Assembly: GCA_943789375.1 (NCBI GenBank)
Contig: CALSTX010000018.1
Span: 1-64,000 of the forward strand
DNA from: an uncultured Opitutales bacterium
GTDB lineage: Bacteria; Verrucomicrobiota; Verrucomicrobiia; Opitutales; Seribacteraceae
Reading direction: 5' to 3'
Length of the DNA stretch: 64,000 bases
Shown here: piece after piece, positions 1-64,000 of the stretch
Layout of the letters: every line of letters begins with the position of its first letter
Numbering within the stretch: position 1 is the stretch's first letter
The notes under the pieces: model-generated
The model's database searches: none
What the model saw: only the letters and a program-made list of their open reading frames with translations
What the model was told of the DNA's origin: nothing
Made by a program: the position numbers and the translations under genes

Positions 1-3000
1 AGTAGAAGACAGTGAATTCCACTACCGCATCCGCTCGGATGATCCGGACGAGATCATGCCTCCTCCCGAATCCCATGCTCCCTTGACCGAGGCGGAAAAA
101 GACCTGCTCGACCAATGGATTGCCGAAGGGGCGGAATATGCCAAGCACTGGGCTTTTGACCCTCCTCAGGCATCCACTCACCCTCGTCAATGCAGCCAAG
201 TGGGGGAACAACCCCATCGATGCCTTTATTCTGAAAAACCTGGAGAAAAACGGACTCGATCCTTCTGCACCTCGCCGACCCTTACGCCCTGGTGCGGCGG
301 CTTTATCTCGACCTCATCGGTCTACCTCCCACTCCCGAGCAAAGGCAGATCGCTTTGTAAACGATCGACCGCGTGGATGCCTACGAAAGATTGGTTGATC
401 AACTGCTGGCCTCTCCCCACTACGGAGAAAAGTGGGCCCGTGAATGGCTCGACCTCGCCCGCTATGCCGATACCAATGGCTATGAGAAAGACCGACCCAG
501 AGAAATTTGGCAATACCGAGACTGGGTGATCCGTGCCCTCAACGAGGATATGCCTTATGACCAGTTTACCATCGAACAGCTTGCAGGTGACATGCTTCCC
601 GGTGCCACCCAAGACCAAAAAATCGCCACCGGATTTCACCGTAATACACAATTAAATGAGGAAGGGGGAATCGACCCTCTGGAGTATCGTTTCTATGCTG
701 CAGTTGATCGAGTGGCCACAACCGGAACAGTGTGGATGGGGTTAACCACCGGATGTGCCCAGTGCCACACCCATAAATACGACCCCATTACCCATGATGA
801 ATATTTTGGCATCATGGCCCTCCTCGACAATGTGGAGGAACCCGACCTTCTTCTCTACACCGATGGACAATTAAAACGGAAAGCCGAAGTGGAAAAACAG
901 ATTGAAGAAAAGATCCAAGAATTGATGGGGCGCCATCATGATTTTGATCAAACCTTCCAAGCCTGGAAAAAGAATCTGCAAAAGGAGGCGACTGCATGGA
1001 ATATCCTTCAACCCACTGCATGGAAAACCAACCTACCCAATCTGGAAAGTATGGAGGACGGTTCGCTTTTTGCATCCGGTGATTTCACCAAGCGTGATGT
1101 CTACGATCTAAACTTCACCACAAAGGAACCGATCACTGCCCTTAGGATCGAAACGATGACCGACGAGCGTCTACCTGATCTTGGCCCTGGGCGGGCTTAC
1201 TATGAGGGCAGAAAAGGACTCTTCTTTCTGAGTGAAATAGATGTTTTGCTAAAGGATGGTCATGAAATTAAGATACAAAATCCGGTTGCAAGCAATGGGC
1301 ACGGTGCAGACAAAACCATAGACAATGAGGGCTCATCTGGGTGGAGTGCCGGTGTTGGCGAGGAACAACATATCATCCTTCCCCTTGCTGAACCCATACC
1401 TGCCAACCAGTCTTTTTCTCTTTCCCTCCTTTTCGAGAGGCACTTTGTCGCCAGTCTTGGCAGGTTCCGCATATCTGCCACCTCTGCATCTAATCGCCCA
1501 AAGGTACAAAAACTGGGTGCCAAGATTGAGGATCTATTAGCCACCAAAAAAGATCTAAACTCCTGATGAACTTCAACTTCTTAAAAGTACATACCTCGAA
1601 AAAGTATTTTACAGTAAAAAGAATGTTCAGGCATTTGATGGTCATGCCAAATGGATCTGGGATGACAAAAATAACAAAGTTAAACAAACCCTCTATTTCA
1701 CCAAGACTATCGACTTAAAAAAGAAACCACGATCTGCCCGTTTGGTCTATACTTGTGATGATGAATCCGAGTTTTTCATCAATGGTAAAAAAGTGGCCTC
1801 AAATTCCCTATGGTACGAACCCGTCTCCGTAAATGTCTCCAACCACTTCCAGGAAGGGAATCAACACCCTTTCGGTGAAAGCTACCAATAATGGGGGACC
1901 GGGAGCCTTAATTGCCCAATTGGAAATCATTTCTGCGGAGGGTAAAAGACAATCCCATGTAACGGATCAATCATGGAAACTTTCTGAACAGGAACCAGAA
2001 GGTAATGATTGGAAGACCAAGGGTCTAAGCGATGGCCAGGAATCTACCATTGCCGGAAAAGCAGGTGATGCTCCCTGGAAAAACATCCCCCTAAAATCGA
2101 ACGAACTTTCTGAGCTTCATGCCCTGCGCAAACAACTTCCCAATAACCGCAGGTCACTGGTCATGCAGGAGCGCCCGGCGGACAACCCCCGCCCCACTTA
2201 CCTGCGCCACCGTGGAGAATACACCAGTCCCAAACATGAGGTGCATCCCAAAATCCCCGAGATTCTTCTCAGCAAAAATACCAAGATGCCCACCAACCGA
2301 TTGGAATTTGCCCGCTGGTTAGTGAGTCAGGACAATCCCATTGGAGACCGGGTAACCGTTAACCGAGCTTGGCGTTCCCTCTTCGGCTTTGGCCTGATTC
2401 GAACCAGTGGAGATTTTGGTACCCAGGCACCAGCGCCAGACCACCCCGAACTACTCGATTGGTTGGCGGTGGGATTTAGAAAACAGGGCATGTCATTGAA
2501 GAAGCTCCACCGACAAATTGTGACCAGTGCCACCTACAAGCAAAGCTCCACTGCCTCTCCCGAGCTTCTGGAGAAAGATCCACAGAACCGTTTGCTGGCA
2601 CGCGGCCCCCGCTTAAGATTAAGTGGAGAATTAATCCGCGATCATATGCTCCATGCCAGTGGGAAACTCTCCTCCAAAATGTACGGGCCTGGGGTTTACC
2701 CGCCCCAACCCAAAACTGTTCTCTCCCATGCCTTTGGCAACCAGACATGGAATGTATCCAAAGGGGAAGATCGCTTCCGCCGCTCCGTCTACACTTTCAT
2801 CAAGCGGACCGCACCCTTTGCGGGATTTATGACCTTTGATGGAACCTCAGGAGAAAATTGCCTCGCCAAACGCGACCGTAGCAATACCCCTCTGCAAGCC
2901 CTCACTCTGCTCAACGATGAAATGTATGTCGAACTCGCCCGTGAGGCTGGCAAACTTGTCCATCAAACGAGCAAAGACCCAGTAAATGAATTGTTCCGCA

Positions 3001-3200
3001 GGTTCCTTACCCGCCCACCATCTGAGGAAGAAAGCAAGGTCCTGCAAGACTACCTCGAGCAACAAATTGACCGACTCAAAAAAGGACAGCTCAAACCGGT
3101 CGATGTCACCAATGATACAAAAGCTGATGCTATTTGGGCAGGCAAAGTTTTGCTCGCCCGGGCTATTATGAATTTAGACGAATCCATCACCAAGCCATGA
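1..3200 (+). pseudogene. PSD1-type DUF1549/DUF1553 protein, 5'-truncated by window and multiply frameshifted
   Basis: The reading frame starts outside the window. Recognisable family segments appear in order: the end of the planctomycete cytochrome c domain (DEIMPPPESHAPL, 42-110), the DUF1549 block (LASPHYGEKWAREWLDLARYAD, 400-475; GCAQCHTHKYDP near 755-785), a galactose-binding-like middle, and DUF1553 (DNPIGDRVTVNRAWRSLFG to SNTPLQALTLLNDEMY, 2330-2925). These segments lie in different frames: changes occur near 178, 268, 340, 365, 1563 and 1857, with an in-frame TAA at 358-360 in one frame. The family is secreted or periplasmic and of unproven function, usually paired with a DUF1501 gene, as here (ATGA overlap at 3197-3200). 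With six shifts it is very probably a decayed gene; residual sequence error cannot be excluded from one copy. Confidence 0.85.
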
Positions 3201-4609
3201 TCACAAACCCACTCCTACACCGCACCCGAAGACACTTTTTTAAAGACTGTGGAATTGGACTGGGCAAGATTGCCCTCGCCTCCATGCTCGCCAAAGAAAG
3301 TTTTGGAGTAATGGGCAACCCCGGTTTCATGCGTTTCCCAACAAAAGCCAAGCGGGTCATCTTTTTGTTTATGGCCGGTGCACCCAGCCAGTTGGAACTC
3401 TTTGACAATAAGCCAAAACTTGCAGAGATCGAGGGCAAGCCCATCCCCCCTTCCGTAATTAAGGGACAGCGCTATGCCTTCATCCAGCCCGATGCTGCGG
3501 TGCTTGGGCCTCGCTTCCCATTCGCCAAACATGGCCAGTCCGGTGCTGAGCTATCCGACCGCCTGCCCTACCTTTCCAAAATTGCCGATGATTTGACCTT
3601 CATAAAATCAATGAAGACCGATCACTTCAACCATGCCCCCGCCCAACTCTTCATGAGCACGGGCAGCGGCATCCCCGGCCGAGCCAGTATGGGATCGTGG
3701 TTAAGTTACGGAATCGGCAGTGAGGCGGACGACCTCCCTGGATTCGTGGTCTTACAAAGCAATGGTGTTTTGAGCGGTGGTTCTGCTCTCTGGGGTTCCG
3801 GATTTCTACCCTCCGAACATCAGGGTATTCCCTTCCGCCAGGGGGCTGATCCTATCCTCCATGTCTCCAACCCCAAGGGGATTGACCGGACTGCTCAGCG
3901 GCAAACCCTTGATCTGCTCAATAAGTTGAACCGGAATTCCTTGAACCGTATGGGCGACCCAGAGATCAATGCCCGGATCGAGGCCTACGAAATGGCCTAT
4001 CGGATGCAGGCACGAGCACCCGAATTGATGGATTTTGCTCAGGAGAGCCAGGAAACTCTAGATCTTTATGGCGTGAAAAAAGGCAAGTCGGACTTTGCCA
4101 GCAACTGCCTTCTTGCCCGCCGCCTTGCGGAGCGCGGAACCCGGTTTATACAGCTCTACCACGCTGGTTGGGATGCACACAATAATGTGGAAGGAAATGT
4201 AAAAAACCAGGCGAAATCTGTTGATCAGGCAAGTGCAGCCCTCGTTCAGGATTTGAAACGCAAAGGCATGCTCGATGACACCCTGGTCGTCTGGGGTGGA
4301 GAATTCGGACGCACCCCCATGGTCGAGGCCAGTGCCGCATTGAACCGTAGTGGCGGGCGCGATCATCACCCACAAGCCTTTACTATGTGGATGGCAGGTG
4401 GAGGGATCAAACCGGGGATCACCCTGGGGCAGACCGATGAACTTGGCTTCCATGTGACTGAGGACCCAGTACATGTTCACGATCTGCAGGCCACCATTCT
4501 CCAACTCTTGGGAATTGATCATACCCAATTGTCCTTCCGCTTCCAGGGGCTTGATTTCCGGCTCACCGGTGTGGAACAACACCACGCCGTCAAAAAATTG
4601 ATTGCATGA
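3197..4609 (+). CDS. DUF1501 (sulfatase-fold) Tat-exported protein
   Basis: Secreted DUF1501 protein of about 470 residues, a family with an alkaline-phosphatase/sulfatase-like fold whose substrate is unknown. I chose the ATG at 3197 because it gives an N-terminus with a twin-arginine motif (TRRHFFKDCGIG) followed by a hydrophobic stretch, and because it overlaps the preceding PSD1 stop as ATGA. Family motifs visible are MAGAPSQLELFDNKP, FNHAPAQLFMSTG, GRASMGSWLSYG, FIQLYHAGWDAHNN and VVWGGEFGRTP followed by GRDHHPQAFTMW. The reading frame is intact although its PSD1 partner is broken. Its stop again overlaps the start of the next PSD1 gene (ATGATG at 4606-4611), so the four genes from 1 to 8805 form one operon of two PSD1/DUF1501 pairs. 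Confidence 0.9.
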   Translation: MITNPLLHRTRRHFFKDCGIGLGKIALASMLAKESFGVMGNPGFMRFPTKAKRVIFLFMAGAPSQLELFDNKPKLAEIEGKPIPPSVIKGQRYAFIQPDAAVLGPRFPFAKHGQSGAELSDRLPYLSKIADDLTFIKSMKTDHFNHAPAQLFMSTGSGIPGRASMGSWLSYGIGSEADDLPGFVVLQSNGVLSGGSALWGSGFLPSEHQGIPFRQGADPILHVSNPKGIDRTAQRQTLDLLNKLNRNSLNRMGDPEINARIEAYEMAYRMQARAPELMDFAQESQETLDLYGVKKGKSDFASNCLLARRLAERGTRFIQLYHAGWDAHNNVEGNVKNQAKSVDQASAALVQDLKRKGMLDDTLVVWGGEFGRTPMVEASAALNRSGGRDHHPQAFTMWMAGGGIKPGITLGQTDELGFHVTEDPVHVHDLQATILQLLGIDHTQLSFRFQGLDFRLTGVEQHHAVKKLIA

Positions 4610-7366
4610 TGCTGCGGTGGCTTTTGCCCCTGCTTGGAGGACTTCCAATCTTCGGGGCAACGGGCAAGGACACTGAAGCTCTTTCGATTAGCTTTAATGA
4701 TCATGTCCGACCTATTTTGGCGGATAAATGTTATGCCTGCCATGGCCCAGATCCAGAAGACCGGGCAGCCGATCTCAGGTTGGATACTGAGGAGGGTGCT
4801 TTTGCCGACCTCGGTGGATACCGTGCGATCACACCAGGTGATCCTGAGGAGAGTGAAATCTTTTGGCGGATCGAATCGAAGGAGGAGGACGAAATCATGC
4901 CCCCACCCGACTCTCACCTCTCCCTGAGCAAACAAGAGAAATCCATCATTAAGCAATGGATCGAACAAGGTGCAAAATGGGAAAATCACTGGTCCTTTGA
5001 ACCCATTGAAGGAAACCAAGGTTCCCACCAATGATTCCACCTGGCCCCAAAATGAGATCGACGAGTTCGTTCTTTCTTCCCTGATCCAGCAATCGATTTC
5101 ACCTTCCAAGCCAGCAGAACCAGAATCCTGGTTACGCCGGGTGTCGTTTGATCTCACCGGACTGCCCCCTTCAATAGATCGCCTCGAAAAATTTCTTCAG
5201 GACCCATCCCAAAAAGCCAGGGAAGCGGAGGTTGATTACCTCTTATCCACCATAGATTATGCCGAACGAATGACCCTATTATGGTTGGATGGTGCCCGTT
5301 ATGCAGACAGCAATGGCTTCCAGTTTGATACCGCCCGCACCATGTGGCCCTGGCGGGACTGGGTGATTCAGGCTTATTCTCAAAATATGCCCTACGACAA
5401 GTTTGTTCGTGAACAGGTGGCAGGGGATTTATTGCCCAACCCTACCCAGAATCAATTAATTGCCACTGGCTTTAACCGAAACCATGGATACACCTACGAG
5501 GGAGGAACCATAGACGAGGAGTACCGGGTTATCTATGCAAATGATAAAACCACCACCTTTGGAACCTTGTTTCTCGGGTTAACCCTGGAATGCACCCGTT
5601 GCCATGATCACAAGTATGATCCGCTTAGCATGGAAGATTATTATTCCATGTTTGCTTTCTTTAACACCAGTGCAGAGAGAGGAAACCCTGGCCAACAATC
5701 CCGGGCAACAAAAGCGGCAGCTCCTTATCTTGAAGTTTATCCGGGCAGGAAAAACCCCATCCACGCAAACTGGAAACTTTTAAAACCAACCAAGGCAGCT
5801 GCTGAAAAACAAACCCTCGAGATCCAAAAGGATCACTCCATAAAAGCGACAGGAGAGGTGCCCTTATCGGATTTTTATGTGGTTAACTTTGCAGTTTCGC
5901 CACAAAAGATTCAAAGCCTAAGGCTTGAAGTTCTTCCCATTAACGGCTCCAAGCACGGACCAGTCGGCCGGGCACCCAATGGGAATTTCGTGCTCAATAA
6001 ACTTGAAATCTTCCTAGTCTCAAAAAATTCCAGGTCGCCTGTGAAGATCACGGAAGCTACCGCCACCTTTGATCAGTTTGGTTTTCATGTAAAGCAAAGC
6101 ATTGACGGGGACTCCAAAACTGGATGGGCCGTGCAGGGAGGCCTCAATAAAACCCAAGTTGCCCGCTTCGATTTTGAGACCGAACTAAATGTTCCCAAGG
6201 GATCAAGATTGGAAGTAAAAATGGAATTTTCATCCCATGATAAACATGTATTAGGACGCTTCCGCTTTGCATCGTCCATCTGGGGTATCACTCCACCCAA
6301 TGCCCTGACCATGATCATGAAAGAGGAAGAGAGAGAAACCCGCATTCTCATGGAAGGACTCTATGACCAACCCGGCAAGCGGGTGACTCCAAGAACCCCT
6401 GCCGTACTTCCATCCTTTGACGAATACAGGCTGGACCGGTTAGGACTGGTCGACTGGCTGGTATCCAAGGAAAATCCTCTTTTTGCCCGTGTATCGGTTA
6501 ACAGATTGTGGCAACAGTTCTTTGGGTATGGATTGGTAAAAACCCCAGATAATTTCGGTTTGCAGGGCGAACTTCCAAGCCATCCGGAACTTCTCGATTG
6601 GTTGGCCAAAGATTTTATCAACCATAAGTGGGACCTTCATCAAACCATCAAGAAGATCGTTCTATCGGCAACCTATGGACAATCCTCAACCTATCGCCCT
6701 GAGCTGGAAGATCCTGATAATCGTTCGCTTTCGCGTGCATCCTCCTTCCGCTTGCCGGCAGAAATGATCAGGGACCAGGCCTTAGCTGCCAGCGGGTTAC
6801 TCTGCAAGAAAGTGGGAGGTCCCAGCGTGATGCCCTACCAACCAGATGGAGTCTGGGGTGATCTGAACGCCCCGCCTTCCCACCGCGAATTTTATGTCCA
6901 AAGCAAAGGGGATAATCTGTACCGCAAAAGCCTCTACACCTACTGGCGCCGTGCCGTTCTTCATCCATCGATGTCTACTTTTGATGCTCCAAGCCGGGAT
7001 GTATGCACCGTCGAACGGGCATCCACCAATACACCCCTGCAAGCTCTGGTTACTCTGCATGACCCAACCTATTGGGAAGCTGCCCGCACACTCGCCGTTC
7101 TCGTTCACCGAGAAACAGATCCCATTAAATCGGCTTTTGAAAGGGTGCTTTCAAGAAAGCCCTCCAAGAAGGAGTTTCAACTTCTTTCAGATTTGCAAAA
7201 TCAGCGGATATCACATTACCGAAAAGATTCAAAATCTGCCAATCGCACTCTGTCCGTGGGAGAAAGTCCGCCATCCAGCACGAAGATGGAACCTGCTCAA
7301 CTGGCTGGGCTTACTGATGTCTGCCACACACTTTTCAATCTCAGCGAGACCATAACCCGCAAATAG
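4606..7366 (+). pseudogene. PSD1-type cytochrome c / DUF1549 / DUF1553 protein with one frameshift
   Basis: The first 135 residues carry a signal peptide, a planctomycete-type cytochrome c domain with a CYACH haem motif, and the DEIMPPPDSHLSL segment. The frame ends at 5034, but the protein continues in the next frame from about 5012 (ETKVPTNDSTWPQNEIDEFV) through DUF1549 (LTLLWLDGARYADSNGFQ; CTRCHDHKYDP) and DUF1553 (LFARVSVNRLWQQFFGYG; STNTPLQALVTLHDPTYW) to the TAG at 7366. Removing one G from the GG at 5011-5012 restores a continuous product of about 919 residues, a normal length for the family. The single one-base shift sits in the linker between the haem domain and DUF1549. It is either a recent inactivation or a sequence error. 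The ATG at 4970 lies in the downstream frame but there is no sign it is a genuine start. Confidence 0.85.
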
Positions 7367-7374
7367 ATTATCTT

Positions 7375-8805
7375 ATGAATCAAGAAATTGAAAACCTCTG
7401 GTTGAAGATGAACCGTCGTCAGGCCCTACGCACCGTGGGTGCAGGGCTTGGGTACATGGCTCTGGGCAGTTTGCTTGCCGATGGATCTACAACTGCTGGA
7501 AACTTCTCCCATCACCCTGCCCGGGCCAAGCGGATCATTTATCTCTTTCAGTCCGGTGGTCCATCTCAGGTCGATCTTTTTGATCATAAACCAGCACTCG
7601 CACAGCACCACGGCAGTGATATTTTCAAACATGTTGAACAACAGGGCCGGCTCACCGGCTTTAATAACAATCGAAAGATTTTACCTGTCATTAATAGTAA
7701 ATACTCATTTACCCAGCATGGTGAGACAGGTTCATGGACCAGCGAACTCTTACCCCACATGGCAGGAATTGCAGATGATCTCTGCACCATCCGCTCGATG
7801 ACCACGATCCCGATTAACCATGACCCTGCCATGACCTTCATGCAAACAGGACACAACTTACCCGGCCGGCCAAGTATGGGCTCATGGTTAAGTTATGGAC
7901 TGGGCACCATGAACCAGAACCTGCCAGAATTCGTCGCACTGGTATCGAGTGGGGATCTGCCCAATATGCAACCACTCAACTCCCGTCTCTGGGGAAATGG
8001 ATTCCTTCCGGGTAAACATCAGGGAGTGCGCTTGCGTTCAGGAACAGAACCAGTGCTCTACTTGAACGATCCATCTGGCAAAACCCTTAAGGAGAAGCGA
8101 TCCATCCTTGATGCCATCAATGCCCTGAACAGGGAGGAGGCCAACCGCTCAGGTGATCCGTCGGTCGATACCAGAATCGCCCAGTATGAAATGGCCTTCC
8201 GCATGCAAACCTCCATCCCGGAACTTGCCGATTTTGCCAATGAGCCTGAATCAACTTACAAACTTTATGGAGAAGATGCCCGCAAACCTGGAACATTTGC
8301 ATTCAATTGCTTGATGGCCCGTCGCCTTGCTGAACGAGATGTCCGCTTCATTCAGCTATACCACTCCGGATGGGATCACCATTTCAACCTGCCCGCCCAC
8401 CTGCCCAAACGATGCCGGGAAGTGGACCAGGCTACTGCTGGTCTGATCACCGACCTTAAACAACGCGGACTGCTGGATGACACAATTGTGGTATGGGGGG
8501 GCGAATTTGGCCGAAGCACCTACAGTCAAAACGGTAAAGTGATGGAAGCCTATGGGCGCGATCATCATCCCGGTTGTTTTACCAAACTTTTGGCAGGAGG
8601 TGGTTTTAAGCCAGGTCTACAGTTTGGGGAGACCGATGATTTTTCCTACCGCGTCACCAAGGGTGAGGTATCGGTACATGATCTTCACGCTACCCTTCTC
8701 CATCAGCTCGGAATTAATCATGAACGCCTGGTATATTTCTTCCAGGGTAGAAGATACCGCCTCACCGATGTACATGGACATGTAGAAAAAAAATTATTGG
8801 TTTAG
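7375..8805 (+). CDS. DUF1501 (sulfatase-fold) Tat-exported protein, second copy
   Basis: A 476-residue paralogue of the DUF1501 protein at 3197-4609, placed eight bases after the second PSD1 gene. A Tat-type signal is visible (MNRRQALRTVGAGLGYMALG), starting about residue 12, so the internal ATG at 7408 is an alternative start. Shared family motifs: FQSGGPSQVDLFDHKP, INHDPAMTFMQTGHNLPGRPSMGSWLSYG, FIQLYHSGWDHH, VVWGGEFGRSTYSQNG and GRDHHPGCFTKLLAGGG. Together with its PSD1 partner it forms the second of two tandem pairs. The two DUF1501 proteins are similar throughout but clearly diverged, so this is an old duplication or separate acquisition rather than a recent copy. Biochemical function of the family is not established. 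Confidence 0.9.
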   Translation: MNQEIENLWLKMNRRQALRTVGAGLGYMALGSLLADGSTTAGNFSHHPARAKRIIYLFQSGGPSQVDLFDHKPALAQHHGSDIFKHVEQQGRLTGFNNNRKILPVINSKYSFTQHGETGSWTSELLPHMAGIADDLCTIRSMTTIPINHDPAMTFMQTGHNLPGRPSMGSWLSYGLGTMNQNLPEFVALVSSGDLPNMQPLNSRLWGNGFLPGKHQGVRLRSGTEPVLYLNDPSGKTLKEKRSILDAINALNREEANRSGDPSVDTRIAQYEMAFRMQTSIPELADFANEPESTYKLYGEDARKPGTFAFNCLMARRLAERDVRFIQLYHSGWDHHFNLPAHLPKRCREVDQATAGLITDLKQRGLLDDTIVVWGGEFGRSTYSQNGKVMEAYGRDHHPGCFTKLLAGGGFKPGLQFGETDDFSYRVTKGEVSVHDLHATLLHQLGINHERLVYFFQGRRYRLTDVHGHVEKKLLV

Positions 8806-8838
8806 ATCTAAAAATCAGGACCCACTACAATCCAATTT

Positions 8839-9207
8839 ATGAGACTTAAATTAGTAGCCTTCATTTTCCTTTCACTTTGCGGATTTATATATTCGTGGGC
8901 GAAAGCTGAACCACTGCCCAACGTGGTAATGATTCTTAGCGATGACCAAGGGTTTGGGGATTATGGATTTATGGGGCACGAAATGATCGAAACTCCGAGC
9001 TTTGACCGCCTCGCATCTCAGAGCTTACGATATGACCGAGGATATGTAACCACTGCCCTGTGCAGTTCCTCCCTTACCACTATGCTCACTGGTCTCTACC
9101 CGCATAAGCACGGAACCACGGGGAATGACCCACTCAAGGGAATCAGCCGGCAGCCATGGATTGATAAATTCAAAAACTCTCCCCAGTTGCCCAAAATGCT
9201 GGCTTAA
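8839..9207 (+). pseudogene. Sulfatase, N-terminal third only (truncated)
   Basis: A signal peptide (residues 1-27) is followed by the start of an S1-type sulfatase: LPNVVMILSDDQGFGDYG with the metal-binding aspartates, ETPSFDRLASQSLRYDRGY, and the active-site region ALCSSSLTTMLTGLYPHKHG. The frame stops after 122 residues, while the family normally has 430-500, and no sulfatase sequence continues in any frame. Instead, the next bases encode the C-terminal end of an unrelated protein on the other strand (9211-9357). This looks like a deletion or rearrangement junction near 9207. The cysteine is also in a non-canonical context (C-S-S-S-L rather than C-x-P/A-x-R). It is unlikely to be an active enzyme. 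Confidence 0.8.
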
Positions 9208-9210
9208 GTC

Positions 9211-9357
9211 TTATTTTTTCGATTTCTTTTTCTTAAGTGTCTGGGTATTTGGACCAACGATTTCGACAAAGTTACCGTCCGGATCCTTGAGCATCAACAA
9301 ACACAAATCATGAGGGAAATCTATAGGCTCTTGGCTTAAGGAGAAAGGTCTCTTTTA
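9211..9357 (-). pseudogene. C-terminal fragment of a VOC/glyoxalase-family protein
   Basis: Read on the minus strand, these bases encode about 48 residues ending LKDPDGNFVEIVGPNTQTLKKKKSKK followed by TAA (9213-9211). The DPDGNxVEIVGP string is the typical last strand of vicinal-oxygen-chelate (glyoxalase/bleomycin-resistance) proteins, where the E is a metal ligand. There is an in-frame stop just upstream, at about 9358, and no start codon or N-terminal domain, so only the tail of the gene survives. It lies tail to tail with the truncated sulfatase, three bases from its stop, consistent with a rearrangement that removed parts of both genes. Confidence 0.6.
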
Positions 9358-9551
9358 TTTAATGAGGACAATGTTAAAATCTTCTTAAGAAGAATACTTT
9401 CATAACTCCAGCATCAAAGTTTAGCAGCCAGCCTGTCTCCATCCATGCGCTCTTTCGTTACAAGGTACAATATAGCATAATTTATCATTTATGCCTCGCT
9501 TCCTCTCTCGGGATTATCCATGGTTAGTATAGTTTTAACCCTTATCTTGCT

Positions 9552-10103
9552 ATGACCGACAGTTCAAAAAAACAAGAAAAACAAGAAGATCGTCGTAAGT
9601 TTATTGTAACCTCAACTATTGGAGCGTCCGCCGCCTGTGCTCTCTTCCCTTTCGCTTCAGGGATTCCAAGTGTACTTGACCCGGCAACCAGAGATAAGGG
9701 GAACTCGGAGGTCCCTTGGACCAAAATCGCCAAGCTTTCAAGCCTGCCTGAGGATGGTACCCCCACAAAATTTGAAGTCATCCTTGCCAAAGTCCGTGAT
9801 GCCTGGACGACCTATACCGATATTCCTGCAGGGGCGGTTTATCTGGCCCGTAAAGGAGAAGAAGTGGTCGCCTTCAACTTAAAGTGCCCCCACCTGGGCT
9901 GTGCCATTGACTATCGTAAAAATTCCAACGATTACTTTTGCCCCTGCCACAACAGCACCTTTGCATTGGACGGGGCTGTAACCACTGAAAACAGCCCCAG
10001 TCCCCGGGGAATGGACACCATGGACACCAAAGTGGAAAACGGTGAGGTCTGGATTCGCTTCCAGCAATTCGTCCCCAACATTAAGGAGAAAGTGCCGGTA
10101 TGA
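9552..10103 (+). CDS. qcrA: Rieske iron-sulfur protein of a quinol:cytochrome c reductase
   Basis: A 183-residue Rieske protein. The N-terminus has a twin-arginine motif (DRRKFIVTSTIG) and one hydrophobic anchor, as expected for a Tat-exported, membrane-tethered subunit. The 2Fe-2S cluster motifs are clear: CPHLGC near residues 116-121 and CPCHNSTF near 136-143. It would take electrons from quinol at the Qo site and hand them to cytochrome c. The stop overlaps the start of the cytochrome b/c gene as ATGA (10100-10103), so the two are translationally coupled and belong to one complex. About 190 bases of non-coding sequence precede it, following the VOC fragment. There is no clear Shine-Dalgarno sequence before the ATG. 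Confidence 0.92.
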   Translation: MTDSSKKQEKQEDRRKFIVTSTIGASAACALFPFASGIPSVLDPATRDKGNSEVPWTKIAKLSSLPEDGTPTKFEVILAKVRDAWTTYTDIPAGAVYLARKGEEVVAFNLKCPHLGCAIDYRKNSNDYFCPCHNSTFALDGAVTTENSPSPRGMDTMDTKVENGEVWIRFQQFVPNIKEKVPV

Positions 10104-11860
10104 TGAAAGGAATAATGGACTGGATTGATGACCGCTCCGGCATACGCGGATTGGTCAAGGAAGCCCTTTACGAAAAAGTACCCGGTGGTGCCCGTTGGCG
10201 TTATGTCTGGGGGAGTTGCCTAACCTTTGTGTTTTTCACCCAAGTGGTAACAGGCACGCTGCTTTGGATGTTTTACAGCCCAAGCACCCAAACCGCGTGG
10301 GAAAGTGTTTATTTTTTAGAATACCAGGTTGCCGGTGGCTGGTTTTTAAGAGGCGTTCACCACTACATGGCCCAGGCCATGATTGTCCTTCTTGTCTTGC
10401 ATCTGATGCAGGTGGTGATCGACGGTGCCTATAAAGCTCCCCGGGAGTTGAATTTTTGGTTTGGTATTCTTATGCTGGGAGTAACCCTCGCACTTTCCCT
10501 AACCGGATACCTATTACCCTGGGACCAGAAAGGGTACTGGGCAACCGCTGTCGCCACAAACCTAATGGCGGAAGTTCCATTGATCGGACCGATCATTCAA
10601 AAAGTCGTGGTGGGTGGAGTCGAATACGGGCATCATACCTTAACCCGGTTTTTCGCCCTCCATGCAGGTATTTTACCAGCCAGCTTGATTGGTTTGGTTG
10701 TAGTCCACATCTATCTCTTTCGAAAACATGGTATTCATGTAAAAGAGCCAAGGCCCAAGAAAGATTCTTATTTCTGGCCCGATCAAATCCTTAAAGATGC
10801 GGTGGCCTGCCTGGCTGTCTTATTGGCGGTGGTTACCCTGACCATTTATTTCCATGGAGCTCCCTTGGGCCCACCTGCCGACCCATCCAACGAATTCCCT
10901 GCCCGACCAGAATGGTACTTCCTCTTTCTCTTTCAGTTGCTCAAGTATGTCCCGGCTTTTTGGGGAGCGGTCATAATACCCGTCTTTTTGGTAGTTTGGA
11001 TGTTTTTACAGCCCTTCATAGGCAAAAGTAAAGTCGGACACCGGATCAATGTGGGATTTTGGTGGGCATTGATTGCGGGCTCCGTATTCCTGACCTTCCT
11101 TGCCGTTTCTGAGGACCAGGCAAATATAAAGCATGGGGCGGCCATTGAGGAAGCCAAGTGGCAGGCTGACCGGGTGATTGAAATTGCCAACGCGGAAGGA
11201 ATTCCTCCTCTGGGAGCCGTTTCCCTGCTTCGGGCAGATCCTAAAAACCAAGGCCGTCGCTTGTTCGCGGCTCATTGTGCAAGCTGCCACCGATACAATG
11301 GTCATGATGGCCGTGGTTATCCTGTGGATGATCCCCAATCTGCAGCCGATCTTGCTGGGTTTGCCAGTACCGCATGGGTCACGGAACTACTCAACTATGA
11401 CCATTATGTCTCTGATAAATATTTTGGGGGTACAAAGTTCAAGGATGGGACCATGGCCCGTAAAGTTCTGGCTAAATACACCGAGGAGGAGAACAAACTT
11501 CTTCCTGAAATCGCCAGGCTTTTAGCGGATGAGGCCAATCTCCCTTACGAAGAAAAACTGGAGGAAGAAAAAAGGGATGAACTTCTTGCCTTGTTTTACA
11601 ATGACGATCTTGATTTCGAAGATGGACGAGCCTGTATTGATTGCCACGACATTGATTCGGAAGACGAAGGCTCCGCACCCGACCTTACGGGGTACGGTTC
11701 CAGGGAATGGTTAATCGCTTTCATTGAAAACCCAGAGGATTCACGATTTTATGGAAAGAAAAATGACCGCATGCCTTGCTACGGTCGGGATGACAAGCTC
11801 AAGCCCGAGGAGATTGAAATTTTGGTGGATTGGATCCGGGCTTCACCTGCTACTCCATAA
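10100..11860 (+). CDS. Cytochrome b fused to a di-haem cytochrome c
   Basis: A 586-residue fusion. Residues 1-350 are a cytochrome b with both b6-like and subunit IV-like parts: GGWFLRGVHHYMAQAM and HHTLTRFFALHAGILP carry the paired haem-ligand histidines, PEWYFLFLFQLLKYVP contains the PEWY motif of the Qo site, and about eight to nine membrane segments are visible. Residues 390-586 form a periplasmic cytochrome c part with two haem sites, CASCH (near 394) and CIDCH (near 515), separated by an acidic, charged helix-rich linker. With the Rieske gene just upstream it forms a compact bc complex in two genes, so no separate cytochrome c1 is needed. The start may be the first or second ATG (MMKG). 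Downstream lies a strong terminator (12003-12030). Confidence 0.92.
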   Translation: MMKGIMDWIDDRSGIRGLVKEALYEKVPGGARWRYVWGSCLTFVFFTQVVTGTLLWMFYSPSTQTAWESVYFLEYQVAGGWFLRGVHHYMAQAMIVLLVLHLMQVVIDGAYKAPRELNFWFGILMLGVTLALSLTGYLLPWDQKGYWATAVATNLMAEVPLIGPIIQKVVVGGVEYGHHTLTRFFALHAGILPASLIGLVVVHIYLFRKHGIHVKEPRPKKDSYFWPDQILKDAVACLAVLLAVVTLTIYFHGAPLGPPADPSNEFPARPEWYFLFLFQLLKYVPAFWGAVIIPVFLVVWMFLQPFIGKSKVGHRINVGFWWALIAGSVFLTFLAVSEDQANIKHGAAIEEAKWQADRVIEIANAEGIPPLGAVSLLRADPKNQGRRLFAAHCASCHRYNGHDGRGYPVDDPQSAADLAGFASTAWVTELLNYDHYVSDKYFGGTKFKDGTMARKVLAKYTEEENKLLPEIARLLADEANLPYEEKLEEEKRDELLALFYNDDLDFEDGRACIDCHDIDSEDEGSAPDLTGYGSREWLIAFIENPEDSRFYGKKNDRMPCYGRDDKLKPEEIEILVDWIRASPATP

Positions 11861-11968
11861 TAGGCTCACACCATCTTTTAAAACATCTCCAATCAAAATA
11901 GAATGTTCATAAATAAATTATTTTGAACATCTTGAGAAGAACCGATGTCTTATCTTTTATAAACAATT

Positions 11969-12030
11969 AGTTTGTTTCAGTTTAGTTTGTTTTTTAAAGC
12001 CCAAAAAAGCCGCAGTAATGCGGCTTTTTT
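11969..12030 (+). repeat. Repeated intergenic element, copy 1, ending in a terminator
   Basis: A 62-base element starting AGTTTGTTTCAGTTTAGTTTG and ending in a strong hairpin. A second 62-base copy is at 20425-20486. The 5' halves are nearly identical; the stem bases differ but remain paired. It follows the cytochrome b/c gene by about 110 bases. Confidence 0.75.
12003..12030. terminator. Intrinsic terminator after the bc-complex genes
   Basis: A perfect 12-base-pair stem with a GTAA loop: AAAAAAGCCGCA on one side, TGCGGCTTTTTT on the other. The A and T tracts on both sides make it usable in either direction. Confidence 0.85.
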
Positions 12031-12436
12031 GTTGGGAACTATCGCTATTTGACGACAAAAGACTCAAGGGGTATAAAAGTACACTTGACGGTCAATAGAA
12101 AATTTAAAATAGCACCTTGGGAAAAGTAGTAAACAAAGAGATAAGGACCAGGGGCTCTAAGAGAATGGTGGACGGGCATTGGCACTGAAGCCCAGTAAAG
12201 AAACAATTTATAAGATATGAAATACCAACCCAATAAATGGCGGGATCTTGAAACCAATGCAGAGGGTAAAATATATATCTGTCCGTATCCATGGATTCCT
12301 GTGCTCGCAATTGAAAATGACCGAGCTAAAACAAGGGAATTCCCAGGGCTTTAAGTTCATGTTTCACAAGACTGGTATATGGAACAAAAAGATATCCAAA
12401 TCCATAAACATTAAATAGAAAAGGCAACATTTGCGA

Positions 12437-12465
12437 TTGCCTGAGATTTGAGTTTCATTTTGATA
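12437..12465 (+). promoter_or_regulatory. Candidate promoter for the SGNH/dehydrogenase/cupredoxin gene
   Basis: TTGCCT (12437-12442), a 17-base spacer and TTGATA (12460-12465) resemble -35 and -10 boxes. The ATG is at 12475, so transcription would start only a few bases before translation, implying a nearly leaderless message. The same arrangement occurs at 16568-16596. Confidence 0.4.
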
Positions 12466-12474
12466 AACTCCTCT

Positions 12475-15400
12475 ATGTATATCTTAACCATTCTTTTCTT
12501 TTTCCCCATACTTTTATTGGCTGAAAATCTTTCTACCACACAAACGTTTCTACCAGAAGCGGCACTCCCTTCAGAAGAAAGCCGCCCCACCCTACTCTTT
12601 TATGGAAACTCCATGGTAGAGCGTCTTCTCGAACACGGGGGGATGGAAGCTCGCCTGCAAATTGCAACATTCGGAAAGGGCCTCAAAATCAGGAGCCTGG
12701 CCTGGACCGGAGATGAAGTGGGCAATCGCTTACGCCTTGAAGGCTACCCCAAACACATGAAAAACCTGATCCAGCAATGGCCCTCCAATGTGCTCATTCT
12801 GGGATATGGCATGAACGAGGCCTTCCATGGGCCCCAGGGACTGCCTCCATTTAAACGAGATTACCAAAGCCATATTCAACAACTCGCAATAGCTCACCCC
12901 GGGGCAAAGTTTGTGCTCCTGTCCCCCACCGCTGCCCAGCACCCCATTTCCGAGCTCAATGAAAACCTCAAACTCTACCGCAGTGCCATCTCCGAACTGG
13001 CCAGTAAGAATAAAGCTTTCTTTATCGATCTCTTCACCCCCACCCTCAATTCAAGCAGTCGGTTAACTGAGAATGGCATCCATTTAAACGACCTGGGAAA
13101 CAAGCAGGTTGGCGCCATCATTGCCCAGGAACTGCTTGCTTATCTAGGTGCCAAAAACACAGAACCCGCTTCCGAAGATCACATCCAAAAGGTTCGCCAT
13201 GCTGCCTCCGCGAAACATAGCCGGGTTGCCGAAGTGGTACGCCCGAAGAACGCGGTAGTCTATTTTGGAGTTCGAGCACGGCCCTATGAATATGCCGGGG
13301 AAATGCCCCGCTATCATAAGATGATCGAAATCACCGAGAAAATTGTCCACCGGATGGCGGCTGACCCGAAACTAAAATTCGCTGATTTGAAAAAACCTTC
13401 CCTCGATCCGATGCCACCTGGAAAAGGTCACGATGATGGTGATCGGACCGGAATTATCAAAGCACCAGCAGATGCCATGGCAGAGTTTACCGTAGCCGAT
13501 GGTTATGAGGTGAATTTATTCGCCTCCGAGGATGACTTCCCCGAACTGCGCAATCCCGTACAGATGGCCTTTGATGCAAGGGGTAGGTTGTGGGTGGTTA
13601 CCATGCCTTCCTTCCCTCACACGGTCCCCGGTCTGAGCCCGGAGGACAAGCTGATCATCCTCGAAGACACGGATAGGGACGGCAAAGCCGATAAGTGCAC
13701 AACTTTTGCGGAAAACCTCGATGCACTGGACGGGATCGCTTTTCATCATCAGGGAGTGATTGTATCGGAACAACCACGCCTGCTGTTAATGCGGGATGAA
13801 GATGGGGACGACCGTGCGGACTGGCAGCACGAGCTCCTTCGGGGAATTGATGTAACTGACTCCCACCATGGCGGGATGATCGCAACTGATCCTCATGGAG
13901 ATATTTTGTTTTGTGACGGAGTCTTTCACCGCTCCCAACTGGAAACCCCCTTTGGAGTCCACCGTGGCATAGACTCAACTACCTACCGCCTAGATCCCGC
14001 TACAGGAAGAATCAATACAGAGTGGCAGCATACAACACCCAACCCCTGGAATATAACCTTTGATCGATGGGGAAATACTTTTCAAATGTATGGAGATGGC
14101 GATGTCTATGATGGCACTTCCTTGATCTGGACTCCGCTGGGAGGATACATGCCCTATGCCTATGCTCGAATCACTAGCTATGGCAAAGGTTGCGGAACCT
14201 CATCTATTTCTAGCACAAACTTCCCAGACGAATACCAAAATGGCATCGCCTCTGCCTCACTGCTTGGTCGATATGCGGTTAATCTTACTATTCTTAACAC
14301 CGACCGTGGCATGTTTAAGCAAAAGAGTTACCAAACAATTTTAAGCTCACCCAATGCTGCCTTCCGACCAGCTGATCTCGAGTTTGGAATGGATGGGGCA
14401 CTCTATATTTCTGACTTTTCCAGTCCAATCATTGGACATGCCCAGCACCCGATGAGAGATCCTCACTGGGATCATGATTATGGACGTATCTGGCGGGTCG
14501 TACATACCGGTAAGCCCATCGTTAAAGAGTGGCCAAAAATAGAAGGTGCGACTCTAAACGATTTATGCAAACTCTTGCTACACCCGCAAAATCTTATCCG
14601 CCACCATACCCGGATTGAACTGAGGAAACATGGCAAGAAGGCCATTTCGGCTATTGATCAATGGATCAAAGCATTTGATCCCAAAGCGGATAATTTCGAA
14701 CAGGCTATGCTCGAAAGCATTTTTGTATGCGAAGGACTGGGGCAGGCACGTCCCGACTTGATTGAACAATTAGCTAAATCTAAGTCCTACCTTTTTCGCG
14801 GAGCAGCAGTTCGCACCCTACGCTTACAGGCAGACCGAATTAGTAACACAAAAGAGATGCTCACTACCTTTGCCAAAGATGCACACCCACGCGTGCTCAT
14901 GGAAGTAATTAATGCGGTGGCTCACTTGCGCCCGCACATGCCTGAAGTTGAGGGTTCTATAACGGGCATCAATACAAAAAATCCAGATGTGAAAAACTCG
15001 CTTGCCTATCTGGATTTAGGTACGGAACCGTTGAAGGGCAGTAGTGTGCCAGTACTGGAGGTTTCTAAAAGCTCACAACTAACTCAATGGATTGGATACG
15101 AGGATAAAAACAAAACCAATCCAGTTGAATATCAGATTGGTAAATCAAAGTTACCCGGTACTGGATTCTTTCGTTCCTTTATTTATTCAGATAAGGCCCA
15201 ATCCGCTACCATCGGGGTCAACCACAAGAACTTGGAAGTATACCTGAATGGTATATTAAAATTTAGCCAGAACTCACTTTGGAGTGGAGATCAGCAAATC
15301 AATGTGGAATTACGCAGCGGTTTAAATGTCTTTGAGTTCGTTTTCCTCAAAGGTAGGAGGGCAGCCAGGTTCATGCCTGCTGTTTATGTCTATGACCCCT

Positions 15401-15873
15401 TGGGCAACCCTTTGCCTGATGCACAATATTTAACAAACCTAGATCAATTAAGAAAAGCCGATAAAGAACACCAACAGGAAATGGCCAAGGCAGGTAACAT
15501 CCTCCGGGTTCAGGCGGCTCCCGAACTTCAGTTTGCTCCCAAAAGATTGCAAGTTCAGGCAGGCACCAAAGTAAAACTTATTTTTTCTAATCCGGATGTC
15601 ATGCTCCACAACTGGCTTTTGGGCACACCAGGTAGTGCCCAGGAAATTGGAGAACTTGCGGATAAAATGGCCTCCACCGCGGATGGCTTTCAAAAGGGCT
15701 ACATTCCCGAAAGTGACAAAATTCTTTTATCTTCCAAGCTGTTATCTCCCAATGAATCTCAAGAAATCGAATTTCAGGCACCGGATCAGCCAGGTGACTA
15801 TCCCTACCTCTGCACCTTCCCCGGGCACTGGCGAATGATGCAGGGGATTCTTACGGTGAAAGCGGCTCCGTGA
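12475..15873 (+). CDS. SGNH hydrolase / PVC-type dehydrogenase / cupredoxin fusion protein
   Basis: A secreted protein of 1132 residues from the ATG at 12475, chosen because it directly begins a signal peptide (MYILTILFFFPILLLAE). Domains in order: an SGNH-hydrolase-like domain, about 40-230 (block I is FYGNSM; also ILGYGMNEA and NGIHLNDLGNKQ); a PVC-type membrane-bound dehydrogenase beta-propeller, about 330-690 (DGYEVNLFASEDDFPELRNP, DTDRDGKADKCTTF, GITFD-type blades); HEAT-like helices, about 700-820; and a C-terminal auracyanin-like cupredoxin, about 1005-1132, whose copper ligands are visible (MLHNW, and Cys, His and Met in YLCTFPGHWRMMQG). No CxxCH haem motif is present anywhere, although family members commonly carry a fused cytochrome c. 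The copper domain therefore probably serves as the electron acceptor (inference). The stop overlaps the next gene as GTGA. Confidence 0.88.
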   Translation: MYILTILFFFPILLLAENLSTTQTFLPEAALPSEESRPTLLFYGNSMVERLLEHGGMEARLQIATFGKGLKIRSLAWTGDEVGNRLRLEGYPKHMKNLIQQWPSNVLILGYGMNEAFHGPQGLPPFKRDYQSHIQQLAIAHPGAKFVLLSPTAAQHPISELNENLKLYRSAISELASKNKAFFIDLFTPTLNSSSRLTENGIHLNDLGNKQVGAIIAQELLAYLGAKNTEPASEDHIQKVRHAASAKHSRVAEVVRPKNAVVYFGVRARPYEYAGEMPRYHKMIEITEKIVHRMAADPKLKFADLKKPSLDPMPPGKGHDDGDRTGIIKAPADAMAEFTVADGYEVNLFASEDDFPELRNPVQMAFDARGRLWVVTMPSFPHTVPGLSPEDKLIILEDTDRDGKADKCTTFAENLDALDGIAFHHQGVIVSEQPRLLLMRDEDGDDRADWQHELLRGIDVTDSHHGGMIATDPHGDILFCDGVFHRSQLETPFGVHRGIDSTTYRLDPATGRINTEWQHTTPNPWNITFDRWGNTFQMYGDGDVYDGTSLIWTPLGGYMPYAYARITSYGKGCGTSSISSTNFPDEYQNGIASASLLGRYAVNLTILNTDRGMFKQKSYQTILSSPNAAFRPADLEFGMDGALYISDFSSPIIGHAQHPMRDPHWDHDYGRIWRVVHTGKPIVKEWPKIEGATLNDLCKLLLHPQNLIRHHTRIELRKHGKKAISAIDQWIKAFDPKADNFEQAMLESIFVCEGLGQARPDLIEQLAKSKSYLFRGAAVRTLRLQADRISNTKEMLTTFAKDAHPRVLMEVINAVAHLRPHMPEVEGSITGINTKNPDVKNSLAYLDLGTEPLKGSSVPVLEVSKSSQLTQWIGYEDKNKTNPVEYQIGKSKLPGTGFFRSFIYSDKAQSATIGVNHKNLEVYLNGILKFSQNSLWSGDQQINVELRSGLNVFEFVFLKGRRAARFMPAVYVYDPLGNPLPDAQYLTNLDQLRKADKEHQQEMAKAGNILRVQAAPELQFAPKRLQVQAGTKVKLIFSNPDVMLHNWLLGTPGSAQEIGELADKMASTADGFQKGYIPESDKILLSSKLLSPNESQEIEFQAPDQPGDYPYLCTFPGHWRMMQGILTVKAAP

Positions 15874-16481
15874 AATATCACCTCTGTTTATTCTTTGTGA
15901 CTGCCTGGTTTTGCTTCGGGGAAACCAAGTGCGAGTTCATCTCCTTATTTGACGGCAAAACCCTGAAAGGCTGGAGGGCATCTCCTGGCGGAAAGTGGGA
16001 AGTAAGAGATGGAGTATTATTAGGAACCTGCCAGAAAGTGGACAAACGGCATGGCATCCTGTTTTCCGAGAAAGAATATTCCGATTTCATTCTTCGGGCA
16101 AAGTTCCGAATATTACAGGGAAACAGTGGGTTTTACTTCCGTGCCGAGAACCGTAATACCCCAATCAGAGCCTATGGATTTCAGGCGGAAATCGACCGCA
16201 CTCAGAATACTGGTGGTTTGTATGAAACAGGGGGACGGGCATGGGTTGCCAGACCTGATCAGCAAGTAATTAAGGAACGAAAATATCTACCAGGAGAATG
16301 GTCAGATCTGGAAATTCATGCAGGCGGCAAAAATGTATCCGTTCTTATAAATGGTATTCTGAGCACAGAATTAAAAAAAGACACTGGTCGGACCAAGGGT
16401 TTTTTTGGCCTGCAACTCCACGGTGGGCAGGATATGCATGTGGAGTACAAAGACATCCGTCTGAAAAATTTGGACAGATAA
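15870..16481 (+). CDS. DUF1080 (3-keto-disaccharide hydrolase-like) secreted protein
   Basis: A 203-residue protein with a signal peptide and a single DUF1080 domain of concanavalin-like beta-sandwich fold: SLFDGKTLKGWRA, WEVRDGVLLGT, DFILRAKFRILQGNSGFYFRAE, GFQAEIDRTQNTGGLYETGG, and LQLHGGQDMHVEYKDIRLK. The family, also described as 3-keto-disaccharide hydrolase, is abundant in PVC bacteria and Bacteroidota and acts outside the cytoplasm on sugars. A GTG start overlaps the stop of the upstream gene by four bases (15870-15873), implying translational coupling; the first in-frame ATG would be far downstream and remove the signal peptide. Co-occurrence with dehydrogenase-like proteins fits a 3-keto-sugar pathway, in which a dehydrogenase oxidises C3 and a hydrolase cleaves the product, but the link here is inference. 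Confidence 0.85.
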   Translation: MKYHLCLFFVTAWFCFGETKCEFISLFDGKTLKGWRASPGGKWEVRDGVLLGTCQKVDKRHGILFSEKEYSDFILRAKFRILQGNSGFYFRAENRNTPIRAYGFQAEIDRTQNTGGLYETGGRAWVARPDQQVIKERKYLPGEWSDLEIHAGGKNVSVLINGILSTELKKDTGRTKGFFGLQLHGGQDMHVEYKDIRLKNLDR

Positions 16482-16567
16482 AAAATCTTTCAAAAAATTT
16501 AATCCGCATTCCGGCAAAATAAACTCGTGCTTCCATAGATAATCTATCGGCAAGTCAGTCTTTTCGA

Positions 16568-16596
16568 TTGCCTGAAGATTTCTCTTTAGGTCTGAT
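16568..16596 (+). promoter_or_regulatory. Candidate promoter for the cytochrome c/DUF6797 gene
   Basis: TTGCCT (16568-16573), a 17-base spacer and TCTGAT (16591-16596). It shares the block GATTGCCTGA followed by GATTT with the motif at 12437-12465 and sits at the same distance from the ATG (16607), again leaving almost no 5' leader. Confidence 0.4.
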
Positions 16597-16606
16597 CTAA
16601 TCCTTC

Positions 16607-19255
16607 ATGCAGATCATACTCGCTCTTTTACTTGTACCTCTATTTATTTACGCTCAGGACCTCCCGCCGGGCCAAATGCTCTTACCGGAAGAGGCCTTGC
16701 CTGAATACGAAGCCAAAATCGATCACGCCAGACTGATTCGAGATACATCCAAAAGCGTATTAAAACTGGGTAAGTCCGTCTACCAACAAAACTGTGCGAG
16801 TTGCCACGGCACCCCGAACACCCCGGGTTCTGTGCCCAATGCCTTGGGTTTTTGGGAAGGGAAATTTCAGCACGGAAAAGATCCATATACCATGTACCTC
16901 ACCCTGACTCGTGGATGGCGGATGATGGCCCCGCAAGCCATGCTCAAGCCCCGGGAAAAATACGCAGTGATCCACTACATTCAGGAGACATACTTAAAAA
17001 AACAAAACCCTGCGGAATACTTTAAGGTGAACCAGGAATACTTAAGCCAACTTCCCAAAGGACGAGATCTCGGACCCGCTCCGGAGAAAAGAAAACTCTG
17101 GGAGGAAATGGACTACGGAAATTTTTTAATGGGTACCTTTGAGATTGCTGACAACCAGGAACAAAAAGTAAGAAACTACGGGGTTGGAGTGACAAACAAC
17201 CTCGCCTACAAGGGAATTGCCCAGCGCCTCGACCCCGGCCCAGGTGGCATTGCCAAGGGCCATACCTGGTCAGCCTTCGAACACGACACCTTGCGGGTAG
17301 CCGGAGTTTGGAGAGGAAATGGATTTATTGACTGGCGGGGAATCAACTTTGACGGGCAACATGCGATCCGTCCGCGTACCATTGGCGAACCCTTCCTCGA
17401 ATGTGCCGACGGCCCAGGTTGGGCCAATCCGGAAACCGGTAAATTTGAAGACCTTCGCTTTCAGGCATCCGACGGAAATCATTACGGTCCCCTGCCCAAA
17501 AGTTGGTGCCAATACCATGGGCTATTTAAGTTTAACAATCAGGCGGTGCTTTATTATCAAGTCGGGGAGGTGAGAGTTAGTGAGATGCATGCTTTATCGG
17601 ATGCCGGAACCTTTATTCGCCACTTGAATATTGGGAAAAGCGATAAGGCACTTGTGTTTCGCACCCCGGGTAAATCCATCCGTGCAAATGTAAAAATTCT
17701 CACTGAGCAAGGAAGACCTGGGGAACAAGTGATTCGCTTATTGCCGGAACAAACTCCTCTCCAATTAGTTCTGCTTGCTGATGGAACTGAGAGCGAACCC
17801 ATCCCCGAGAAGCTTAAATTTTATAATATTCTCAAAGATAAACTAAGTCACAGCCCTGCCCATGGTGGTATAGTTACGCAATGGCCCGACATTTTGAAGA
17901 CCCCCATTGTAAGGGGAAAACAGGATGGGGCTTTCCAGTCTGACGAGTTCACCCTACCGGTTGACAATCCATGGAACGCACGACTTCGGGCTAGCGGACT
18001 GGACTTCTCTCCCGATGGTAAAAGTGCATACCTTTGTTTTTGGGACGGCGATGTGTGGAAAGTCGAGGGCATCTCCGACGAGTTCACCCAAAACGCCCGC
18101 TGGAAAAGGATCGCCGCTGGGCTTTTCCAACCCATGGGAATTAAACTGAGGGATGGAGAAATCTTTGTCACCTGCCGGGATCAACTGGTTCGCCTGGTTG
18201 ATATCAACGGCGATGAGGAGACCGATTTCTATGAAGCCTTTAATTCCGACCATCAGGTGACGGAGCATTTTCATGAATTTGCCATGGGCTTGCAAACGGA
18301 CGAAGCGGGTAATTTTTATTATGCCAAGAGTGCCCGCCATGCCCGCCCACAACTTATTCCTCATCATGGCACCCTGATAAAGATAACGGCTGATGGCAAA
18401 AGCAGTGAAGTACTCGCCCATGGCTTTCGGGCTGCTAACGGAGTATGCCGCAACCCGGACGGCACCTTTTTCGTAACCGATCAGGAAGGCCACTGGAATC
18501 CACAAAACCGGATCAACCATGTGATTCCCGGGAAAGGAAAGTTTTATGGAAATATGTACGGGTATGGAGCTCCGAATGACTCCTCGGACTCAGCCATGGA
18601 ACAGCCCCTCTGCTGGGCTCACAAAAAATTTGACCGTTCCCCGGCCGAACTCCTTTGGGTGGATAGCCCAAAATGGGGGGCCCTTCAGGGTAAACTAATC
18701 CACCTTTCCTACGGACAAGGCCGGGTGGAGGTGGTTCCTCATGAGAATCTCAACGGACAATTACAGGGAGGGATGGTCCGTCTACCTATCGCCGATTTCC
18801 CCACCGGAATCATGCGTGGCCGTTTTCACCCCCAAAACAAACATCTCTACCTGTGCGGAATGTCAGCCTGGGCGTCCTCACAACCCCTTCCCGGAGGTTT
18901 CTACCGATTGCGGGCAACGGGTAAGCCCATACACATGCCTGTATCGATGCGGGCCTTGAAAAAAGCAGTGGAAATTACTTTTTCAGACCCAATATCCAGT
19001 AACAGCAATCCTCAAGCAAAAGTAAGCACCTGGGCTCTCAAAAGAACAAAAAACTATGGCTCACCCAAATTTGATGGAAAAGAGCTTACTGTCTCGGACA
19101 CCTCAATATCAGAAGATGGCAAGACACTGAGGATTGAAATTCCGGATATCTCACCCTGTTGGCAAATGTCCATCCGCTATGAATTTCTTGGAGAGAGCGG
19201 TAAAAAAATTGCCGGTGAGATACAAAATACCATTCATTCGTTGGGAGACTCCTAA
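16607..19255 (+). CDS. Cytochrome c / DUF6797 / beta-propeller dehydrogenase-like protein
   Basis: A secreted protein of 882 residues. After a signal peptide (1-16) comes a class I cytochrome c domain with CASCH near residue 64 and a likely Met axial ligand in RMMAPQA, about 40-140. A DUF6797-like region follows (about 160-400; LRVAGVWRGNGFIDWRGINFDG), then a glucose/sorbosone-dehydrogenase-like beta-propeller (about 450-780; LDFSPDGKSAYLCFWDGDVW, ANGVCRNPDGTFFVTDQEG) and a C-terminal beta-sandwich-like extension. Such proteins are probably periplasmic sugar or alcohol oxidoreductases passing electrons to the fused haem, but no member with this exact architecture is characterised as far as I know. 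The architecture matches the two-gene set at 38435-41548, where a cupredoxin replaces the haem domain. The next gene starts three bases after the stop. Confidence 0.85.
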   Translation: MQIILALLLVPLFIYAQDLPPGQMLLPEEALPEYEAKIDHARLIRDTSKSVLKLGKSVYQQNCASCHGTPNTPGSVPNALGFWEGKFQHGKDPYTMYLTLTRGWRMMAPQAMLKPREKYAVIHYIQETYLKKQNPAEYFKVNQEYLSQLPKGRDLGPAPEKRKLWEEMDYGNFLMGTFEIADNQEQKVRNYGVGVTNNLAYKGIAQRLDPGPGGIAKGHTWSAFEHDTLRVAGVWRGNGFIDWRGINFDGQHAIRPRTIGEPFLECADGPGWANPETGKFEDLRFQASDGNHYGPLPKSWCQYHGLFKFNNQAVLYYQVGEVRVSEMHALSDAGTFIRHLNIGKSDKALVFRTPGKSIRANVKILTEQGRPGEQVIRLLPEQTPLQLVLLADGTESEPIPEKLKFYNILKDKLSHSPAHGGIVTQWPDILKTPIVRGKQDGAFQSDEFTLPVDNPWNARLRASGLDFSPDGKSAYLCFWDGDVWKVEGISDEFTQNARWKRIAAGLFQPMGIKLRDGEIFVTCRDQLVRLVDINGDEETDFYEAFNSDHQVTEHFHEFAMGLQTDEAGNFYYAKSARHARPQLIPHHGTLIKITADGKSSEVLAHGFRAANGVCRNPDGTFFVTDQEGHWNPQNRINHVIPGKGKFYGNMYGYGAPNDSSDSAMEQPLCWAHKKFDRSPAELLWVDSPKWGALQGKLIHLSYGQGRVEVVPHENLNGQLQGGMVRLPIADFPTGIMRGRFHPQNKHLYLCGMSAWASSQPLPGGFYRLRATGKPIHMPVSMRALKKAVEITFSDPISSNSNPQAKVSTWALKRTKNYGSPKFDGKELTVSDTSISEDGKTLRIEIPDISPCWQMSIRYEFLGESGKKIAGEIQNTIHSLGDS

Positions 19256-19258
19256 TTA

Positions 19259-20314
19259 ATGAAGGCTTTTTTCTGCATCGCCATTTTTCTGAACATTGTG
19301 GCAGTTGCGGATACCGGTACTAACCGCACTCCCTTGTGGTTGGCAAAGAACATGGTAAATGAGCCCATTCTCTTTACTGGAGAGGAAGGCAACCGAAGTG
19401 GCCGCCTCATCTTCACCCCAGACTCCATGCCTGTCCTAACCCGGGCAGATGGCTCTATTGTGTACGAAGCAGGGAAAGATTACACATGGGAAAAAGACAG
19501 CCGTACAATCAGGCTGACGGCTCATTCCAGAATTCCATCCAAGACACCGCTGGAGATGAGACCTGGGCCAGGCAAGCCAAGAAGCCTCGGCGGTGTCTTG
19601 CACAGTGAAGGCAGGTTTTTTCATGACCTGCAAACCCTAGTCAGTTATTCCCACAACCAATCGTGGCCAGATTTGGTCAATGCTCAAGGCACACTTCCCC
19701 GTTCGCTAAAGAAGCTCCGTTCGAATGAACCTTTTCAAGTGGTGACACTGGGAGACAGCATCACCGAGGGGTACAACGCTTCCGGGTTTACCAAGACTCA
19801 GGCTCCTAGAAATCAACCAGCCTATGCCGAAGGATTTGCCCGCTTGCTCGACGAAACCTTCCCTACACAGGTCACCTTGAGTAACTTTGGAGTGGCGGGT
19901 CGTACCGCCGGTTGGGGGTTAAAACAACTGGACCGGGTGATCGCAGAAAAGCCTGACCTGGTAATTATTGCTTTTGGGATGAACGACTCTGTTTCATCGG
20001 AACAATTTCAAAAAACAAACCTCGAAATCCTCACCCATTTGCAAAAAGAAATCCCTCAAGCGGATATGATCTTTGTTTCGGGGATGAACAATAATCCTGA
20101 CTGGAGAGATCCCACAAAAATTCCAGGGTTCCGTGAAGCTTTAAAAAGCATCACCCGCCCCAATGTAATCCTTGCCGATATAACCACGCCATGGGAAAAA
20201 TTATTAACCCGCAAAAACTTTGCCGATCTCAGCGGAAATAATGTCAATCACCCCAATGATTTTGGTCACCGCCTCTATGCTGAAGTGCTTTTTACAATTT
20301 TCGGGAAAACCTGA
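19259..20314 (+). CDS. Secreted SGNH/GDSL hydrolase
   Basis: A 351-residue protein with a signal peptide (about 1-19), a beta-rich N-terminal region (30-120) and a C-terminal SGNH hydrolase domain (150-350). All catalytic blocks are present: GDSITEGYNASG with the nucleophile Ser, GVAGRTAGWG with the block II Gly, FGMNDS with the block III Asn, and NHPNDFGHRLYAE with the Asp-His pair. The enzyme is likely an esterase, for example removing acetyl groups from polysaccharides, judging from the surrounding sugar-processing genes (inference). It starts three bases after the preceding stop, with GGGAG about ten bases upstream of the ATG, so it is the last gene of the 12475-20314 cluster and is followed by a terminator. 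Confidence 0.87.
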   Translation: MKAFFCIAIFLNIVAVADTGTNRTPLWLAKNMVNEPILFTGEEGNRSGRLIFTPDSMPVLTRADGSIVYEAGKDYTWEKDSRTIRLTAHSRIPSKTPLEMRPGPGKPRSLGGVLHSEGRFFHDLQTLVSYSHNQSWPDLVNAQGTLPRSLKKLRSNEPFQVVTLGDSITEGYNASGFTKTQAPRNQPAYAEGFARLLDETFPTQVTLSNFGVAGRTAGWGLKQLDRVIAEKPDLVIIAFGMNDSVSSEQFQKTNLEILTHLQKEIPQADMIFVSGMNNNPDWRDPTKIPGFREALKSITRPNVILADITTPWEKLLTRKNFADLSGNNVNHPNDFGHRLYAEVLFTIFGKT

Positions 20315-20424
20315 AGTCCTCTCGACACCTGAACAAAAGAACATTTCAGAGGTGATCAGAAAAAAATGGATTTTTTTCGAACGTTTTTCACTTTAGGTGC
20401 GTCTTATAAGTATTGGCGAAAGTC

Positions 20425-20486
20425 AGTTTGTTTCAGTTAGTTTGTTTTTAAAAGCCAAAAAACACCGCAGTAATGCGGTGTTTTTT
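20425..20486 (+). repeat. Repeated intergenic element, copy 2, ending in a terminator
   Basis: Second copy of the element at 11969-12030. The shared 5' part reads AGTTTGTTTCAGTTAGTTTG and is followed by a 13-base-pair stem with GTAA loop at 20457-20486 (AAAAAACACCGCA with TGCGGTGTTTTTT). Compared with copy 1 the stem has paired changes, so structure is kept while sequence varies. It lies 110 bases after the SGNH hydrolase gene. Confidence 0.75.
20457..20486. terminator. Intrinsic terminator after the 12.5-20.3 kb cluster
   Basis: Thirteen-base-pair perfect stem, GTAA loop and a T run of nine bases (20481-20489). Confidence 0.85.
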
Positions 20487-20548
20487 TTTATTTAATTGGA
20501 TTTAAAACAATCTCCCCGTTTTATAAAAAAGAATTCAATTTTAAAATA

Positions 20549-21388
20549 ATGAGAAACTTATTAATTATTTGGCTTTTTATTGTCATGTATCCTTTGTCAG
20601 CTAAGAACTTACAGAAACCACATCAGGTAATATTTTTACAGGCTGATCAGGATAATGCAGACTCAGCCGTTCTCCAGATACAACATGTGTTTGGTGAAAA
20701 ATCTGTTGAATCACCTGACCTCTACCCCCAAAACCACCTTGGGCATGAACATATAAGGATGGTGGAAGATAAAGAGACAGGAACCGCCTTTTCCTTTATC
20801 ATCCATAGAGATCTTGATGGTGATCGAGATAAGAAGTGGTCTTCAGGAAAAGAAAGGCAGAGAAACGAAATAAAAGGCTACCATGGATCTCCAGGTCCGA
20901 TGAGAGGAAAACGGATGGAAACTCAGCATATCAAATGGAATCTAAAGATTGATAAATCATTCCAAGTTACCAAGCAATTTTGTCACTTCTTTCAATTAAA
21001 GGCCGTTGGCTCCAAAAACATAGATAAACCAATTCTCACTCTGTCAGGAGTAAACAACAAAGGAGACCCACAACTTCAATTACAGTGGTGGTCTGTACAA
21101 GATTCGGGAAAAGTCTTTTTAACAGATTGGGAGAGTTCTAAAGACCAATGGTTACAGTGTGCTTGTATAGTTCATTATTCCAAGAATGGATTCATTACTT
21201 TCTCTGTTCGTTCCGTGGATGGTAAAATCAATCAGCAAAAAGAATTGAGAAATCTTGAAACTTGGCGGGATGGTTTTGAATTTGTTCGCCCGAAATGGGG
21301 GATCTATCGAAGCTTAGCCAAGGAAAAAGATAAACTAAACCCTCAAGATCAAATTTGGTTAAACAATTTCTCGATCCACAAATTTTAG
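20549..21388 (+). CDS. Putative secreted polysaccharide lyase-like protein
   Basis: A 279-residue protein with a signal peptide (about 1-18). The string SGKERQRNEIKGYHGSPGPM resembles the catalytic-face strand (RQRxEIK) of concanavalin-like polysaccharide lyases of the heparin lyase I type, and the later segments FCHFFQLKAVG, LTLSGVNN and LQLQWWS fit the jelly-roll core. Length is right for a single lyase domain. I cannot assign a family or substrate with certainty; a non-catalytic LamG-type protein is the alternative. It is preceded by a terminator and an AT-rich region, and followed by about 240 bases without a gene, so it is probably transcribed alone. Its codon use is more AT-rich than its neighbours, which would fit recent transfer. 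Confidence 0.5.
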   Translation: MRNLLIIWLFIVMYPLSAKNLQKPHQVIFLQADQDNADSAVLQIQHVFGEKSVESPDLYPQNHLGHEHIRMVEDKETGTAFSFIIHRDLDGDRDKKWSSGKERQRNEIKGYHGSPGPMRGKRMETQHIKWNLKIDKSFQVTKQFCHFFQLKAVGSKNIDKPILTLSGVNNKGDPQLQLQWWSVQDSGKVFLTDWESSKDQWLQCACIVHYSKNGFITFSVRSVDGKINQQKELRNLETWRDGFEFVRPKWGIYRSLAKEKDKLNPQDQIWLNNFSIHKF

Positions 21389-21629
21389 TCACCCATCTGT
21401 GACCCTAAGCTTGCCCTGATCAGCATACCATTCAATTATGTTTTAGTATGAACATCCAAATCACCCAAAAAAAATATACCCCGTTCAACCCTCGGGTAAT
21501 ACCGATATGACTGTTCACCACCACCCTATCTATAAGAGAACGCAAGCGAGGTGGAAGGGTAAGTTTACCTGCTAATGTCTTCCAGGATGCAAGTAACGAA
21601 GAAATTGGACAGAAGCGGGCAAACTGTAG

Positions 21630-22610
21630 ATGAATAAACCACGTATTGCTGTAACTATGGGTGATCCCGCTGGAATCGGGCCAGAAATTTGCCTTGATCT
21701 CCTTGCCTATGCTTCTAAGAACGAAATCTACACGCCCATCATTTTTGGAGACACAGAAGTGCTGAAACTTTGTGCCCAGAAAACCGGTAAAACTTCTGAT
21801 TTCAAAACAATCAATAAAGAAAACCTAGGGTCATGTGATACCCCGGCTGTTCTTGACTTCGGGTTCATGGATCCAGGAATCTTACAACCTGGCACTGCAA
21901 ATGGAATGACAGGGAAAGCAACTTTTGGTTACATCCAAGAAGCTATGGATGCCTCTCTTGCAAAACAGGTCCATGCTGTCACCACCTGCCCGGCAAACAA
22001 GGAGGCACTCAAACAAGCAGGTGTACCCCACCCCGGTCACACCGAGATATTTGCCGAATATACCAATACTGAAAAATATTGTATGGCCTTCATTTCGGAT
22101 GAGATCAGTTGTAGCCTTGTAAATGTACACATTGGATATTCCGAGGTACCTGAATATTTGAGTGAGAATAAAATTTATGAAGTCATATCCCTGACACGGA
22201 ACACTCATCAAAACCTCCTTGGCAGAGAACCTCGAATCGCGGTCTGCGGACTCAATCCCCACGCTGGTGAAAATGGGCTTTTTGGAAATGGAGAAGAATC
22301 CAAGATTATTCAACCTGCGATCGATAGAGCGAGAGCGGATGGTGGAAATATTTCAGGTCCATTACCACCGGACACTGCGTTTACTCCAGCCAACCGGACA
22401 AAGACTGATGCTTACATCTGTATGTACCATGATCAAGCCTTGATCCCGGTAAAAGCACTGGCTTTTGATTCAGCGGTAAACATCACCCTTGGGCTTCCCC
22501 TCGTACGGACATCTGTCGATCATGGTACGGCCCTTGATATTGCATGGAAGGGGGTCGCCAACCCAAGTAGCCTGAAGCACGCTGTGAAACTTGCCGCCCG
22601 ATTAGCCTGA
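21630..22610 (+). CDS. pdxA: 4-hydroxythreonine-4-phosphate dehydrogenase
   Basis: A 326-residue cytosolic enzyme of the DXP-dependent pyridoxal phosphate pathway, which oxidises 4-phosphohydroxy-L-threonine with NAD(P); decarboxylation then gives the substrate of PdxJ. Characteristic motifs: AVTMGDPAGIGPEI at the N-terminus, HPGHTEIFAEYT (metal-binding His), GLNPHAGENGLFG, MYHDQALIPVKAL and LPLVRTSVDHGTALDIA. Length is normal for the family. It stands alone: no other vitamin B6 gene is nearby, and the 240-base upstream region shows no operon partner. Some PdxA-like enzymes in sugar-acid gene clusters act on other phosphorylated substrates, so a PdxA2-type role is a possible alternative. Confidence 0.9.
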   Translation: MNKPRIAVTMGDPAGIGPEICLDLLAYASKNEIYTPIIFGDTEVLKLCAQKTGKTSDFKTINKENLGSCDTPAVLDFGFMDPGILQPGTANGMTGKATFGYIQEAMDASLAKQVHAVTTCPANKEALKQAGVPHPGHTEIFAEYTNTEKYCMAFISDEISCSLVNVHIGYSEVPEYLSENKIYEVISLTRNTHQNLLGREPRIAVCGLNPHAGENGLFGNGEESKIIQPAIDRARADGGNISGPLPPDTAFTPANRTKTDAYICMYHDQALIPVKALAFDSAVNITLGLPLVRTSVDHGTALDIAWKGVANPSSLKHAVKLAARLA

Positions 22611-22674
22611 CATCTCAGATGGTTACTAATCTCGTTGAAATACGTTTGTACACCAGTAGCGTACGCAAATAAAG

Positions 22675-23436
22675 ATGAGATCAGCACCTCTTCTCTTTCA
22701 ATCCATTTTCTTTTCCTTTTTTTTCCTCCAGAGTTTGGGGGAAATAGGAATTTCGAAAGAAAAAGAACGAAATGTTTCCTCCAAAATCAAACTTTGGGGC
22801 GGCTCTATTTTTTATAAAAATGGGCATGTCTCAGAAATTCACTTACACGATACAAAGCGAGCTAAAGGACAGCTTTCCATTCTGCACCACTTCCCGGCCT
22901 TAACCGACCTGTCGTTAGAAAATACAAAGCTGAATGACAAAGATTTGGAGACCATCACTGCCTTGCCTAACCTGAAGTGGCTCAACCTGTATCGAAGCAA
23001 TATTAATGACGAGGGTGCCCGAATACTCTCTTCGTCAGAGAGCATTTGCTTTCTTCCAGTGGGGCAAACCAAAATAACCGATCATAGCCTCGCCCATTTT
23101 TCTAAAATGAAACAGTTGGCTTATCTTGGACTGCGGGCAAACCCAATTACCGATAAATCAGCCAAATATTTAGCTACGCTTAAAAAGCTGGAAAGTCTGT
23201 ACCTCGGTGAAACTGAAGTATCAGACCTAACCGTTCAAAAAATATCCACCCTTCCCAACCTCCAGACATTATGGTTACATGACCTTGAAATAACCGACCA
23301 TTCAATCCCCTACCTTGCAAGGATTCAGTCCCTCACAAAACTCCATATCTATGCAACCAGAATTACCGACAAGGGGGCTTCGAGACTGCAGAATCTCCTA
23401 CCTGAATGCCGGGTGATTCATGAAATATTCCCCTAA
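22675..23436 (+). CDS. Secreted leucine-rich-repeat protein
   Basis: A 253-residue protein with a phenylalanine-rich signal peptide (about 1-25) and six or more leucine-rich repeats between residues 70 and 245, each about 24 residues with the pattern LxxLxxLxLxxTxITDxxxxxL (examples LTDLSLENTKLNDKDLETI and LESLYLGETEVSDLTVQKI). These are the ribonuclease-inhibitor-like or internalin-like repeats common in PVC genomes, and are probably protein-binding; the partner is unknown. The gene ends only eight bases from the stop of a convergent sulfatase gene, leaving no room for a separate terminator. Confidence 0.8.
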   Translation: MRSAPLLFQSIFFSFFFLQSLGEIGISKEKERNVSSKIKLWGGSIFYKNGHVSEIHLHDTKRAKGQLSILHHFPALTDLSLENTKLNDKDLETITALPNLKWLNLYRSNINDEGARILSSSESICFLPVGQTKITDHSLAHFSKMKQLAYLGLRANPITDKSAKYLATLKKLESLYLGETEVSDLTVQKISTLPNLQTLWLHDLEITDHSIPYLARIQSLTKLHIYATRITDKGASRLQNLLPECRVIHEIFP

Positions 23437-23444
23437 TAGAGGGC

Positions 23445-24884
23445 CTACTTCCCTTCCTTCCACCATTTTTTCATAAGAGAGATATTTTTTTTGATCTCAT
23501 CAAAACGCTCGGATCTGCCTGATTTTATCATCCCCTGCAAATAAACTTTCATGTCGCTATCGTACATTTCTTCCGACTCGACGGTTTGGCCCTGGTCTCC
23601 ACTTTGCTGAATCCATTTGTCAAGAGACTGCCTCATCTCACCCAAGGTCTTTTGATACTTTGGATTATCAACCAAATTGTTCAGTTCCCAAGGATCCTTT
23701 TTTAAATCGTAAAGTTCTTCCTCCGAACGGGTCAGTGCTAAAAGTAACTTCTCCTGTAATTCAGAAAGCTTACCCTGTTTTCCCCACTCGCGAATTGCAA
23801 TGTAAGTTCCCTTATTATCCTTGTAGGCACAAGGTTGTAAGTGTGGACGATCTGGATAACCGTTTCGAATATATTTATACCCCCTAGTACGAACGGCCCG
23901 AATCTGGTCATAAGTTTCATCGCATCGGTCACGAGCACTAATGGCATAGGTACGGGCTTTAAAATTTGGCCCGAAAAGAGATTGGCTTTCCATATACTTT
24001 GGAACTTCAATTCCTGCGAAATAAAGAGAGGTCGCGGCTAGATCAATATGAAGAACCGGATCCTGCCTCACAGCCCCTCCCTTCACGCGTCCAGGCCCGT
24101 GAACAAAAAATGGGATCATCATACCCTCATCATAACAAAATTGTTTTCCACGGGCATGACTGACTCCATGGTCAGTAATAAAGAAAATGACTGTATTTTC
24201 ATACTCTCCTTCTTTCTTTAAGCGATCAATAATCTGCCCAACTTGCTGATCCATGAGGGTAAAAGTATCCAAGTAAGCTGCCCAATCCTCTAGAACTACA
24301 GGGTGACGAGGATAGTAAGGGGGCAGTTTCACATCAGAAGCGGTGACATGGGGGATTGTTTTGGATTTCCTTGCCTGCTTTCGGGCTTTGCCTCCACTGA
24401 GACAGATTTTAGCAAAAAACGGCTGGCCTTTCTTACGGCCCGACCAATCTCGTGCATCAAATATCGATGAATCCCAAACAAAATTATAATCCGACTTACC
24501 CCCTAGTGCTGTATAATACCCAGCTTTTTTAAAAAATTCGGGTATAAGTTTTACATGATCCGGTTTTTGAATTTTTTCCACTCCCCTGCCACTTCGGTGA
24601 TGGTGAGCACCTATACTAGTCTGAAACATACCTGTGATTAAAGCAGATCGCGCAGTCGAACATACCGGAGCGGTAACCGAAGCGTTGGTAAAAACAACCC
24701 CCTGGTTTGCCAACGCATCTATTACCGGGGTGCGTACTAACTTTTCTCCATTGAAACCATAATGTTTGGATTGGTCCTCAACTACCAGCCAAAGGATATT
24801 CGGCCGAACAGGCATTGATTCTGAGTGTAATAGGCAAGGTCCAAAGATAACAAGTGATAGAGTAAAAAGGGTAATGATTTTCAT
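23445..24884 (-). CDS. Secreted S1-family sulfatase, non-canonical formylglycine motif
   Basis: A 479-residue arylsulfatase-like protein with a signal peptide. The metal site is seen in NILWLVVEDQSKHYG (with a Glu-Asp pair instead of Asp-Asp) and VIFFITDHGVSHARGKQFCYDEG, and the C-terminus has the usual EELYDLKKDPWELNNL. The active-site segment is APVCSTARSALITGMFQ, close to the heparan N-sulfatase-like group that includes many planctomycete enzymes. The formylglycine signature is C-x-[P/A]-x-R, but here the third position is Thr, so maturation may be altered. The gene starts with an ATGA overlap with the HAD gene (24884-24881), making it the third gene of a sulfatase-HAD-sulfatase operon. 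Confidence 0.88.
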   Translation of the reverse strand: MKIITLFTLSLVIFGPCLLHSESMPVRPNILWLVVEDQSKHYGFNGEKLVRTPVIDALANQGVVFTNASVTAPVCSTARSALITGMFQTSIGAHHHRSGRGVEKIQKPDHVKLIPEFFKKAGYYTALGGKSDYNFVWDSSIFDARDWSGRKKGQPFFAKICLSGGKARKQARKSKTIPHVTASDVKLPPYYPRHPVVLEDWAAYLDTFTLMDQQVGQIIDRLKKEGEYENTVIFFITDHGVSHARGKQFCYDEGMMIPFFVHGPGRVKGGAVRQDPVLHIDLAATSLYFAGIEVPKYMESQSLFGPNFKARTYAISARDRCDETYDQIRAVRTRGYKYIRNGYPDRPHLQPCAYKDNKGTYIAIREWGKQGKLSELQEKLLLALTRSEEELYDLKKDPWELNNLVDNPKYQKTLGEMRQSLDKWIQQSGDQGQTVESEEMYDSDMKVYLQGMIKSGRSERFDEIKKNISLMKKWWKEGK

Positions 24885-25585
24885 AAAATTATAGGGTTAC
24901 CGGGAGGGTAAGACTGAAACAAGTAAATGAGGTCAGTAATTGAAATTTTTTCCAGGGAAGAAACACACCAATCAGCCGCACTTAAAGACTCCGCACCATG
25001 CATGGCAGATACGCCAAGCACTCGTAAACCAGCACCCTTGGCAGACCTGACACCATTGGGGGAATCCTCAATCGCCAGACAATTTTCGGAAGACAAGCCC
25101 AACCCATCCACTGCATTTTGATAGGTCGAGGGATCTGGCTTGGGCCGTTCGACATCACTTGAGGTGACAATCGTATGGAATAGTTTGGGAAGCCGTCCCT
25201 CAGCGAGTGCTTCAAACGCGGCATCCACATCCGACCTTCTCGAACCAGTCGCAAGGGCAATAGGAAAACGGCTGGCGGTGGATTCCACTAAGTCCATCGC
25301 ACCCGGCATTGCCTTTGCTTCAGTGCTCACCAATTGCCTGTACGCATCTGCTTTTTTTCTAGACCACTGCTGTAATAATACTTCGTCATAATCAATCCCA
25401 GATAATTCAGCCATTCTTCCCATCGCAAACCGTTCATCGGCCCCAGTGCATTTTTCAACAAAAGTGTCATAGCTTACCGCAAGCTGAGAACCCATGGCAT
25501 GACAAATTGCTCGGTAGTGGGTATATTCACTTTCGATGATCACCCCATCCATATCAAAGATCACTCCCTTAAGAACAGCGGTCAT
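24881..25585 (-). CDS. HAD-family phosphatase / beta-phosphoglucomutase-like
   Basis: A 234-residue cytosolic HAD hydrolase, subfamily IA. Motif I is GVIFDMDGVIIESE with the nucleophile and acid/base aspartates, motif II lies in ALATGSRRSDVDAAF, motif III is the Lys in ERPKPDPSTYQNA, and motif IV is AIEDSPNGVRSAKGAG. An alpha-helical cap lies between residues 20 and 85. It would dephosphorylate or isomerise a sugar phosphate, but the substrate is not readable from sequence. It overlaps the upstream sulfatase by one base (TAATG at 25587-25583) and the downstream sulfatase by four, so all three are made from one message. A cytosolic phosphatase embedded between two secreted sulfatases suggests processing of the released sugar after uptake (inference). 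Confidence 0.88.
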   Translation of the reverse strand: MTAVLKGVIFDMDGVIIESEYTHYRAICHAMGSQLAVSYDTFVEKCTGADERFAMGRMAELSGIDYDEVLLQQWSRKKADAYRQLVSTEAKAMPGAMDLVESTASRFPIALATGSRRSDVDAAFEALAEGRLPKLFHTIVTSSDVERPKPDPSTYQNAVDGLGLSSENCLAIEDSPNGVRSAKGAGLRVLGVSAMHGAESLSAADWCVSSLEKISITDLIYLFQSYPPGNPIIL

Positions 25586-27003
25586 TACTTTCTTTTACGC
25601 TTTTGAACCAAACTCAGAAAAGCTTGTTCTGTTACCATTGGATCAGAGTCCCCCATAACTTGAAGCTGTTGGTGTAAACTTTTTTTCAGTCTCACCAATA
25701 CTTTTTTATACTTTGGGTTATCAGATAGATTTTTCAATTCATAGGGATCTTCTTGTAGATCGTACAATTCATACTCTGGTCGATGGTTTAATTTATGAAT
25801 AAAGGACTTCGCGGAATGATCATTCCTTCCTTTCAATACCCAAGAGGCAGCCGGTGTAAGATCTTTTTTGACCGCCCCACTCTGCTTTAGCTCCAAGGCT
25901 TGCGTCAGGGTTACATTCGATGTGATCGATGAATAATTTGGGTTATAGATTAAAGCATATCTCTTATCCCGGATAGAGCGGATGGGATACACCCGATCCC
26001 GATTATTACTAATGCGGCAATTTGTAAAGGCACCCAGCACATTGTCATGAATTGGTTCACCATTTCCCTGAAACAAGTGAAGGAAGCTCTTTCCATCACA
26101 GTCACCTTTTTTAAGTTTACCACCTAACCCATCGACTAAGGTTGGGGTAATGTCTGCAGTCGTTACCAATTCACTCACAACAGACCCAGGTTTGGAGCAT
26201 CCGGGCCAGTGGGCAACAAATCCAGTATGGAGGCCGTTATCGTAACAGGTCCACTTAGCAAAAGGTAGCTGTGTTCCTTGTTCGCTACAGACCATAAAAA
26301 TAGTGTCATCCCAAAGATTTCGCTTTTCTAGTTCCGATCGCATCATCCCCACCAGGCTATCAAAATTAGAAATCTCAGCATAGTATTTGACCATAACTTC
26401 CCGCAATTCTGGTGTATCTACCCAGTATGGAGGTACCTGAATTTTTAGAGGATCGTAAAGCGAGGGGTTTCCAGTGGTAAATGGGGCATGAGAATCGTGA
26501 GATCCGATAAAAAGGCAGAAGGGTTCCTTAGCTGTAAGGCAGTCGTCGAAAAACTTTTGAGATTTGGAAAGAAGCTGCGGGTTCGCATCTTCCTGCTTGC
26601 TCACATCTCCAAGCCTTTCAAAAGGATAGGATTCCTTTGGCCCCACATGGGACTTCCCTAATAAAGCAACCCTGTACCCCAAAGGCTTTAGATAATGAAT
26701 AATACTTTTGGTACCTGGAACTGATTTGGAGTGATTGGGCAGAGTACCGGTTCGCCAGGGAGAACGGCCACTGTAGAGTTCCTGGCGGAAAGGTGCACAC
26801 ATCGCAACCGTGCAATAAGACCGATCAAAACGAGCCCCATCTTTAGCGAGGCGGTCAATGTTTGGGGTTTTACAATCTTTTCCTCCATACGCTCCCCAGG
26901 TGTCACGGCCCATATCGTCAGCAAGGATAAAGACTACATTGAGCTTGGCATCCACTGAGATAGAAAAAATCAAAAATGCGAAAAAAGGAAAAGTGTAGAT
27001 CAT
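25585..27003 (-). CDS. Secreted S1-family sulfatase
   Basis: A 472-residue secreted sulfatase, first gene of the sulfatase-HAD-sulfatase operon. After the signal peptide, LNVVFILADDMGRDTWGAYGG holds the metal-binding aspartates. The active-site segment TVAMCAPFRQELYSGRSPWRTG contains C-A-P-F-R, matching the formylglycine consensus, so the enzyme should be matured by a formylglycine-generating enzyme. Further motifs are LGKSHVGPKES, PFCLFIGSHDSHAPF, TIFMVCSEQGTQLPFAKWTCYDNG and YELYDLQEDPYELKNLSDNP. It probably desulfates an extracellular glycan; the substrate cannot be read from sequence. The upstream 140 bases separate it from the 861-residue protein gene on the same strand. Confidence 0.9.
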   Translation of the reverse strand: MIYTFPFFAFLIFSISVDAKLNVVFILADDMGRDTWGAYGGKDCKTPNIDRLAKDGARFDRSYCTVAMCAPFRQELYSGRSPWRTGTLPNHSKSVPGTKSIIHYLKPLGYRVALLGKSHVGPKESYPFERLGDVSKQEDANPQLLSKSQKFFDDCLTAKEPFCLFIGSHDSHAPFTTGNPSLYDPLKIQVPPYWVDTPELREVMVKYYAEISNFDSLVGMMRSELEKRNLWDDTIFMVCSEQGTQLPFAKWTCYDNGLHTGFVAHWPGCSKPGSVVSELVTTADITPTLVDGLGGKLKKGDCDGKSFLHLFQGNGEPIHDNVLGAFTNCRISNNRDRVYPIRSIRDKRYALIYNPNYSSITSNVTLTQALELKQSGAVKKDLTPAASWVLKGRNDHSAKSFIHKLNHRPEYELYDLQEDPYELKNLSDNPKYKKVLVRLKKSLHQQLQVMGDSDPMVTEQAFLSLVQKRKRK

Positions 27004-27143
27004 CGGCCTTCACTCTGGAAGACATCCAAGATCTCCTTCAAGCCTATTCGGGTAAGAAAACAAAATTTATGTAGAGGGAAATGAAGGTGAAATCAAAACA
27101 ACTCATCTTTTCTCTCCTGGGAAAAGGTACACCTTTGAGGAAA

Positions 27144-29729
27144 TTACCGGTAAAGGAGTTGGGCTGTGACTTGGGCTTTTTTATCAGAAGCAAAACGGAC
27201 CCAATGAGCGGCAAAGCCTTCAGGGAATTTAAAAGTCGTCTTCTTTCCTGCTTTCAGATCAAATTTTTTGTATGGATGAAATCCTGTCCAGTGATCGATA
27301 TCTATCTCCGCGGTTATTTTACAATCCTTGTCTGCTTCAAGCACCAGGCTTTTTTGATCGTAACCAGTCATAAGGTAGGGATCGGAGGGTTCATTTGCCT
27401 GCACATCGGTGTTTTTCCACGGACCACCTACCCCAACCGGTTTACCGAAACTCCAAAGCTCATCAATTCCGCCGAACCAAAGAGATGTTTGCCCGTCTGG
27501 TGAATTAAATATGCGGTTAGAAGTGGAAGCATTTGGTTGTAGTCCTGCCAGTACCAGCAATCCATTCCATGTGGTAAAGTCTGAGATTTGCCTATTATGA
27601 GTGCTGATCGGACGCATTTTGGTATACAGGGGGGCTTGTCCCACAATCCAGAAAGGAACTTCGTAAAATGTGCCGTGAATATTGGCGAGCATTCTTTCTG
27701 ATTCAACTTCCCGGTGCATTCTGGGATGCCCAAAGGAAAAACTTTCACGGTAGGTATTAGGGCCTTTGGGTAATCTTAGCACCGTACGGTTTCCTTTCTG
27801 ACCCACAATCGAGCGGTTTTCTTTACTAATTAAAATGACCGATGCCTTATCTACAGAAAACTCCATTTTTGGAGTGAGGAATTTCCGTAGGGTTTGTTCG
27901 CACGCCTTAACATCCCAGCCTTTAAAGGCTGCAGGACTCATACACTCACTGGCAATAGGCTCGTTTTTCAAGCGATTGTATTTAAATGTGACATGATCAA
28001 ATTCATAAGCCTTACCATCCGAACTGAGGACCGAAAGGTGACGGTTATGAGCATTGGGAAAGAGAAAGGCTGCGGAAGGGTTGGGTTCGCTAGAATCTGC
28101 AATCGATTGAAATAGTTTATCTTCTTTAACAGAATTACCATAGCTATCATCCGAGAACTGAAAGGAAATAGATGCCTGGCAACTTTTATTGCTTATTACA
28201 CGAATCCATTGACCGGCAAAATCTCTGGGGAATATATGAGATGTATACCCATCCGACTTGATTTTTTTATATTCTTCAAATTTCCCGTTTCCCCGAAAGT
28301 CTGCCTCGAGAGAAAAAGTTACAGGTCTGTCCGAAACCAAGTGCACGATTTTTTGAGGAAAACCGTTGATGAGGAATGGATCGGACGGCCTCCCACTTTC
28401 GACTTGATCATTCATATAAATCGAACCTGCGGCGTTGCGAGGGCCCCACTTTTTTAGTTCCTCAAAATCTCCAAACCAGAGGTTGGATTGAGGCTGACCG
28501 ACCAAAGGATTCCCCTGAATGCTTGCTTCATCTGTGGCTAGTACCAATTGTCCATTCCAAAAGCAAAAGTCAGGAATGTATCGAATGTGGGAAGCGATCG
28601 GTTCAATACCTGAACAATTTTGGGCGGTAAAATCTTTGGGGAATTTAAAAAACATCCCATGCATATCCATTAGTAAATCCTTCTGTCCAATATCCCGAAT
28701 CCTTGGCCATTCTGTAAACCACCCGTGGGAAGCATCATTATTCAGGCATCCTTTGGGCAGAAGGAAGGTGGAAAATTTTCCGTTTTCCAAAACCTGCAAA
28801 CGTAAAGATCGTTTATCCCAACCAATGGCCCAGACTGGATCATTCTTTCCTTTTGCAGTCGGATGTACCCCTTCTGGTCCCGTTACTTCGGTATACTGTC
28901 TGCGTTCAATCACTTCCCACTTATCTCCATCATAAGTGGCAAGACAGCCCCGATCTTCGGAGTTTCTTTGGGTGTAGTCTTTCGATACCTGCCATAGATC
29001 TGGTTTATCCAAATGCCCACTCATAGCTTCACCGTTATTACTAACCACAACTTTTCCCTGGGATGTAAACCCACCCTTGCCGTGGTATCCGGGAATTGGG
29101 TCATGAAAGAGCTTTTTAAATGCAAGGGTATGAACATTTACTTCATAGAACATGTTTTCCATATCGTACAGGTATACAAAGTTTTCTGGATCTTTGAGAT
29201 GGCGCATAAATGCTGTGACCCGGGCCGGCATTTTGGCAGGACTGATACCCCGAACCTTACCTTTTTCGCTGATCGCATAGTGGCCAATAAACAATTGCTT
29301 GGATTCCTCATGGATCATACGGGCTGCCGGGGTTCCTCCCACACTTTCCGCATGAATGGTCATGGTCATATTCTTATCGATCGAATAAAGCTTATGGTCC
29401 GACCCCTCTGGCTTGTGGGGTGCATAAGTGATCATCCATAATTTATTGGCCCATGGAATGATTCCTCCAATTCCACATTCCTCATGCCCATCCTTAAAGA
29501 ACCGCCCATCTTTGCGGCTTTGCGAATAGGTGGTGAGGTGAGGGTAGATACCGGCAATCTTTCGGTTCCCCGCTATTTGCACTACTTCCTCTTTTCCTTG
29601 AATTTCGCCAAATATAATTTTAGCAGAACCAACTGAAGCAAAATTTACCTGTTCGGCTTTGCTGATTTGCTCAGGCTTTGCAAGTAAACCCAAACCTAGA
29701 ACAGGAAGTAGTAATAGAATAATTCTCAT
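27144..29729 (-). CDS. Secreted 861-residue protein with a long internal duplication, family not recognised
   Basis: A signal peptide (about 1-18) is followed by a beta-rich protein with no domain I can name. Two homologous blocks are clear. In copy 1 (about 350-532) DMHGMFFKFPKDF, IRYIPDFCFWNGQLVLATDE, SNLWFGDFEELKKWG, PSDPFLINGFPQKIVHL and FPRDFAGQWIRVISNK appear in the same order as in copy 2 (about 677-861): NIHGTFYEVPFWI, NRQISDFTTWNGLLVLAGLQ, TSLWFGGIDELWSFG, PSDPYLMTGYDQKSLVL and FPEGFAAHWVRFASDK. The upstream halves (GIIPWANKLWMITYAPH and a beta-propeller-like region) may form a third related part. It is probably a multi-bladed propeller or tandem sandwich binding a glycan, judging only from location between sulfatase genes. 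The frame is fully intact. Confidence 0.7.
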   Translation of the reverse strand: MRIILLLLPVLGLGLLAKPEQISKAEQVNFASVGSAKIIFGEIQGKEEVVQIAGNRKIAGIYPHLTTYSQSRKDGRFFKDGHEECGIGGIIPWANKLWMITYAPHKPEGSDHKLYSIDKNMTMTIHAESVGGTPAARMIHEESKQLFIGHYAISEKGKVRGISPAKMPARVTAFMRHLKDPENFVYLYDMENMFYEVNVHTLAFKKLFHDPIPGYHGKGGFTSQGKVVVSNNGEAMSGHLDKPDLWQVSKDYTQRNSEDRGCLATYDGDKWEVIERRQYTEVTGPEGVHPTAKGKNDPVWAIGWDKRSLRLQVLENGKFSTFLLPKGCLNNDASHGWFTEWPRIRDIGQKDLLMDMHGMFFKFPKDFTAQNCSGIEPIASHIRYIPDFCFWNGQLVLATDEASIQGNPLVGQPQSNLWFGDFEELKKWGPRNAAGSIYMNDQVESGRPSDPFLINGFPQKIVHLVSDRPVTFSLEADFRGNGKFEEYKKIKSDGYTSHIFPRDFAGQWIRVISNKSCQASISFQFSDDSYGNSVKEDKLFQSIADSSEPNPSAAFLFPNAHNRHLSVLSSDGKAYEFDHVTFKYNRLKNEPIASECMSPAAFKGWDVKACEQTLRKFLTPKMEFSVDKASVILISKENRSIVGQKGNRTVLRLPKGPNTYRESFSFGHPRMHREVESERMLANIHGTFYEVPFWIVGQAPLYTKMRPISTHNRQISDFTTWNGLLVLAGLQPNASTSNRIFNSPDGQTSLWFGGIDELWSFGKPVGVGGPWKNTDVQANEPSDPYLMTGYDQKSLVLEADKDCKITAEIDIDHWTGFHPYKKFDLKAGKKTTFKFPEGFAAHWVRFASDKKAQVTAQLLYR

Positions 29730-29838
29730 GTAGATTGGACTCCAACCGTAATCTTATTTTAACAAAAATTGAGATTATTTTTTACTGGGCTGCACAAAGC
29801 CTTGGGGTGCAATCGTCAGCTTTTTGTTTAGCTCGGAT

Positions 29839-32039
29839 TCATTCATCCCGCAGTCCTTTCACTTCGAGGTTTCCTTTCAAGTGCAAAGGTCTCTGTACAT
29901 GACTTCCTGTGGCATCCCTCCATGCAATTTGCAGGGCAATCTGACCATCTAGTTCCCCAATTGGATCACGGAGTGCCACCGTAATCTGTCCATTGATCGC
30001 GAGCCATATTCGGCATCCAACCGCCAGAATTTCATACTTGTTCCATTCTCCCTTCAGGTGTTACATTTTTGCCGTGGGTGTCCTTGCTCTTGGCCAGGAT
30101 CCGCCTGCCATGCTCGTGGTAAAGGGCACCCCACCACCCTTTGCCAATATCCGCCTGATAGCCCAATTGCATGACCGCTGGGTTCCCGTTTCGAACGGAA
30201 TTGGATACCCAGCGTTAGCCGCAAAGGGAACCTGCTTGACCCAAAGTGTGAGCTTAAAGTCCTGTACATTCTTTTCGTACCACAGAAATTGATTTCCAGG
30301 AACTTTCTTGCGCTCCATTTGGTTCCAACAATTAGCCCCGTTTTTAACCGTCCAATATGATCATATCCTCTGCCTTCCACCCGGCGAGGTCTTGTCCACG
30401 TTAAAGAATACCTCTTTCCCTTGAAGTAATCCATGACCCAAAGACAGGAAAAGGACAGAGGTCGTCAGGTAGTGAAACCTGCATAAAGTACCTAACCTGC
30501 CAAGACTCCACCTGGAGACTACTCCTGAAATGATAAGCTCCAGAGCTTTCGAGTAAATGGCTTCGAGTGCATTATCGGTATCATCGGTAAGCTTCACCTC
30601 CACCTGAAAGCCAAAACCAGCGGGCAAGGTCTGGAAAGATCTGAACTTGGCCGGGGTCATCTTGATTTGCTTTGGAAAACCCTTGGATGTAATCATAACT
30701 CTCTTTCACTCTCTGCCACGATTTACTCCATTTGTCGATCTTCCCGTTATTGGTGGTATCCACACCGCTACCCTGACTTCCACTTTCTCAACCCAAGGCC
30801 CAGGGCTTACATAATCGTTTGCAGTCTGAGTGATCAGGTAGAATTTCCCCTCCGCAAAGCCAATATCAGGGTCCGGGTGTCCTTGGCCTATTTCTCCACA
30901 AAACTCAAAAGGCTTATTGATATTGGGAGAAGTAAACCACGCCGTGCGTATTTTCTGATGGGCGGGATGATAATCTCCAAACAAATAGTATTGGCCCCCT
31001 ATGCTAATCGCCGCCCAATCCCCATAGGCATCCTGTTCTGGTTCGTGAATTTCATACTCGGCCACATTCGTGGGAAACCTCTTGGGGTCCTCTTTTGTCC
31101 AGTGGGGATGCTTGTACTGGTGCCTATCTTTCCGGTTGGCTTGGTCCGGTGATCAACAGCAGGTTGTTTAATCTTCAAAGGGGTGTACATGCCATTCGGG
31201 CTTACCGAGTGCCCCGCCAAGGGAGAGTCCCAAGAATGCTTACCCGCATTGATTGGGCTCCAATCTTCATAGATAATATGAAACTTTCCATCCAAATCCC
31301 GGATGACAGCACAGTCGGACCCATCGGAGGGATCTGCGAAAGCCAGCCCCATATTTTTACCCGGCTTTCCATCGGTCAGGTCATCGTCGATAAAAAGATG
31401 CGGGTCCTGATCGTTAGGGAAAGTCGTAATAGATGTAGGTTTTGCCCCCGACCTGTTCAGCCGTGGTGGTCCACCGGGCAAACTCCGGGGTAACCGGGCC
31501 ATGATGTACCCATGTCTTCATATCCCTGACTTTGCCACGCATGATAGCCTCCCAATCCCTTCTCTGAACCCCTCCCGGGGCATTGAACTGATTTTCGTCT
31601 GGGGTTGTTTTGAGAGGGATATCATATCCTTGAAGCTTTGCATCTTGTCGGCCTGAACTTTCCTGAGCTTTTTGCCCTCTTTTTGCTCTTACGGGTTTAT
31701 ACCTGCCGAACATCCAGTAGTCCTTCGGTCCCTTGACTAGAAAGACTGGAGCATCTCCCAATTGGATGGCCCCACTCCTGGAATTTCTTTCCAATTTTGC
31801 CAAGTCAGGAGATTGATCAGAATATTGATTGCAATGGCTTTTTTCTTTTTGAATTTCTTGAGCTTGGTTTTGAAGTGACCTGTTTTTTCTTTGGGAGAGA
31901 CCAAACCACCTTCAATTATAATTCCTTTGCTCGACTGAATATTCTTTTTCCAGCCCTCCTGACTATCTAATTTTCCAAGTCTCAGCGAAAAGGGAGATGC
32001 AAATAATACGGCTGTAAGGGTAGCGATATAGGTTTTCAT
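29839..32039 (-). pseudogene. Multiply frameshifted GH43-like beta-propeller / DUF1080 gene
   Basis: Homologous segments are spread over at least six frame changes between a plausible start (signal peptide MKTYIATLTAVLFASPFS at 32039) and a TGA at 29839. In order: a beta-sandwich-like N-terminus; a GH43/GH117-like five-bladed propeller with QLGDAPVFLVKGPKDYWMFG, TYIYYDFPNDQDPHLFIDDD, IRDLDGKFHIIYEDWSPIN, QDAYGDWAAISIGGQYYLFG and DPDIGFAEGKFYLITQTAND; then a C-terminal DUF1080 domain with QFLWYEKNVQDFKLTLW, NAGIQFRSK, a split GYQADIGKGWWG element and KYEILAVGCRIWLAINGQ. One junction (TTTCCC near 31415) is a homopolymer shift. A complete protein would have about 730 residues. It follows a broken sulfatase by 36 bases in the same direction, so the two would have formed an operon. 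Confidence 0.75.
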
Positions 32040-32074
32040 GATTAGTGCTTTAATTAATTTAGATCTTGAGGAAG

Positions 32075-33592
32075 TTAAACCCTGCCGGTAAGGAAAGATA
32101 CCTCCCGGTCATTGGACACTTTTTTACCGTAGTGCTCCTCCCGTTTTTGACTTCCTTTGTCGAGTAGGTCCAGAGTTCTTCACTTTGCCTTGTTCTTTGC
32201 CTTGCAGGTTTTTTCTCTCACCTTTGTCCTGCTTGAGGTTAAATAATTGCATCGGAGGAAGCCCTTGCTTGCTTTGCCTCACTTTCCTTTGGAGCACTCC
32301 AACCACCACTACCTGCAGAGAGGCAAAGTTTCCAGTCTCCCTGCCTGATAGAGAAGTGACCGCTTATCGAATGACTGATAGGGTCGAGCGTGTTGTTTCT
32401 TGCGCATTTCACCCTTAAAAGCTGGACCAGACTGAATGAATCCTCTCCCCCCTGATCTATTTTGGGTCTGCCCGGTGATCTCTCTCATGGTGTCATACAG
32501 ATCGGTTAGGCATGCGAGAGCCTTGGTCTTTTGCCCGGCCTTGACTTCCTTAGGCCAGCGGGCGATCAACGGAACCCGGTGACCACCTTCATAAATATCC
32601 GCCTTATGTCCACGGAACCCGCCACTTGGGTCATGCGCAAACTCGCTTAATTTTGTCGAAATTCCCTTCGGGAGAACAGCCATTATCACTGGTAAAAAAA
32701 CGAGGGTGTTTTCGTCCACTCCTGCTTCTTTGAGTGCTGCAAATAATTCACCCATATGTCCATCAACCTGCATCACGAAGTCAGCATAGGCATTCATCCT
32801 ACTAGCACCCTTATATGGGGGCACAGGAACAATTGGAGTATGAGGTGCCGGTAAAGGAAGATAGAGAAAAAATGGTTTTTTCTTTTCCGCCTGGGCTTTC
32901 ACATAGGCCACACTTTTTTTAAATAAGTGAGGAAGAACATCATCAATATGAAAATCTGGACCGATGGGTCCATTTCGGTACCAACCGTAGCGGTCTTCAG
33001 CTTTGGCAACGCCTTCCTTGCGATCGGGTTGAGCGGTGACCTTACCCGTATCGACCCAGACATAAGGAGGCATATCCAAGGACCCACAATGCCCATAGTA
33101 ATGGCTAAACCCATTAATATCCGGACCATTCTTCACTGGCTTAGAAAAATCAATGTTGTTCCATTTCTTTTCACTCTTATCTGCTTTTGCCCAATCCCAG
33201 CCTAGGTGCCATTTGCCGATCATTTGGGTGTGATACCCAGCTTCTTGAAGCACATGAGCAACAGTGGAGCGCCCAGCTGGAATCAAATGGTTACTCGTCC
33301 CGCTCAGAACCCCCCGGGCTAATCTTGACCTCCAATTATAACGGCCGGTGAGTACTCCATATCGAGTGGGCGTGCAAACTGCACTCGAAGAATGAGCATC
33401 CATAAAAGTAATTCCTTCATCCGCCATTTTTTGGAGATGCGGGGTCTTTATTTTACAATCTGGGTTGGTGGCTGAGATATCTCCAATGCCTAAATCATCG
33501 GCCAGAACAAAAATTACATTGGGCTTGGGGTGATGTTTTGCACCAAGGGAGCATGAAACAGTTGTTAAGGCTAAGAGAAGGATGATTTTCAT
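32075..33592 (-). pseudogene. Secreted S1-family sulfatase, frameshifted in the second half
   Basis: The first 300 residues are in one frame and look functional: signal peptide, NVIFVLADDLGIGDISATNPD, the formylglycine segment SSAVCTPTRYGVLTGRYNWRS with a canonical C-T-P-T-R, and [11 protein letters not shown]. Near 32690-32650 the expected FTSDNGCSPEGNFDK appears in another frame across a run of seven T, with the original frame resuming at SEFAHDPSGGFRGHKADIYEGGHRVP. Downstream of about 32480 the C-terminus is split again (MRKKQHARPY, GDWKLCLSAGSGGW, LPPMQLFNLKQDKGERKNL, KKVSND) and reaches a stop at 32075. At least five shifts are needed to rebuild it. The nearest intact paralogue in the window is at 42223-43710. 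Confidence 0.8.
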
Positions 33593-33704
33593 TTTTAATG
33601 TAGCTGGCCGTTAAAATCTTTTAGAAGAAACTAAGTACTCCAATATTTCCCTCTGGTAAACTTAAGTTTTCGGCAAATAGTATAATAATTTACGGGTCTT
33701 TACT

Positions 33705-36700
33705 TTAGCGTACCTTCATAACCCCACGCATTATAAAGTGGTGACCTGGGAAAGTGCATACATATTGATAGTCACCAGCCTTGGCTGGTGCTTTGAACTG
33801 GATAACTTCTTCGCCCTTGTGGTCAATCAATTTGCTCGCCCAGAGGATTTCCTTGCTCTGCGGCACAAAGGCGACATCGAACCCACCGGCTCCCAAATTA
33901 ATCGCGGCCTGGCCGACCTCATCCGCCTTGCCCGGATTGACCATCACCAAGTTGTGGGGCATGAAGTCAGGATTAGCGAAGATTAACTTGACCGCCTTGC
34001 CAGCCTGGACTGTAAATTCGGCGAGGTCGTATTTCATTTTCTCCGGAATGGTTCCGATACGAACGGTAGTTAATTTAGGTGTATCCGAGAGAACTCCGGA
34101 TTTCTCCATCACCTCGACATGCTCTTCCTCAATTTCCTCCACTCCCTTGGTGGGGTTTGCATTATACCAGTGGTGTTGAACAGTAAGTGCCGCAACCCGG
34201 GCGTGCGGATGGGGAGATTTAAGGAGCTGGTTTAGTAGGCGTCCATTCCGGTGGTTATGCTGCTGGTGCACCCAAAGAGCTTCGAGCAAATGGTGGGCAT
34301 GCTTCTTGTTCTTGGCATCAAATTGCTTCATCCATTCCTGGGTCGCTTTGATCACGCTGGAAGAATCACGCTCGCTCAACTCCACCCGGGTGCGATGGCG
34401 CACGCTGTCCACCGGATGCATCAAATTGGCAAGAAGCTTCTCGATAGGTTCTCCATCGATTTTAACCGCTTTTTGGAGTGGCTTCTTTTTGTAGGTGAAA
34501 CGGTAAATTCGTCCATGCTTTTCATCGCGATTGGGGTCCCTTACATTGTGCTGCATATGCCCGATGATTACATTCTGCCAATCAGACACATAGAGGGCTC
34601 CATCTTCTCCAAAAATCGCATCGGTCGGGCGGAAGTTCTTATCCCCGCTAAGCATAAAGCCAACTGACTCCTCTTGTACCTGGGAACCGCTGGCCAAATC
34701 CTTGATCACACTTAGTTTTTGTCCATGGGGAGTACCCCAAACTTCACCAAATTTTGATTTGGAAGTAATCTCTTTTCCATTCTCCCATCTGCCTGATTTT
34801 TTGCTTATCAAAAAGTCGCCATCCCGATGAAGCTTGTATTGTTTAACCCCAAGAAATCCGATGGTGTTGCAAATTAGGAAATCGCCCTGCATAGAATCAG
34901 GGAAGTTATCACTCGAGACAATCTCACATGCGGGTACTGGGCGTACTTCCTTGGCAAGCAGTGAACGCATTTTCCATGAATTCCCATGAGGGTAAACCTG
35001 ATAGGCACGCCCTCCCGTTCCATCAGTTGCGTAATGGTAGCCCCAGTAGTCAAACGCAATCCCATGAGGATTTGGGCTGTTACTACCATGAAAGGCGATG
35101 GTGTGCCTGCGTGGGTCAAAACGATACATCGCGGAGGCTGTTGTCTTAAGACTTGGCCCCCAAGGATGTTCATGGTTGTGCTGAAGAAAGACACCGCTTT
35201 GCCAATAAATTCCGCCATCAGGGCCGAAAATAAGGTTATTAGCGGAGTGGTGGGTATCCGATGTCCCTAGACCCTGCAAAATAACATATCGCTCATCTGC
35301 CTTATCATCTCCATCATTGTCTCTAAGAAAAAGAAGGTCAGGACCAGAAGTTACCAATACTCCTCCATTCCAGAACTCAAATCCTACAGGATTGTGAACC
35401 TTAGCAAATTCAATAACCCGGTCGGCTTTACCATCATTATTATCATCTGGCAAGATGACCAAAGCGTCATTCATCGGTTTCATAGGTTCCCACATTGGGT
35501 AAGTTGGCCAGACCGCAGCCCAAAGCCGACCCTTAGTGTCCACTTGCATTTGTACAGGATTAATCAACTCTGGGAACTGCTTTTCATCGGCAAATAAATT
35601 TACCTCAAAATCGTCGCGTACCGCCAAGCGGCTCAGACTTTCGACAGGACTCAAATACTTAGTGGATCCCTCTTTAATAGCGCTCGAGCTAATGCTACCG
35701 CCACCTACATTTGAAACCACCTTAACTGGTGCTGGCACATTGCTGTCATCAACCTTGCTCTTTATACCTTTAGTAATCCTCCAAATGTGCTGATCACGAT
35801 TGGCAGTCATTACATCAAACATTTTTAGTTCATGCTGTAACACCACCGAGTTGGCCTGATCATCCACAAAACGTAATTTAGAGCGACTCCCCCAAATGTC
35901 GTTGCCATCCGTCGCACGATAGCGATTAAACCAATGCCAGTTTTTATCAATCACTGCTTGGCGGAGAGTTTCCAGGGAAGCTTTTGCCTCCACCTCTTCT
36001 TTAAGAAGTGCCTTAGCGATGATCTCTGCAAGCAATCGGTTACCCTCCTCATTTAAGTGAGCCCCATTAATTGTTAGTGGTTGAGTAGTCTTTTGGAAAA
36101 GCGACAGGGTTGGATTGTAAAGGTCAACAAATTCAACTCCAGTAACTTTAGCGGCATCCTCGGTGATTTTTGTATAAAGTGCGAGATTCCTGTTTTGAAG
36201 TTTTCCACGAGGAAGGTTTCGGTCCTTTAAATCCTGAAAGGCGATCGGGCTAAACAAAATGATCCGTGGGAAGCTCTTCCCATTTGCTTTGGATCCGCGA
36301 ATGTTTTTAACAAATTTAATTAGTTCCTGTTTGTATCGGCTCGCACCTTTTTCGCCCTCAAAAGATTCATTATAACCAAACATGGCAAAGATCGCATCCG
36401 CTTTTACATGGCGAAGGTAATCATTCATTTCCAGAAACCCCTTACTACGGAGATAGCTATTAGGACGATCACCAGATAGGCTCATATTACGAAAGCTTAT
36501 CTCATTACCGGAAAGCTCGCTTTGCAGAAGGGTTTCAGTCCACCCATCATGTTGCATCCTGTCAGCCAACCCATTTCCAAGTATGGCAATCTTGTCTCCT
36601 TTTTTAAAAGCAAACGGAAGAATATCTTTGTAATCAGCAGGTACATTGACTTTGTATGGTACCGGCTTGTAAGCAACAGGCTCTGGTTTTCCGTCATAGA

Positions 36701-38225
36701 GGAAAAATTCGATTAATGTCCTAAACCTCAGAGTAAATTTGATTCGCTGGGCACCCTTGGTTTTCCCACTTTTATAAATTTGTTTACGATTGGCATCCAA
36801 TAATTGGATGGTAAATCCATCCAATCTCGATTCAAAGCCCTTCCTATTCCAAACTTCGACCTCATCGATTTTATACTCCTTACCTAGATCAATTTCCCAC
36901 CAAGGATTAACGGAACCAAATCCGTCGGTGTGAGTTTGCCCCCCTCTGTTAAAGTCTGGGCTTTTATTTCCATCAATGGCCCTTGAGGCAATCCCACCTG
37001 CACCCGTACTCGACTGTTTAGTCTTTCCCTGAGGAGCAATATTTTTCCCACCACTTATAATTTCCACTTCGTTCAAAGTAAGAACTTTATTATCCTTGGG
37101 GATTTCAATTCTTAGAAACCGGGCTCCCTTACGAATGTTTTGATTCTTTGCCGTGACTGACTGCACTTTTTTAACCACGGCACTAGGGTCTGCGGGAACT
37201 GGCCCACTTAAATCAGCATACATCGCAGGCTTTACCCCTTTTACCTCTCCCCTAACCTGAAATTTACTGGGATTAAATGACCCGACAAATTCGATCTTTG
37301 AATCAGACTTAATCTTGCCCTCCAAGCCCACCGACCAATAGATACCATTTAGAAGCAATCTTCTGTAGCCCGGATTTACTAAATCCATCGACGCTCCGTA
37401 AAGGGATGTAAACACCCTGCCCTTTTTTCCGTTCTTCGCGGTATAGGTACGGGTCCACTCACTTGCCATGGGTGGCTTCTGTGGATCATTTTTCCCATTC
37501 GGTTCCATCGACATGAGAGGTTGAGCCATGGTTAAAATATTCCAGTCTGGTTGTGCTTCAGCGTTATAACCCCCAGCCTTGACATGCACCTTGCTTACGC
37601 CTGTTAAAATTGGGTGATTCTTTTTTTCAGGAACCAAGTCAATGCGGGTGCTTTGGCGGTGATTTTGCCCGTAATGCCCCACCCAAGACTGGCCGAGGAT
37701 TTGCTCCCCAAATCCTCCCTTGTAGTTCTTTCCTGCAAACCGAAAGTCAAATTTTGCATACGGGTCATTTTGACGACCCTTGTCATATTTAAAGCCATGA
37801 GTAGAAGTTCGTAACCCAACCACTGGACCAGCCCGGTTCAGGTAGTCATCAATGTGCTTCATCTGAGCAGGAGGCAGGGCCAGAAAACGAGTAAACATGA
37901 TCAACCCGTCGGCCTTTCTTAAGGCCTCTAACCCTGGGATATTTGAAGCACCCGCCTCAATCTCACCCTTGGTATTCTGCCCAAATAACACAGTACAATC
38001 AAAGCCATGGTGCACCGACAAAATGCGGGCCAATGCAGGCAGCGTTTCCTCGGCACGGTATTCATGATCACTGGCAACAAACACCAACTTCTTATTTTGA
38101 ACTGGTGTTCCAGCTTTATAAATAAGCGGATTTGCCGCAGAAAAACTTACCCATAACACAAATCCAGTTACGATAAAAAAAAGGCGTGAAAATCGAGGGA
38201 GACGGGAGGATTGTTTTATGAACAT
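33705..38225 (-). CDS. ThuA / F5-8C / SGNH / PVC-type dehydrogenase / cupredoxin multidomain protein
   Basis: A secreted protein of 1506 residues in one intact frame. Domains in order: signal peptide (1-32); ThuA-like glutamine-amidotransferase-fold domain, about 45-305 ([28 protein letters not shown]); F5/8-type C (discoidin) carbohydrate-binding domain, about 375-510 ([40 protein letters not shown]); SGNH-hydrolase-like domain, about 540-745 ([37 protein letters not shown]); PVC-type dehydrogenase beta-propeller, about 855-1230 ([33 protein letters not shown]); HEAT-like helices; and an auracyanin-like cupredoxin, about 1370-1506, with ligands in MPHNLV and [14 protein letters not shown]. 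The SGNH block I has Gly in place of the nucleophile Ser (GNGLA), so that domain may be non-catalytic. There is no CxxCH motif. Probably a periplasmic sugar oxidoreductase with its own copper acceptor (inference). Confidence 0.88.
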
Positions 38226-38434
38226 AAAAATGGTGAGATATTGTAAAAGGCAAAAAGAATAATATCCAAAGAGACATAAATTATGACAGTATCGAAACGA
38301 AAACCTGCTATATTAGTAAAAAGTTTAGACCCTAAAACCCTGACTAATCAATAACATTGGTTTTCCTGTAGACGGGGGATTACTTTACAAAAGTCACTTA
38401 AGAAAAGGCTAAGAATTAGAACTGCTGACATCGC

Positions 38435-39920
38435 TTACAAAGAAGGAATTTCATTCAGAGTGTAATAAGCAACGGGGTGCAAAAGCGGTTGCTTGGTAGT
38501 GCTTCGATAAATGCCAGGCATTTTCAATTCATGAACATGTCCCTTGACCATGCCATCAATGGTCAGGCGTACACTTTTCCCACCCTCCCCAGGAGTGGCT
38601 TGGGTGATAACTGGAACCGTTCCGTCTACTTCAGGGCTCCCGTAACCCTTCTGATAAGACGTAAGTATAAGATTCTATAATGTAAGATTCTATATCCGCC
38701 AGGCTTGCCGGATCGGCCGCTTCAGTAAAAGTGAGCACGAAGCCATCTGGCTTTACTCTCATCTCATGAACTTCAAAGGGTACCTTGCCAGTCCAATTCA
38801 CCCGCTGTAAAGCAAAGCGTTTCTTTCCCCATGACCCCCACCCACGATTGGTCCCACCGGTCAGCATGCTTCCGTCTTTGGCAAAGCGTGCCACAATATT
38901 TCCCGAATCAAATCCTTCAAGGAAAGGAAAGACTGCGCCTTGATAATAGCCGTTCACTTTCTCAAGGAAAACTCGACTCACCTTGGAATGGGTCTGTTCC
39001 GAGACAAATAGTTGATTTTGGAATGGCCCAAATTTTCCTCCAGTCTCATCGCACTCTATACCGGCGGGCGAATTGCCAACTTTTCCATGGGGAAGGACAA
39101 CTGGAGGAGGAACCAAATTTGGAATCCTTTTTCTCTCGATTTCGATTCGACTGCCAGATACCGGCTCAGGTGGCTTAGGACCCAAAACATCGGTAAGGTC
39201 AAAATATTTATTTCCGGTTGGGTTTCCCTGAAACCCTCCTGGTCGTAAATGCTTCAGTGCGCTTGATCCGTTCCATAAACCTTGGTTGTCACAGTAAAAA
39301 ACTTCCCCTTCATGATTGAAGCCAATCCCTCCGGGGGAGCGAATCCCATAACCGGTAGGAATACATTCCCCTTCCGGAGTGACCCGCATGCACCAACCTC
39401 GAAAAGGGCTTTTATCATCTGCTCCCGCTGATCCTGTGAGGCAGAGAATAACCCAAATATCTCCATTTTTATCATGGCGGGTACCAAAGGCATATTCATG
39501 ATAATCCCCATTAATGCCCCAGTCATCCGCAACGGTTTCAAATATATCTGCCCGTCCATCCCCATCCTGATCCTTGATCCGCGTAACTTCAGGTCGCTGG
39601 GTCACATAAAGCCACCCATCCTTCCAGGCAATCCCCAACACTTCATGAAGCCCGCGGGCAAAGATTGTCCACTTAGGCTTTGGTTCATCACCAAATACCT
39701 CTTCCCCTACAAAAATATCACCGCGCCTCGAAGAAATTGCCACTTTGTTTCCAGGAAGAATATCGATTCCACTCACTTCAATGACTTCACCTTCAGGAAG
39801 TGTGAGGGTGGTGATGGGGTAATAATCTGACTCAACCGGTAATTCACCTGCGTGATCATCGGCCACTAGAATGGAAAAGCTACTGAGTATAAAACTGATT
39901 AAAAAGCGAAAGTTTCTCAT
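38435..39920 (-). pseudogene. Beta-propeller dehydrogenase-like protein with a 3' frameshift
   Basis: A signal peptide followed by a glucose/sorbosone-dehydrogenase-like propeller: GIDILPGNKVAISSRRGDIF, GLHEVLGIAWKDGWLYVTQR, KDQDGDGRADIFETV and YGIRSPGGIGFNHEGEVFY. The main frame ends at 38631 after 429 residues, but the conserved C-terminal sandwich continues in the next frame (SYQKGYGSPEVDGT to RSTTKQPLLHPVAYYTLNE) and stops at 38435. The shift lies near 38650 beside a short tandem duplication (TAAGATTCTATA twice, 38667-38693). The rebuilt product has about 494 residues and corresponds to the propeller half of the 16607-19255 protein. It starts 35 bases after the cupredoxin/PA14/DUF6797 gene and is probably co-transcribed with it. 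The loss affects only the last 70 residues, so the protein might still fold. Confidence 0.8.
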
Positions 39921-39955
39921 GACAAAAGATTAAAGGGTTATGAATGAAAACTCCA

Positions 39956-41548
39956 TTATTCCGCCCAGGAGTAAACGATTTCTAATTCGGATTTTTTACC
40001 CTTAAAATTAATGGGCACACGAAGGTCAGGACTGCTGGTGAGTACTCCCCCACCCTTGGCTGAAATGACAAGTTGATCTTTAGAAAAAGTCCCATTCTGT
40101 TGGGCAAAGCCTCCATGGCCCAGCCGGAGATACAAATTGAGAGGAGGATCATTACCGAAAAATTTAAGCACCCGCCTAATTTTGCCTACTTGTCCTTCTG
40201 AGAGAGGGGCAACAGGAATAAACCTGTCTGTAATCGAAACCCCATCGCGATTATAGTTAAAGGTGGGTCTTTGAAACTTATCCAAGACATATCCTTCAAA
40301 ACTTATCTCTTCCGTACGGTATTCAGGAACGGGCCACGGAGAATCTCCCGCAGCCAATGTGGTAAAGGCCAGGCCTTTAGGCAGGTGAATGACATCCTTT
40401 CCCGATGGCGGTTGAAATCCTAGACCTCGATTATTCCAATGCCGGCCTCCATCCATAAAGTCACCATGCCAGATCATCGCCAGCCTCATATTATTGGCAT
40501 CAAAGGCAAGATTGACTCTTTCGTCATAACCGACTCCAATGGCACGGGGGCCAGCCCCATCAATAAAATTTCGATAGATGATAGCTTCTCCTTTCTTTGG
40601 AGCAATAGGTATACTCTTTACTGCTCGACCACGCTTCGGCAAGTCCTTCGATAACGGTTTGTTTTTGAAACCGGGCCCGGACCAGGTTAGCTGAAGTTCT
40701 TCCTGCCCGCCCGCCTCGAAGTAACGGACTTCAATTTCGTGCTCTCCCTTTTCCAAGAAAACTGAGCCAGATTTAAACCCGCTGCCGTGCAGACCATCGT
40801 TGTCCACAACCATCTGTTCATCTATCAGCAACTGGGATCCATCATCCGAAGAAATGTTAAAGGTATAATTGCCGTCTTTTTTACATTGAATTTGGCCAGT
40901 AAATAAAAAACCAAAACGATCGGTCAACTCCACCCTTGTAATATCAATGAGTCCATTTGTTAAAAAACCTTCTTTCTTCGGCTTAAGCTCAGAAAAATCG
41001 GGTAGTTTTTTCCATTTGCCGTGATAAATTCTGTATTTCAGGTTCATAATCGGGATCACTTTTTTGGTAACACTCATCACGCCGTTCATTAGTGCGTAGT
41101 GACCTGGGAAAGTGCAGATGTATGGATAATCACCTTCAACTCCTGGCACTTTAAAATAAAAGGTTTTCTCATCACCTGGTGGCACCATTCCCGAACTCGC
41201 CAATATTCTTGGGTGACCCTTTGGTTCCCAATCCATTTTTACTCCTTTGTCCCCGAGTTTGTAAACAGCATCGATTACTTCCTCGCCTTTATCTCCCCCC
41301 TTCTTTTTACCGGGAGTGCAAAGAATCAAATTATGCGGTAAGGAATCTGGGTTTTTAAAAACCAATTTAATTCTTGAGTTAGGTTTTACACTAAAACTAT
41401 CCACATCATATTTCATTTGCGAAGCGAGGGTGCTGATTGTGATCACCCGGTCAACTTCCTTCAAGCCCTGCGGAGGAGATGCTAAAACCAGTGAATGGAC
41501 CACTAAGCTTAGTAAAACAGAAAGTCTTAAAACAGGTAAAAATTTCAT
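39956..41548 (-). CDS. Cupredoxin / PA14 / DUF6797-like secreted protein
   Basis: A 530-residue protein with a signal peptide (1-23) and three parts. Residues 30-165 are an auracyanin-like cupredoxin with copper ligands in LPHNLILCTPG and in YICTFPGHYALMNG (Cys, His, Met). Residues 170-300 are a PA14 carbohydrate-binding domain (FLFTGQIQCKKDGNYTFNIS, SSDDGSQLLIDEQMVVDNDG, GEHEIEVRYFEAGG). Residues 320-530 resemble the DUF6797 region of the protein at 16607-19255 (RLAMIWHGDFMDGGRHWNNRG; FNYNRDGVSITDRFIPV). The beta-propeller that follows DUF6797 in that protein is encoded here by the separate downstream gene. The pair probably forms a copper-coupled oxidoreductase (inference). An 11-base motif shared with the xylA upstream region lies 83 bases before the start. 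Confidence 0.82.
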   Translation of the reverse strand: MKFLPVLRLSVLLSLVVHSLVLASPPQGLKEVDRVITISTLASQMKYDVDSFSVKPNSRIKLVFKNPDSLPHNLILCTPGKKKGGDKGEEVIDAVYKLGDKGVKMDWEPKGHPRILASSGMVPPGDEKTFYFKVPGVEGDYPYICTFPGHYALMNGVMSVTKKVIPIMNLKYRIYHGKWKKLPDFSELKPKKEGFLTNGLIDITRVELTDRFGFLFTGQIQCKKDGNYTFNISSDDGSQLLIDEQMVVDNDGLHGSGFKSGSVFLEKGEHEIEVRYFEAGGQEELQLTWSGPGFKNKPLSKDLPKRGRAVKSIPIAPKKGEAIIYRNFIDGAGPRAIGVGYDERVNLAFDANNMRLAMIWHGDFMDGGRHWNNRGLGFQPPSGKDVIHLPKGLAFTTLAAGDSPWPVPEYRTEEISFEGYVLDKFQRPTFNYNRDGVSITDRFIPVAPLSEGQVGKIRRVLKFFGNDPPLNLYLRLGHGGFAQQNGTFSKDQLVISAKGGGVLTSSPDLRVPINFKGKKSELEIVYSWAE

Positions 41549-41934
41549 ATCTATTGGTCTTATTCAGGATGCCTGGGAGTTCATATTACTCACAAACACA
41601 CACTACCAAAAATACTCAAAAATAAACACGGCATTTTGCGTTTTTCTTATGCTCATATGCGACAACGGCAGAAAAGAAAGGGTACTGATTCAAAAGCTGG
41701 TGCACCCTTGGTCTCGGTCTTTGTGATTCCAGTATTTTAGCTCAGGGCGAGTGAGTTTCGGAATATTTCTCAAATCTTTGCTAAAATACACGGACAATAG
41801 ATAAAAAATATTTCTACTTACCCTGCATTCTCATTTCCTCCCCTTGATGAAAAGGATCGTAGTAGCCGAGATTAAGCTTGTCCCATAAAAAAATCTAGGC
41901 TCGGATGTTTGATCTGTTACAACCTTTCCATTGC
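41549..41934. other. Divergent intergenic region
   Basis: About 390 bases between divergent genes. It holds the operator-like motif at 41631-41641 and otherwise AT-rich sequence that must contain the promoters for both directions. I see no ORF, RNA gene or repeat that I can support. Confidence 0.5.
41631..41641. promoter_or_regulatory. Operator-like motif shared with the xylA upstream region
   Basis: GCATTTTGCGT, read ACGCAAAATGC toward the gene at 39956-41548, 83 bases upstream of its ATG. The identical 11-mer occurs at 50643-50653, 77 bases upstream of xylA. The core GCAnnnTGC is an inverted repeat. Confidence 0.45.
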
Positions 41935-42210
41935 ATGAAAACATTTTCCTCACTTTTGCCAATCCTGTGCCTTAGTGTATTCCAGTCTTTTGCCTTAATC
42001 GAAAACCCACAGGCCCAGTTCCACCTCAATCATGGTCAACGAAAAGGGGAACTCAAAATGATTCAGTCTGCTAAAGTCCGGGAATTTTACGACTTAAATG
42101 CCAACCCCGTCAAAGTAATCAACCTTGCTGCTCGAATGCCCCAGAAAATAGTCACACTTACAAGGGTGCGGGAAAAATGGAACCAAAAATGTAAGCCCCC
42201 ACCCCAGTAA
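41935..42210 (+). pseudogene. Internally deleted sulfatase: signal peptide joined to the C-terminal tail
   Basis: From the ATG at 41935 the frame encodes a clean signal peptide (MKTFSSLLPILCLSVFQSFA), then directly the end of a sulfatase: HLNHGQRKGELKMIQSAKVREFYDLNANPVKVINLAARMP. The string REFYDLNANPxxxxNLA is the familiar sulfatase C-terminal pattern (xELYDLxxDPxExxNLA). The catalytic domain of about 380 residues is absent and the frame across the junction is open. This is best read as an in-frame internal deletion of a sulfatase gene immediately upstream of an intact one (12-base gap). The 91-residue product would be exported but has no active site. Confidence 0.7.
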
Positions 42211-42222
42211 GGATTACCCTTT

Positions 42223-43710
42223 ATGCAGGCAAACCTACTTATTCTCATTTTACTGACTTACCTAAGTCTCTCCGCCTCCAAGCTACCCAACATTGTCATT
42301 CTCTACGCCGATGACATGGGGGTTGCGGATGTATCTTATGGGAATCCAAAGGCAAAAATCCAGACGCCACACCTCGATCGATTGGCTGCTCAGGGGATGA
42401 ACTTTACGGACGGGCACAGTTCCTCGGGTATCTGCACCCCCAGCCGCTTTGCTTTGTTAACTGGGCAACACCACTGGAGGCGGTTCCATGGGATTGTCAA
42501 TGCATTCGGCCAATCGGTTTTTAAGCCCGAGGATTTCACCATCCCCAAGATGCTAAAGCAAAAGGGGTACCGCACCGGTTGCTTTGGCAAGTGGCACCTT
42601 GGCTGGGACTTTGATGCCATCCGTAAACCTGGAACAAGAAAGGGAGACCCCAGGGCCGAGTCATACGATTGGTCCAAAAGATTTCCTGACGGTCCACTCG
42701 ATCATGGCTTTGATTATTACTTTGGGGACGGCACCATTAACTTCCCTCCCTATTGCTGGATCGAGGGTGACCGGTTTGTCACTATTCCCACTCAACCAGT
42801 TATAAAATCAAAACCTCTTGCAGGGGGAGGAACTTTCCGCCCAGGTCCGATGGCAGAAGGTTGGAACCCTTATGATGTTCTTCCGACTGTCACACAAAAG
42901 ACTGTCGAGTGGATTTCCAAACAAAAGAAGGACCAGCCCTTTTTTGCCTATCTCGCCTTTAATTCGCCTCACTACCCGATCGTCCCAAATAAAAAATTTC
43001 ATGGAAAATCAAAGGCCGGCTATTACGGTGACTTTGTTATCGAAACCGACACCATGGTGGGCCAGGTACTACAAGCACTCAAAACTCATGGTTTCGCCAA
43101 GAATACTCTGGTTATTTTCTCGGCTGACAACGGAGCGGAAAACCATGCCTTTGAAAGGTTACGGAAATTTGATCAATGGAGTTCAGGGAAATATCGCGGA
43201 GTCAAACGCGACCTTTTTGAAGGCGGACACCGTGTGCCCATGATCATAAGTTGGCCCGGCATCATCAAACCGGGATCGATCTCTCATGAAGTCGTCAACC
43301 AAGTGGACCTGGCCGCAACTTTTGCCAAAGCCATTGGCTACTCCCTGGGTAAAGATGAAGCCATAGACAGTTATAACCTGCTCCCTGTTCTCCAGGGAGA
43401 AAAATACAAAAGCCCTCTTCGCCATGCGACTGTCCAAAACACATCGCCCAAAAAATTTGCTCTTAGGCAGGGAGACTGGGTGATGATTAATACCCCTAGC
43501 GGAGCTGCGCAAAAAGAGGTTCCCTACTACCTCAAGCACTTAAAGATCAAACCTTTTGGGCATGAAACCAAGTGCCTTTTATTCAACTTAAAGGAAGACC
43601 CTGGGCAAAGAAAAAACCTCGCATCGGCATACCCTACAAAAGTTATAAAGATGAAGAATCAATTGCAAAAATACTTGGATGGGTATCCCTGTGCACCTAG
43701 AAATAACTAA
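42223..43710 (+). CDS. Secreted S1-family sulfatase
   Basis: A 495-residue secreted sulfatase in an intact frame. Signal peptide 1-19; metal site [20 protein letters not shown]; formylglycine segment [20 protein letters not shown] with canonical [51 protein letters not shown]; and the C-terminal [16 protein letters not shown]. Likely an exo- or endo-sulfatase on algal polysaccharide. Ten bases separate it from the beta-helix protein gene downstream, so they are probably co-transcribed, with the esterase-like gene further on, as a small polysaccharide-processing cluster. Confidence 0.9.
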
Positions 43711-43720
43711 TTAACATTAG

Positions 43721-45769
43721 ATGCTGAAAATTGTAAGATATCTCCCCTGTGCTCGTTTCATGGTGTACAAAAAGTGGTACCTACTATGCCTTTGCCTCGC
43801 GATTTCCCCCACGCTCAATGCCCGTACCTTTTACATATCTCCCGGGGGAAATGATGCCAACAGAGGGAGTTTGGAGAAACCACTGCGTACAATTTCATCC
43901 GGTGCCAGAAGAGCTCGACCGGGAGACACTGTTTTTGTACTTGAGGGTACTTACCGGGAGCGTATCACCCCGGCCCGTGGAGGAGAGAAAGGGAAACCTG
44001 TCACCTATCTGGCCGAACCTGGAAAAAGAGTGATTGTCAAAGGTTCGGAGATTTGGAAGCCAGGCTGGAGAAAGGAAAAAAAAGGCATTTTTTCAGCTCG
44101 GCCACACCCAAGCCTTTTTACCGACCATAGCCCGGAATACCTCGACCACTACAATCCATTAAAGGTCCTGCTTGCATCAACTCCTTATGGTAGGAACGGG
44201 CTCCCAGAATACCAAAGAAAAAAGACAGGCGACAGGAATTTCCAATCGGTAAATAAGCAGATAAGTTACACATGCGGCCAAGTCTTCGTAGAGGGGAAAC
44301 CCTTCAAGCAGGTTCCCTTGGAGCCAGAACTCACCCCACAAACCTGGTGGTACCAGCCGGAAGACCAAAGGTTACATATACATTTCGGGCAACTAAACCC
44401 AGAGGCATTATGCATAGAAATCACCACCCGCCGACGCCTGTTTGCACCGGTTAACAGAGGGCTGGGGCATATTATTGTGGATGGTTTTATCTTTGAACAT
44501 TGCGGAAATCAATACCCGACTGATTTCTGGAAAGTTGATAAGTACGCCCAAAAAGGTGCAATTGGGCTGGAAGCGGGACACCACTGGGTCATCAGGAACA
44601 ATGTAATAAGGTATGCCAATACCTTTGCCATTGATTGTGGTCGGGTGGACCGGCACACCCCGACCCGATCCACATCTCATCACAACCGGATTGAGAAGAA
44701 CTACATCATTGACAATGGATCCGCGGGCATTCTCAGCTACGGATCCAGTAATCTTATCATTCAGGACAATGTCATCCTCCGCAATAACTCGTTGCACTTT
44801 TCAGGACCTAAACGATGGGAACATGCGGGGATTAAGTGTCACAACATGGTGAACGGACTCATTGTAAGAAATTATATTGCCGACAACCCGCACTCTCCAG
44901 GAGTGTGGCTGGACAATCAATTTCCAGATAGCGAGGTTCACCAAAACATCATTCATCATAATGGCACCCATGGCATTTTCCTGGAAATGAGTGACTATGA
45001 ATTCGATCGTCTTTTTGTCACCCAAAATATTATCTTTTCAAATGGAAAAAATGCGGTTTACATACATGACGCATCCGGGGCAACTTTTGCCAATAATCTG
45101 CTCGCCTGTGACCTCCATTTGGAAAGCGTGGGGAGAGCGATCCAGATCAAACAAGTATCACAAAGAACAAGGAGTCAAAACCACTCATTTTATAACAATT
45201 TGATCCTTGGTTCAGCCCCTACAGTCGAAGTCAATTATCCGGCTTTCCGAAGTGGGCCTCAGCGATTTGATTACAACCTCTATGGTGTGCCAGCAGACCA
45301 GGAAAATTTCATAATCAGTGCCTACAGTGATCAGCCCAGCCCGTGGACAGCCAAGGCTTTCAATGAACTCATTCGGAGGGATATCGGAGCCAGAGAGGAA
45401 ACCGCTTCTTTGGCCACCGGTAATAAATTGGTCGCATTGTCTCCCAAAGAGTGGGGTATTTTTTGGAAAAAACACCAAATATATAATGATCAAAACAGCA
45501 GATTCCTGCCCGAAATCAATTTGCTATACGATCGCAAATTGTTCCTTCTCACTCTCGAACTTTCCATTGATGCCCCCAAGATAAAAGCGGACGCAACCCA
45601 AGGTCAGATTGAGACAATTTTTGAACTCATGAAAGAAGACAGTCAATCCTTCCCCGCCGGCCCCCTTCAGCTTCCTTTGCTTGGCAAGCAAAGCTTTCGG
45701 GTATGGAACGGCTTACCTCCTTGTTCCAAAAATGAATTACCTTCCCGAGGTGGGGAATATCAAAAATAA
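43721..45769 (+). CDS. Right-handed beta-helix (pectate-lyase-like) secreted protein
   Basis: A 682-residue protein. The ATG at 43760 (MVYKKWYLLCLCLAISPTLNA) gives the cleaner signal peptide and may be the real start. The N-terminal RTFYISPGGNDANRGSLEKPLRTI is the typical opening of DUF1565/beta-helix lyase-like proteins. Between residues 250 and 480 there are repeated beta-helix coils rich in N-x-I and NNxI patterns (HWVIRNNVIRYANTFAIDCG, NRIEKNYIIDNGSAGILSYG, NLIIQDNVILRNNSL, VHQNIIHHNGTHGIFLE). This fold is used by polysaccharide lyases and by some hydrolases and epimerases; I see no motif that fixes the class. Placement directly after a sulfatase and before an esterase-like gene supports a carbohydrate-active role. 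Confidence 0.82.
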   Translation: MLKIVRYLPCARFMVYKKWYLLCLCLAISPTLNARTFYISPGGNDANRGSLEKPLRTISSGARRARPGDTVFVLEGTYRERITPARGGEKGKPVTYLAEPGKRVIVKGSEIWKPGWRKEKKGIFSARPHPSLFTDHSPEYLDHYNPLKVLLASTPYGRNGLPEYQRKKTGDRNFQSVNKQISYTCGQVFVEGKPFKQVPLEPELTPQTWWYQPEDQRLHIHFGQLNPEALCIEITTRRRLFAPVNRGLGHIIVDGFIFEHCGNQYPTDFWKVDKYAQKGAIGLEAGHHWVIRNNVIRYANTFAIDCGRVDRHTPTRSTSHHNRIEKNYIIDNGSAGILSYGSSNLIIQDNVILRNNSLHFSGPKRWEHAGIKCHNMVNGLIVRNYIADNPHSPGVWLDNQFPDSEVHQNIIHHNGTHGIFLEMSDYEFDRLFVTQNIIFSNGKNAVYIHDASGATFANNLLACDLHLESVGRAIQIKQVSQRTRSQNHSFYNNLILGSAPTVEVNYPAFRSGPQRFDYNLYGVPADQENFIISAYSDQPSPWTAKAFNELIRRDIGAREETASLATGNKLVALSPKEWGIFWKKHQIYNDQNSRFLPEINLLYDRKLFLLTLELSIDAPKIKADATQGQIETIFELMKEDSQSFPAGPLQLPLLGKQSFRVWNGLPPCSKNELPSRGGEYQK

Positions 45770-45780
45770 ATAGTCAATCA

Positions 45781-45796
45781 ACCTGAGATTTCAGGT
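45781..45796. promoter_or_regulatory. Short perfect inverted repeat upstream of the esterase-like gene
   Basis: ACCTGA-GATT-TCAGGT, six-base perfect arms with a four-base centre, 12 bases after the beta-helix stop and 56 bases before the next ATG. No T run follows directly, so an operator is as likely as a weak hairpin terminator. Confidence 0.35.
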
Positions 45797-45851
45797 CGAC
45801 TAGGAGTTAGGTAATTCATACAAAGCCTTTTTTTAAAATTTCATTCCATCT

Positions 45852-47669
45852 ATGATCAAAGTCATTCCCCTCCTCTTTCTATCCAGTTGCTGCCTCTTGG
45901 GCCAAGATACCTTTACTCCGATAAGTGATCCCGCCAAGCTCCCAAAATCCGCCCGAGTCCTTTGGGAAGCTTATGATGCACGGGCAGAGGCTCTGGAAGT
46001 AAAAGTGATAAAAGAATGGAAAACCGATGCTGTCACCACTCGCTACATCACCTACAAAGTCGGCCAATTTAAAGGTACAGACTCACGGGTAGCCGCTTAT
46101 TATTCCTTCCCCAATAAGCCGGGCAAGCACCCCGCGTTTGTTTGGACCCACGGTGGAGGCCAGCGAGCGGAACGAAGCCGAAGTATCCACTTTGCCCAAC
46201 AAGGCTTTGCCTGTGTGGATGTAAATTGGCTGGGTCGCCCCATGGAAAAAGACATCGATATAAATACTGACTGGGGCAAGATTGACCCCACCCAAGGACC
46301 CAGATTTTATGCCAAAGCCCTTCGCAGTGGATGGAAACAAAATCTTCAGCCTGATGAGTACACCATCGATCCCATTGCCAGCCCCCGTAATGCCAACTGG
46401 TTTCAGCTTACCCTGGCTGCCCGCCGGGCCATCACCTTCCTTGAACAACAGCCTGAAGTTCAAGCTGACCGTATCGGGTTTAGTGGTTTTTCTATGGGTG
46501 GGATGATTACCGCCCTTTCGTCTACGGATAAAAGACTTAAAGCAGTGGCCCCCTTTGTCGGAGGAAGCGGTTTTAAGCATATTGATTTCCCTGGCGGCAT
46601 CACCGGCAGTAGTTTAAGGCCCCACCTAAAAGACTTGGACATGTACATAAACACTATTGACCCCCAGGCCTACTGGCCCGATGTCCACTGCCCGGTTGCT
46701 TTTATTACCTCGTCCAATGACTTCCACTCCACCTTCGAACGGATTTATCGATCCATGCACTTATTGCCCCACAACCAATGGCGGGTCAGCTCCAATGTAC
46801 ACCATAACCATGGTCCCGGACCGGAACAATGGGCAGTGCTCACTCTGTGGTTTAAAAAATACCTTGCCGGTCAGGACATAAAAATCCCGGATACCCCACC
46901 CTCCACATTTTCCATTGAAAAAGAATGGGCCACTTTTTCTGTCCTCCCCAAGTCCGCGGAGTCCCTGGTGGATGTAGACATTTATTACAGCTATGATCCC
47001 AATTCCCGCACCCGTTTTTGGCAACAGGCCTCAGCCCAAAAAAGTGGAAAAAGTTGGGGCACCAAGATCAAGGTTTATCCCAAGCTTCCTCTTTATGTCT
47101 TTGCCCATTGCCGGTACCAACTGGACCAAGAAATAATCTTGCAAAAGGGGCACACCCAAACTTTTTCCATTACCTCAAAAGAAGCCATTTATGAACCTGA
47201 AGAAGTGGATCTTGAGGCATTCAAAAACCTGCCCAAAACTGGGCTGATCGATGATTTTTCAAAAGGGATATCACAATGGGCAAGCCGCAATGGGGATTCC
47301 ATCAGCACCTACAAATTCCAAAGCCCTCTACTCGATAGCTCCAACGAGAAAGTTCTTGCCTTAACCATCGACCCTCAGGGAAAGGCTCACACTCTGCGCT
47401 TGCGTACTGGTAGTGGATTCCTGAGTCGCGAAAACAATCAAGGTACCTTTCTTTACAATACCAAGGTCACCGGAAGCGGGCCTCAACAAATTTTGGTTAA
47501 AAGAACAGATTTTAAGGCAGAGAAAGAAAAGAAAGTAAAACTGGAGTGGTCGAAAATTGCCACTTTTTCAGTTACACTCATTGATAACCAAGAAAAGAAA
47601 ACCGTTCGTCTCTCAGAAACCGCATCCCATAAAATCCTTCAAAGAATTGAACTCATCGATCAGCCCTAA
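45852..47669 (+). CDS. Secreted alpha/beta hydrolase (acetyl-xylan-esterase/dienelactone-hydrolase-like)
   Basis: A 605-residue exported protein. The N-terminus has a hydrophobic segment ending in a lipobox-like LSSC, so it may be a lipoprotein. The hydrolase domain occupies about residues 70-350: HPAFVWTHGGGQRAER (oxyanion region), ADRIGFSGFSMGGMITALSS with the nucleophile Ser in G-F-S-M-G, CPVAFITSSNDFH with the likely acid Asp, and SNVHHNHGPG with the likely catalytic His. The C-terminal 250 residues are beta-rich and carry no recognised motif. Probably removes acyl groups from polysaccharide (inference from neighbours). The gene lies convergent to the transglutaminase-like gene, with 23 bases between the stops. 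Confidence 0.82.
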   Translation: MIKVIPLLFLSSCCLLGQDTFTPISDPAKLPKSARVLWEAYDARAEALEVKVIKEWKTDAVTTRYITYKVGQFKGTDSRVAAYYSFPNKPGKHPAFVWTHGGGQRAERSRSIHFAQQGFACVDVNWLGRPMEKDIDINTDWGKIDPTQGPRFYAKALRSGWKQNLQPDEYTIDPIASPRNANWFQLTLAARRAITFLEQQPEVQADRIGFSGFSMGGMITALSSTDKRLKAVAPFVGGSGFKHIDFPGGITGSSLRPHLKDLDMYINTIDPQAYWPDVHCPVAFITSSNDFHSTFERIYRSMHLLPHNQWRVSSNVHHNHGPGPEQWAVLTLWFKKYLAGQDIKIPDTPPSTFSIEKEWATFSVLPKSAESLVDVDIYYSYDPNSRTRFWQQASAQKSGKSWGTKIKVYPKLPLYVFAHCRYQLDQEIILQKGHTQTFSITSKEAIYEPEEVDLEAFKNLPKTGLIDDFSKGISQWASRNGDSISTYKFQSPLLDSSNEKVLALTIDPQGKAHTLRLRTGSGFLSRENNQGTFLYNTKVTGSGPQQILVKRTDFKAEKEKKVKLEWSKIATFSVTLIDNQEKKTVRLSETASHKILQRIELIDQP

Positions 47670-47692
47670 AACCTTTTCTCTTCCACTCCCTC

Positions 47693-49174
47693 TTACTTCA
47701 TCGACACCTCAATATTCTGGATCAGGTTCATCACCGGAATCATTGACTCGGTCAGATCCTCCCCAGCAAGAGAGGAAACAGAAAAGGCAATACGATCTGC
47801 GGGACACTGGGCATACCCAAGGGCAGAGTCATAGTTTTTCCACTTCCCGCCCAGATAAAACTGGGTCCACATGTGATAGACAAGTATGTGTCTTTTCTTC
47901 TTAAAACTCGGAGTGTAAACTAAGCCAGTCACCACCCGGCTGGGTATATTACATGCCCGGCCCAAGGCAGCCAGTAAGACGGAATGTTCGGTGCAATCCC
48001 CTGCCTTATTTCTGGCGACTTCGCTGGCACTAGCAAAGCCCACCGCAAAATTTTTCGAACTTATATATTTATGCACAAAGGAAGATAAGCGGCCCGCTAT
48101 TTTCCCCACATCTGTCTCATTACCCTTGGCCTGCTTGGCGAGATTCTGGATAAGCAAGTCACCGGTGTCCAGGTAAGGATTGGGATCCAAGTACTCCTTT
48201 CTTTTACTTTCCACCAACTCCGAGCCCTGGACCAGCCCTTCAGTTTTAACCAGCACTTCCACCTCCTTATCATTGACCCGGGTTACCTGCTGGTGGGGCC
48301 CTTCAAAAAGTTTCCCACCCCATGGGCCCTCGATGCTTTTGAGGACAAAGGTTGTAGACTTTTTTACTTTTGATAACGGCTTACCCAGGGAGATTACGGT
48401 ATCCAGTAAAAACTCTTCCACTTCCGCTTCCATTTTCTTCGCTTTCTTTTCCGGCACTTGCAGAAGGATCATTCGAATACCTCCCATGTTCATTTCCGTC
48501 CGCAACGCAACCCCCTGGTCATCAAGCCATGACCTGGTACGAACCGAGCCCATTCCGCTCTTGATTGTGACGACCACCTCATAGGCATCGATAAGGGCAC
48601 CTCCATGCGTTACGCTTTTTTTGCCCTTTAATTCAACGAAGGCAGGAGCTGTTGACCGCATACTCAGATCCGGGGAGTACACCTTAATCTCATAACGGTC
48701 ACCCGCTTTCTTAAATCCCTGATCTAAGATTTTTTTCTGGAGACCCCAGCTCATACCTCCCTCGGGATCAAAAGAGTAGCGACTTTCTTTTCCCCTTATA
48801 AATTGCCGCTCATAGACCACCAATTCATTACCATCCACCCTTCCTTTTTTGATCATAGGAATACCTGACATTTTCGTTTCCGTGGAAAACTCAACCAACT
48901 CACCCGACAATTTCTCCACCGTCTTTTGCTCGGCTGTTATTTCCACAACCTGCCCCACCCGCTTTATTTGAATAAGCATTTCGTTACGGCTCTTGATAAG
49001 GTCTCCTTCCCGGTACATTTGATCATGGGCATAACCAGCTTTCATTTCCCCAAGATACACCTCATACCATAGGTTATGGGGTTGAAAAAGCCGGGCTACA
49101 TTCTTTGCTTCACCGTATCCAAGTCCAGGAGACAGAGCTAAAAGAGAAAATAAAAAGCTTTTTATGTGCATCAT
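47693..49174 (-). CDS. Secreted transglutaminase-like cysteine peptidase domain protein
   Basis: A 493-residue secreted protein with a signal peptide (about 1-22), a long beta-rich N-terminal part (LWYEVYLGEMKAGYAHDQMY; residues 30-360) and a C-terminal transglutaminase-core domain. The catalytic triad is clear: Cys in NKAGDCTEHSVLLAALGRA, His in LVYHMWTQFYLGGKW and Asp in KNYDSALG. Such proteins are usually bacterial peptidases or amidases in the periplasm rather than true cross-linking enzymes. It sits between a convergent esterase-like gene and the xylose isomerase gene on the same strand (87 bases apart) with no obvious functional link. Confidence 0.85.
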   Translation of the reverse strand: MMHIKSFLFSLLALSPGLGYGEAKNVARLFQPHNLWYEVYLGEMKAGYAHDQMYREGDLIKSRNEMLIQIKRVGQVVEITAEQKTVEKLSGELVEFSTETKMSGIPMIKKGRVDGNELVVYERQFIRGKESRYSFDPEGGMSWGLQKKILDQGFKKAGDRYEIKVYSPDLSMRSTAPAFVELKGKKSVTHGGALIDAYEVVVTIKSGMGSVRTRSWLDDQGVALRTEMNMGGIRMILLQVPEKKAKKMEAEVEEFLLDTVISLGKPLSKVKKSTTFVLKSIEGPWGGKLFEGPHQQVTRVNDKEVEVLVKTEGLVQGSELVESKRKEYLDPNPYLDTGDLLIQNLAKQAKGNETDVGKIAGRLSSFVHKYISSKNFAVGFASASEVARNKAGDCTEHSVLLAALGRACNIPSRVVTGLVYTPSFKKKRHILVYHMWTQFYLGGKWKNYDSALGYAQCPADRIAFSVSSLAGEDLTESMIPVMNLIQNIEVSMK

Positions 49175-49261
49175 GCCCTACCCTAAAGTTACGGAAGGGA
49201 AGATGTCGAACTCGATTCTGCCGGGGCGGGCAGGAAAAATCGGCCCCACCCCTTGAAAAGA

Positions 49262-50566
49262 TTAAATGAATTCGTTAATTAAATTCTCAAGCATTTCCTG
49301 GCGGCCACTGGCCAGGCTGGGCTCACCATTGGCCAATGCATACTGTTCGAGCTCGGCAAAGCTGGTCGTCCCTGCTTCAATCTTGGCTCCAATATCGTGA
49401 TCAAATGTGGAATATCGCTCCTCTACAAATTTTGCCAAACGGCCATCTTCACGGATAGCATGGGCAACCTTCAGACCACGGGCAAAGGCATCCATTCCCC
49501 CAATATGTGCATGCATCAAATCGATAGGTTCATGAGACTCACGGCGTCTTTTAGCGTCAAAGTTTAGTCCACCTGTGGTAAAGCCTCCCATATCCAGCAC
49601 CACACGCATAATTTCGGTGGTCATGTAAATATCGGTGGGGAACTGGTCGGTATCCCACCCGATTAAAGTATCTCCAGTGTTGGCATCAATACTTCCCAAG
49701 GCATTGGCATTGGCGGCCACCGTGAGGTCATGCTGTACAGTATGCCCGGCAAGCGTGGCGTGGTTGGTTTCAATATTTAGTTTGAAATGGTCGAGCAAGT
49801 CATACTCTCTCAAAAAGTTCAGGCAGGCTGCGGAATCGCTGTCATACTGGTGAGTCGATGGCTCTCTTGGTTTCGGCTCGATGTAGAAAGGACCGTTAAA
49901 ACCAATGCTCTTCGCATGGTCGACCGCCATATGCAAAAATGCACCCAGGTGGTCGAGTTCCTTTTTCATATTAGTGTTGAGCAAAGACCCATACCCTTCA
50001 CGACCACCCCAAAAAGTGTAACCCAATCCTTGCAGGTCATGCGTGACCTCAATGGCCTTCTTTACCTGAGCCGCGGCATAAGCATACACCCGGGCATCAG
50101 GAGAGGTAGCCGCCCCGTGAGCATATCGGGGATGAGCAAACAGGCAGGCGGTTCCCCAGAGCAATTGTACTCCCGTCTCCTCCTGTTTTTCTTTGAGCCT
50201 GGCCACCACTTGGTCCAAAGCATGATTGGAAGCAGACAAGTCATTCAACTCCGGGGCAATATCGCGGTCATGAAAGCAGTAATAATCAATCCCAATTTTT
50301 TCCAGAAATTCAAAAAAAACATCCACCCGGGCGACTGCATTCTCTACCGAGTCACTCTTATCATCCCAAGGCATTTGAGCCGTACCCGCCCCAAAGGGAT
50401 CCGCCAACTCATTGCGCATCACATGCCAGTACGCTGCCCCAAACCGCAAGTGGTCCTTCATGGGCTTACCGCCAACTTCCTCGTTTGCGTTGTAGTGCTT
50501 GAATGCAAGCGGATTTTTGGAACTGGGTCCTTCGTATTGGATTTTATCGCAGTTAAAATAGTTCAT
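49262..50566 (-). CDS. xylA: Xylose isomerase
   Basis: A 434-residue cytosolic xylose isomerase (class II length) interconverting D-xylose and D-xylulose with two divalent metals. Visible signatures: [12 protein letters not shown] with the catalytic His, [28 protein letters not shown] with a metal-binding Glu, [13 protein letters not shown] with Glu and His ligands, and [19 protein letters not shown] with the Asp ligands. No xylulokinase or transporter gene is adjacent, which is unusual for a xyl locus. The upstream region carries an 11-base motif also found before the cupredoxin/PA14 gene, suggesting common control by a sugar-responsive regulator (inference). Confidence 0.95.
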
Positions 50567-50913
50567 AGATTAAGAAATGATAGAGAGGTGAAAGTTAAAC
50601 AGATTTTTCTTAAAATAGAACAAATAAACAAAATTTAAAACCGCATTTTGCGTATTTATTCTGTCATTTTGAGCCAGACGGCGATCCATACACCCTTAAT
50701 AAACATTACAAACTAATCAAAAATCTTGATTTCAGCTCATCCTGCTTTTTAAAAGAAACATATCAGCACTACCCAAACTAGTGGCAGATATACAAGTTGT
50801 GACACGCAAAGTGTAACCACCCCCATAGAAATTCGGCACACTATTCGTGCATAAATCGAGAATACATCACTTATTTATATGAACACGCATGCAAATTCGG
50901 CATGGTGGGTTTA
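50567..50913. other. Intergenic region upstream of xylA
   Basis: About 350 AT-rich bases between xylA and the lipoprotein gene. Besides the operator-like motif at 50643-50653, I see no ORF, RNA gene or strong hairpin. Confidence 0.5.
50643..50653. promoter_or_regulatory. Operator-like motif upstream of xylA
   Basis: GCATTTTGCGT, identical to 41631-41641. Extending one base gives CGCATTTTGCG, a nearly perfect palindrome. It is 77 bases upstream of the xylA ATG on the opposite reading. Confidence 0.5.
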
Positions 50914-51480
50914 TCAATAACTTCTAGCTTCTGGAAGTGGTCTCCTCCAGTAAGAATCTCTAACCTTGTATTTCCGCTGAACATTTTCTAACTTCCCGAC
51001 TCTGCCAGGGAATCCCTCCACTTTCACATCATAGGTTTTGAAAAGGAAGTAATTTTTCTCTGTGACATCATACATCGTGTAGCCAAGGACATCACATTTA
51101 TTTTTATCACAAGCATCCCTAAGAGCAGCTTTTTTAAATTGGTCTGAAGTTGAACCTATGGCAGCAAGGGGAGCGAGTGCCATACTCGCAAAAGAAGTGG
51201 CTCCCGCACTGCTCATACCGCCTCCGTCCATAGTACTTTCACCACGGTTGTTAATATCAACTCCATCTGCTGTTTTGCCTGCTCCTATGGTAATTAGACC
51301 AAGAATTTTCATTCCATTTGCCTTACCCATCACTCTTTGCTCACCCATGGGTACATCCACAACATAGTCACGCTTGGGCTCAAAAACACCAATTGTTCGG
51401 CCTTTCTCGACAACATCACGAGAGTTTTTTGCACAACTTCCAAGAAACACAACAATAGTCAGGGTGATAAATAATTTCAT
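50914..51480 (-). CDS. Small lipoprotein of unknown function
   Basis: A 188-residue predicted lipoprotein. I start it at the ATG at 51480 because that gives the signal MKLFITLTIVVFLGSC with a lipobox (FLGSC), and an AGAAG ribosome-binding site lies just upstream; an in-frame ATG at 51510 lengthens the protein by ten non-hydrophobic residues. The mature part has a glycine/serine/alanine-rich segment (NRGESTMDGGGMSSAGATSF) and a conserved-looking CDVLGYTMYDVTEKNYFLFKTYDVKVEGFPGRV region. The AALRDACDKNKCDVLG pattern resembles small envelope lipoproteins that end in a modified TIM/OmpA-like fold, but I do not recognise a named family. It stands alone on the minus strand. Confidence 0.65.
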   Translation of the reverse strand: MKLFITLTIVVFLGSCAKNSRDVVEKGRTIGVFEPKRDYVVDVPMGEQRVMGKANGMKILGLITIGAGKTADGVDINNRGESTMDGGGMSSAGATSFASMALAPLAAIGSTSDQFKKAALRDACDKNKCDVLGYTMYDVTEKNYFLFKTYDVKVEGFPGRVGKLENVQRKYKVRDSYWRRPLPEARSY

Positions 51481-51619
51481 CAGCTTCTTTTGTGAATAAA
51501 CACAAAGCATGTCAATCTTATATAAGTTTAATTATAGAGAATAAGATACTTATGTGAGTCGTGATTTTAAAATTTTCATTACCCATTTAGGTAAGGAAAA
51601 TCAGCCCTCTACTGCTTCA

Positions 51620-52753
51620 TCAATTGAGGCGGGCACCAAGGCCTCCGCCGTATCCCGCCAGCTCAAGGTAGGCACGACCAATCACTACCCCATCTTCATC
51701 CAATACCTCACAAGCACCTTCCCAGTAGGCATTGTCTGCCCGGTTACCGAGAAACTCTTGGTTAGCAAGTAGGGGGCGCAAATAATAACTTACCTGACCA
51801 GCGATTGGATGGATTGCTGCTATTTTGACAGAGGTTGGATAGCTAAGATCTGTTGCAGGACTGGTCCATGCATCTTCCTCCTCCCAGGTAAAATGGTCTG
51901 CATATACTTGGGCCACCTCCCCCTTTGAATCAATCCAATACACCGATGACCAACGATCACTGCCACCATCTTCCTGGCGCAAGCGGTAGGCTTTCACCTC
52001 GGTTCCCTCATTCAGCTGCATGCAAGTCCAATCCCACCCTGCCAGGCCCTGACCTAACTGACTGGAGGAAATCTCATGGTCCATCCAAGCCTCTCCCCTA
52101 ACCTTGTGTTCTGTGTTGTTAAGGTACAAAGTACCCTCTGCTTGCAAGCGGGTGTAGGACCAGTACCAGCTTACCGAAGCTGCCCCGTCCCCTTTCCGGC
52201 TAAGCCCCCGTTCTCCAAACCGTACCAGAGGCTTTAGGGGAAAAAGCTCAAGCTCCAAACGGCCACCGTTCGGATACCGCGTGATCAAGCGGTGACCCTT
52301 ATTTCCGGGTAACATCTCAGCCTCAATTCCCCCGGCCAGGAGGGATAAGGTCGAGGAATCAGCCCGTGCCTGCCACCCCTCTCTCATGACCCGCTCATGG
52401 TGAATGTATCTTTTCTCTTTGATATCACTCAACGCAGAATGAGCCAAAAAAAGATGCCGGTTACCAAAAAGCCCATCTTCATTTCCAAGAGATTTCACCG
52501 GATCTCCTGCCACCCGAAAAACAGTTGATTGAAACCCAAAGTTTTTAAGATTTCCATCCGCTTTCAGGTGACCTACCCAGTACCACCACTCCAAGCCATA
52601 CTCACGGTGAGCACCATGATCACGGGGGAACAAGGGAGAATAGTCTGGAGAGGGAACCCGGTACCCTTTACCTGAGCGAACAGGTGGCTCGATCCATTCA
52701 GCTGCCATGAGCAAAGGGGCAAGAAAAAGCAAACAGGTAAAAAACTTCATCAT
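51620..52753 (-). CDS. AttH / CrtC-like lipocalin-fold secreted hydrolase
   Basis: A 377-residue exported protein of the AttH family (COG5621; related to carotenoid 1,2-hydratase CrtC). The ATG at 52753 gives the signal peptide MMKFFTCLLFLAPLLMA and overlaps the permease stop as ATGA. Family motifs: YGLEWWYWVGHLKADG, GFQSTVFR, HRLITRYPNGGRLELELFPL, VRGEAWMDHEISSSQ and GLAGWDWTCMQLNEGTEVKAY. AttH genes commonly sit with an ABC ATPase and an FtsX-type permease, as here, and are thought to act with that transporter in the envelope; the reaction is not established. Although CrtC-like, the gene belongs to the ABC operon and not to the carotenoid operon 4 kb away. Confidence 0.85.
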   Translation of the reverse strand: MMKFFTCLLFLAPLLMAAEWIEPPVRSGKGYRVPSPDYSPLFPRDHGAHREYGLEWWYWVGHLKADGNLKNFGFQSTVFRVAGDPVKSLGNEDGLFGNRHLFLAHSALSDIKEKRYIHHERVMREGWQARADSSTLSLLAGGIEAEMLPGNKGHRLITRYPNGGRLELELFPLKPLVRFGERGLSRKGDGAASVSWYWSYTRLQAEGTLYLNNTEHKVRGEAWMDHEISSSQLGQGLAGWDWTCMQLNEGTEVKAYRLRQEDGGSDRWSSVYWIDSKGEVAQVYADHFTWEEEDAWTSPATDLSYPTSVKIAAIHPIAGQVSYYLRPLLANQEFLGNRADNAYWEGACEVLDEDGVVIGRAYLELAGYGGGLGARLN

Positions 52754-55332
52754 CTTCGAAAATTCCAATAAATTGCCGCTATCATTCCTGAGACAAAACC
52801 AACGACGGTCAACAAAAGTCCAAACCATAGAATGCTCTCCACAGGAACTGTCCACAATAAGGTCCATCCAAATGATTGTACATTAATCACAAACACAAGT
52901 AACCAACCCAGGGCCAACCCTGTAATCGCACCTGCCACCCAGGCCGCAACTCCAATGCCTGCCCCCTCTAACCCAGCTGCTAAGATAAAACCGTGGGTGG
53001 AAAAACCGAGGTGTTTCAAGGTCTGCCAGGTTTGAGTGGATTCATCAAAGATGGAAAGCAATCCAAGGAGTAAGCCGGCAAAAGCAACAGCCAGTCCAAT
53101 AAAACTAAGGGCATCAGTTGCCTTAAAGGTCTGCTCAAAAATACCCAAGGCTACATCCCTGAGCTCCCTTTCATTGCGAACATCCAAACCTGGATAGGCA
53201 AGGCGCAAACGATCCCTTGTCTCCAGCAACTTGGCTCGATCTCTTAAGTATAGACTGACATTGATGGGTCTGTCCGAGCCTGTCCAGTCCGACCATATAT
53301 CAGAAGAAATAGCGGCCATGCCAAATTCATTTCCGTAATCGCAAAAAATGCCAAAAGGAGAAATTTTCTTGGTACCATCCGGTGTACCCAATTCCACAAC
53401 GCCTCCTGCCATTACCCCAAACCGGCGGGCAAAGGTTTCACTTACCAGAGCCGGCTCGGCTCCATCAACTGCCTGTAAAGAGCCCGGAGCTTTCAGCCAG
53501 ATTTGCCGGGCTTGATCACTCCAGTGCTTCATATCCACCCCGGCAAGAACAGTCACCCCCCTGGGCGGCTTGGCGTAACAAATCCGCATCACATCTGCAT
53601 ATTTTATATTTGGATCCTTTAAAAGTTCATCCATTAATCTGGGATCAATCCCATTTACTGTACCGGCTCCAGTTACTCCACTTTCGGAGATATAAAGATC
53701 CGCCTGAAACCGAACATCAAACCATTCCTCAATCGTACCCCGGAAACTGTCAATCATTTGAAACATTCCCGTTACCATACTCACCGCAACCACAAGACCG
53801 GCCACCGCCAACCGGTGACGGCTAGAGCCATCCCGCAAACGGCTGGACGCCAACCGAAAAACAGGTCCGCTACAAAATGGACGCACCCAGCCAGCAAGTA
53901 GAACCAACACATGCCCCGATAGTAAGGCCGCACCCAAAATCCAACAACCTGCAGCCAGGAATCCTCCGACTGGCATGTTTGAACCAGCCTCCATGACAAA
54001 AGGAGGGAAAAGCAAAGCAATGCCACCGAGTAAAAGCAGACCCAACCCAATTACAGGACTTCGCAGCCAGGAAAACCCCGGGGACCAGTCGCCCCTTGCC
54101 AAAACCTGAGCGGGTGGGGTTTGGGTGGCATCACGGGCAGGAAGCCAACCGGCAAGCAAGCTAAACACTATACCCAGAACCAAACCAACAATCACATCGA
54201 TGGAGGTCAGGTTTAAGGCCTCCACCGAAGTGGCGAAGTACAGAGCATTTACGGTGTCTGAGAGCATGCCCACCGCACCAAAAGCGAGAACCTGCCCAAC
54301 ACCAACTCCGGCAACCGAGCCGAATAGGCCTAAGACAAGAGCCTCCAATACATAAGTGGTAAACAGAATTGATCCATCCACACCCAAAGACCGTAGGGTT
54401 GCGATTTCGGACCGTCTCCGCACAACCGCCGCATCCAAAGCCTGCAAAATCAGATAAGCTCCCACTAGGATAGCAATCAAAGAAAGAATGGTTAGGTTTA
54501 AGCGGAAAGCTGCGGTCATCGCGGCCCGGTCAGCGGCCCGGTTTTGGGTCGGGGCCAGGCTCAAGTTTTGAGGTAATTCTCGTGCAAGACGATTTTCGAT
54601 ATCATTCAGGTAGGCGGTGTCCTCCCTTCGGTTGACTTGATCGATCACCACCTCCACCCGGTTTAATTCTCCAGGGCGGCTCAACAGTGTCTGTACCGTT
54701 GGCAGGTCGGCAAGCACAAGATCATCCGGCAAATTTCCGTCCGGATCATTCAGAATCATCCGAATTTTCATTTTCACCAACCTACCACTGGCGAGAAAGG
54801 AAATGCTATCTCCCTGCTTCACCTCAAGTAGATCCGCAGTTTTTTGACCAACCCATACCTCGTTCTTGCTTCCCAGCCAGTCATACCAATTGGCGTCCTC
54901 ATCGGAAAACTTCAGACCCTCCTTTGCCAAAGTTGGCAGGTTACCAAGGGCAAGCAAGTCTAAGCCAATGAGCCGGAGTTGTTTCTTGTCTTCGCTTCCG
55001 TTTTTCACCGCGGTTACAGACCCCTCAATCACAGGAACTAGGTGCCAGTCCGGCTCCTTGCTGAGCCTGGTCAGTTTCGCCAGGTCCTCCTCGAGTAACC
55101 TTTGCACCGGTGATTCGATCAGAAAATCGCTTTGTCCAGAAACGGCCTGGTTAAAAAGTCCAAAGTTTGCAGAAGCTGAGCGGCTTGCCTGGCGGATACC
55201 ATTAAACGCCCCCACCCCTACCGCCACAATCCCGAGCAGGAGAAAATAATGCCCCATTTTACTCCGCCAGTGACGAAAGGTCATGCGAGTGAGCAACAGC
55301 CACACCAGTTGAAGACGGAAACTACGGTGCAT
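52750..55332 (-). CDS. FtsX-type ABC transporter permease
   Basis: A permease of 860 residues from the ATG at 55332, chosen because it lies four bases after the ATPase stop; a more upstream start would overlap that gene. It has the duplicated FtsX architecture: an N-terminal membrane helix (HYFLLLGIVAVGVGAFNGI), a MacB-like periplasmic domain (70-260), an FtsX block of four helices (270-420; RSEIATLRSLGVDGSILF), further helices, a second periplasmic domain (530-730) and a final FtsX block (760-860; FDESTQTWQTLKHLGFSTHG). With the ATPase and the AttH-like protein it forms a three-gene coupled operon. This class does not import nutrients but usually moves lipoproteins or lipids or drives envelope remodelling. 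Confidence 0.87.
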   Translation of the reverse strand: MHRSFRLQLVWLLLTRMTFRHWRSKMGHYFLLLGIVAVGVGAFNGIRQASRSASANFGLFNQAVSGQSDFLIESPVQRLLEEDLAKLTRLSKEPDWHLVPVIEGSVTAVKNGSEDKKQLRLIGLDLLALGNLPTLAKEGLKFSDEDANWYDWLGSKNEVWVGQKTADLLEVKQGDSISFLASGRLVKMKIRMILNDPDGNLPDDLVLADLPTVQTLLSRPGELNRVEVVIDQVNRREDTAYLNDIENRLARELPQNLSLAPTQNRAADRAAMTAAFRLNLTILSLIAILVGAYLILQALDAAVVRRRSEIATLRSLGVDGSILFTTYVLEALVLGLFGSVAGVGVGQVLAFGAVGMLSDTVNALYFATSVEALNLTSIDVIVGLVLGIVFSLLAGWLPARDATQTPPAQVLARGDWSPGFSWLRSPVIGLGLLLLGGIALLFPPFVMEAGSNMPVGGFLAAGCWILGAALLSGHVLVLLAGWVRPFCSGPVFRLASSRLRDGSSRHRLAVAGLVVAVSMVTGMFQMIDSFRGTIEEWFDVRFQADLYISESGVTGAGTVNGIDPRLMDELLKDPNIKYADVMRICYAKPPRGVTVLAGVDMKHWSDQARQIWLKAPGSLQAVDGAEPALVSETFARRFGVMAGGVVELGTPDGTKKISPFGIFCDYGNEFGMAAISSDIWSDWTGSDRPINVSLYLRDRAKLLETRDRLRLAYPGLDVRNERELRDVALGIFEQTFKATDALSFIGLAVAFAGLLLGLLSIFDESTQTWQTLKHLGFSTHGFILAAGLEGAGIGVAAWVAGAITGLALGWLLVFVINVQSFGWTLLWTVPVESILWFGLLLTVVGFVSGMIAAIYWNFRR

Positions 55333-55336
55333 CAGA

Positions 55337-56035
55337 TCAGCCTGCAAGCAGGGCACCATCCTTCATTGTGATCACCCGATCACAAATACGGGTGGACTCA
55401 TGGTCATGCGTCACTAAAAGGAGTGCCACCTCAAGTTCTTCCGATAAAGACTTGAGCAATTTCAAAACCTGACTCCCGGATTCAGTATCCAAACTACCGG
55501 TGGGTTCATCTGCGAGTACAAGTCTTGGGTGATGCACCAAGGCCCTTGCGATGGCAACCCGTTGCCTCTCTCCCCCACTCAACGCACTCGGCAAGTGATC
55601 CATCCGATGGCTCAGCCCAACCTGTTCCAATAAATCAGTCACCCGGGCAAGCCTATGTTCCTTGGGCATTCCCACCAACTGAGCAGCAAATTCCACATTT
55701 TCAAACGCGTTCAAAGTGGGTAATAAATGGAAGGACTGAAAAACATATCCCATATTTTCCCGTCTCACTTTTTCCAATTCTCCACGCTTCAAACCAGACA
55801 ACTCTTGCCCACCCACATGGATGGATCCGTGATCTACAGGTTCAATGCCGCAAATACAGTTTAAAAGAGTAGACTTCCCACTGCCACTTGGCCCCATCAA
55901 AGCCACTCTTTCTCCTGCATCAATCTTAAGGTCGATCCCCTTAAGCACATCCACTTTCCCGAATGACTTCCTGACATCCGCAACCGAAAGAGCAACTGGT
56001 TTAATTTGGTCTTTTATATTTTCGTTCAAGAACAT
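55337..56035 (-). CDS. ABC transporter ATP-binding protein (LolD/MacB-like)
   Basis: A 232-residue ATPase of the LolD/MacB/FtsE group. Walker A is ALMGPSGSGKSTLLNCICG, the Q-loop lies in MGYVFQSFHLLPTLNAFENV, the signature is SALSGGERQRVAIARALVHHP, Walker B is RLVLADEPTGSLD and the H-loop is LLVTHDHEST. It is the first gene of the operon with the FtsX permease (four-base gap) and the AttH-like gene. Upstream lies a gap of about 150 bases toward the lipoprotein remnant on the opposite strand, which must hold its promoter. Confidence 0.92.
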   Translation of the reverse strand: MFLNENIKDQIKPVALSVADVRKSFGKVDVLKGIDLKIDAGERVALMGPSGSGKSTLLNCICGIEPVDHGSIHVGGQELSGLKRGELEKVRRENMGYVFQSFHLLPTLNAFENVEFAAQLVGMPKEHRLARVTDLLEQVGLSHRMDHLPSALSGGERQRVAIARALVHHPRLVLADEPTGSLDTESGSQVLKLLKSLSEELEVALLLVTHDHESTRICDRVITMKDGALLAG

Positions 56036-56183
56036 AAGGATATGAAAATTTCACAAAAGCCCAAGACGAACCCACCCTACATTCTCAATTCCTTAATCGT
56101 TGCCTACTTACAAGGCGGAAGAGAAAAAATCATTTTTGATTACATTACCTCATATCCCTAACAAGATTTGGAATACCTCCACA

Positions 56184-56759
56184 ATGTGCCCTCCGTGTAA
56201 ATCCATTCAATTCTTTTCTCCCTTTATCTTTTGCCTTGTTCTTGGTTGCTTGCGGAACCATGGAGGTTCAGGAGTTTAAAGGTTACACCGAATCTATGGA
56301 TCTGGACAACCAACTAGAAGTTTCAATAGCCCTCGTCCGAACACCTAGGCAGAAAAATTCAACCACCTGGATGGAAAAAATGGAAACATATGAGAAATTT
56401 AACTTCCAGGTCTTTATCATGGATGAGGATGGATACGGGAAAAAACCCATATTAAATCCATCAAAATTCATTCTTTTTCCTAACAGTTAGAGGATAAAGT
56501 CCGGACTGAGATTTTATCTGATTATGATTACAACTTCTGGATGCAGGGAAACCACCAGTATAATAAAAGAAGATCAATCAAGCCTCCCATTTCCTTAATC
56601 TGTGATATAATGCGGCAAATTAGCTGGTCCACTCTCCGCATTGCCATAGAAATTACCACCAGTTGTCTGATTGAAAGCTCAACAAATTGTCCAATTTATA
56701 CCAATCTATTTAAAACCCAAAAAACGGCCAAAACCAACCCATCATTTGCCCATTATTAG
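56184..56759 (+). pseudogene. Lipoprotein gene remnant, frameshifted
   Basis: A coding remnant of a small lipoprotein. A signal-like stretch ending in LVAC (frame of 56236, which itself has only a TTG start) or a cysteine-ending signal from the ATG at 56184 in another frame leads into CGTMEVQEFKGYTESMDLDN and NFQVFIMDEDGYGKKP. The frame ends at a TAG at 56490, but protein-like sequence continues in the next frame (EDKVRTEILSDYDYNFWMQG) and fades before 56759. At least two frame changes are needed. I do not recognise the family. The 3' end is 25 bases from the TIGR03643-like gene. Confidence 0.45.
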
Positions 56760-56783
56760 AATTTCCACTAGAAATATGCTTTC

Positions 56784-57062
56784 ATGAAACCTAAACAATC
56801 CGACAGTCCCGTTACCCGAGTCAAAAAACCGGAGCCATCAAAAGACAGTCCGAATTGGATCATCTGGGCAGCCTGGGCCGACCGGATCACTTTTGAAGAA
56901 ATTCGCAAAGTCACGGGCCTTACCGAGAGCAAAGTCATTGCCCACATGAGAAAGTCTCTCAAACCCTCCAGCTTTAGATTGTGGCGCAAGCGAGCATCCA
57001 CCCAAAGCATAAAACACCAAAAACTTTTCCGCCACCGCCGCTCGCAGGACTCGGACTACTAG
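56784..57062 (+). CDS. TIGR03643 / DUF2805-like small protein
   Basis: A 92-residue protein with a short charged N-terminus and the family core WIIWAAWADRITFEEIRKVTG-L-ES-VIAHMRKSLKPSSFRLWRKR followed by a KHQKL segment. The family is an uncharacterised helix-turn-helix-like small protein of marine and other bacteria, often encoded near photolyase/cryptochrome-like genes as far as I recall. The helical pattern and basic C-terminus suggest nucleic-acid binding, without proof. It is convergent with the light operon, whose last gene (blh) ends 112 bases away, so a light-related context is plausible, but the two are not co-transcribed. Confidence 0.75.
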   Translation: MKPKQSDSPVTRVKKPEPSKDSPNWIIWAAWADRITFEEIRKVTGLTESKVIAHMRKSLKPSSFRLWRKRASTQSIKHQKLFRHRRSQDSDY

Positions 57063-57173
57063 TTTTAAGCTCACTGTACTTAAGAAATCCCTACCTGCAT
57101 TTTCGTCTATTTCACCGAACCGTGCTTTCAGATGCAACCAACTGCCCCAAACTTGATAAGTAGTTCGCATTTC

Positions 57174-58241
57174 TCATTTTGCAGGTGCTTTCTTACATTG
57201 AAAACTATCCATCAGGCAAACCACCACCGTATGCGGAAGAGTTAGGATTGATATGCCCAGCATTGCTTTACCCAACCAGTCAAGTTGAATACCTCGAAAA
57301 GATAAGGGGAGTGCGAGCAGGAACCACAATCCCACCAATGCAAGAACGGTCATCAATCCGCTGATCTGCAACCATCGTGCCTTAAGTTTTAGATAAGCAC
57401 CGACCATCAAACTTTGCTTTGCTACAGGGTCGATCCATATAATACGAAGGGCATGCCTTAAGCTGTGCCAAAGAGCAAAGTAGATTCCTATTGCCCAAAA
57501 AGGAGGAAGGAATAAAAACCATAAAAACAGAAAACATGCTTCAAAAAGATCGAGTAGCCAAGCAGTCCGCTCCCCTTTCAATAATTGAGTAGTTGATAAA
57601 GCGATTTGCAGGGCTGTAAGAATCAGGGGGACTAAGAGGAAGAAAAGTTTATTTTGGGAAACCCAGCTCAGATCATAGTTGATTTGTCCTCCCTGCCTGA
57701 TCATTTCCTGCAAAAATAGGCAGTATGTCTCATTTCCGAGATAGCCAGGTAATAGGATAGGTAAGCTTCCCCTCGCCATAATATGTAAAGTCTTCAAGAG
57801 CACAGATCGCTCAAGGTAGCCGGCACCATGCAATTTCACAGACAAGTATCGGTCTCCCTGCCCCCAATGAAAAACGGTGAGAGCAAGAAAGAACACAGCC
57901 GAAGCCACTGGCTGATAATGCCAGCATATGAGATACAAGATAGAGAGAGCTGGATACAGCAGAAGAGTGGAAATCCGGAAAACCCAGGTGCTGTCCTTGA
58001 TCATTCCCCAAAGTAACAGATGATCAGCTCCGCCATGAGGCATACCAAAAAGAAAAAGACTTAGGTACAAAGGAAGGAGTTGATAGGATATAGGCCAATC
58101 AACACTGAGAAAGCCTAGGATCGCCATAGGGAGAAGCAGTGCCATGGTACACTTGGTTAACCCTGGTGAATACGATTTTGGAAGCGGTTCCCTTGAAGCT
58201 GAATCAAGTGTCAGCGGGTTCCATTCAATCCATTTCATCAT
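57174..58241 (-). CDS. blh: Beta-carotene 15,15'-dioxygenase (Brp/Blh family)
   Basis: A 355-residue integral membrane protein with about nine to ten hydrophobic helices, the last gene of the light operon. It cleaves beta-carotene symmetrically into two molecules of all-trans retinal, the rhodopsin chromophore. Iron-ligand histidine motifs of the family are present: FGMPHGGADHLLLWG (66-80), VFHWGQGDRY (123-132), YFALWHSLRHALR (about 265-277) and LTLPHTVVVCLMD (about 332-344). It starts with an ATGA overlap with the lycopene cyclase gene (58241-58238), so translation is coupled to the enzyme making its substrate. A second ATG follows directly at 58238. Confidence 0.92.
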   Translation of the reverse strand: MMKWIEWNPLTLDSASREPLPKSYSPGLTKCTMALLLPMAILGFLSVDWPISYQLLPLYLSLFLFGMPHGGADHLLLWGMIKDSTWVFRISTLLLYPALSILYLICWHYQPVASAVFFLALTVFHWGQGDRYLSVKLHGAGYLERSVLLKTLHIMARGSLPILLPGYLGNETYCLFLQEMIRQGGQINYDLSWVSQNKLFFLLVPLILTALQIALSTTQLLKGERTAWLLDLFEACFLFLWFLFLPPFWAIGIYFALWHSLRHALRIIWIDPVAKQSLMVGAYLKLKARWLQISGLMTVLALVGLWFLLALPLSFRGIQLDWLGKAMLGISILTLPHTVVVCLMDSFQCKKAPAK

Positions 58242-58933
58242 ACTTTATTTCTCCATACCTGCCAGAGACAGAGACCCTGAAACACGAATAAATTAGTCAA
58301 CCCAAAGAAAAGAATTTCCTCGATGGGAAGATTGCCAATTTCAATGCCCGAACGGGTCGCTTCGGTGATCATCCAAATTCCATCTGCAATGGCAACAGCA
58401 TCTGCAAGGCATAGATATAAGGTAAAGCCAACCCAAAGCGGACCCCATTTTTTACAGGATGAAAGTAACGCCCGAGCCCCCAGGCCCCATTGAATCGCTA
58501 ATGGAGGGAATGCCCATACAAAGATCAGACCAGCATAGGTTCCAGAACCATCAAGCAAGCAACAGGCTCCAATCAGACCGATAATGACAGCCGCCGCTAC
58601 TCCTTTTCCTGAAAAACATAGCTTGGAAGCAGGTATATTGTGGGGAATAAAACACCAAAGAATTCCCGCAAACACTGTCTGCAGAACCATAAATCCATAT
58701 TCCTCAATTGGCACAAATCCAATGGTTCCCAGGACAACACCTTCGGGGTAACTCCATATATTTTGCTCAATAAGATAGTTATCCCAAGGCGTGGTGTAAA
58801 CAAGAGCAATCATGCCCATAAGACCAATTCCTACAATTTTTTCCCGCCGAAGGCATTGCTTCCTGTAAGCCCAAAGAGTAAAGGCAAGCAAAGGAATGCC
58901 TATAAAAAAGATCAGGAACTCCAGGTAGGTCAT
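58238..58933 (-). CDS. Lycopene beta-cyclase, CrtYc-CrtYd-like single-chain type
   Basis: A 231-residue membrane protein with two copies of the lycopene cyclase domain (TIGR03462-like). Copy 1 has PWDNYLIEQNIWSYPEG and the acidic motif VPIEEYGF (PIEE at 75-78); copy 2 has ADAVAIADGIWMI and LPIEEILFFGLTNLFVFQG (PIEE at 203-206). About seven membrane helices are visible. This type, separate in actinobacteria as crtYc and crtYd and fused in archaea and fungi, cyclises lycopene to beta-carotene. It starts six bases after the CrtI-CrtB stop and overlaps blh by four bases. It differs from the FAD-dependent CrtY usual in proteorhodopsin cassettes of Proteobacteria and Bacteroidota. Confidence 0.88.
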   Translation of the reverse strand: MTYLEFLIFFIGIPLLAFTLWAYRKQCLRREKIVGIGLMGMIALVYTTPWDNYLIEQNIWSYPEGVVLGTIGFVPIEEYGFMVLQTVFAGILWCFIPHNIPASKLCFSGKGVAAAVIIGLIGACCLLDGSGTYAGLIFVWAFPPLAIQWGLGARALLSSCKKWGPLWVGFTLYLCLADAVAIADGIWMITEATRSGIEIGNLPIEEILFFGLTNLFVFQGLCLWQVWRNKV

Positions 58934-58939
58934 AAATGA

Positions 58940-61255
58940 CTAAGGTACAAATGCCCTGAAGAGACAAGGCAGCAAAATTCTAGTCTTCTTACGGTTGGAA
59001 ACTACAGCTCTTTTTGAATGATGAAGAGATGGATCTTCTTTGATCAGTTCTCCGATTTCTCGGTACATTCGGCCAGCCCAACGAACCACAATTCTCATCC
59101 GCAGCGGAAGATACCGAATTCCTACCTCTCCACTGGCATATCGTTGGTCTGCAATTGCGAGCAAGCGAAGTTTGGCCTGATTTATCTCTGCCATAGAAGC
59201 AGGGTTAGCAGAAAGTAAATCCGAGGCCGTGGGCCAGTGATCAAAGGATTCTGCAGGAAGGTAAATCCTATCTCTTTGAGCATCTTCTCGAATATCACGA
59301 CAAATATTTGTTAGTTGCATCGCAATGCCAAGATCATCCGCATACTGCAATGCAGCTGGGTCGGTAACGCCAAAAATCGGGCATGTCATCAAGCCAATAG
59401 TTCCGGCCACTCCATGACAGTATTTTATAAGTTCTGCATCTGTTTGGATTCGTACGCCCTCTAGTTCACCAATCATAGCTTCCATTAATTCGGTTAGAGG
59501 AAAAGAGTCCAATCCCCATCGGGCCTGAAGGAGGCGATAATGATCCAATAATTCGTGTGGTTGATGGTTTTCCCAACAATTCATAGCATCCTTGAGCTTA
59601 GCCCCCTCCCCTTCGTCCGCCCAATCATCAAGGGTTCTGCATACATAATATAGTCGAGAGATGGCTTCGGCTCTATCCTTCGGAAGGAGTAGAGAAGCAA
59701 TAGAAAAAGTCCGGCTCTTAGAGCGGAAAATATCCTTAAAGGCAGACTCATTCTCTATTCTCGAGGGAGGTACCAGTTTTTCAACTACTTTTGCTGAAGA
59801 AACCACACCAGGTACTCCTGCTCCGGGATGCGTGCCTGCTCCGCAAAAATAAAGATTTTCCAGATCTTCGGATCGATTATGGAATCGAAACCAGGCGGAT
59901 TGCCGAAACAGAGGAGCGATTGAGAATCCACTTCCCCACAAAGTATTGAACTTGCCCTCAAAATCATCCGGAGTAACGAAATGAGAATATGCCAAACAGT
60001 CTCCAAGCCCGGGAAGCAAGGATTTCTCCAACTGTGCTTGCACTTGATTGCGAATTTTCTCCCCGGATTCCTCCCAGTTTATTTTGGCAAGCTTGTTGGG
60101 AACTGGTGCCAAAACATAAAAGGCATCCCCCCCTTTTGGTGCCATGCTTTGGTCGGTTGCCGCTGGACGATGAAGATAGAGACTGAGATCATCAGATAGG
60201 ATTTTCCGGTCATAAATATCTTCCAGTAATTCCTTGAAAGCTTTTCCCATAATGATGGTATGATGCTGAACATCTGGGTAGGCACGGCTGGTTCCAAAGT
60301 ACCAAACAAACAAACCCATGGAAAAAGAAATTCGTTCAAGTCTGGCATTTGACCATTTTGATCGATGTTCGGAATCGATAAGATCACGATATACTTTTGG
60401 AGGATCCGCATCGAAAACAACCAAATTCGCGAGTTTTTCTTCTCCGGATTTCAAGCGGATACCGCACGCTTTTTTTCCTTCAACGATTACCTTACTCACC
60501 TGTTGGTTGAGTTCCAGTTTAATACCCACTTCATTGATTAATTTCACCAGCGCTTCAACCAACGCACCGGTTCCTCCCCTTGGAAACCAAACCCCCCATT
60601 TGCGTTCGAGATAATGAATCAAACAGTAAATTGAAGTGGTATTGAGTGGATTGCCACCGACGAGCAGAGGGTGGATGCTGAAAGCCCGACGCAACCTCTC
60701 ATCCTTAAGGAAACTTCCAACCAGTGAATAAACTGAAAGATAACTCTTCAAAGCCAGCAAAGCTGGGACTTGCTTAATCATAGTCTGAAATCTATGGAAC
60801 GGCTGGTCTGCAAGTTTTTCAAAACCCACTGCAAAAATTTTCTTGGAAAAGCCGACCAGTTTTTGGTAGCCCAAGCCTTCCCCCGGAGATAGACGATTAA
60901 TTTCTGCAACCGTATCTTCAAGCTTCCCCCCATAGTCCAGCTTCGAACCATCTTCAAATTCAAAACGGTACCATGGTTCAACAGGCAGAAATTCTATGTA
61001 ATCAGACCTTTTTTTACCAAAGAGCCCAAACAACTCATCAAACAAAAATGGTGCCGTGATTACAGTGGGTCCGGCATCGAACTTAAAATCTCCTGCCCTA
61101 TATACTTGAGCACGTCCTCCCGCCATCGGATTATTGTCTATGAGAGAAACATCGTATCCAAGACGACGTAGACGCAGTGCCATAGCTAATCCCCCAAAGC
61201 CTGCTCCAACAATTATGGCTTTCCTGGCTGGCAGTGACTGATTCCCTGTAGTCAA
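58940..61255 (-). CDS. Phytoene desaturase-phytoene synthase fusion (CrtI-CrtB)
   Basis: A 771-residue bifunctional enzyme. Residues 1-495 are a CrtI-type phytoene desaturase: FAD-binding AIIVGAGFGGLAMALRLRRLG (GxGxxG at 17-22), GGRAQVYRAGDFKFDAGPTVI, and the C-terminal signature CGAGTHPGAGVPGVVSSAK. Residues about 500-771 are a CrtB-type phytoene synthase: SKSRTFSIASLLLP, YYVCRTLDDWADEGEG with the first Asp-rich motif (about 543-547), and LTNICRDIREDAQRDRIYLP with the second (about 653-657). All key residues of both halves look intact. One chain would thus turn GGPP into phytoene and then lycopene. The two are separate genes in standard proteorhodopsin cassettes. The gene lies 33 bases after crtE and six bases before the cyclase gene. 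Confidence 0.92.
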   Translation of the reverse strand: MTTGNQSLPARKAIIVGAGFGGLAMALRLRRLGYDVSLIDNNPMAGGRAQVYRAGDFKFDAGPTVITAPFLFDELFGLFGKKRSDYIEFLPVEPWYRFEFEDGSKLDYGGKLEDTVAEINRLSPGEGLGYQKLVGFSKKIFAVGFEKLADQPFHRFQTMIKQVPALLALKSYLSVYSLVGSFLKDERLRRAFSIHPLLVGGNPLNTTSIYCLIHYLERKWGVWFPRGGTGALVEALVKLINEVGIKLELNQQVSKVIVEGKKACGIRLKSGEEKLANLVVFDADPPKVYRDLIDSEHRSKWSNARLERISFSMGLFVWYFGTSRAYPDVQHHTIIMGKAFKELLEDIYDRKILSDDLSLYLHRPAATDQSMAPKGGDAFYVLAPVPNKLAKINWEESGEKIRNQVQAQLEKSLLPGLGDCLAYSHFVTPDDFEGKFNTLWGSGFSIAPLFRQSAWFRFHNRSEDLENLYFCGAGTHPGAGVPGVVSSAKVVEKLVPPSRIENESAFKDIFRSKSRTFSIASLLLPKDRAEAISRLYYVCRTLDDWADEGEGAKLKDAMNCWENHQPHELLDHYRLLQARWGLDSFPLTELMEAMIGELEGVRIQTDAELIKYCHGVAGTIGLMTCPIFGVTDPAALQYADDLGIAMQLTNICRDIREDAQRDRIYLPAESFDHWPTASDLLSANPASMAEINQAKLRLLAIADQRYASGEVGIRYLPLRMRIVVRWAGRMYREIGELIKEDPSLHHSKRAVVSNRKKTRILLPCLFRAFVP

Positions 61256-61288
61256 TTTAAAAGCAGGCGAGAGGGAAATTATAAATGA

Positions 61289-62200
61289 TCAAGAATATCC
61301 AAGTAATTTATTGGAGGACGGAACCAAAGGATTGAGTGTAATAAATGGAATGATGACATTGGAGAAAAAGTCATTCATTTCTGGAACATGAAGTTTCCCA
61401 AGGTCAAGAGCCTTAGATATAAGATCTTTTTGGAAATTCTCAATAAATTCTTCTTTTGATCTTTCGTCAGGCATGGTGTTTTCCAGAAGATAATATAGAT
61501 TAGGACGGTTATTTTTTAAGTCAGACAGATTTTTGCGGCCGTTTTTTATTCCAAGATAGTCAGCCTGATCATCCCGGATCTGATAAGCAATAGCGAGATT
61601 TGTAAAAATATCGGTTATAGCGTCCAAGCAATCTTGATTTTCCCTGGACGCAATCGCAACACAACGGGCAGGCAATGCAAACATCACTCCAGTCTTGTCC
61701 CGCGACATGTCTGTATAATTGGTAATTATGTCATCAAATGTTTTGGATTCAAAATCCAATTCATGAAAAGCACCCCTTACTGCACAGGTTACGCAGTTGG
61801 AAATTTCCAATGCCCAAGCTGCTTTAATGGAAGGACTGGTGATGATGCTTGAGGAAACTGCTAAAGACTTTGCAATTAATAAGTCTCCCAGAAGAAGAGC
61901 CTTATTCTTACCATATTTTTTCCATGGTGTTTCACATCCCCTTCTTTCAACATCGTCGTCAATCAGATCATCATGGATCAGGCTGGCATTATGAAGAAGG
62001 TCCGTAAATGCAGCTATGTCCAACAGTAGATCTTCATCCAAACCAAAAGACTTTCCAGCAGATAGACAAATTTTTGCACGAACTTTCTGTCCTGCCCAAA
62101 AATAAGGATCTTCCACATAGTCCCTAAGAATAGGATCTTCACAAAAGAAATTCCTGAGCCGCCATTGGAGACGGCCCAGGAAGTTTGAACTACAATCCAT
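61289..62200 (-). CDS. crtE: Geranylgeranyl diphosphate synthase (polyprenyl synthetase)
   Basis: A 303-residue trans-prenyltransferase. First Asp-rich motif SLIHDDLIDDDVERRG (DDLID at 77-81), second AYQIRDDQADYLG (DDQAD at 210-214), and the intermediate KTG at 169-171. The region before the first motif (FTDLLHNASLIHDD) has small and aromatic residues at the positions that set chain length; GGPP is inferred from the operon. It supplies the C20 substrate of the CrtB half of the next protein. It begins 23 bases after the rhodopsin stop and ends 33 bases before CrtI-CrtB, with the ATG at 62200. Confidence 0.9.
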   Translation of the reverse strand: MDCSSNFLGRLQWRLRNFFCEDPILRDYVEDPYFWAGQKVRAKICLSAGKSFGLDEDLLLDIAAFTDLLHNASLIHDDLIDDDVERRGCETPWKKYGKNKALLLGDLLIAKSLAVSSSIITSPSIKAAWALEISNCVTCAVRGAFHELDFESKTFDDIITNYTDMSRDKTGVMFALPARCVAIASRENQDCLDAITDIFTNLAIAYQIRDDQADYLGIKNGRKNLSDLKNNRPNLYYLLENTMPDERSKEEFIENFQKDLISKALDLGKLHVPEMNDFFSNVIIPFITLNPLVPSSNKLLGYS

Positions 62201-62223
62201 AGATTGAGTATCTATTCGAAAAG

Positions 62224-63036
62224 TTAAGCTGTTCGCTCGCTATCGCTTGTAGCTGCAACCCAAATGGCAAGACCAAAAGCTGCCTTGTTCACCAAGTCTG
62301 CAAGGTTGTAAACGATGTTAAGAGTTTCACTGTCATGAGTTCCGCCGCCCATGTATGCCAGGTAGTAACCAATTGGATAGATTGCCCAGCCAAAAGTTAC
62401 AATTGCACGAATGGTTTTGAAAGCCTGCTGAGAAGCAGCGTTTCCACTATTCTCATTGATTTGCGATGCTTCCCCTTTGAAAATTTCATAGATGATGTAT
62501 ACCCAGCCGGCCATTCCTACGAAGAATGCGGGTCCTACATCTGCATAACCAGCTTCACCAGCATATCCACCAACCAACATGACAAGAGAGGCAATCAGTA
62601 GTTTCCAGAAAAGATTGGCACTTACCTTGGTTACAGCTGCAAGAATCAAGTAAAATTCCACAATTTGCAAAGGCACAGTAATTAACCAGTCAACATACCT
62701 GAATACAGTGGGGCTCGCTCCGGTGGAAACCCAAACCTCTCTCATGTATAAATAGTGCCAAAATGCAATTCCTGTTACGAGTCCAGCAACCGTAAGAGAT
62801 GTTTTCCATTTTCCTTTCACACGATCCCTTTCAATGAAAAAGAAGACGGTGGCAGCGAGCATCATGGCAGTCGCCAGCCAAAAGCTTACGCCCACAAAAT
62901 CATCAGGATTCAGTGAACCATCATAGTTTACTGCGGCAGTTTCGACTGCGGCAGTTTCCTCTTCTGCGTGGTTATCAGCAAATGTCAATATTGGAGCTAA
63001 CATTGAACATAGTAGTAGTAGTAGGATGTTTTTCAT
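62224..63036 (-). CDS. Proteorhodopsin, light-driven proton pump (blue-tuned type)
   Basis: A 270-residue seven-helix retinal protein, first gene of the light operon, with a cleavable signal peptide (MKNILLLLLCSMLAPILTFA). I start it at the ATG at 63036; a GTG two codons upstream is possible. Numbering from 63036: proton acceptor D116 and its triad partner T120 in RYVDWLITVPLQIVEFYLIL, proton donor E127, acceptor-linked His94 in GIAFWHYLYM, and Schiff-base Lys251 in YNLADLVNKAAFGLAIW. The D-T-E motif marks an outward proton pump. The tuning position (proteorhodopsin residue 105) is Gln at 124, the state typical of blue-absorbing forms from clear oceanic water. Overall very like the gammaproteobacterial proteorhodopsins, suggesting transfer into this lineage (inference). 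Confidence 0.96.
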   Translation of the reverse strand: MKNILLLLLCSMLAPILTFADNHAEEETAAVETAAVNYDGSLNPDDFVGVSFWLATAMMLAATVFFFIERDRVKGKWKTSLTVAGLVTGIAFWHYLYMREVWVSTGASPTVFRYVDWLITVPLQIVEFYLILAAVTKVSANLFWKLLIASLVMLVGGYAGEAGYADVGPAFFVGMAGWVYIIYEIFKGEASQINENSGNAASQQAFKTIRAIVTFGWAIYPIGYYLAYMGGGTHDSETLNIVYNLADLVNKAAFGLAIWVAATSDSERTA

Positions 63037-63448
63037 TTTCACAGTATGTATATTTTGTTGTTTTGGTTAAAGTCTTTCAGATCGAAGAAACTTTATGGCG
63101 TTAAGATTTGTGCAAGGAAATCATAATAAAAGAAGAAATCATTAATTAATTTTTATGATCATTTTCTTTATGATGTTCGGTTGTCAACATAGTTTTACTA
63201 TGCAATGACTTGATTTTAGTAAGTAATTCAAATACTTACTTCCCCCATATACTTGACGCCTAAGTACTTATGGTAATAATTTAAAAAAACTGATAACAAA
63301 TTTCACAAATATTACATTATCTCCAAAACCCTAAATCCCTGGGGTTATCTCTCGCAAAATGTTTCTAGGTTACAACATTCCTTGGATTACCTAATCAAAA
63401 AGCCCATACATTATCCTTAACGATTTGGAGTAAACATCATTTCACCTG
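63037..63448. other. Upstream region of the light operon
   Basis: About 410 AT-rich bases without a gene. On the minus strand a TTGACA box (63187-63182) with an AAATGA/AATGAT element about 17-18 bases downstream (63164-63158) is a candidate promoter, giving a leader of roughly 115 bases. A partial match to the xylA-type motif (TCGCAAAATGT) lies at 63353-63363. I see no terminator or RNA gene. Confidence 0.4.
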
Positions 63449-63675
63449 CTACTCAAGGATTGTATCGATGATACGATAATACCCCTCGCCCTGTACTTTC
63501 GAAGCCCTGCAAATTTGTCTTTCACTTCGGGCAAATCTTGGGGGTGTTTAAGAAGGTCCTGTTCCAGTTTATCAAAAATTCTTTTCAGCTCCGACTTATC
63601 AATCTTTTTCAGGTCTTTGAAGACGGGTTACCTGGCAAGAGGCTCAGATATGCGAACGGCAAGAAAAGTATTCAT
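63449..63675 (-). pseudogene. RelE/ParE-like toxin gene remnant
   Basis: Read on the minus strand, three short segments align with a RelE-type toxin: MNTFLAVRISEPLAR (from the ATG at 63675), then after a frame change FKDLKKIDKSELKRIFDKLEQD and LPEVKDKFAGLRKY, and after a second change GEGYYRIIDTILE to a TAG at 63451-63449. The DLKKIDKS, KGKFAGLRK-like and YYRII strings are typical of the fold. Two frameshifts and no adjacent antitoxin gene indicate a dead module. The assignment is from pattern recognition only. Confidence 0.5.
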
Positions 63676-63796
63676 ATGCGATCATTGTATTAGAATGATT
63701 ACATTCGTAAGAAGAATAAAGTACACCAGTATTGCTATGACACTTATGACAGGAAGCTAAGTAGAATTTCTTTGAAACTTCCTTTAGGTTTGGGGC

Positions 63797-64000
63797 ATGA
63801 AGCTGATCAATCAATGTCTCACCCGGAAGGAAGCATCCATCCTCTGCCAAACCATTAGCAAAATCGAACAGACCCGACCACGAGTCCAGGAAATCCTTCA
63901 TATCGAAGGTAATCTTGGCGACAACAAACTCGCCAACCGTGTAGCTTCTGAGCTACTTCGGGGAAATATAATACGGGTGGATAACAAGAGGATGACAGTG
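63797..64000 (+). CDS. Partial ORF running off the window, function unknown
   Basis: An open frame of 68 codons from the ATG at 63797 to the window end (begins MKLINQCLTRKEASILCQTI), with C/G-ending codons typical of real genes here and a stop just upstream (63785-63787). I recognise no family. A competing frame on the minus strand (63644-63955, containing DFLDSWSGLFDFANGLAED) covers the same bases and also looks protein-like, so the coding strand is not settled. Confidence 0.35.
   Translation, partial: MKLINQCLTRKEASILCQTISKIEQTRPRVQEILHIEGNLGDNKLANRVASELLRGNIIRVDNKRMTV

Follow-up and report, generated by a model that had tools for sequence, protein, structure and literature searches.

The closest described system is the "PR-1" cassette with a crtIB fusion, which Bar-Shalom et al. 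2023 (PMC10284914) reported from Candidatus Pelagisphaera and from marine Opitutales; in the cultured Ca. P. phototrophica ISCC53, ATP and glucose uptake were light-dependent (PMC10284914). The locus analysed here is of this already published kind and not new in type: within our window, the whole 64,000-nucleotide stretch of DNA that was analysed, crtI and crtB lie in one frame beside pr, crtE, a cyclase gene and blh. The order pr-crtE-crtIB-cyclase-blh and the crtIB fusion are common to the window and ISCC53 (L112/G233), whereas identity is 76 % for PR, 71 % for CrtIB and only 49 % for crtE, the neighbouring genes are other ones, and ISCC53 belongs to family f13 and the window to f1. The window adds another Opitutales family with a PR-1 cassette to those compared.

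Verrucomicrobial PR cassettes at L156-L159 (G105, G272, G840, G866) likewise hold PR, crtE, crtI, crtB, a cyclase and blh in line, but with separate crtI and crtB, an FAD-type CrtY and Leu at the tuning site. Gammaproteobacterial retinal cassettes (L133, L134, L154, L155) also differ from the window by separate crtI and crtB and an FAD-type CrtY. The thraustochytrid CrtIBY (PMC10016063) is a further natural carotenoid-enzyme fusion that includes CrtI and CrtB; unlike CrtIB, it is eukaryotic, three-part and inclusive of the cyclase.

We interpret the locus as the PR-1 photosystem of marine Opitutales, exchanged horizontally and sited at a variable spot beside DUF2805-lolD-ftsX, and assign this reading a probability of roughly 0.86. 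Gene content and order, the fusion, the key residues, the conflict between host and cassette trees, and the left flank can all be read directly from the sequence. The kind of cassette is ordinary and its evolutionary interest modest.

Gene content and enzymes of the cassette

Five co-directional minus-strand genes occupy positions 57174-63042, namely rhodopsin, crtE, crtIB, lycopene cyclase and blh. The first-pass annotation had described a complete proteorhodopsin plus retinal-synthesis operon of five minus-strand genes, with which the ORFs and the Pfam/NCBIfam matches agree, and the ORF coordinates reproduce its spacing of 23, 33 and 6 bases followed by a four-base overlap. Its end point of 63036 is an in-frame ATG; the ORF itself runs to a GTG at 63042. 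Since the identical gene set and order recurs in many other genomes, chance is excluded; about 20 further loci hold the same cassette, intact or interrupted by contig ends. The five-gene rhodopsin/retinal cassette is a real and confirmed observation.

The proteorhodopsin gene (62224-63042, 272 aa) is followed by crtE (61289-62200, 303 aa), a putative GGPP synthase gene matching polyprenyl_synt at 2e-37. The crtIB gene (58940-61255, 771 aa, TTG start) is a single frame that matches TIGR02734 of the CrtI family at 4.3e-166 over residues 13-498 and SQS_PSY at 2.4e-53 over residues 511-755; phytoene desaturase (about 1-498) and phytoene synthase (about 507-771) are thus naturally fused in it. Among Pfam and NCBIfam profiles, the cyclase (58238-58933, 231 aa) matches CarR_dom_SF (TIGR03462, 7.1e-34, in two stretches) and Lycopene_cyc only, with no homology to FAD-type CrtY; its two CarR domains come with two PIEE motifs of the PxEE form, which we take to be the mark of CarR/CrtYcd-type lycopene cyclases. 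As judged from its sequence, the enzyme is of CarR/CrtYcd type and not an FAD-type CrtY, which sets right the main text of PMC10284914, where the PR-1 cyclase is named crtY. Blh (57174-58241, 355 aa) matches BCD at 8.8e-45 and TIGR03753 at 2.5e-62. A PHROGs search returned no match for rhodopsin or CrtIB.

The predicted catalytic activities would form a continuous route. CrtE would provide GGPP, the CrtI-CrtB fusion would condense it to phytoene and then desaturate this to lycopene, the CrtYcd-type cyclase would convert lycopene to beta-carotene, and Blh would cleave beta-carotene to retinal.

Both the CrtI and the CrtB tree place the window fusion in one fused clade with ISCC53; the CrtI trees omit L023, whose frame is broken. 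A second CrtI-CrtB fusion, in G266 (L111), is 46-47 % identical, adjoins an FAD CrtY and takes its best position outside the fused clade, but the AU test does not reject its union with that clade (p 0.35 for CrtI, 0.47 for CrtB); its origin may or may not be independent. For the CrtI-CrtB of a Burkholderiaceae MAG (L025), a frame known from letters alone, the same union is rejected (AU 0.0008 and 0.043). The crtE tree (omitting L032 and L037; the crtYcd tree omits L018) has a long stem branch of 0.96 changes per column, common to the window and the L002-L004 cassettes. Despite this stem, we did not adopt the idea that crtE was replaced in the clade of the window, the AU p being only 0.053 in test trees that omit L023 altogether.

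Host phylogeny and probable horizontal transfer

The host is a member of the marine Opitutales (PVC, Verrucomicrobiota). PVC-type surroundings had been claimed from the letters alone, and this was borne out: the nearest cassettes are found in assemblies titled Verrucomicrobia/Opitutae, the window encodes two PVC-type heme proteins (TIGR02604), and some 9 kb next to the cassette are collinear with a congener. Phototrophy is patchy here, with PR in 9 of the 27 genomes of the host genus and in 0 of the 15 other genomes of the family, many of these genomes being incomplete; one genome (G015) has crtIB without PR.

Trees of rpoB and gyrB, for each of which 25 genomes were searched and the longest ORF per locus taken, pair the host (G000) with the PR-less G032 and reject a grouping of G000, G034 and G037 (AU 1.5e-69 and 8e-97). 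In rpoB, the row of G000 (1105 aa) is partial, its frame being interrupted in the assembly, as are those of G017, G035 and G039 in length; G023, G036, G051 and G262 gave no match and have no row. For gyrB, the row of G034 has 439 aa, that of G015 (branch 9.84) clearly stems from the wrong ORF and was left in the tree, and G023, G029, G035 and G036, with matches at paralogue level only, have no row. The cassette tree, in which the row of G028 consists of crtI and crtB only (contig end), unites the window with G034, G036 and G037 at 100/100. It rejects the groups window plus G017 (AU 1e-50), G028+G034+G036+G037 (1.9e-6) and the genus without G051 (0.0077), all AU-tested groups having been chosen after the trees had been seen.

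A purely vertical history, in which losses were numerous and rates uneven and no transfer took place, would be another way to account for the patchiness and the tree conflict. The 2023 authors lean to this view, citing pseudogenization and a suspected duplication (PMC10284914). Loss is real, as they report a pseudogenized copy (PMC10284914) and the CrtIB of L023 (G102) is split over two frames. However, loss alone does not produce CrtI that is 95 % identical across families with RpoB at 78 %, against 94 % in congeners with RpoB at 99 %; the cross-family pair, G233 and G219, has CrtB at 94 % and retinal genes at 89-95 %. Nor does loss alone reverse such well-supported sister relations, although an ancient duplication followed by differential loss might in principle have that effect. 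We regard a purely vertical history as unlikely.

From these comparisons we infer that the PR-1 cassette passed horizontally, and likewise the direction and mechanism of transfer; the host species would have received the cassette from, or would have it in common with, another lineage of its genus. On the wider scale, the cassette is probably a phototrophy module that marine Opitutales exchange across species and family borders and that settles in varied neighbourhoods, in the window at a variable spot next to conserved flanks, parts of it (PR, perhaps crtE) sometimes being swapped apart from the crtIB-cyclase-blh core. If so, patchy phototrophy would reflect gain and loss through recombination, not loss alone. 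The data offer sequence evidence for passage of light-driven energy capture between marine Verrucomicrobiota species, and such passage would help to explain phototrophy differences among close relatives.

Flanks and landing site

The proposed acquired segment spans 57063-63626, with a left border that is well supported by three relatives and a right border that rests on one. To its left, a plus-strand DUF2805 gene segment (56782-57062) is a native flank whose identity is 83 % with G032, 79 % with G016 and 80 % with G017; in all three it lies on the same side of a lolD-like gene. Further left, 46921-56077 (about 9.2 kb, 82 %) is collinear with the rhodopsin-less sister G032 and includes genes for a LolD-like ABC ATPase and an FtsX-like permease; 56078-56781 had no match among the loci compared. 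A 'CrtC' lipocalin domain at 51620-52867 adjoins the FtsX/ABC genes; we rejected it as a carotenoid enzyme and take the product to be an AttH-like protein. On the right, 63627-64000 is 76-80 % identical to G037 DNA that precedes the lolD-like gene there by about 10 kb on the upstream side, a match that extends beyond the window to contig position 64405. This flank had no match in the stretches of the other relatives, and a 362-aa gene further right had none in the 7 relatives tested.

The landing site is partly resolved. A clean empty site was not found: the stretch before the DUF2805 gene varies among G032, G016 and G017, and the right flank is matched by G037 only. G032 carries two genes (280 and 243 aa) directly before the DUF2805 gene, and G016 and G017 yet other genes. 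We discarded a clean swap of this gene pair for the cassette, as the second gene is also missing in G016, G017 and G036; it is present in 4 of 8 genomes, and G000 lacks it by protein and both genes by DNA. A search for transposon or repeat borders gave only short, chance-like repeats, the window had no tRNA and no Rfam match, and promoter-like (12 vs 13.0 expected) and terminator-like sites (5 vs 7.8) showed no excess over shuffles.

A mis-binned or chimeric contig, from a host without the cassette, is conceivable given the MAG-like data and the right flank matched in a single relative. Artefacts do seem present elsewhere: L012 sits in a 'SAR92' MAG that holds another PR too, and at L021/L135 the GC content drops from about 0.42 to about 0.28 directly after crtIB. 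Against this, the left flank is native by its collinearity with G032 and by the DUF2805 gene that three relatives have there, G037 has the counterpart of the right flank in this same neighbourhood, and the cassette type is present in one closed isolate genome. We consider such an artefact improbable, more so than a purely vertical history.

The rhodopsin

The rhodopsin matches the Bac_rhodopsin profile at 2.2e-48 in the Pfam/NCBIfam search. Its H, D, T, Q, E and K align with H75, D97, T101, L105, E108 and K231 of GPR, in GPR numbering. The family match, the Schiff-base Lys and the D/T/E motif place it among the proteorhodopsins, with D118, T122, E129 and K253 as key residues and Gln126 at the spectral tuning site, the D, T, E and Gln that had been named from the letters. 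Gln in place of the Leu105 of GPR is the sequence mark of blue PRs and occurs in all 21 of the 21 PR-1-type cassettes with a readable site; the pump is predicted to absorb blue light, with a maximum near 490 nm. Phe173 occupies the antenna-fenestration position, where Gly would presumably mark an antenna-binding rhodopsin.

Retinal would bind at Lys253, and blue light would then drive proton export, ATP synthesis and uptake. The slow photocycles of blue PRs would speak for another role. Yet a sensory or otherwise non-outward-pumping rhodopsin is highly improbable given the carboxylates D118 and E129, an operon shared with complete retinal synthesis, the lack of a transducer gene among those flanking ORFs that could be named, and light-dependent ATP in a relative (PMC10284914).

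The PR-only tree, which omits the partial L008 and L013, is poorly resolved, and no source of the window rhodopsin emerges from it. The protein had been called strikingly like gammaproteobacterial ones, a remark that is fair within limits. The best PR among 274 genomes of the 'SAR92' MAG's class is 69 % identical (G459; excluding one 74 % match on a contig thought misassigned, L012/L118), other Opitutales PRs are 59-62 % identical, and PRs of the same cassette type reach 65-90 % in full or nearly full matches. Gammaproteobacterial PRs, blue and green (solved structures 4jq6, 4kly and 2l6x), have the pump residues in common with the window, and tuning-site Gln appears in 5 of the 7 rows compared.

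Gene content, lycopene cyclase and pump

Five minus-strand open reading frames with profile matches confirmed the proteorhodopsin (PR) and retinal cassette proposed by the first-pass annotation, and their coordinates returned the same spacing (23, 33 and 6 bases and a four-base overlap). ORF and profile searches identified the bacteriorhodopsin-like PR (62224-63042) and the polyprenyl synthase crtE (61289-62200). These are followed by crtIB (58940-61255), a single 771-aa frame in which residues 13-498 match CrtI (TIGR02734) and residues 511-755 match phytoene synthase (SQS_PSY), by a CarR-type lycopene cyclase (58238-58933; TIGR03462, two stretches) and Blh (57174-58241; TIGR03753). The established pathway leads from GGPP through phytoene, lycopene and beta-carotene to retinal, which supplies the pump. 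Two DDxxD-like motifs (DDLID and DDQAD) were readable in the CrtE translation, the dinucleotide-binding GAGFGG and DDWAD in the CrtI and CrtB parts of crtIB, and the histidines of PHG/HWG/HSLRH/PH in Blh. Fusion studies have been used to argue that a CrtI-CrtB fusion may aid channelling of intermediates (PMC10284914), and the fusion in the window may do so.

The cyclase carries two PIEE motifs and belongs to the CarR/CrtYcd type. A search of 61 stretches found homologues in 22, every one of which also has the fused CrtIB type. An FAD-type CrtY is present instead in the remaining verrucomicrobial cassettes that were fetched (L111, L116, L156-L159) and in the gammaproteobacterial cassettes with retinal genes (L133, L134, L154, L155). 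The main text of PMC10284914 names the cyclase crtY and does not use the word "lycopene"; the CarR/CrtYcd identity might already be given in its supplement.

Proteorhodopsins are the solved structures closest to the window PR, led by 4jq6 (2.4e-100) and followed by green and blue PR entries. Alignment with 35 other rhodopsin rows gave H96, D118, T122, Q126, E129, E163, F173 and K253, bearing out the earlier reading of D, T and E at the key positions and Gln at the tuning site (GPR Leu105). Gln occupies this site in 21 of 21 readable cassettes of the window's type (20 complete rows plus L008, which is partial), a count leaving out L013, too short to reach the site, and L005 and L021, stretches without PR. 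Gammaproteobacterial PR rows have Gln in 5/7, and the other verrucomicrobial PR cassettes (L111, L156-L159) have Leu in 5/5. A blue absorption maximum is a sound prediction from the sequence.

Host and distribution

The genome of the window (G000) is assembled into 27 contigs (2.73 Mb), and the window covers positions 1-64000 of contig C18. The PVC host claimed at first pass agrees with TIGR02604 heme-protein matches in the window and with the closest cassettes among the matches listed, L002-L004, whose CrtIB is 82-84% identical. These come from Verrucomicrobia bacterium AG-908-P09, AG-891-C06 and AG-919-G08, names that presumably follow a single-cell-genome style; two of the three titles start with MAG. 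Two large proteins (12448-15873 and 33705-38225) each chain GDSL lipase, PVC heme-protein (TIGR02604/DUF7133) and plastocyanin-like domains.

The cassette search gave at least 595 pattern matches, 574 of them confirmed, and the best 80 were used; the query was CrtIB itself, which biases the set towards CrtIB. In these best 80 of 574 loci, a frame test found 19 intact fused CrtIB of the window's type (L002-L020). The crtIB of L021 is cut by a contig end, that of L023 is split between two frames, L025 has a fused frame of a different branch, and the other 58 had no single frame matching both halves. Within the window's family, PR was present in 9 of 42 genomes, all in its genus (9/27), and the search found none in two congeners of 95-96% completeness. 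In a sample of 273 order genomes drawn from a larger group, 46 matched at 1e-60, and a full-length frame joining CrtI to CrtB was present in 16, of which 15 show 71-100% identity and G266 shows 47%; in G102 crtIB is in two pieces. Across the phylum, 14 of 387 genomes drawn had a rhodopsin match.

The cassette is of an already known kind, since its type is described in PMC10284914 and a verrucomicrobial MAG with rhodopsin was reported from a 2018 Mediterranean study (PMC6040077). Isolate ISCC53 showed light-dependent ATP and glucose uptake during carbon starvation (Bar-Shalom et al. 2023, PMC10284914). Our literature search recognised no paper beyond these two as concerning this cassette, and the first-pass interpretation was supported overall.

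Probable horizontal exchange of the cassette genes

Fused-type CrtI and fused-type CrtB each formed one clade (support 99), in which a near-identical pair, L020 ("Euryarchaeota" MAG) and L021 ("Gammaproteobacteria" MAG), branched first. The deepest branching of the group was left open by the PR tree (34 rows), which neither establishes nor excludes a gammaproteobacterial origin.

The rpoB and gyrB trees (21 rows each) placed G000 sister to G032, then G017; G032, 96% complete and without PR, is 99% identical to G000 in RpoB and 95% in GyrB. The cassette-core tree (concatenated crtI, crtB, crtYcd and blh; 16 rows) placed the window with G034, G036 and G037 (100/100) and G017 with G028 (100/100). 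In topology (AU) tests of groups picked after the trees were seen, the host markers rejected G000+G034+G037 (p = 1.5e-69, rpoB; 8e-97, gyrB), and the cassette core rejected window+G017 (1.3e-50), window+G017+G038+G015 (7e-8), G028+G034+G036+G037 (1.9e-6) and the genus without G051, a member of another family (0.0077).

G233 (Ca. Pelagisphaera phototrophica ISCC53) and G219, from two families, are 78% identical in RpoB and 70% in GyrB; their retinal genes reach 95% (CrtI), 94% (CrtB), 90% (crtE and cyclase) and 89% (Blh), and PR 80%. The congeners G233 and G257 share 99% in RpoB, 96% in PR, 94% in CrtI, 89% in Blh and 84% in crtE. In keeping with the trees, these identities indicate that the retinal genes have passed between families and that PR did not always move with them, and suggest that PR was at times exchanged on its own (cassettes L112, L113 and L014). 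Transfer probably proceeded by recombination; tRNA, Rfam and repeat searches revealed no mobile element in the 64-kb window. Horizontal exchange is the aspect of this cassette worth following.

Several other loci were noted. L111 (7479-9863; G266) carries another full-length CrtI-CrtB fusion, possibly an independent one (794 aa, 46-47% identical). The Opitutales PR cassette that holds it includes an FAD-type CrtY and a pump whose tuning residue is Leu, and AU tests of its union with the window-type fused clade gave p values of 0.35 and 0.47. L025 (121-2790), on a Burkholderiaceae MAG contig, has CrtI and CrtB in a single frame on a different branch from the window's fusion, and a search of its genome with the rhodopsin of the window found nothing. 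In L135 (the same locus as L021; 1-2500), GC content drops from roughly 0.42 to roughly 0.28 directly after the crtIB frame, which is near-identical to that of L020; this is probably a chimeric contig end, and the MAG also holds a different PR cassette (L133). L012 (G281) is an Opitutales-type cassette on a contig of a "SAR92" MAG, probably a binning error because the same MAG carries a different PR cassette (L134) on another contig. Legionella worsleiensis (L022, 6286-12233) encodes a rhodopsin with D, T, L, E and K (33-35% identical), and crtE, crtI, crtB, crtY and blh come after it. The rpoB of G000 is split into two overlapping frames (G000:C10:210435-214272), likely an assembly error.

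Genomic site and flanks

Positions 46921-56077 are collinear with G032 (82%), and the DUF2805 gene (56782-57062) was matched beside the collinear neighbourhood in G032 (83%), G016 (79%) and G017 (80%), the match ending 112 bases from the blh stop. The stretch before this gene varies, with two genes without Pfam match in G032 and other genes in G016 and G017. The second of the two G032 genes was present in four of eight genomes tested and not found in G000, G016, G017 and G036. On the right, contig positions 63627-64405 matched in G037 only (76-80%), about 10 kb upstream of a lolD-like gene. From these flank matches and the differing genes before DUF2805, we infer that the cassette, with little else, occupies a variable position within a known neighbourhood. 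No clean empty site was found among the relatives compared. Other cassette holders have different neighbours, with at least three arrangements in the genus (the window; L002-L004; L005/L009/L019).

A RelE/ParE-type toxin-like remnant lies at 63460-63640 (minus strand), its frame apparently broken as judged by eye. At 51620-52867, adjoining FtsX and ABC ATPase genes, a lipocalin protein that we take to be AttH-like carries a Pfam CrtC domain, a name that could lead annotators astray to a carotenoid function.
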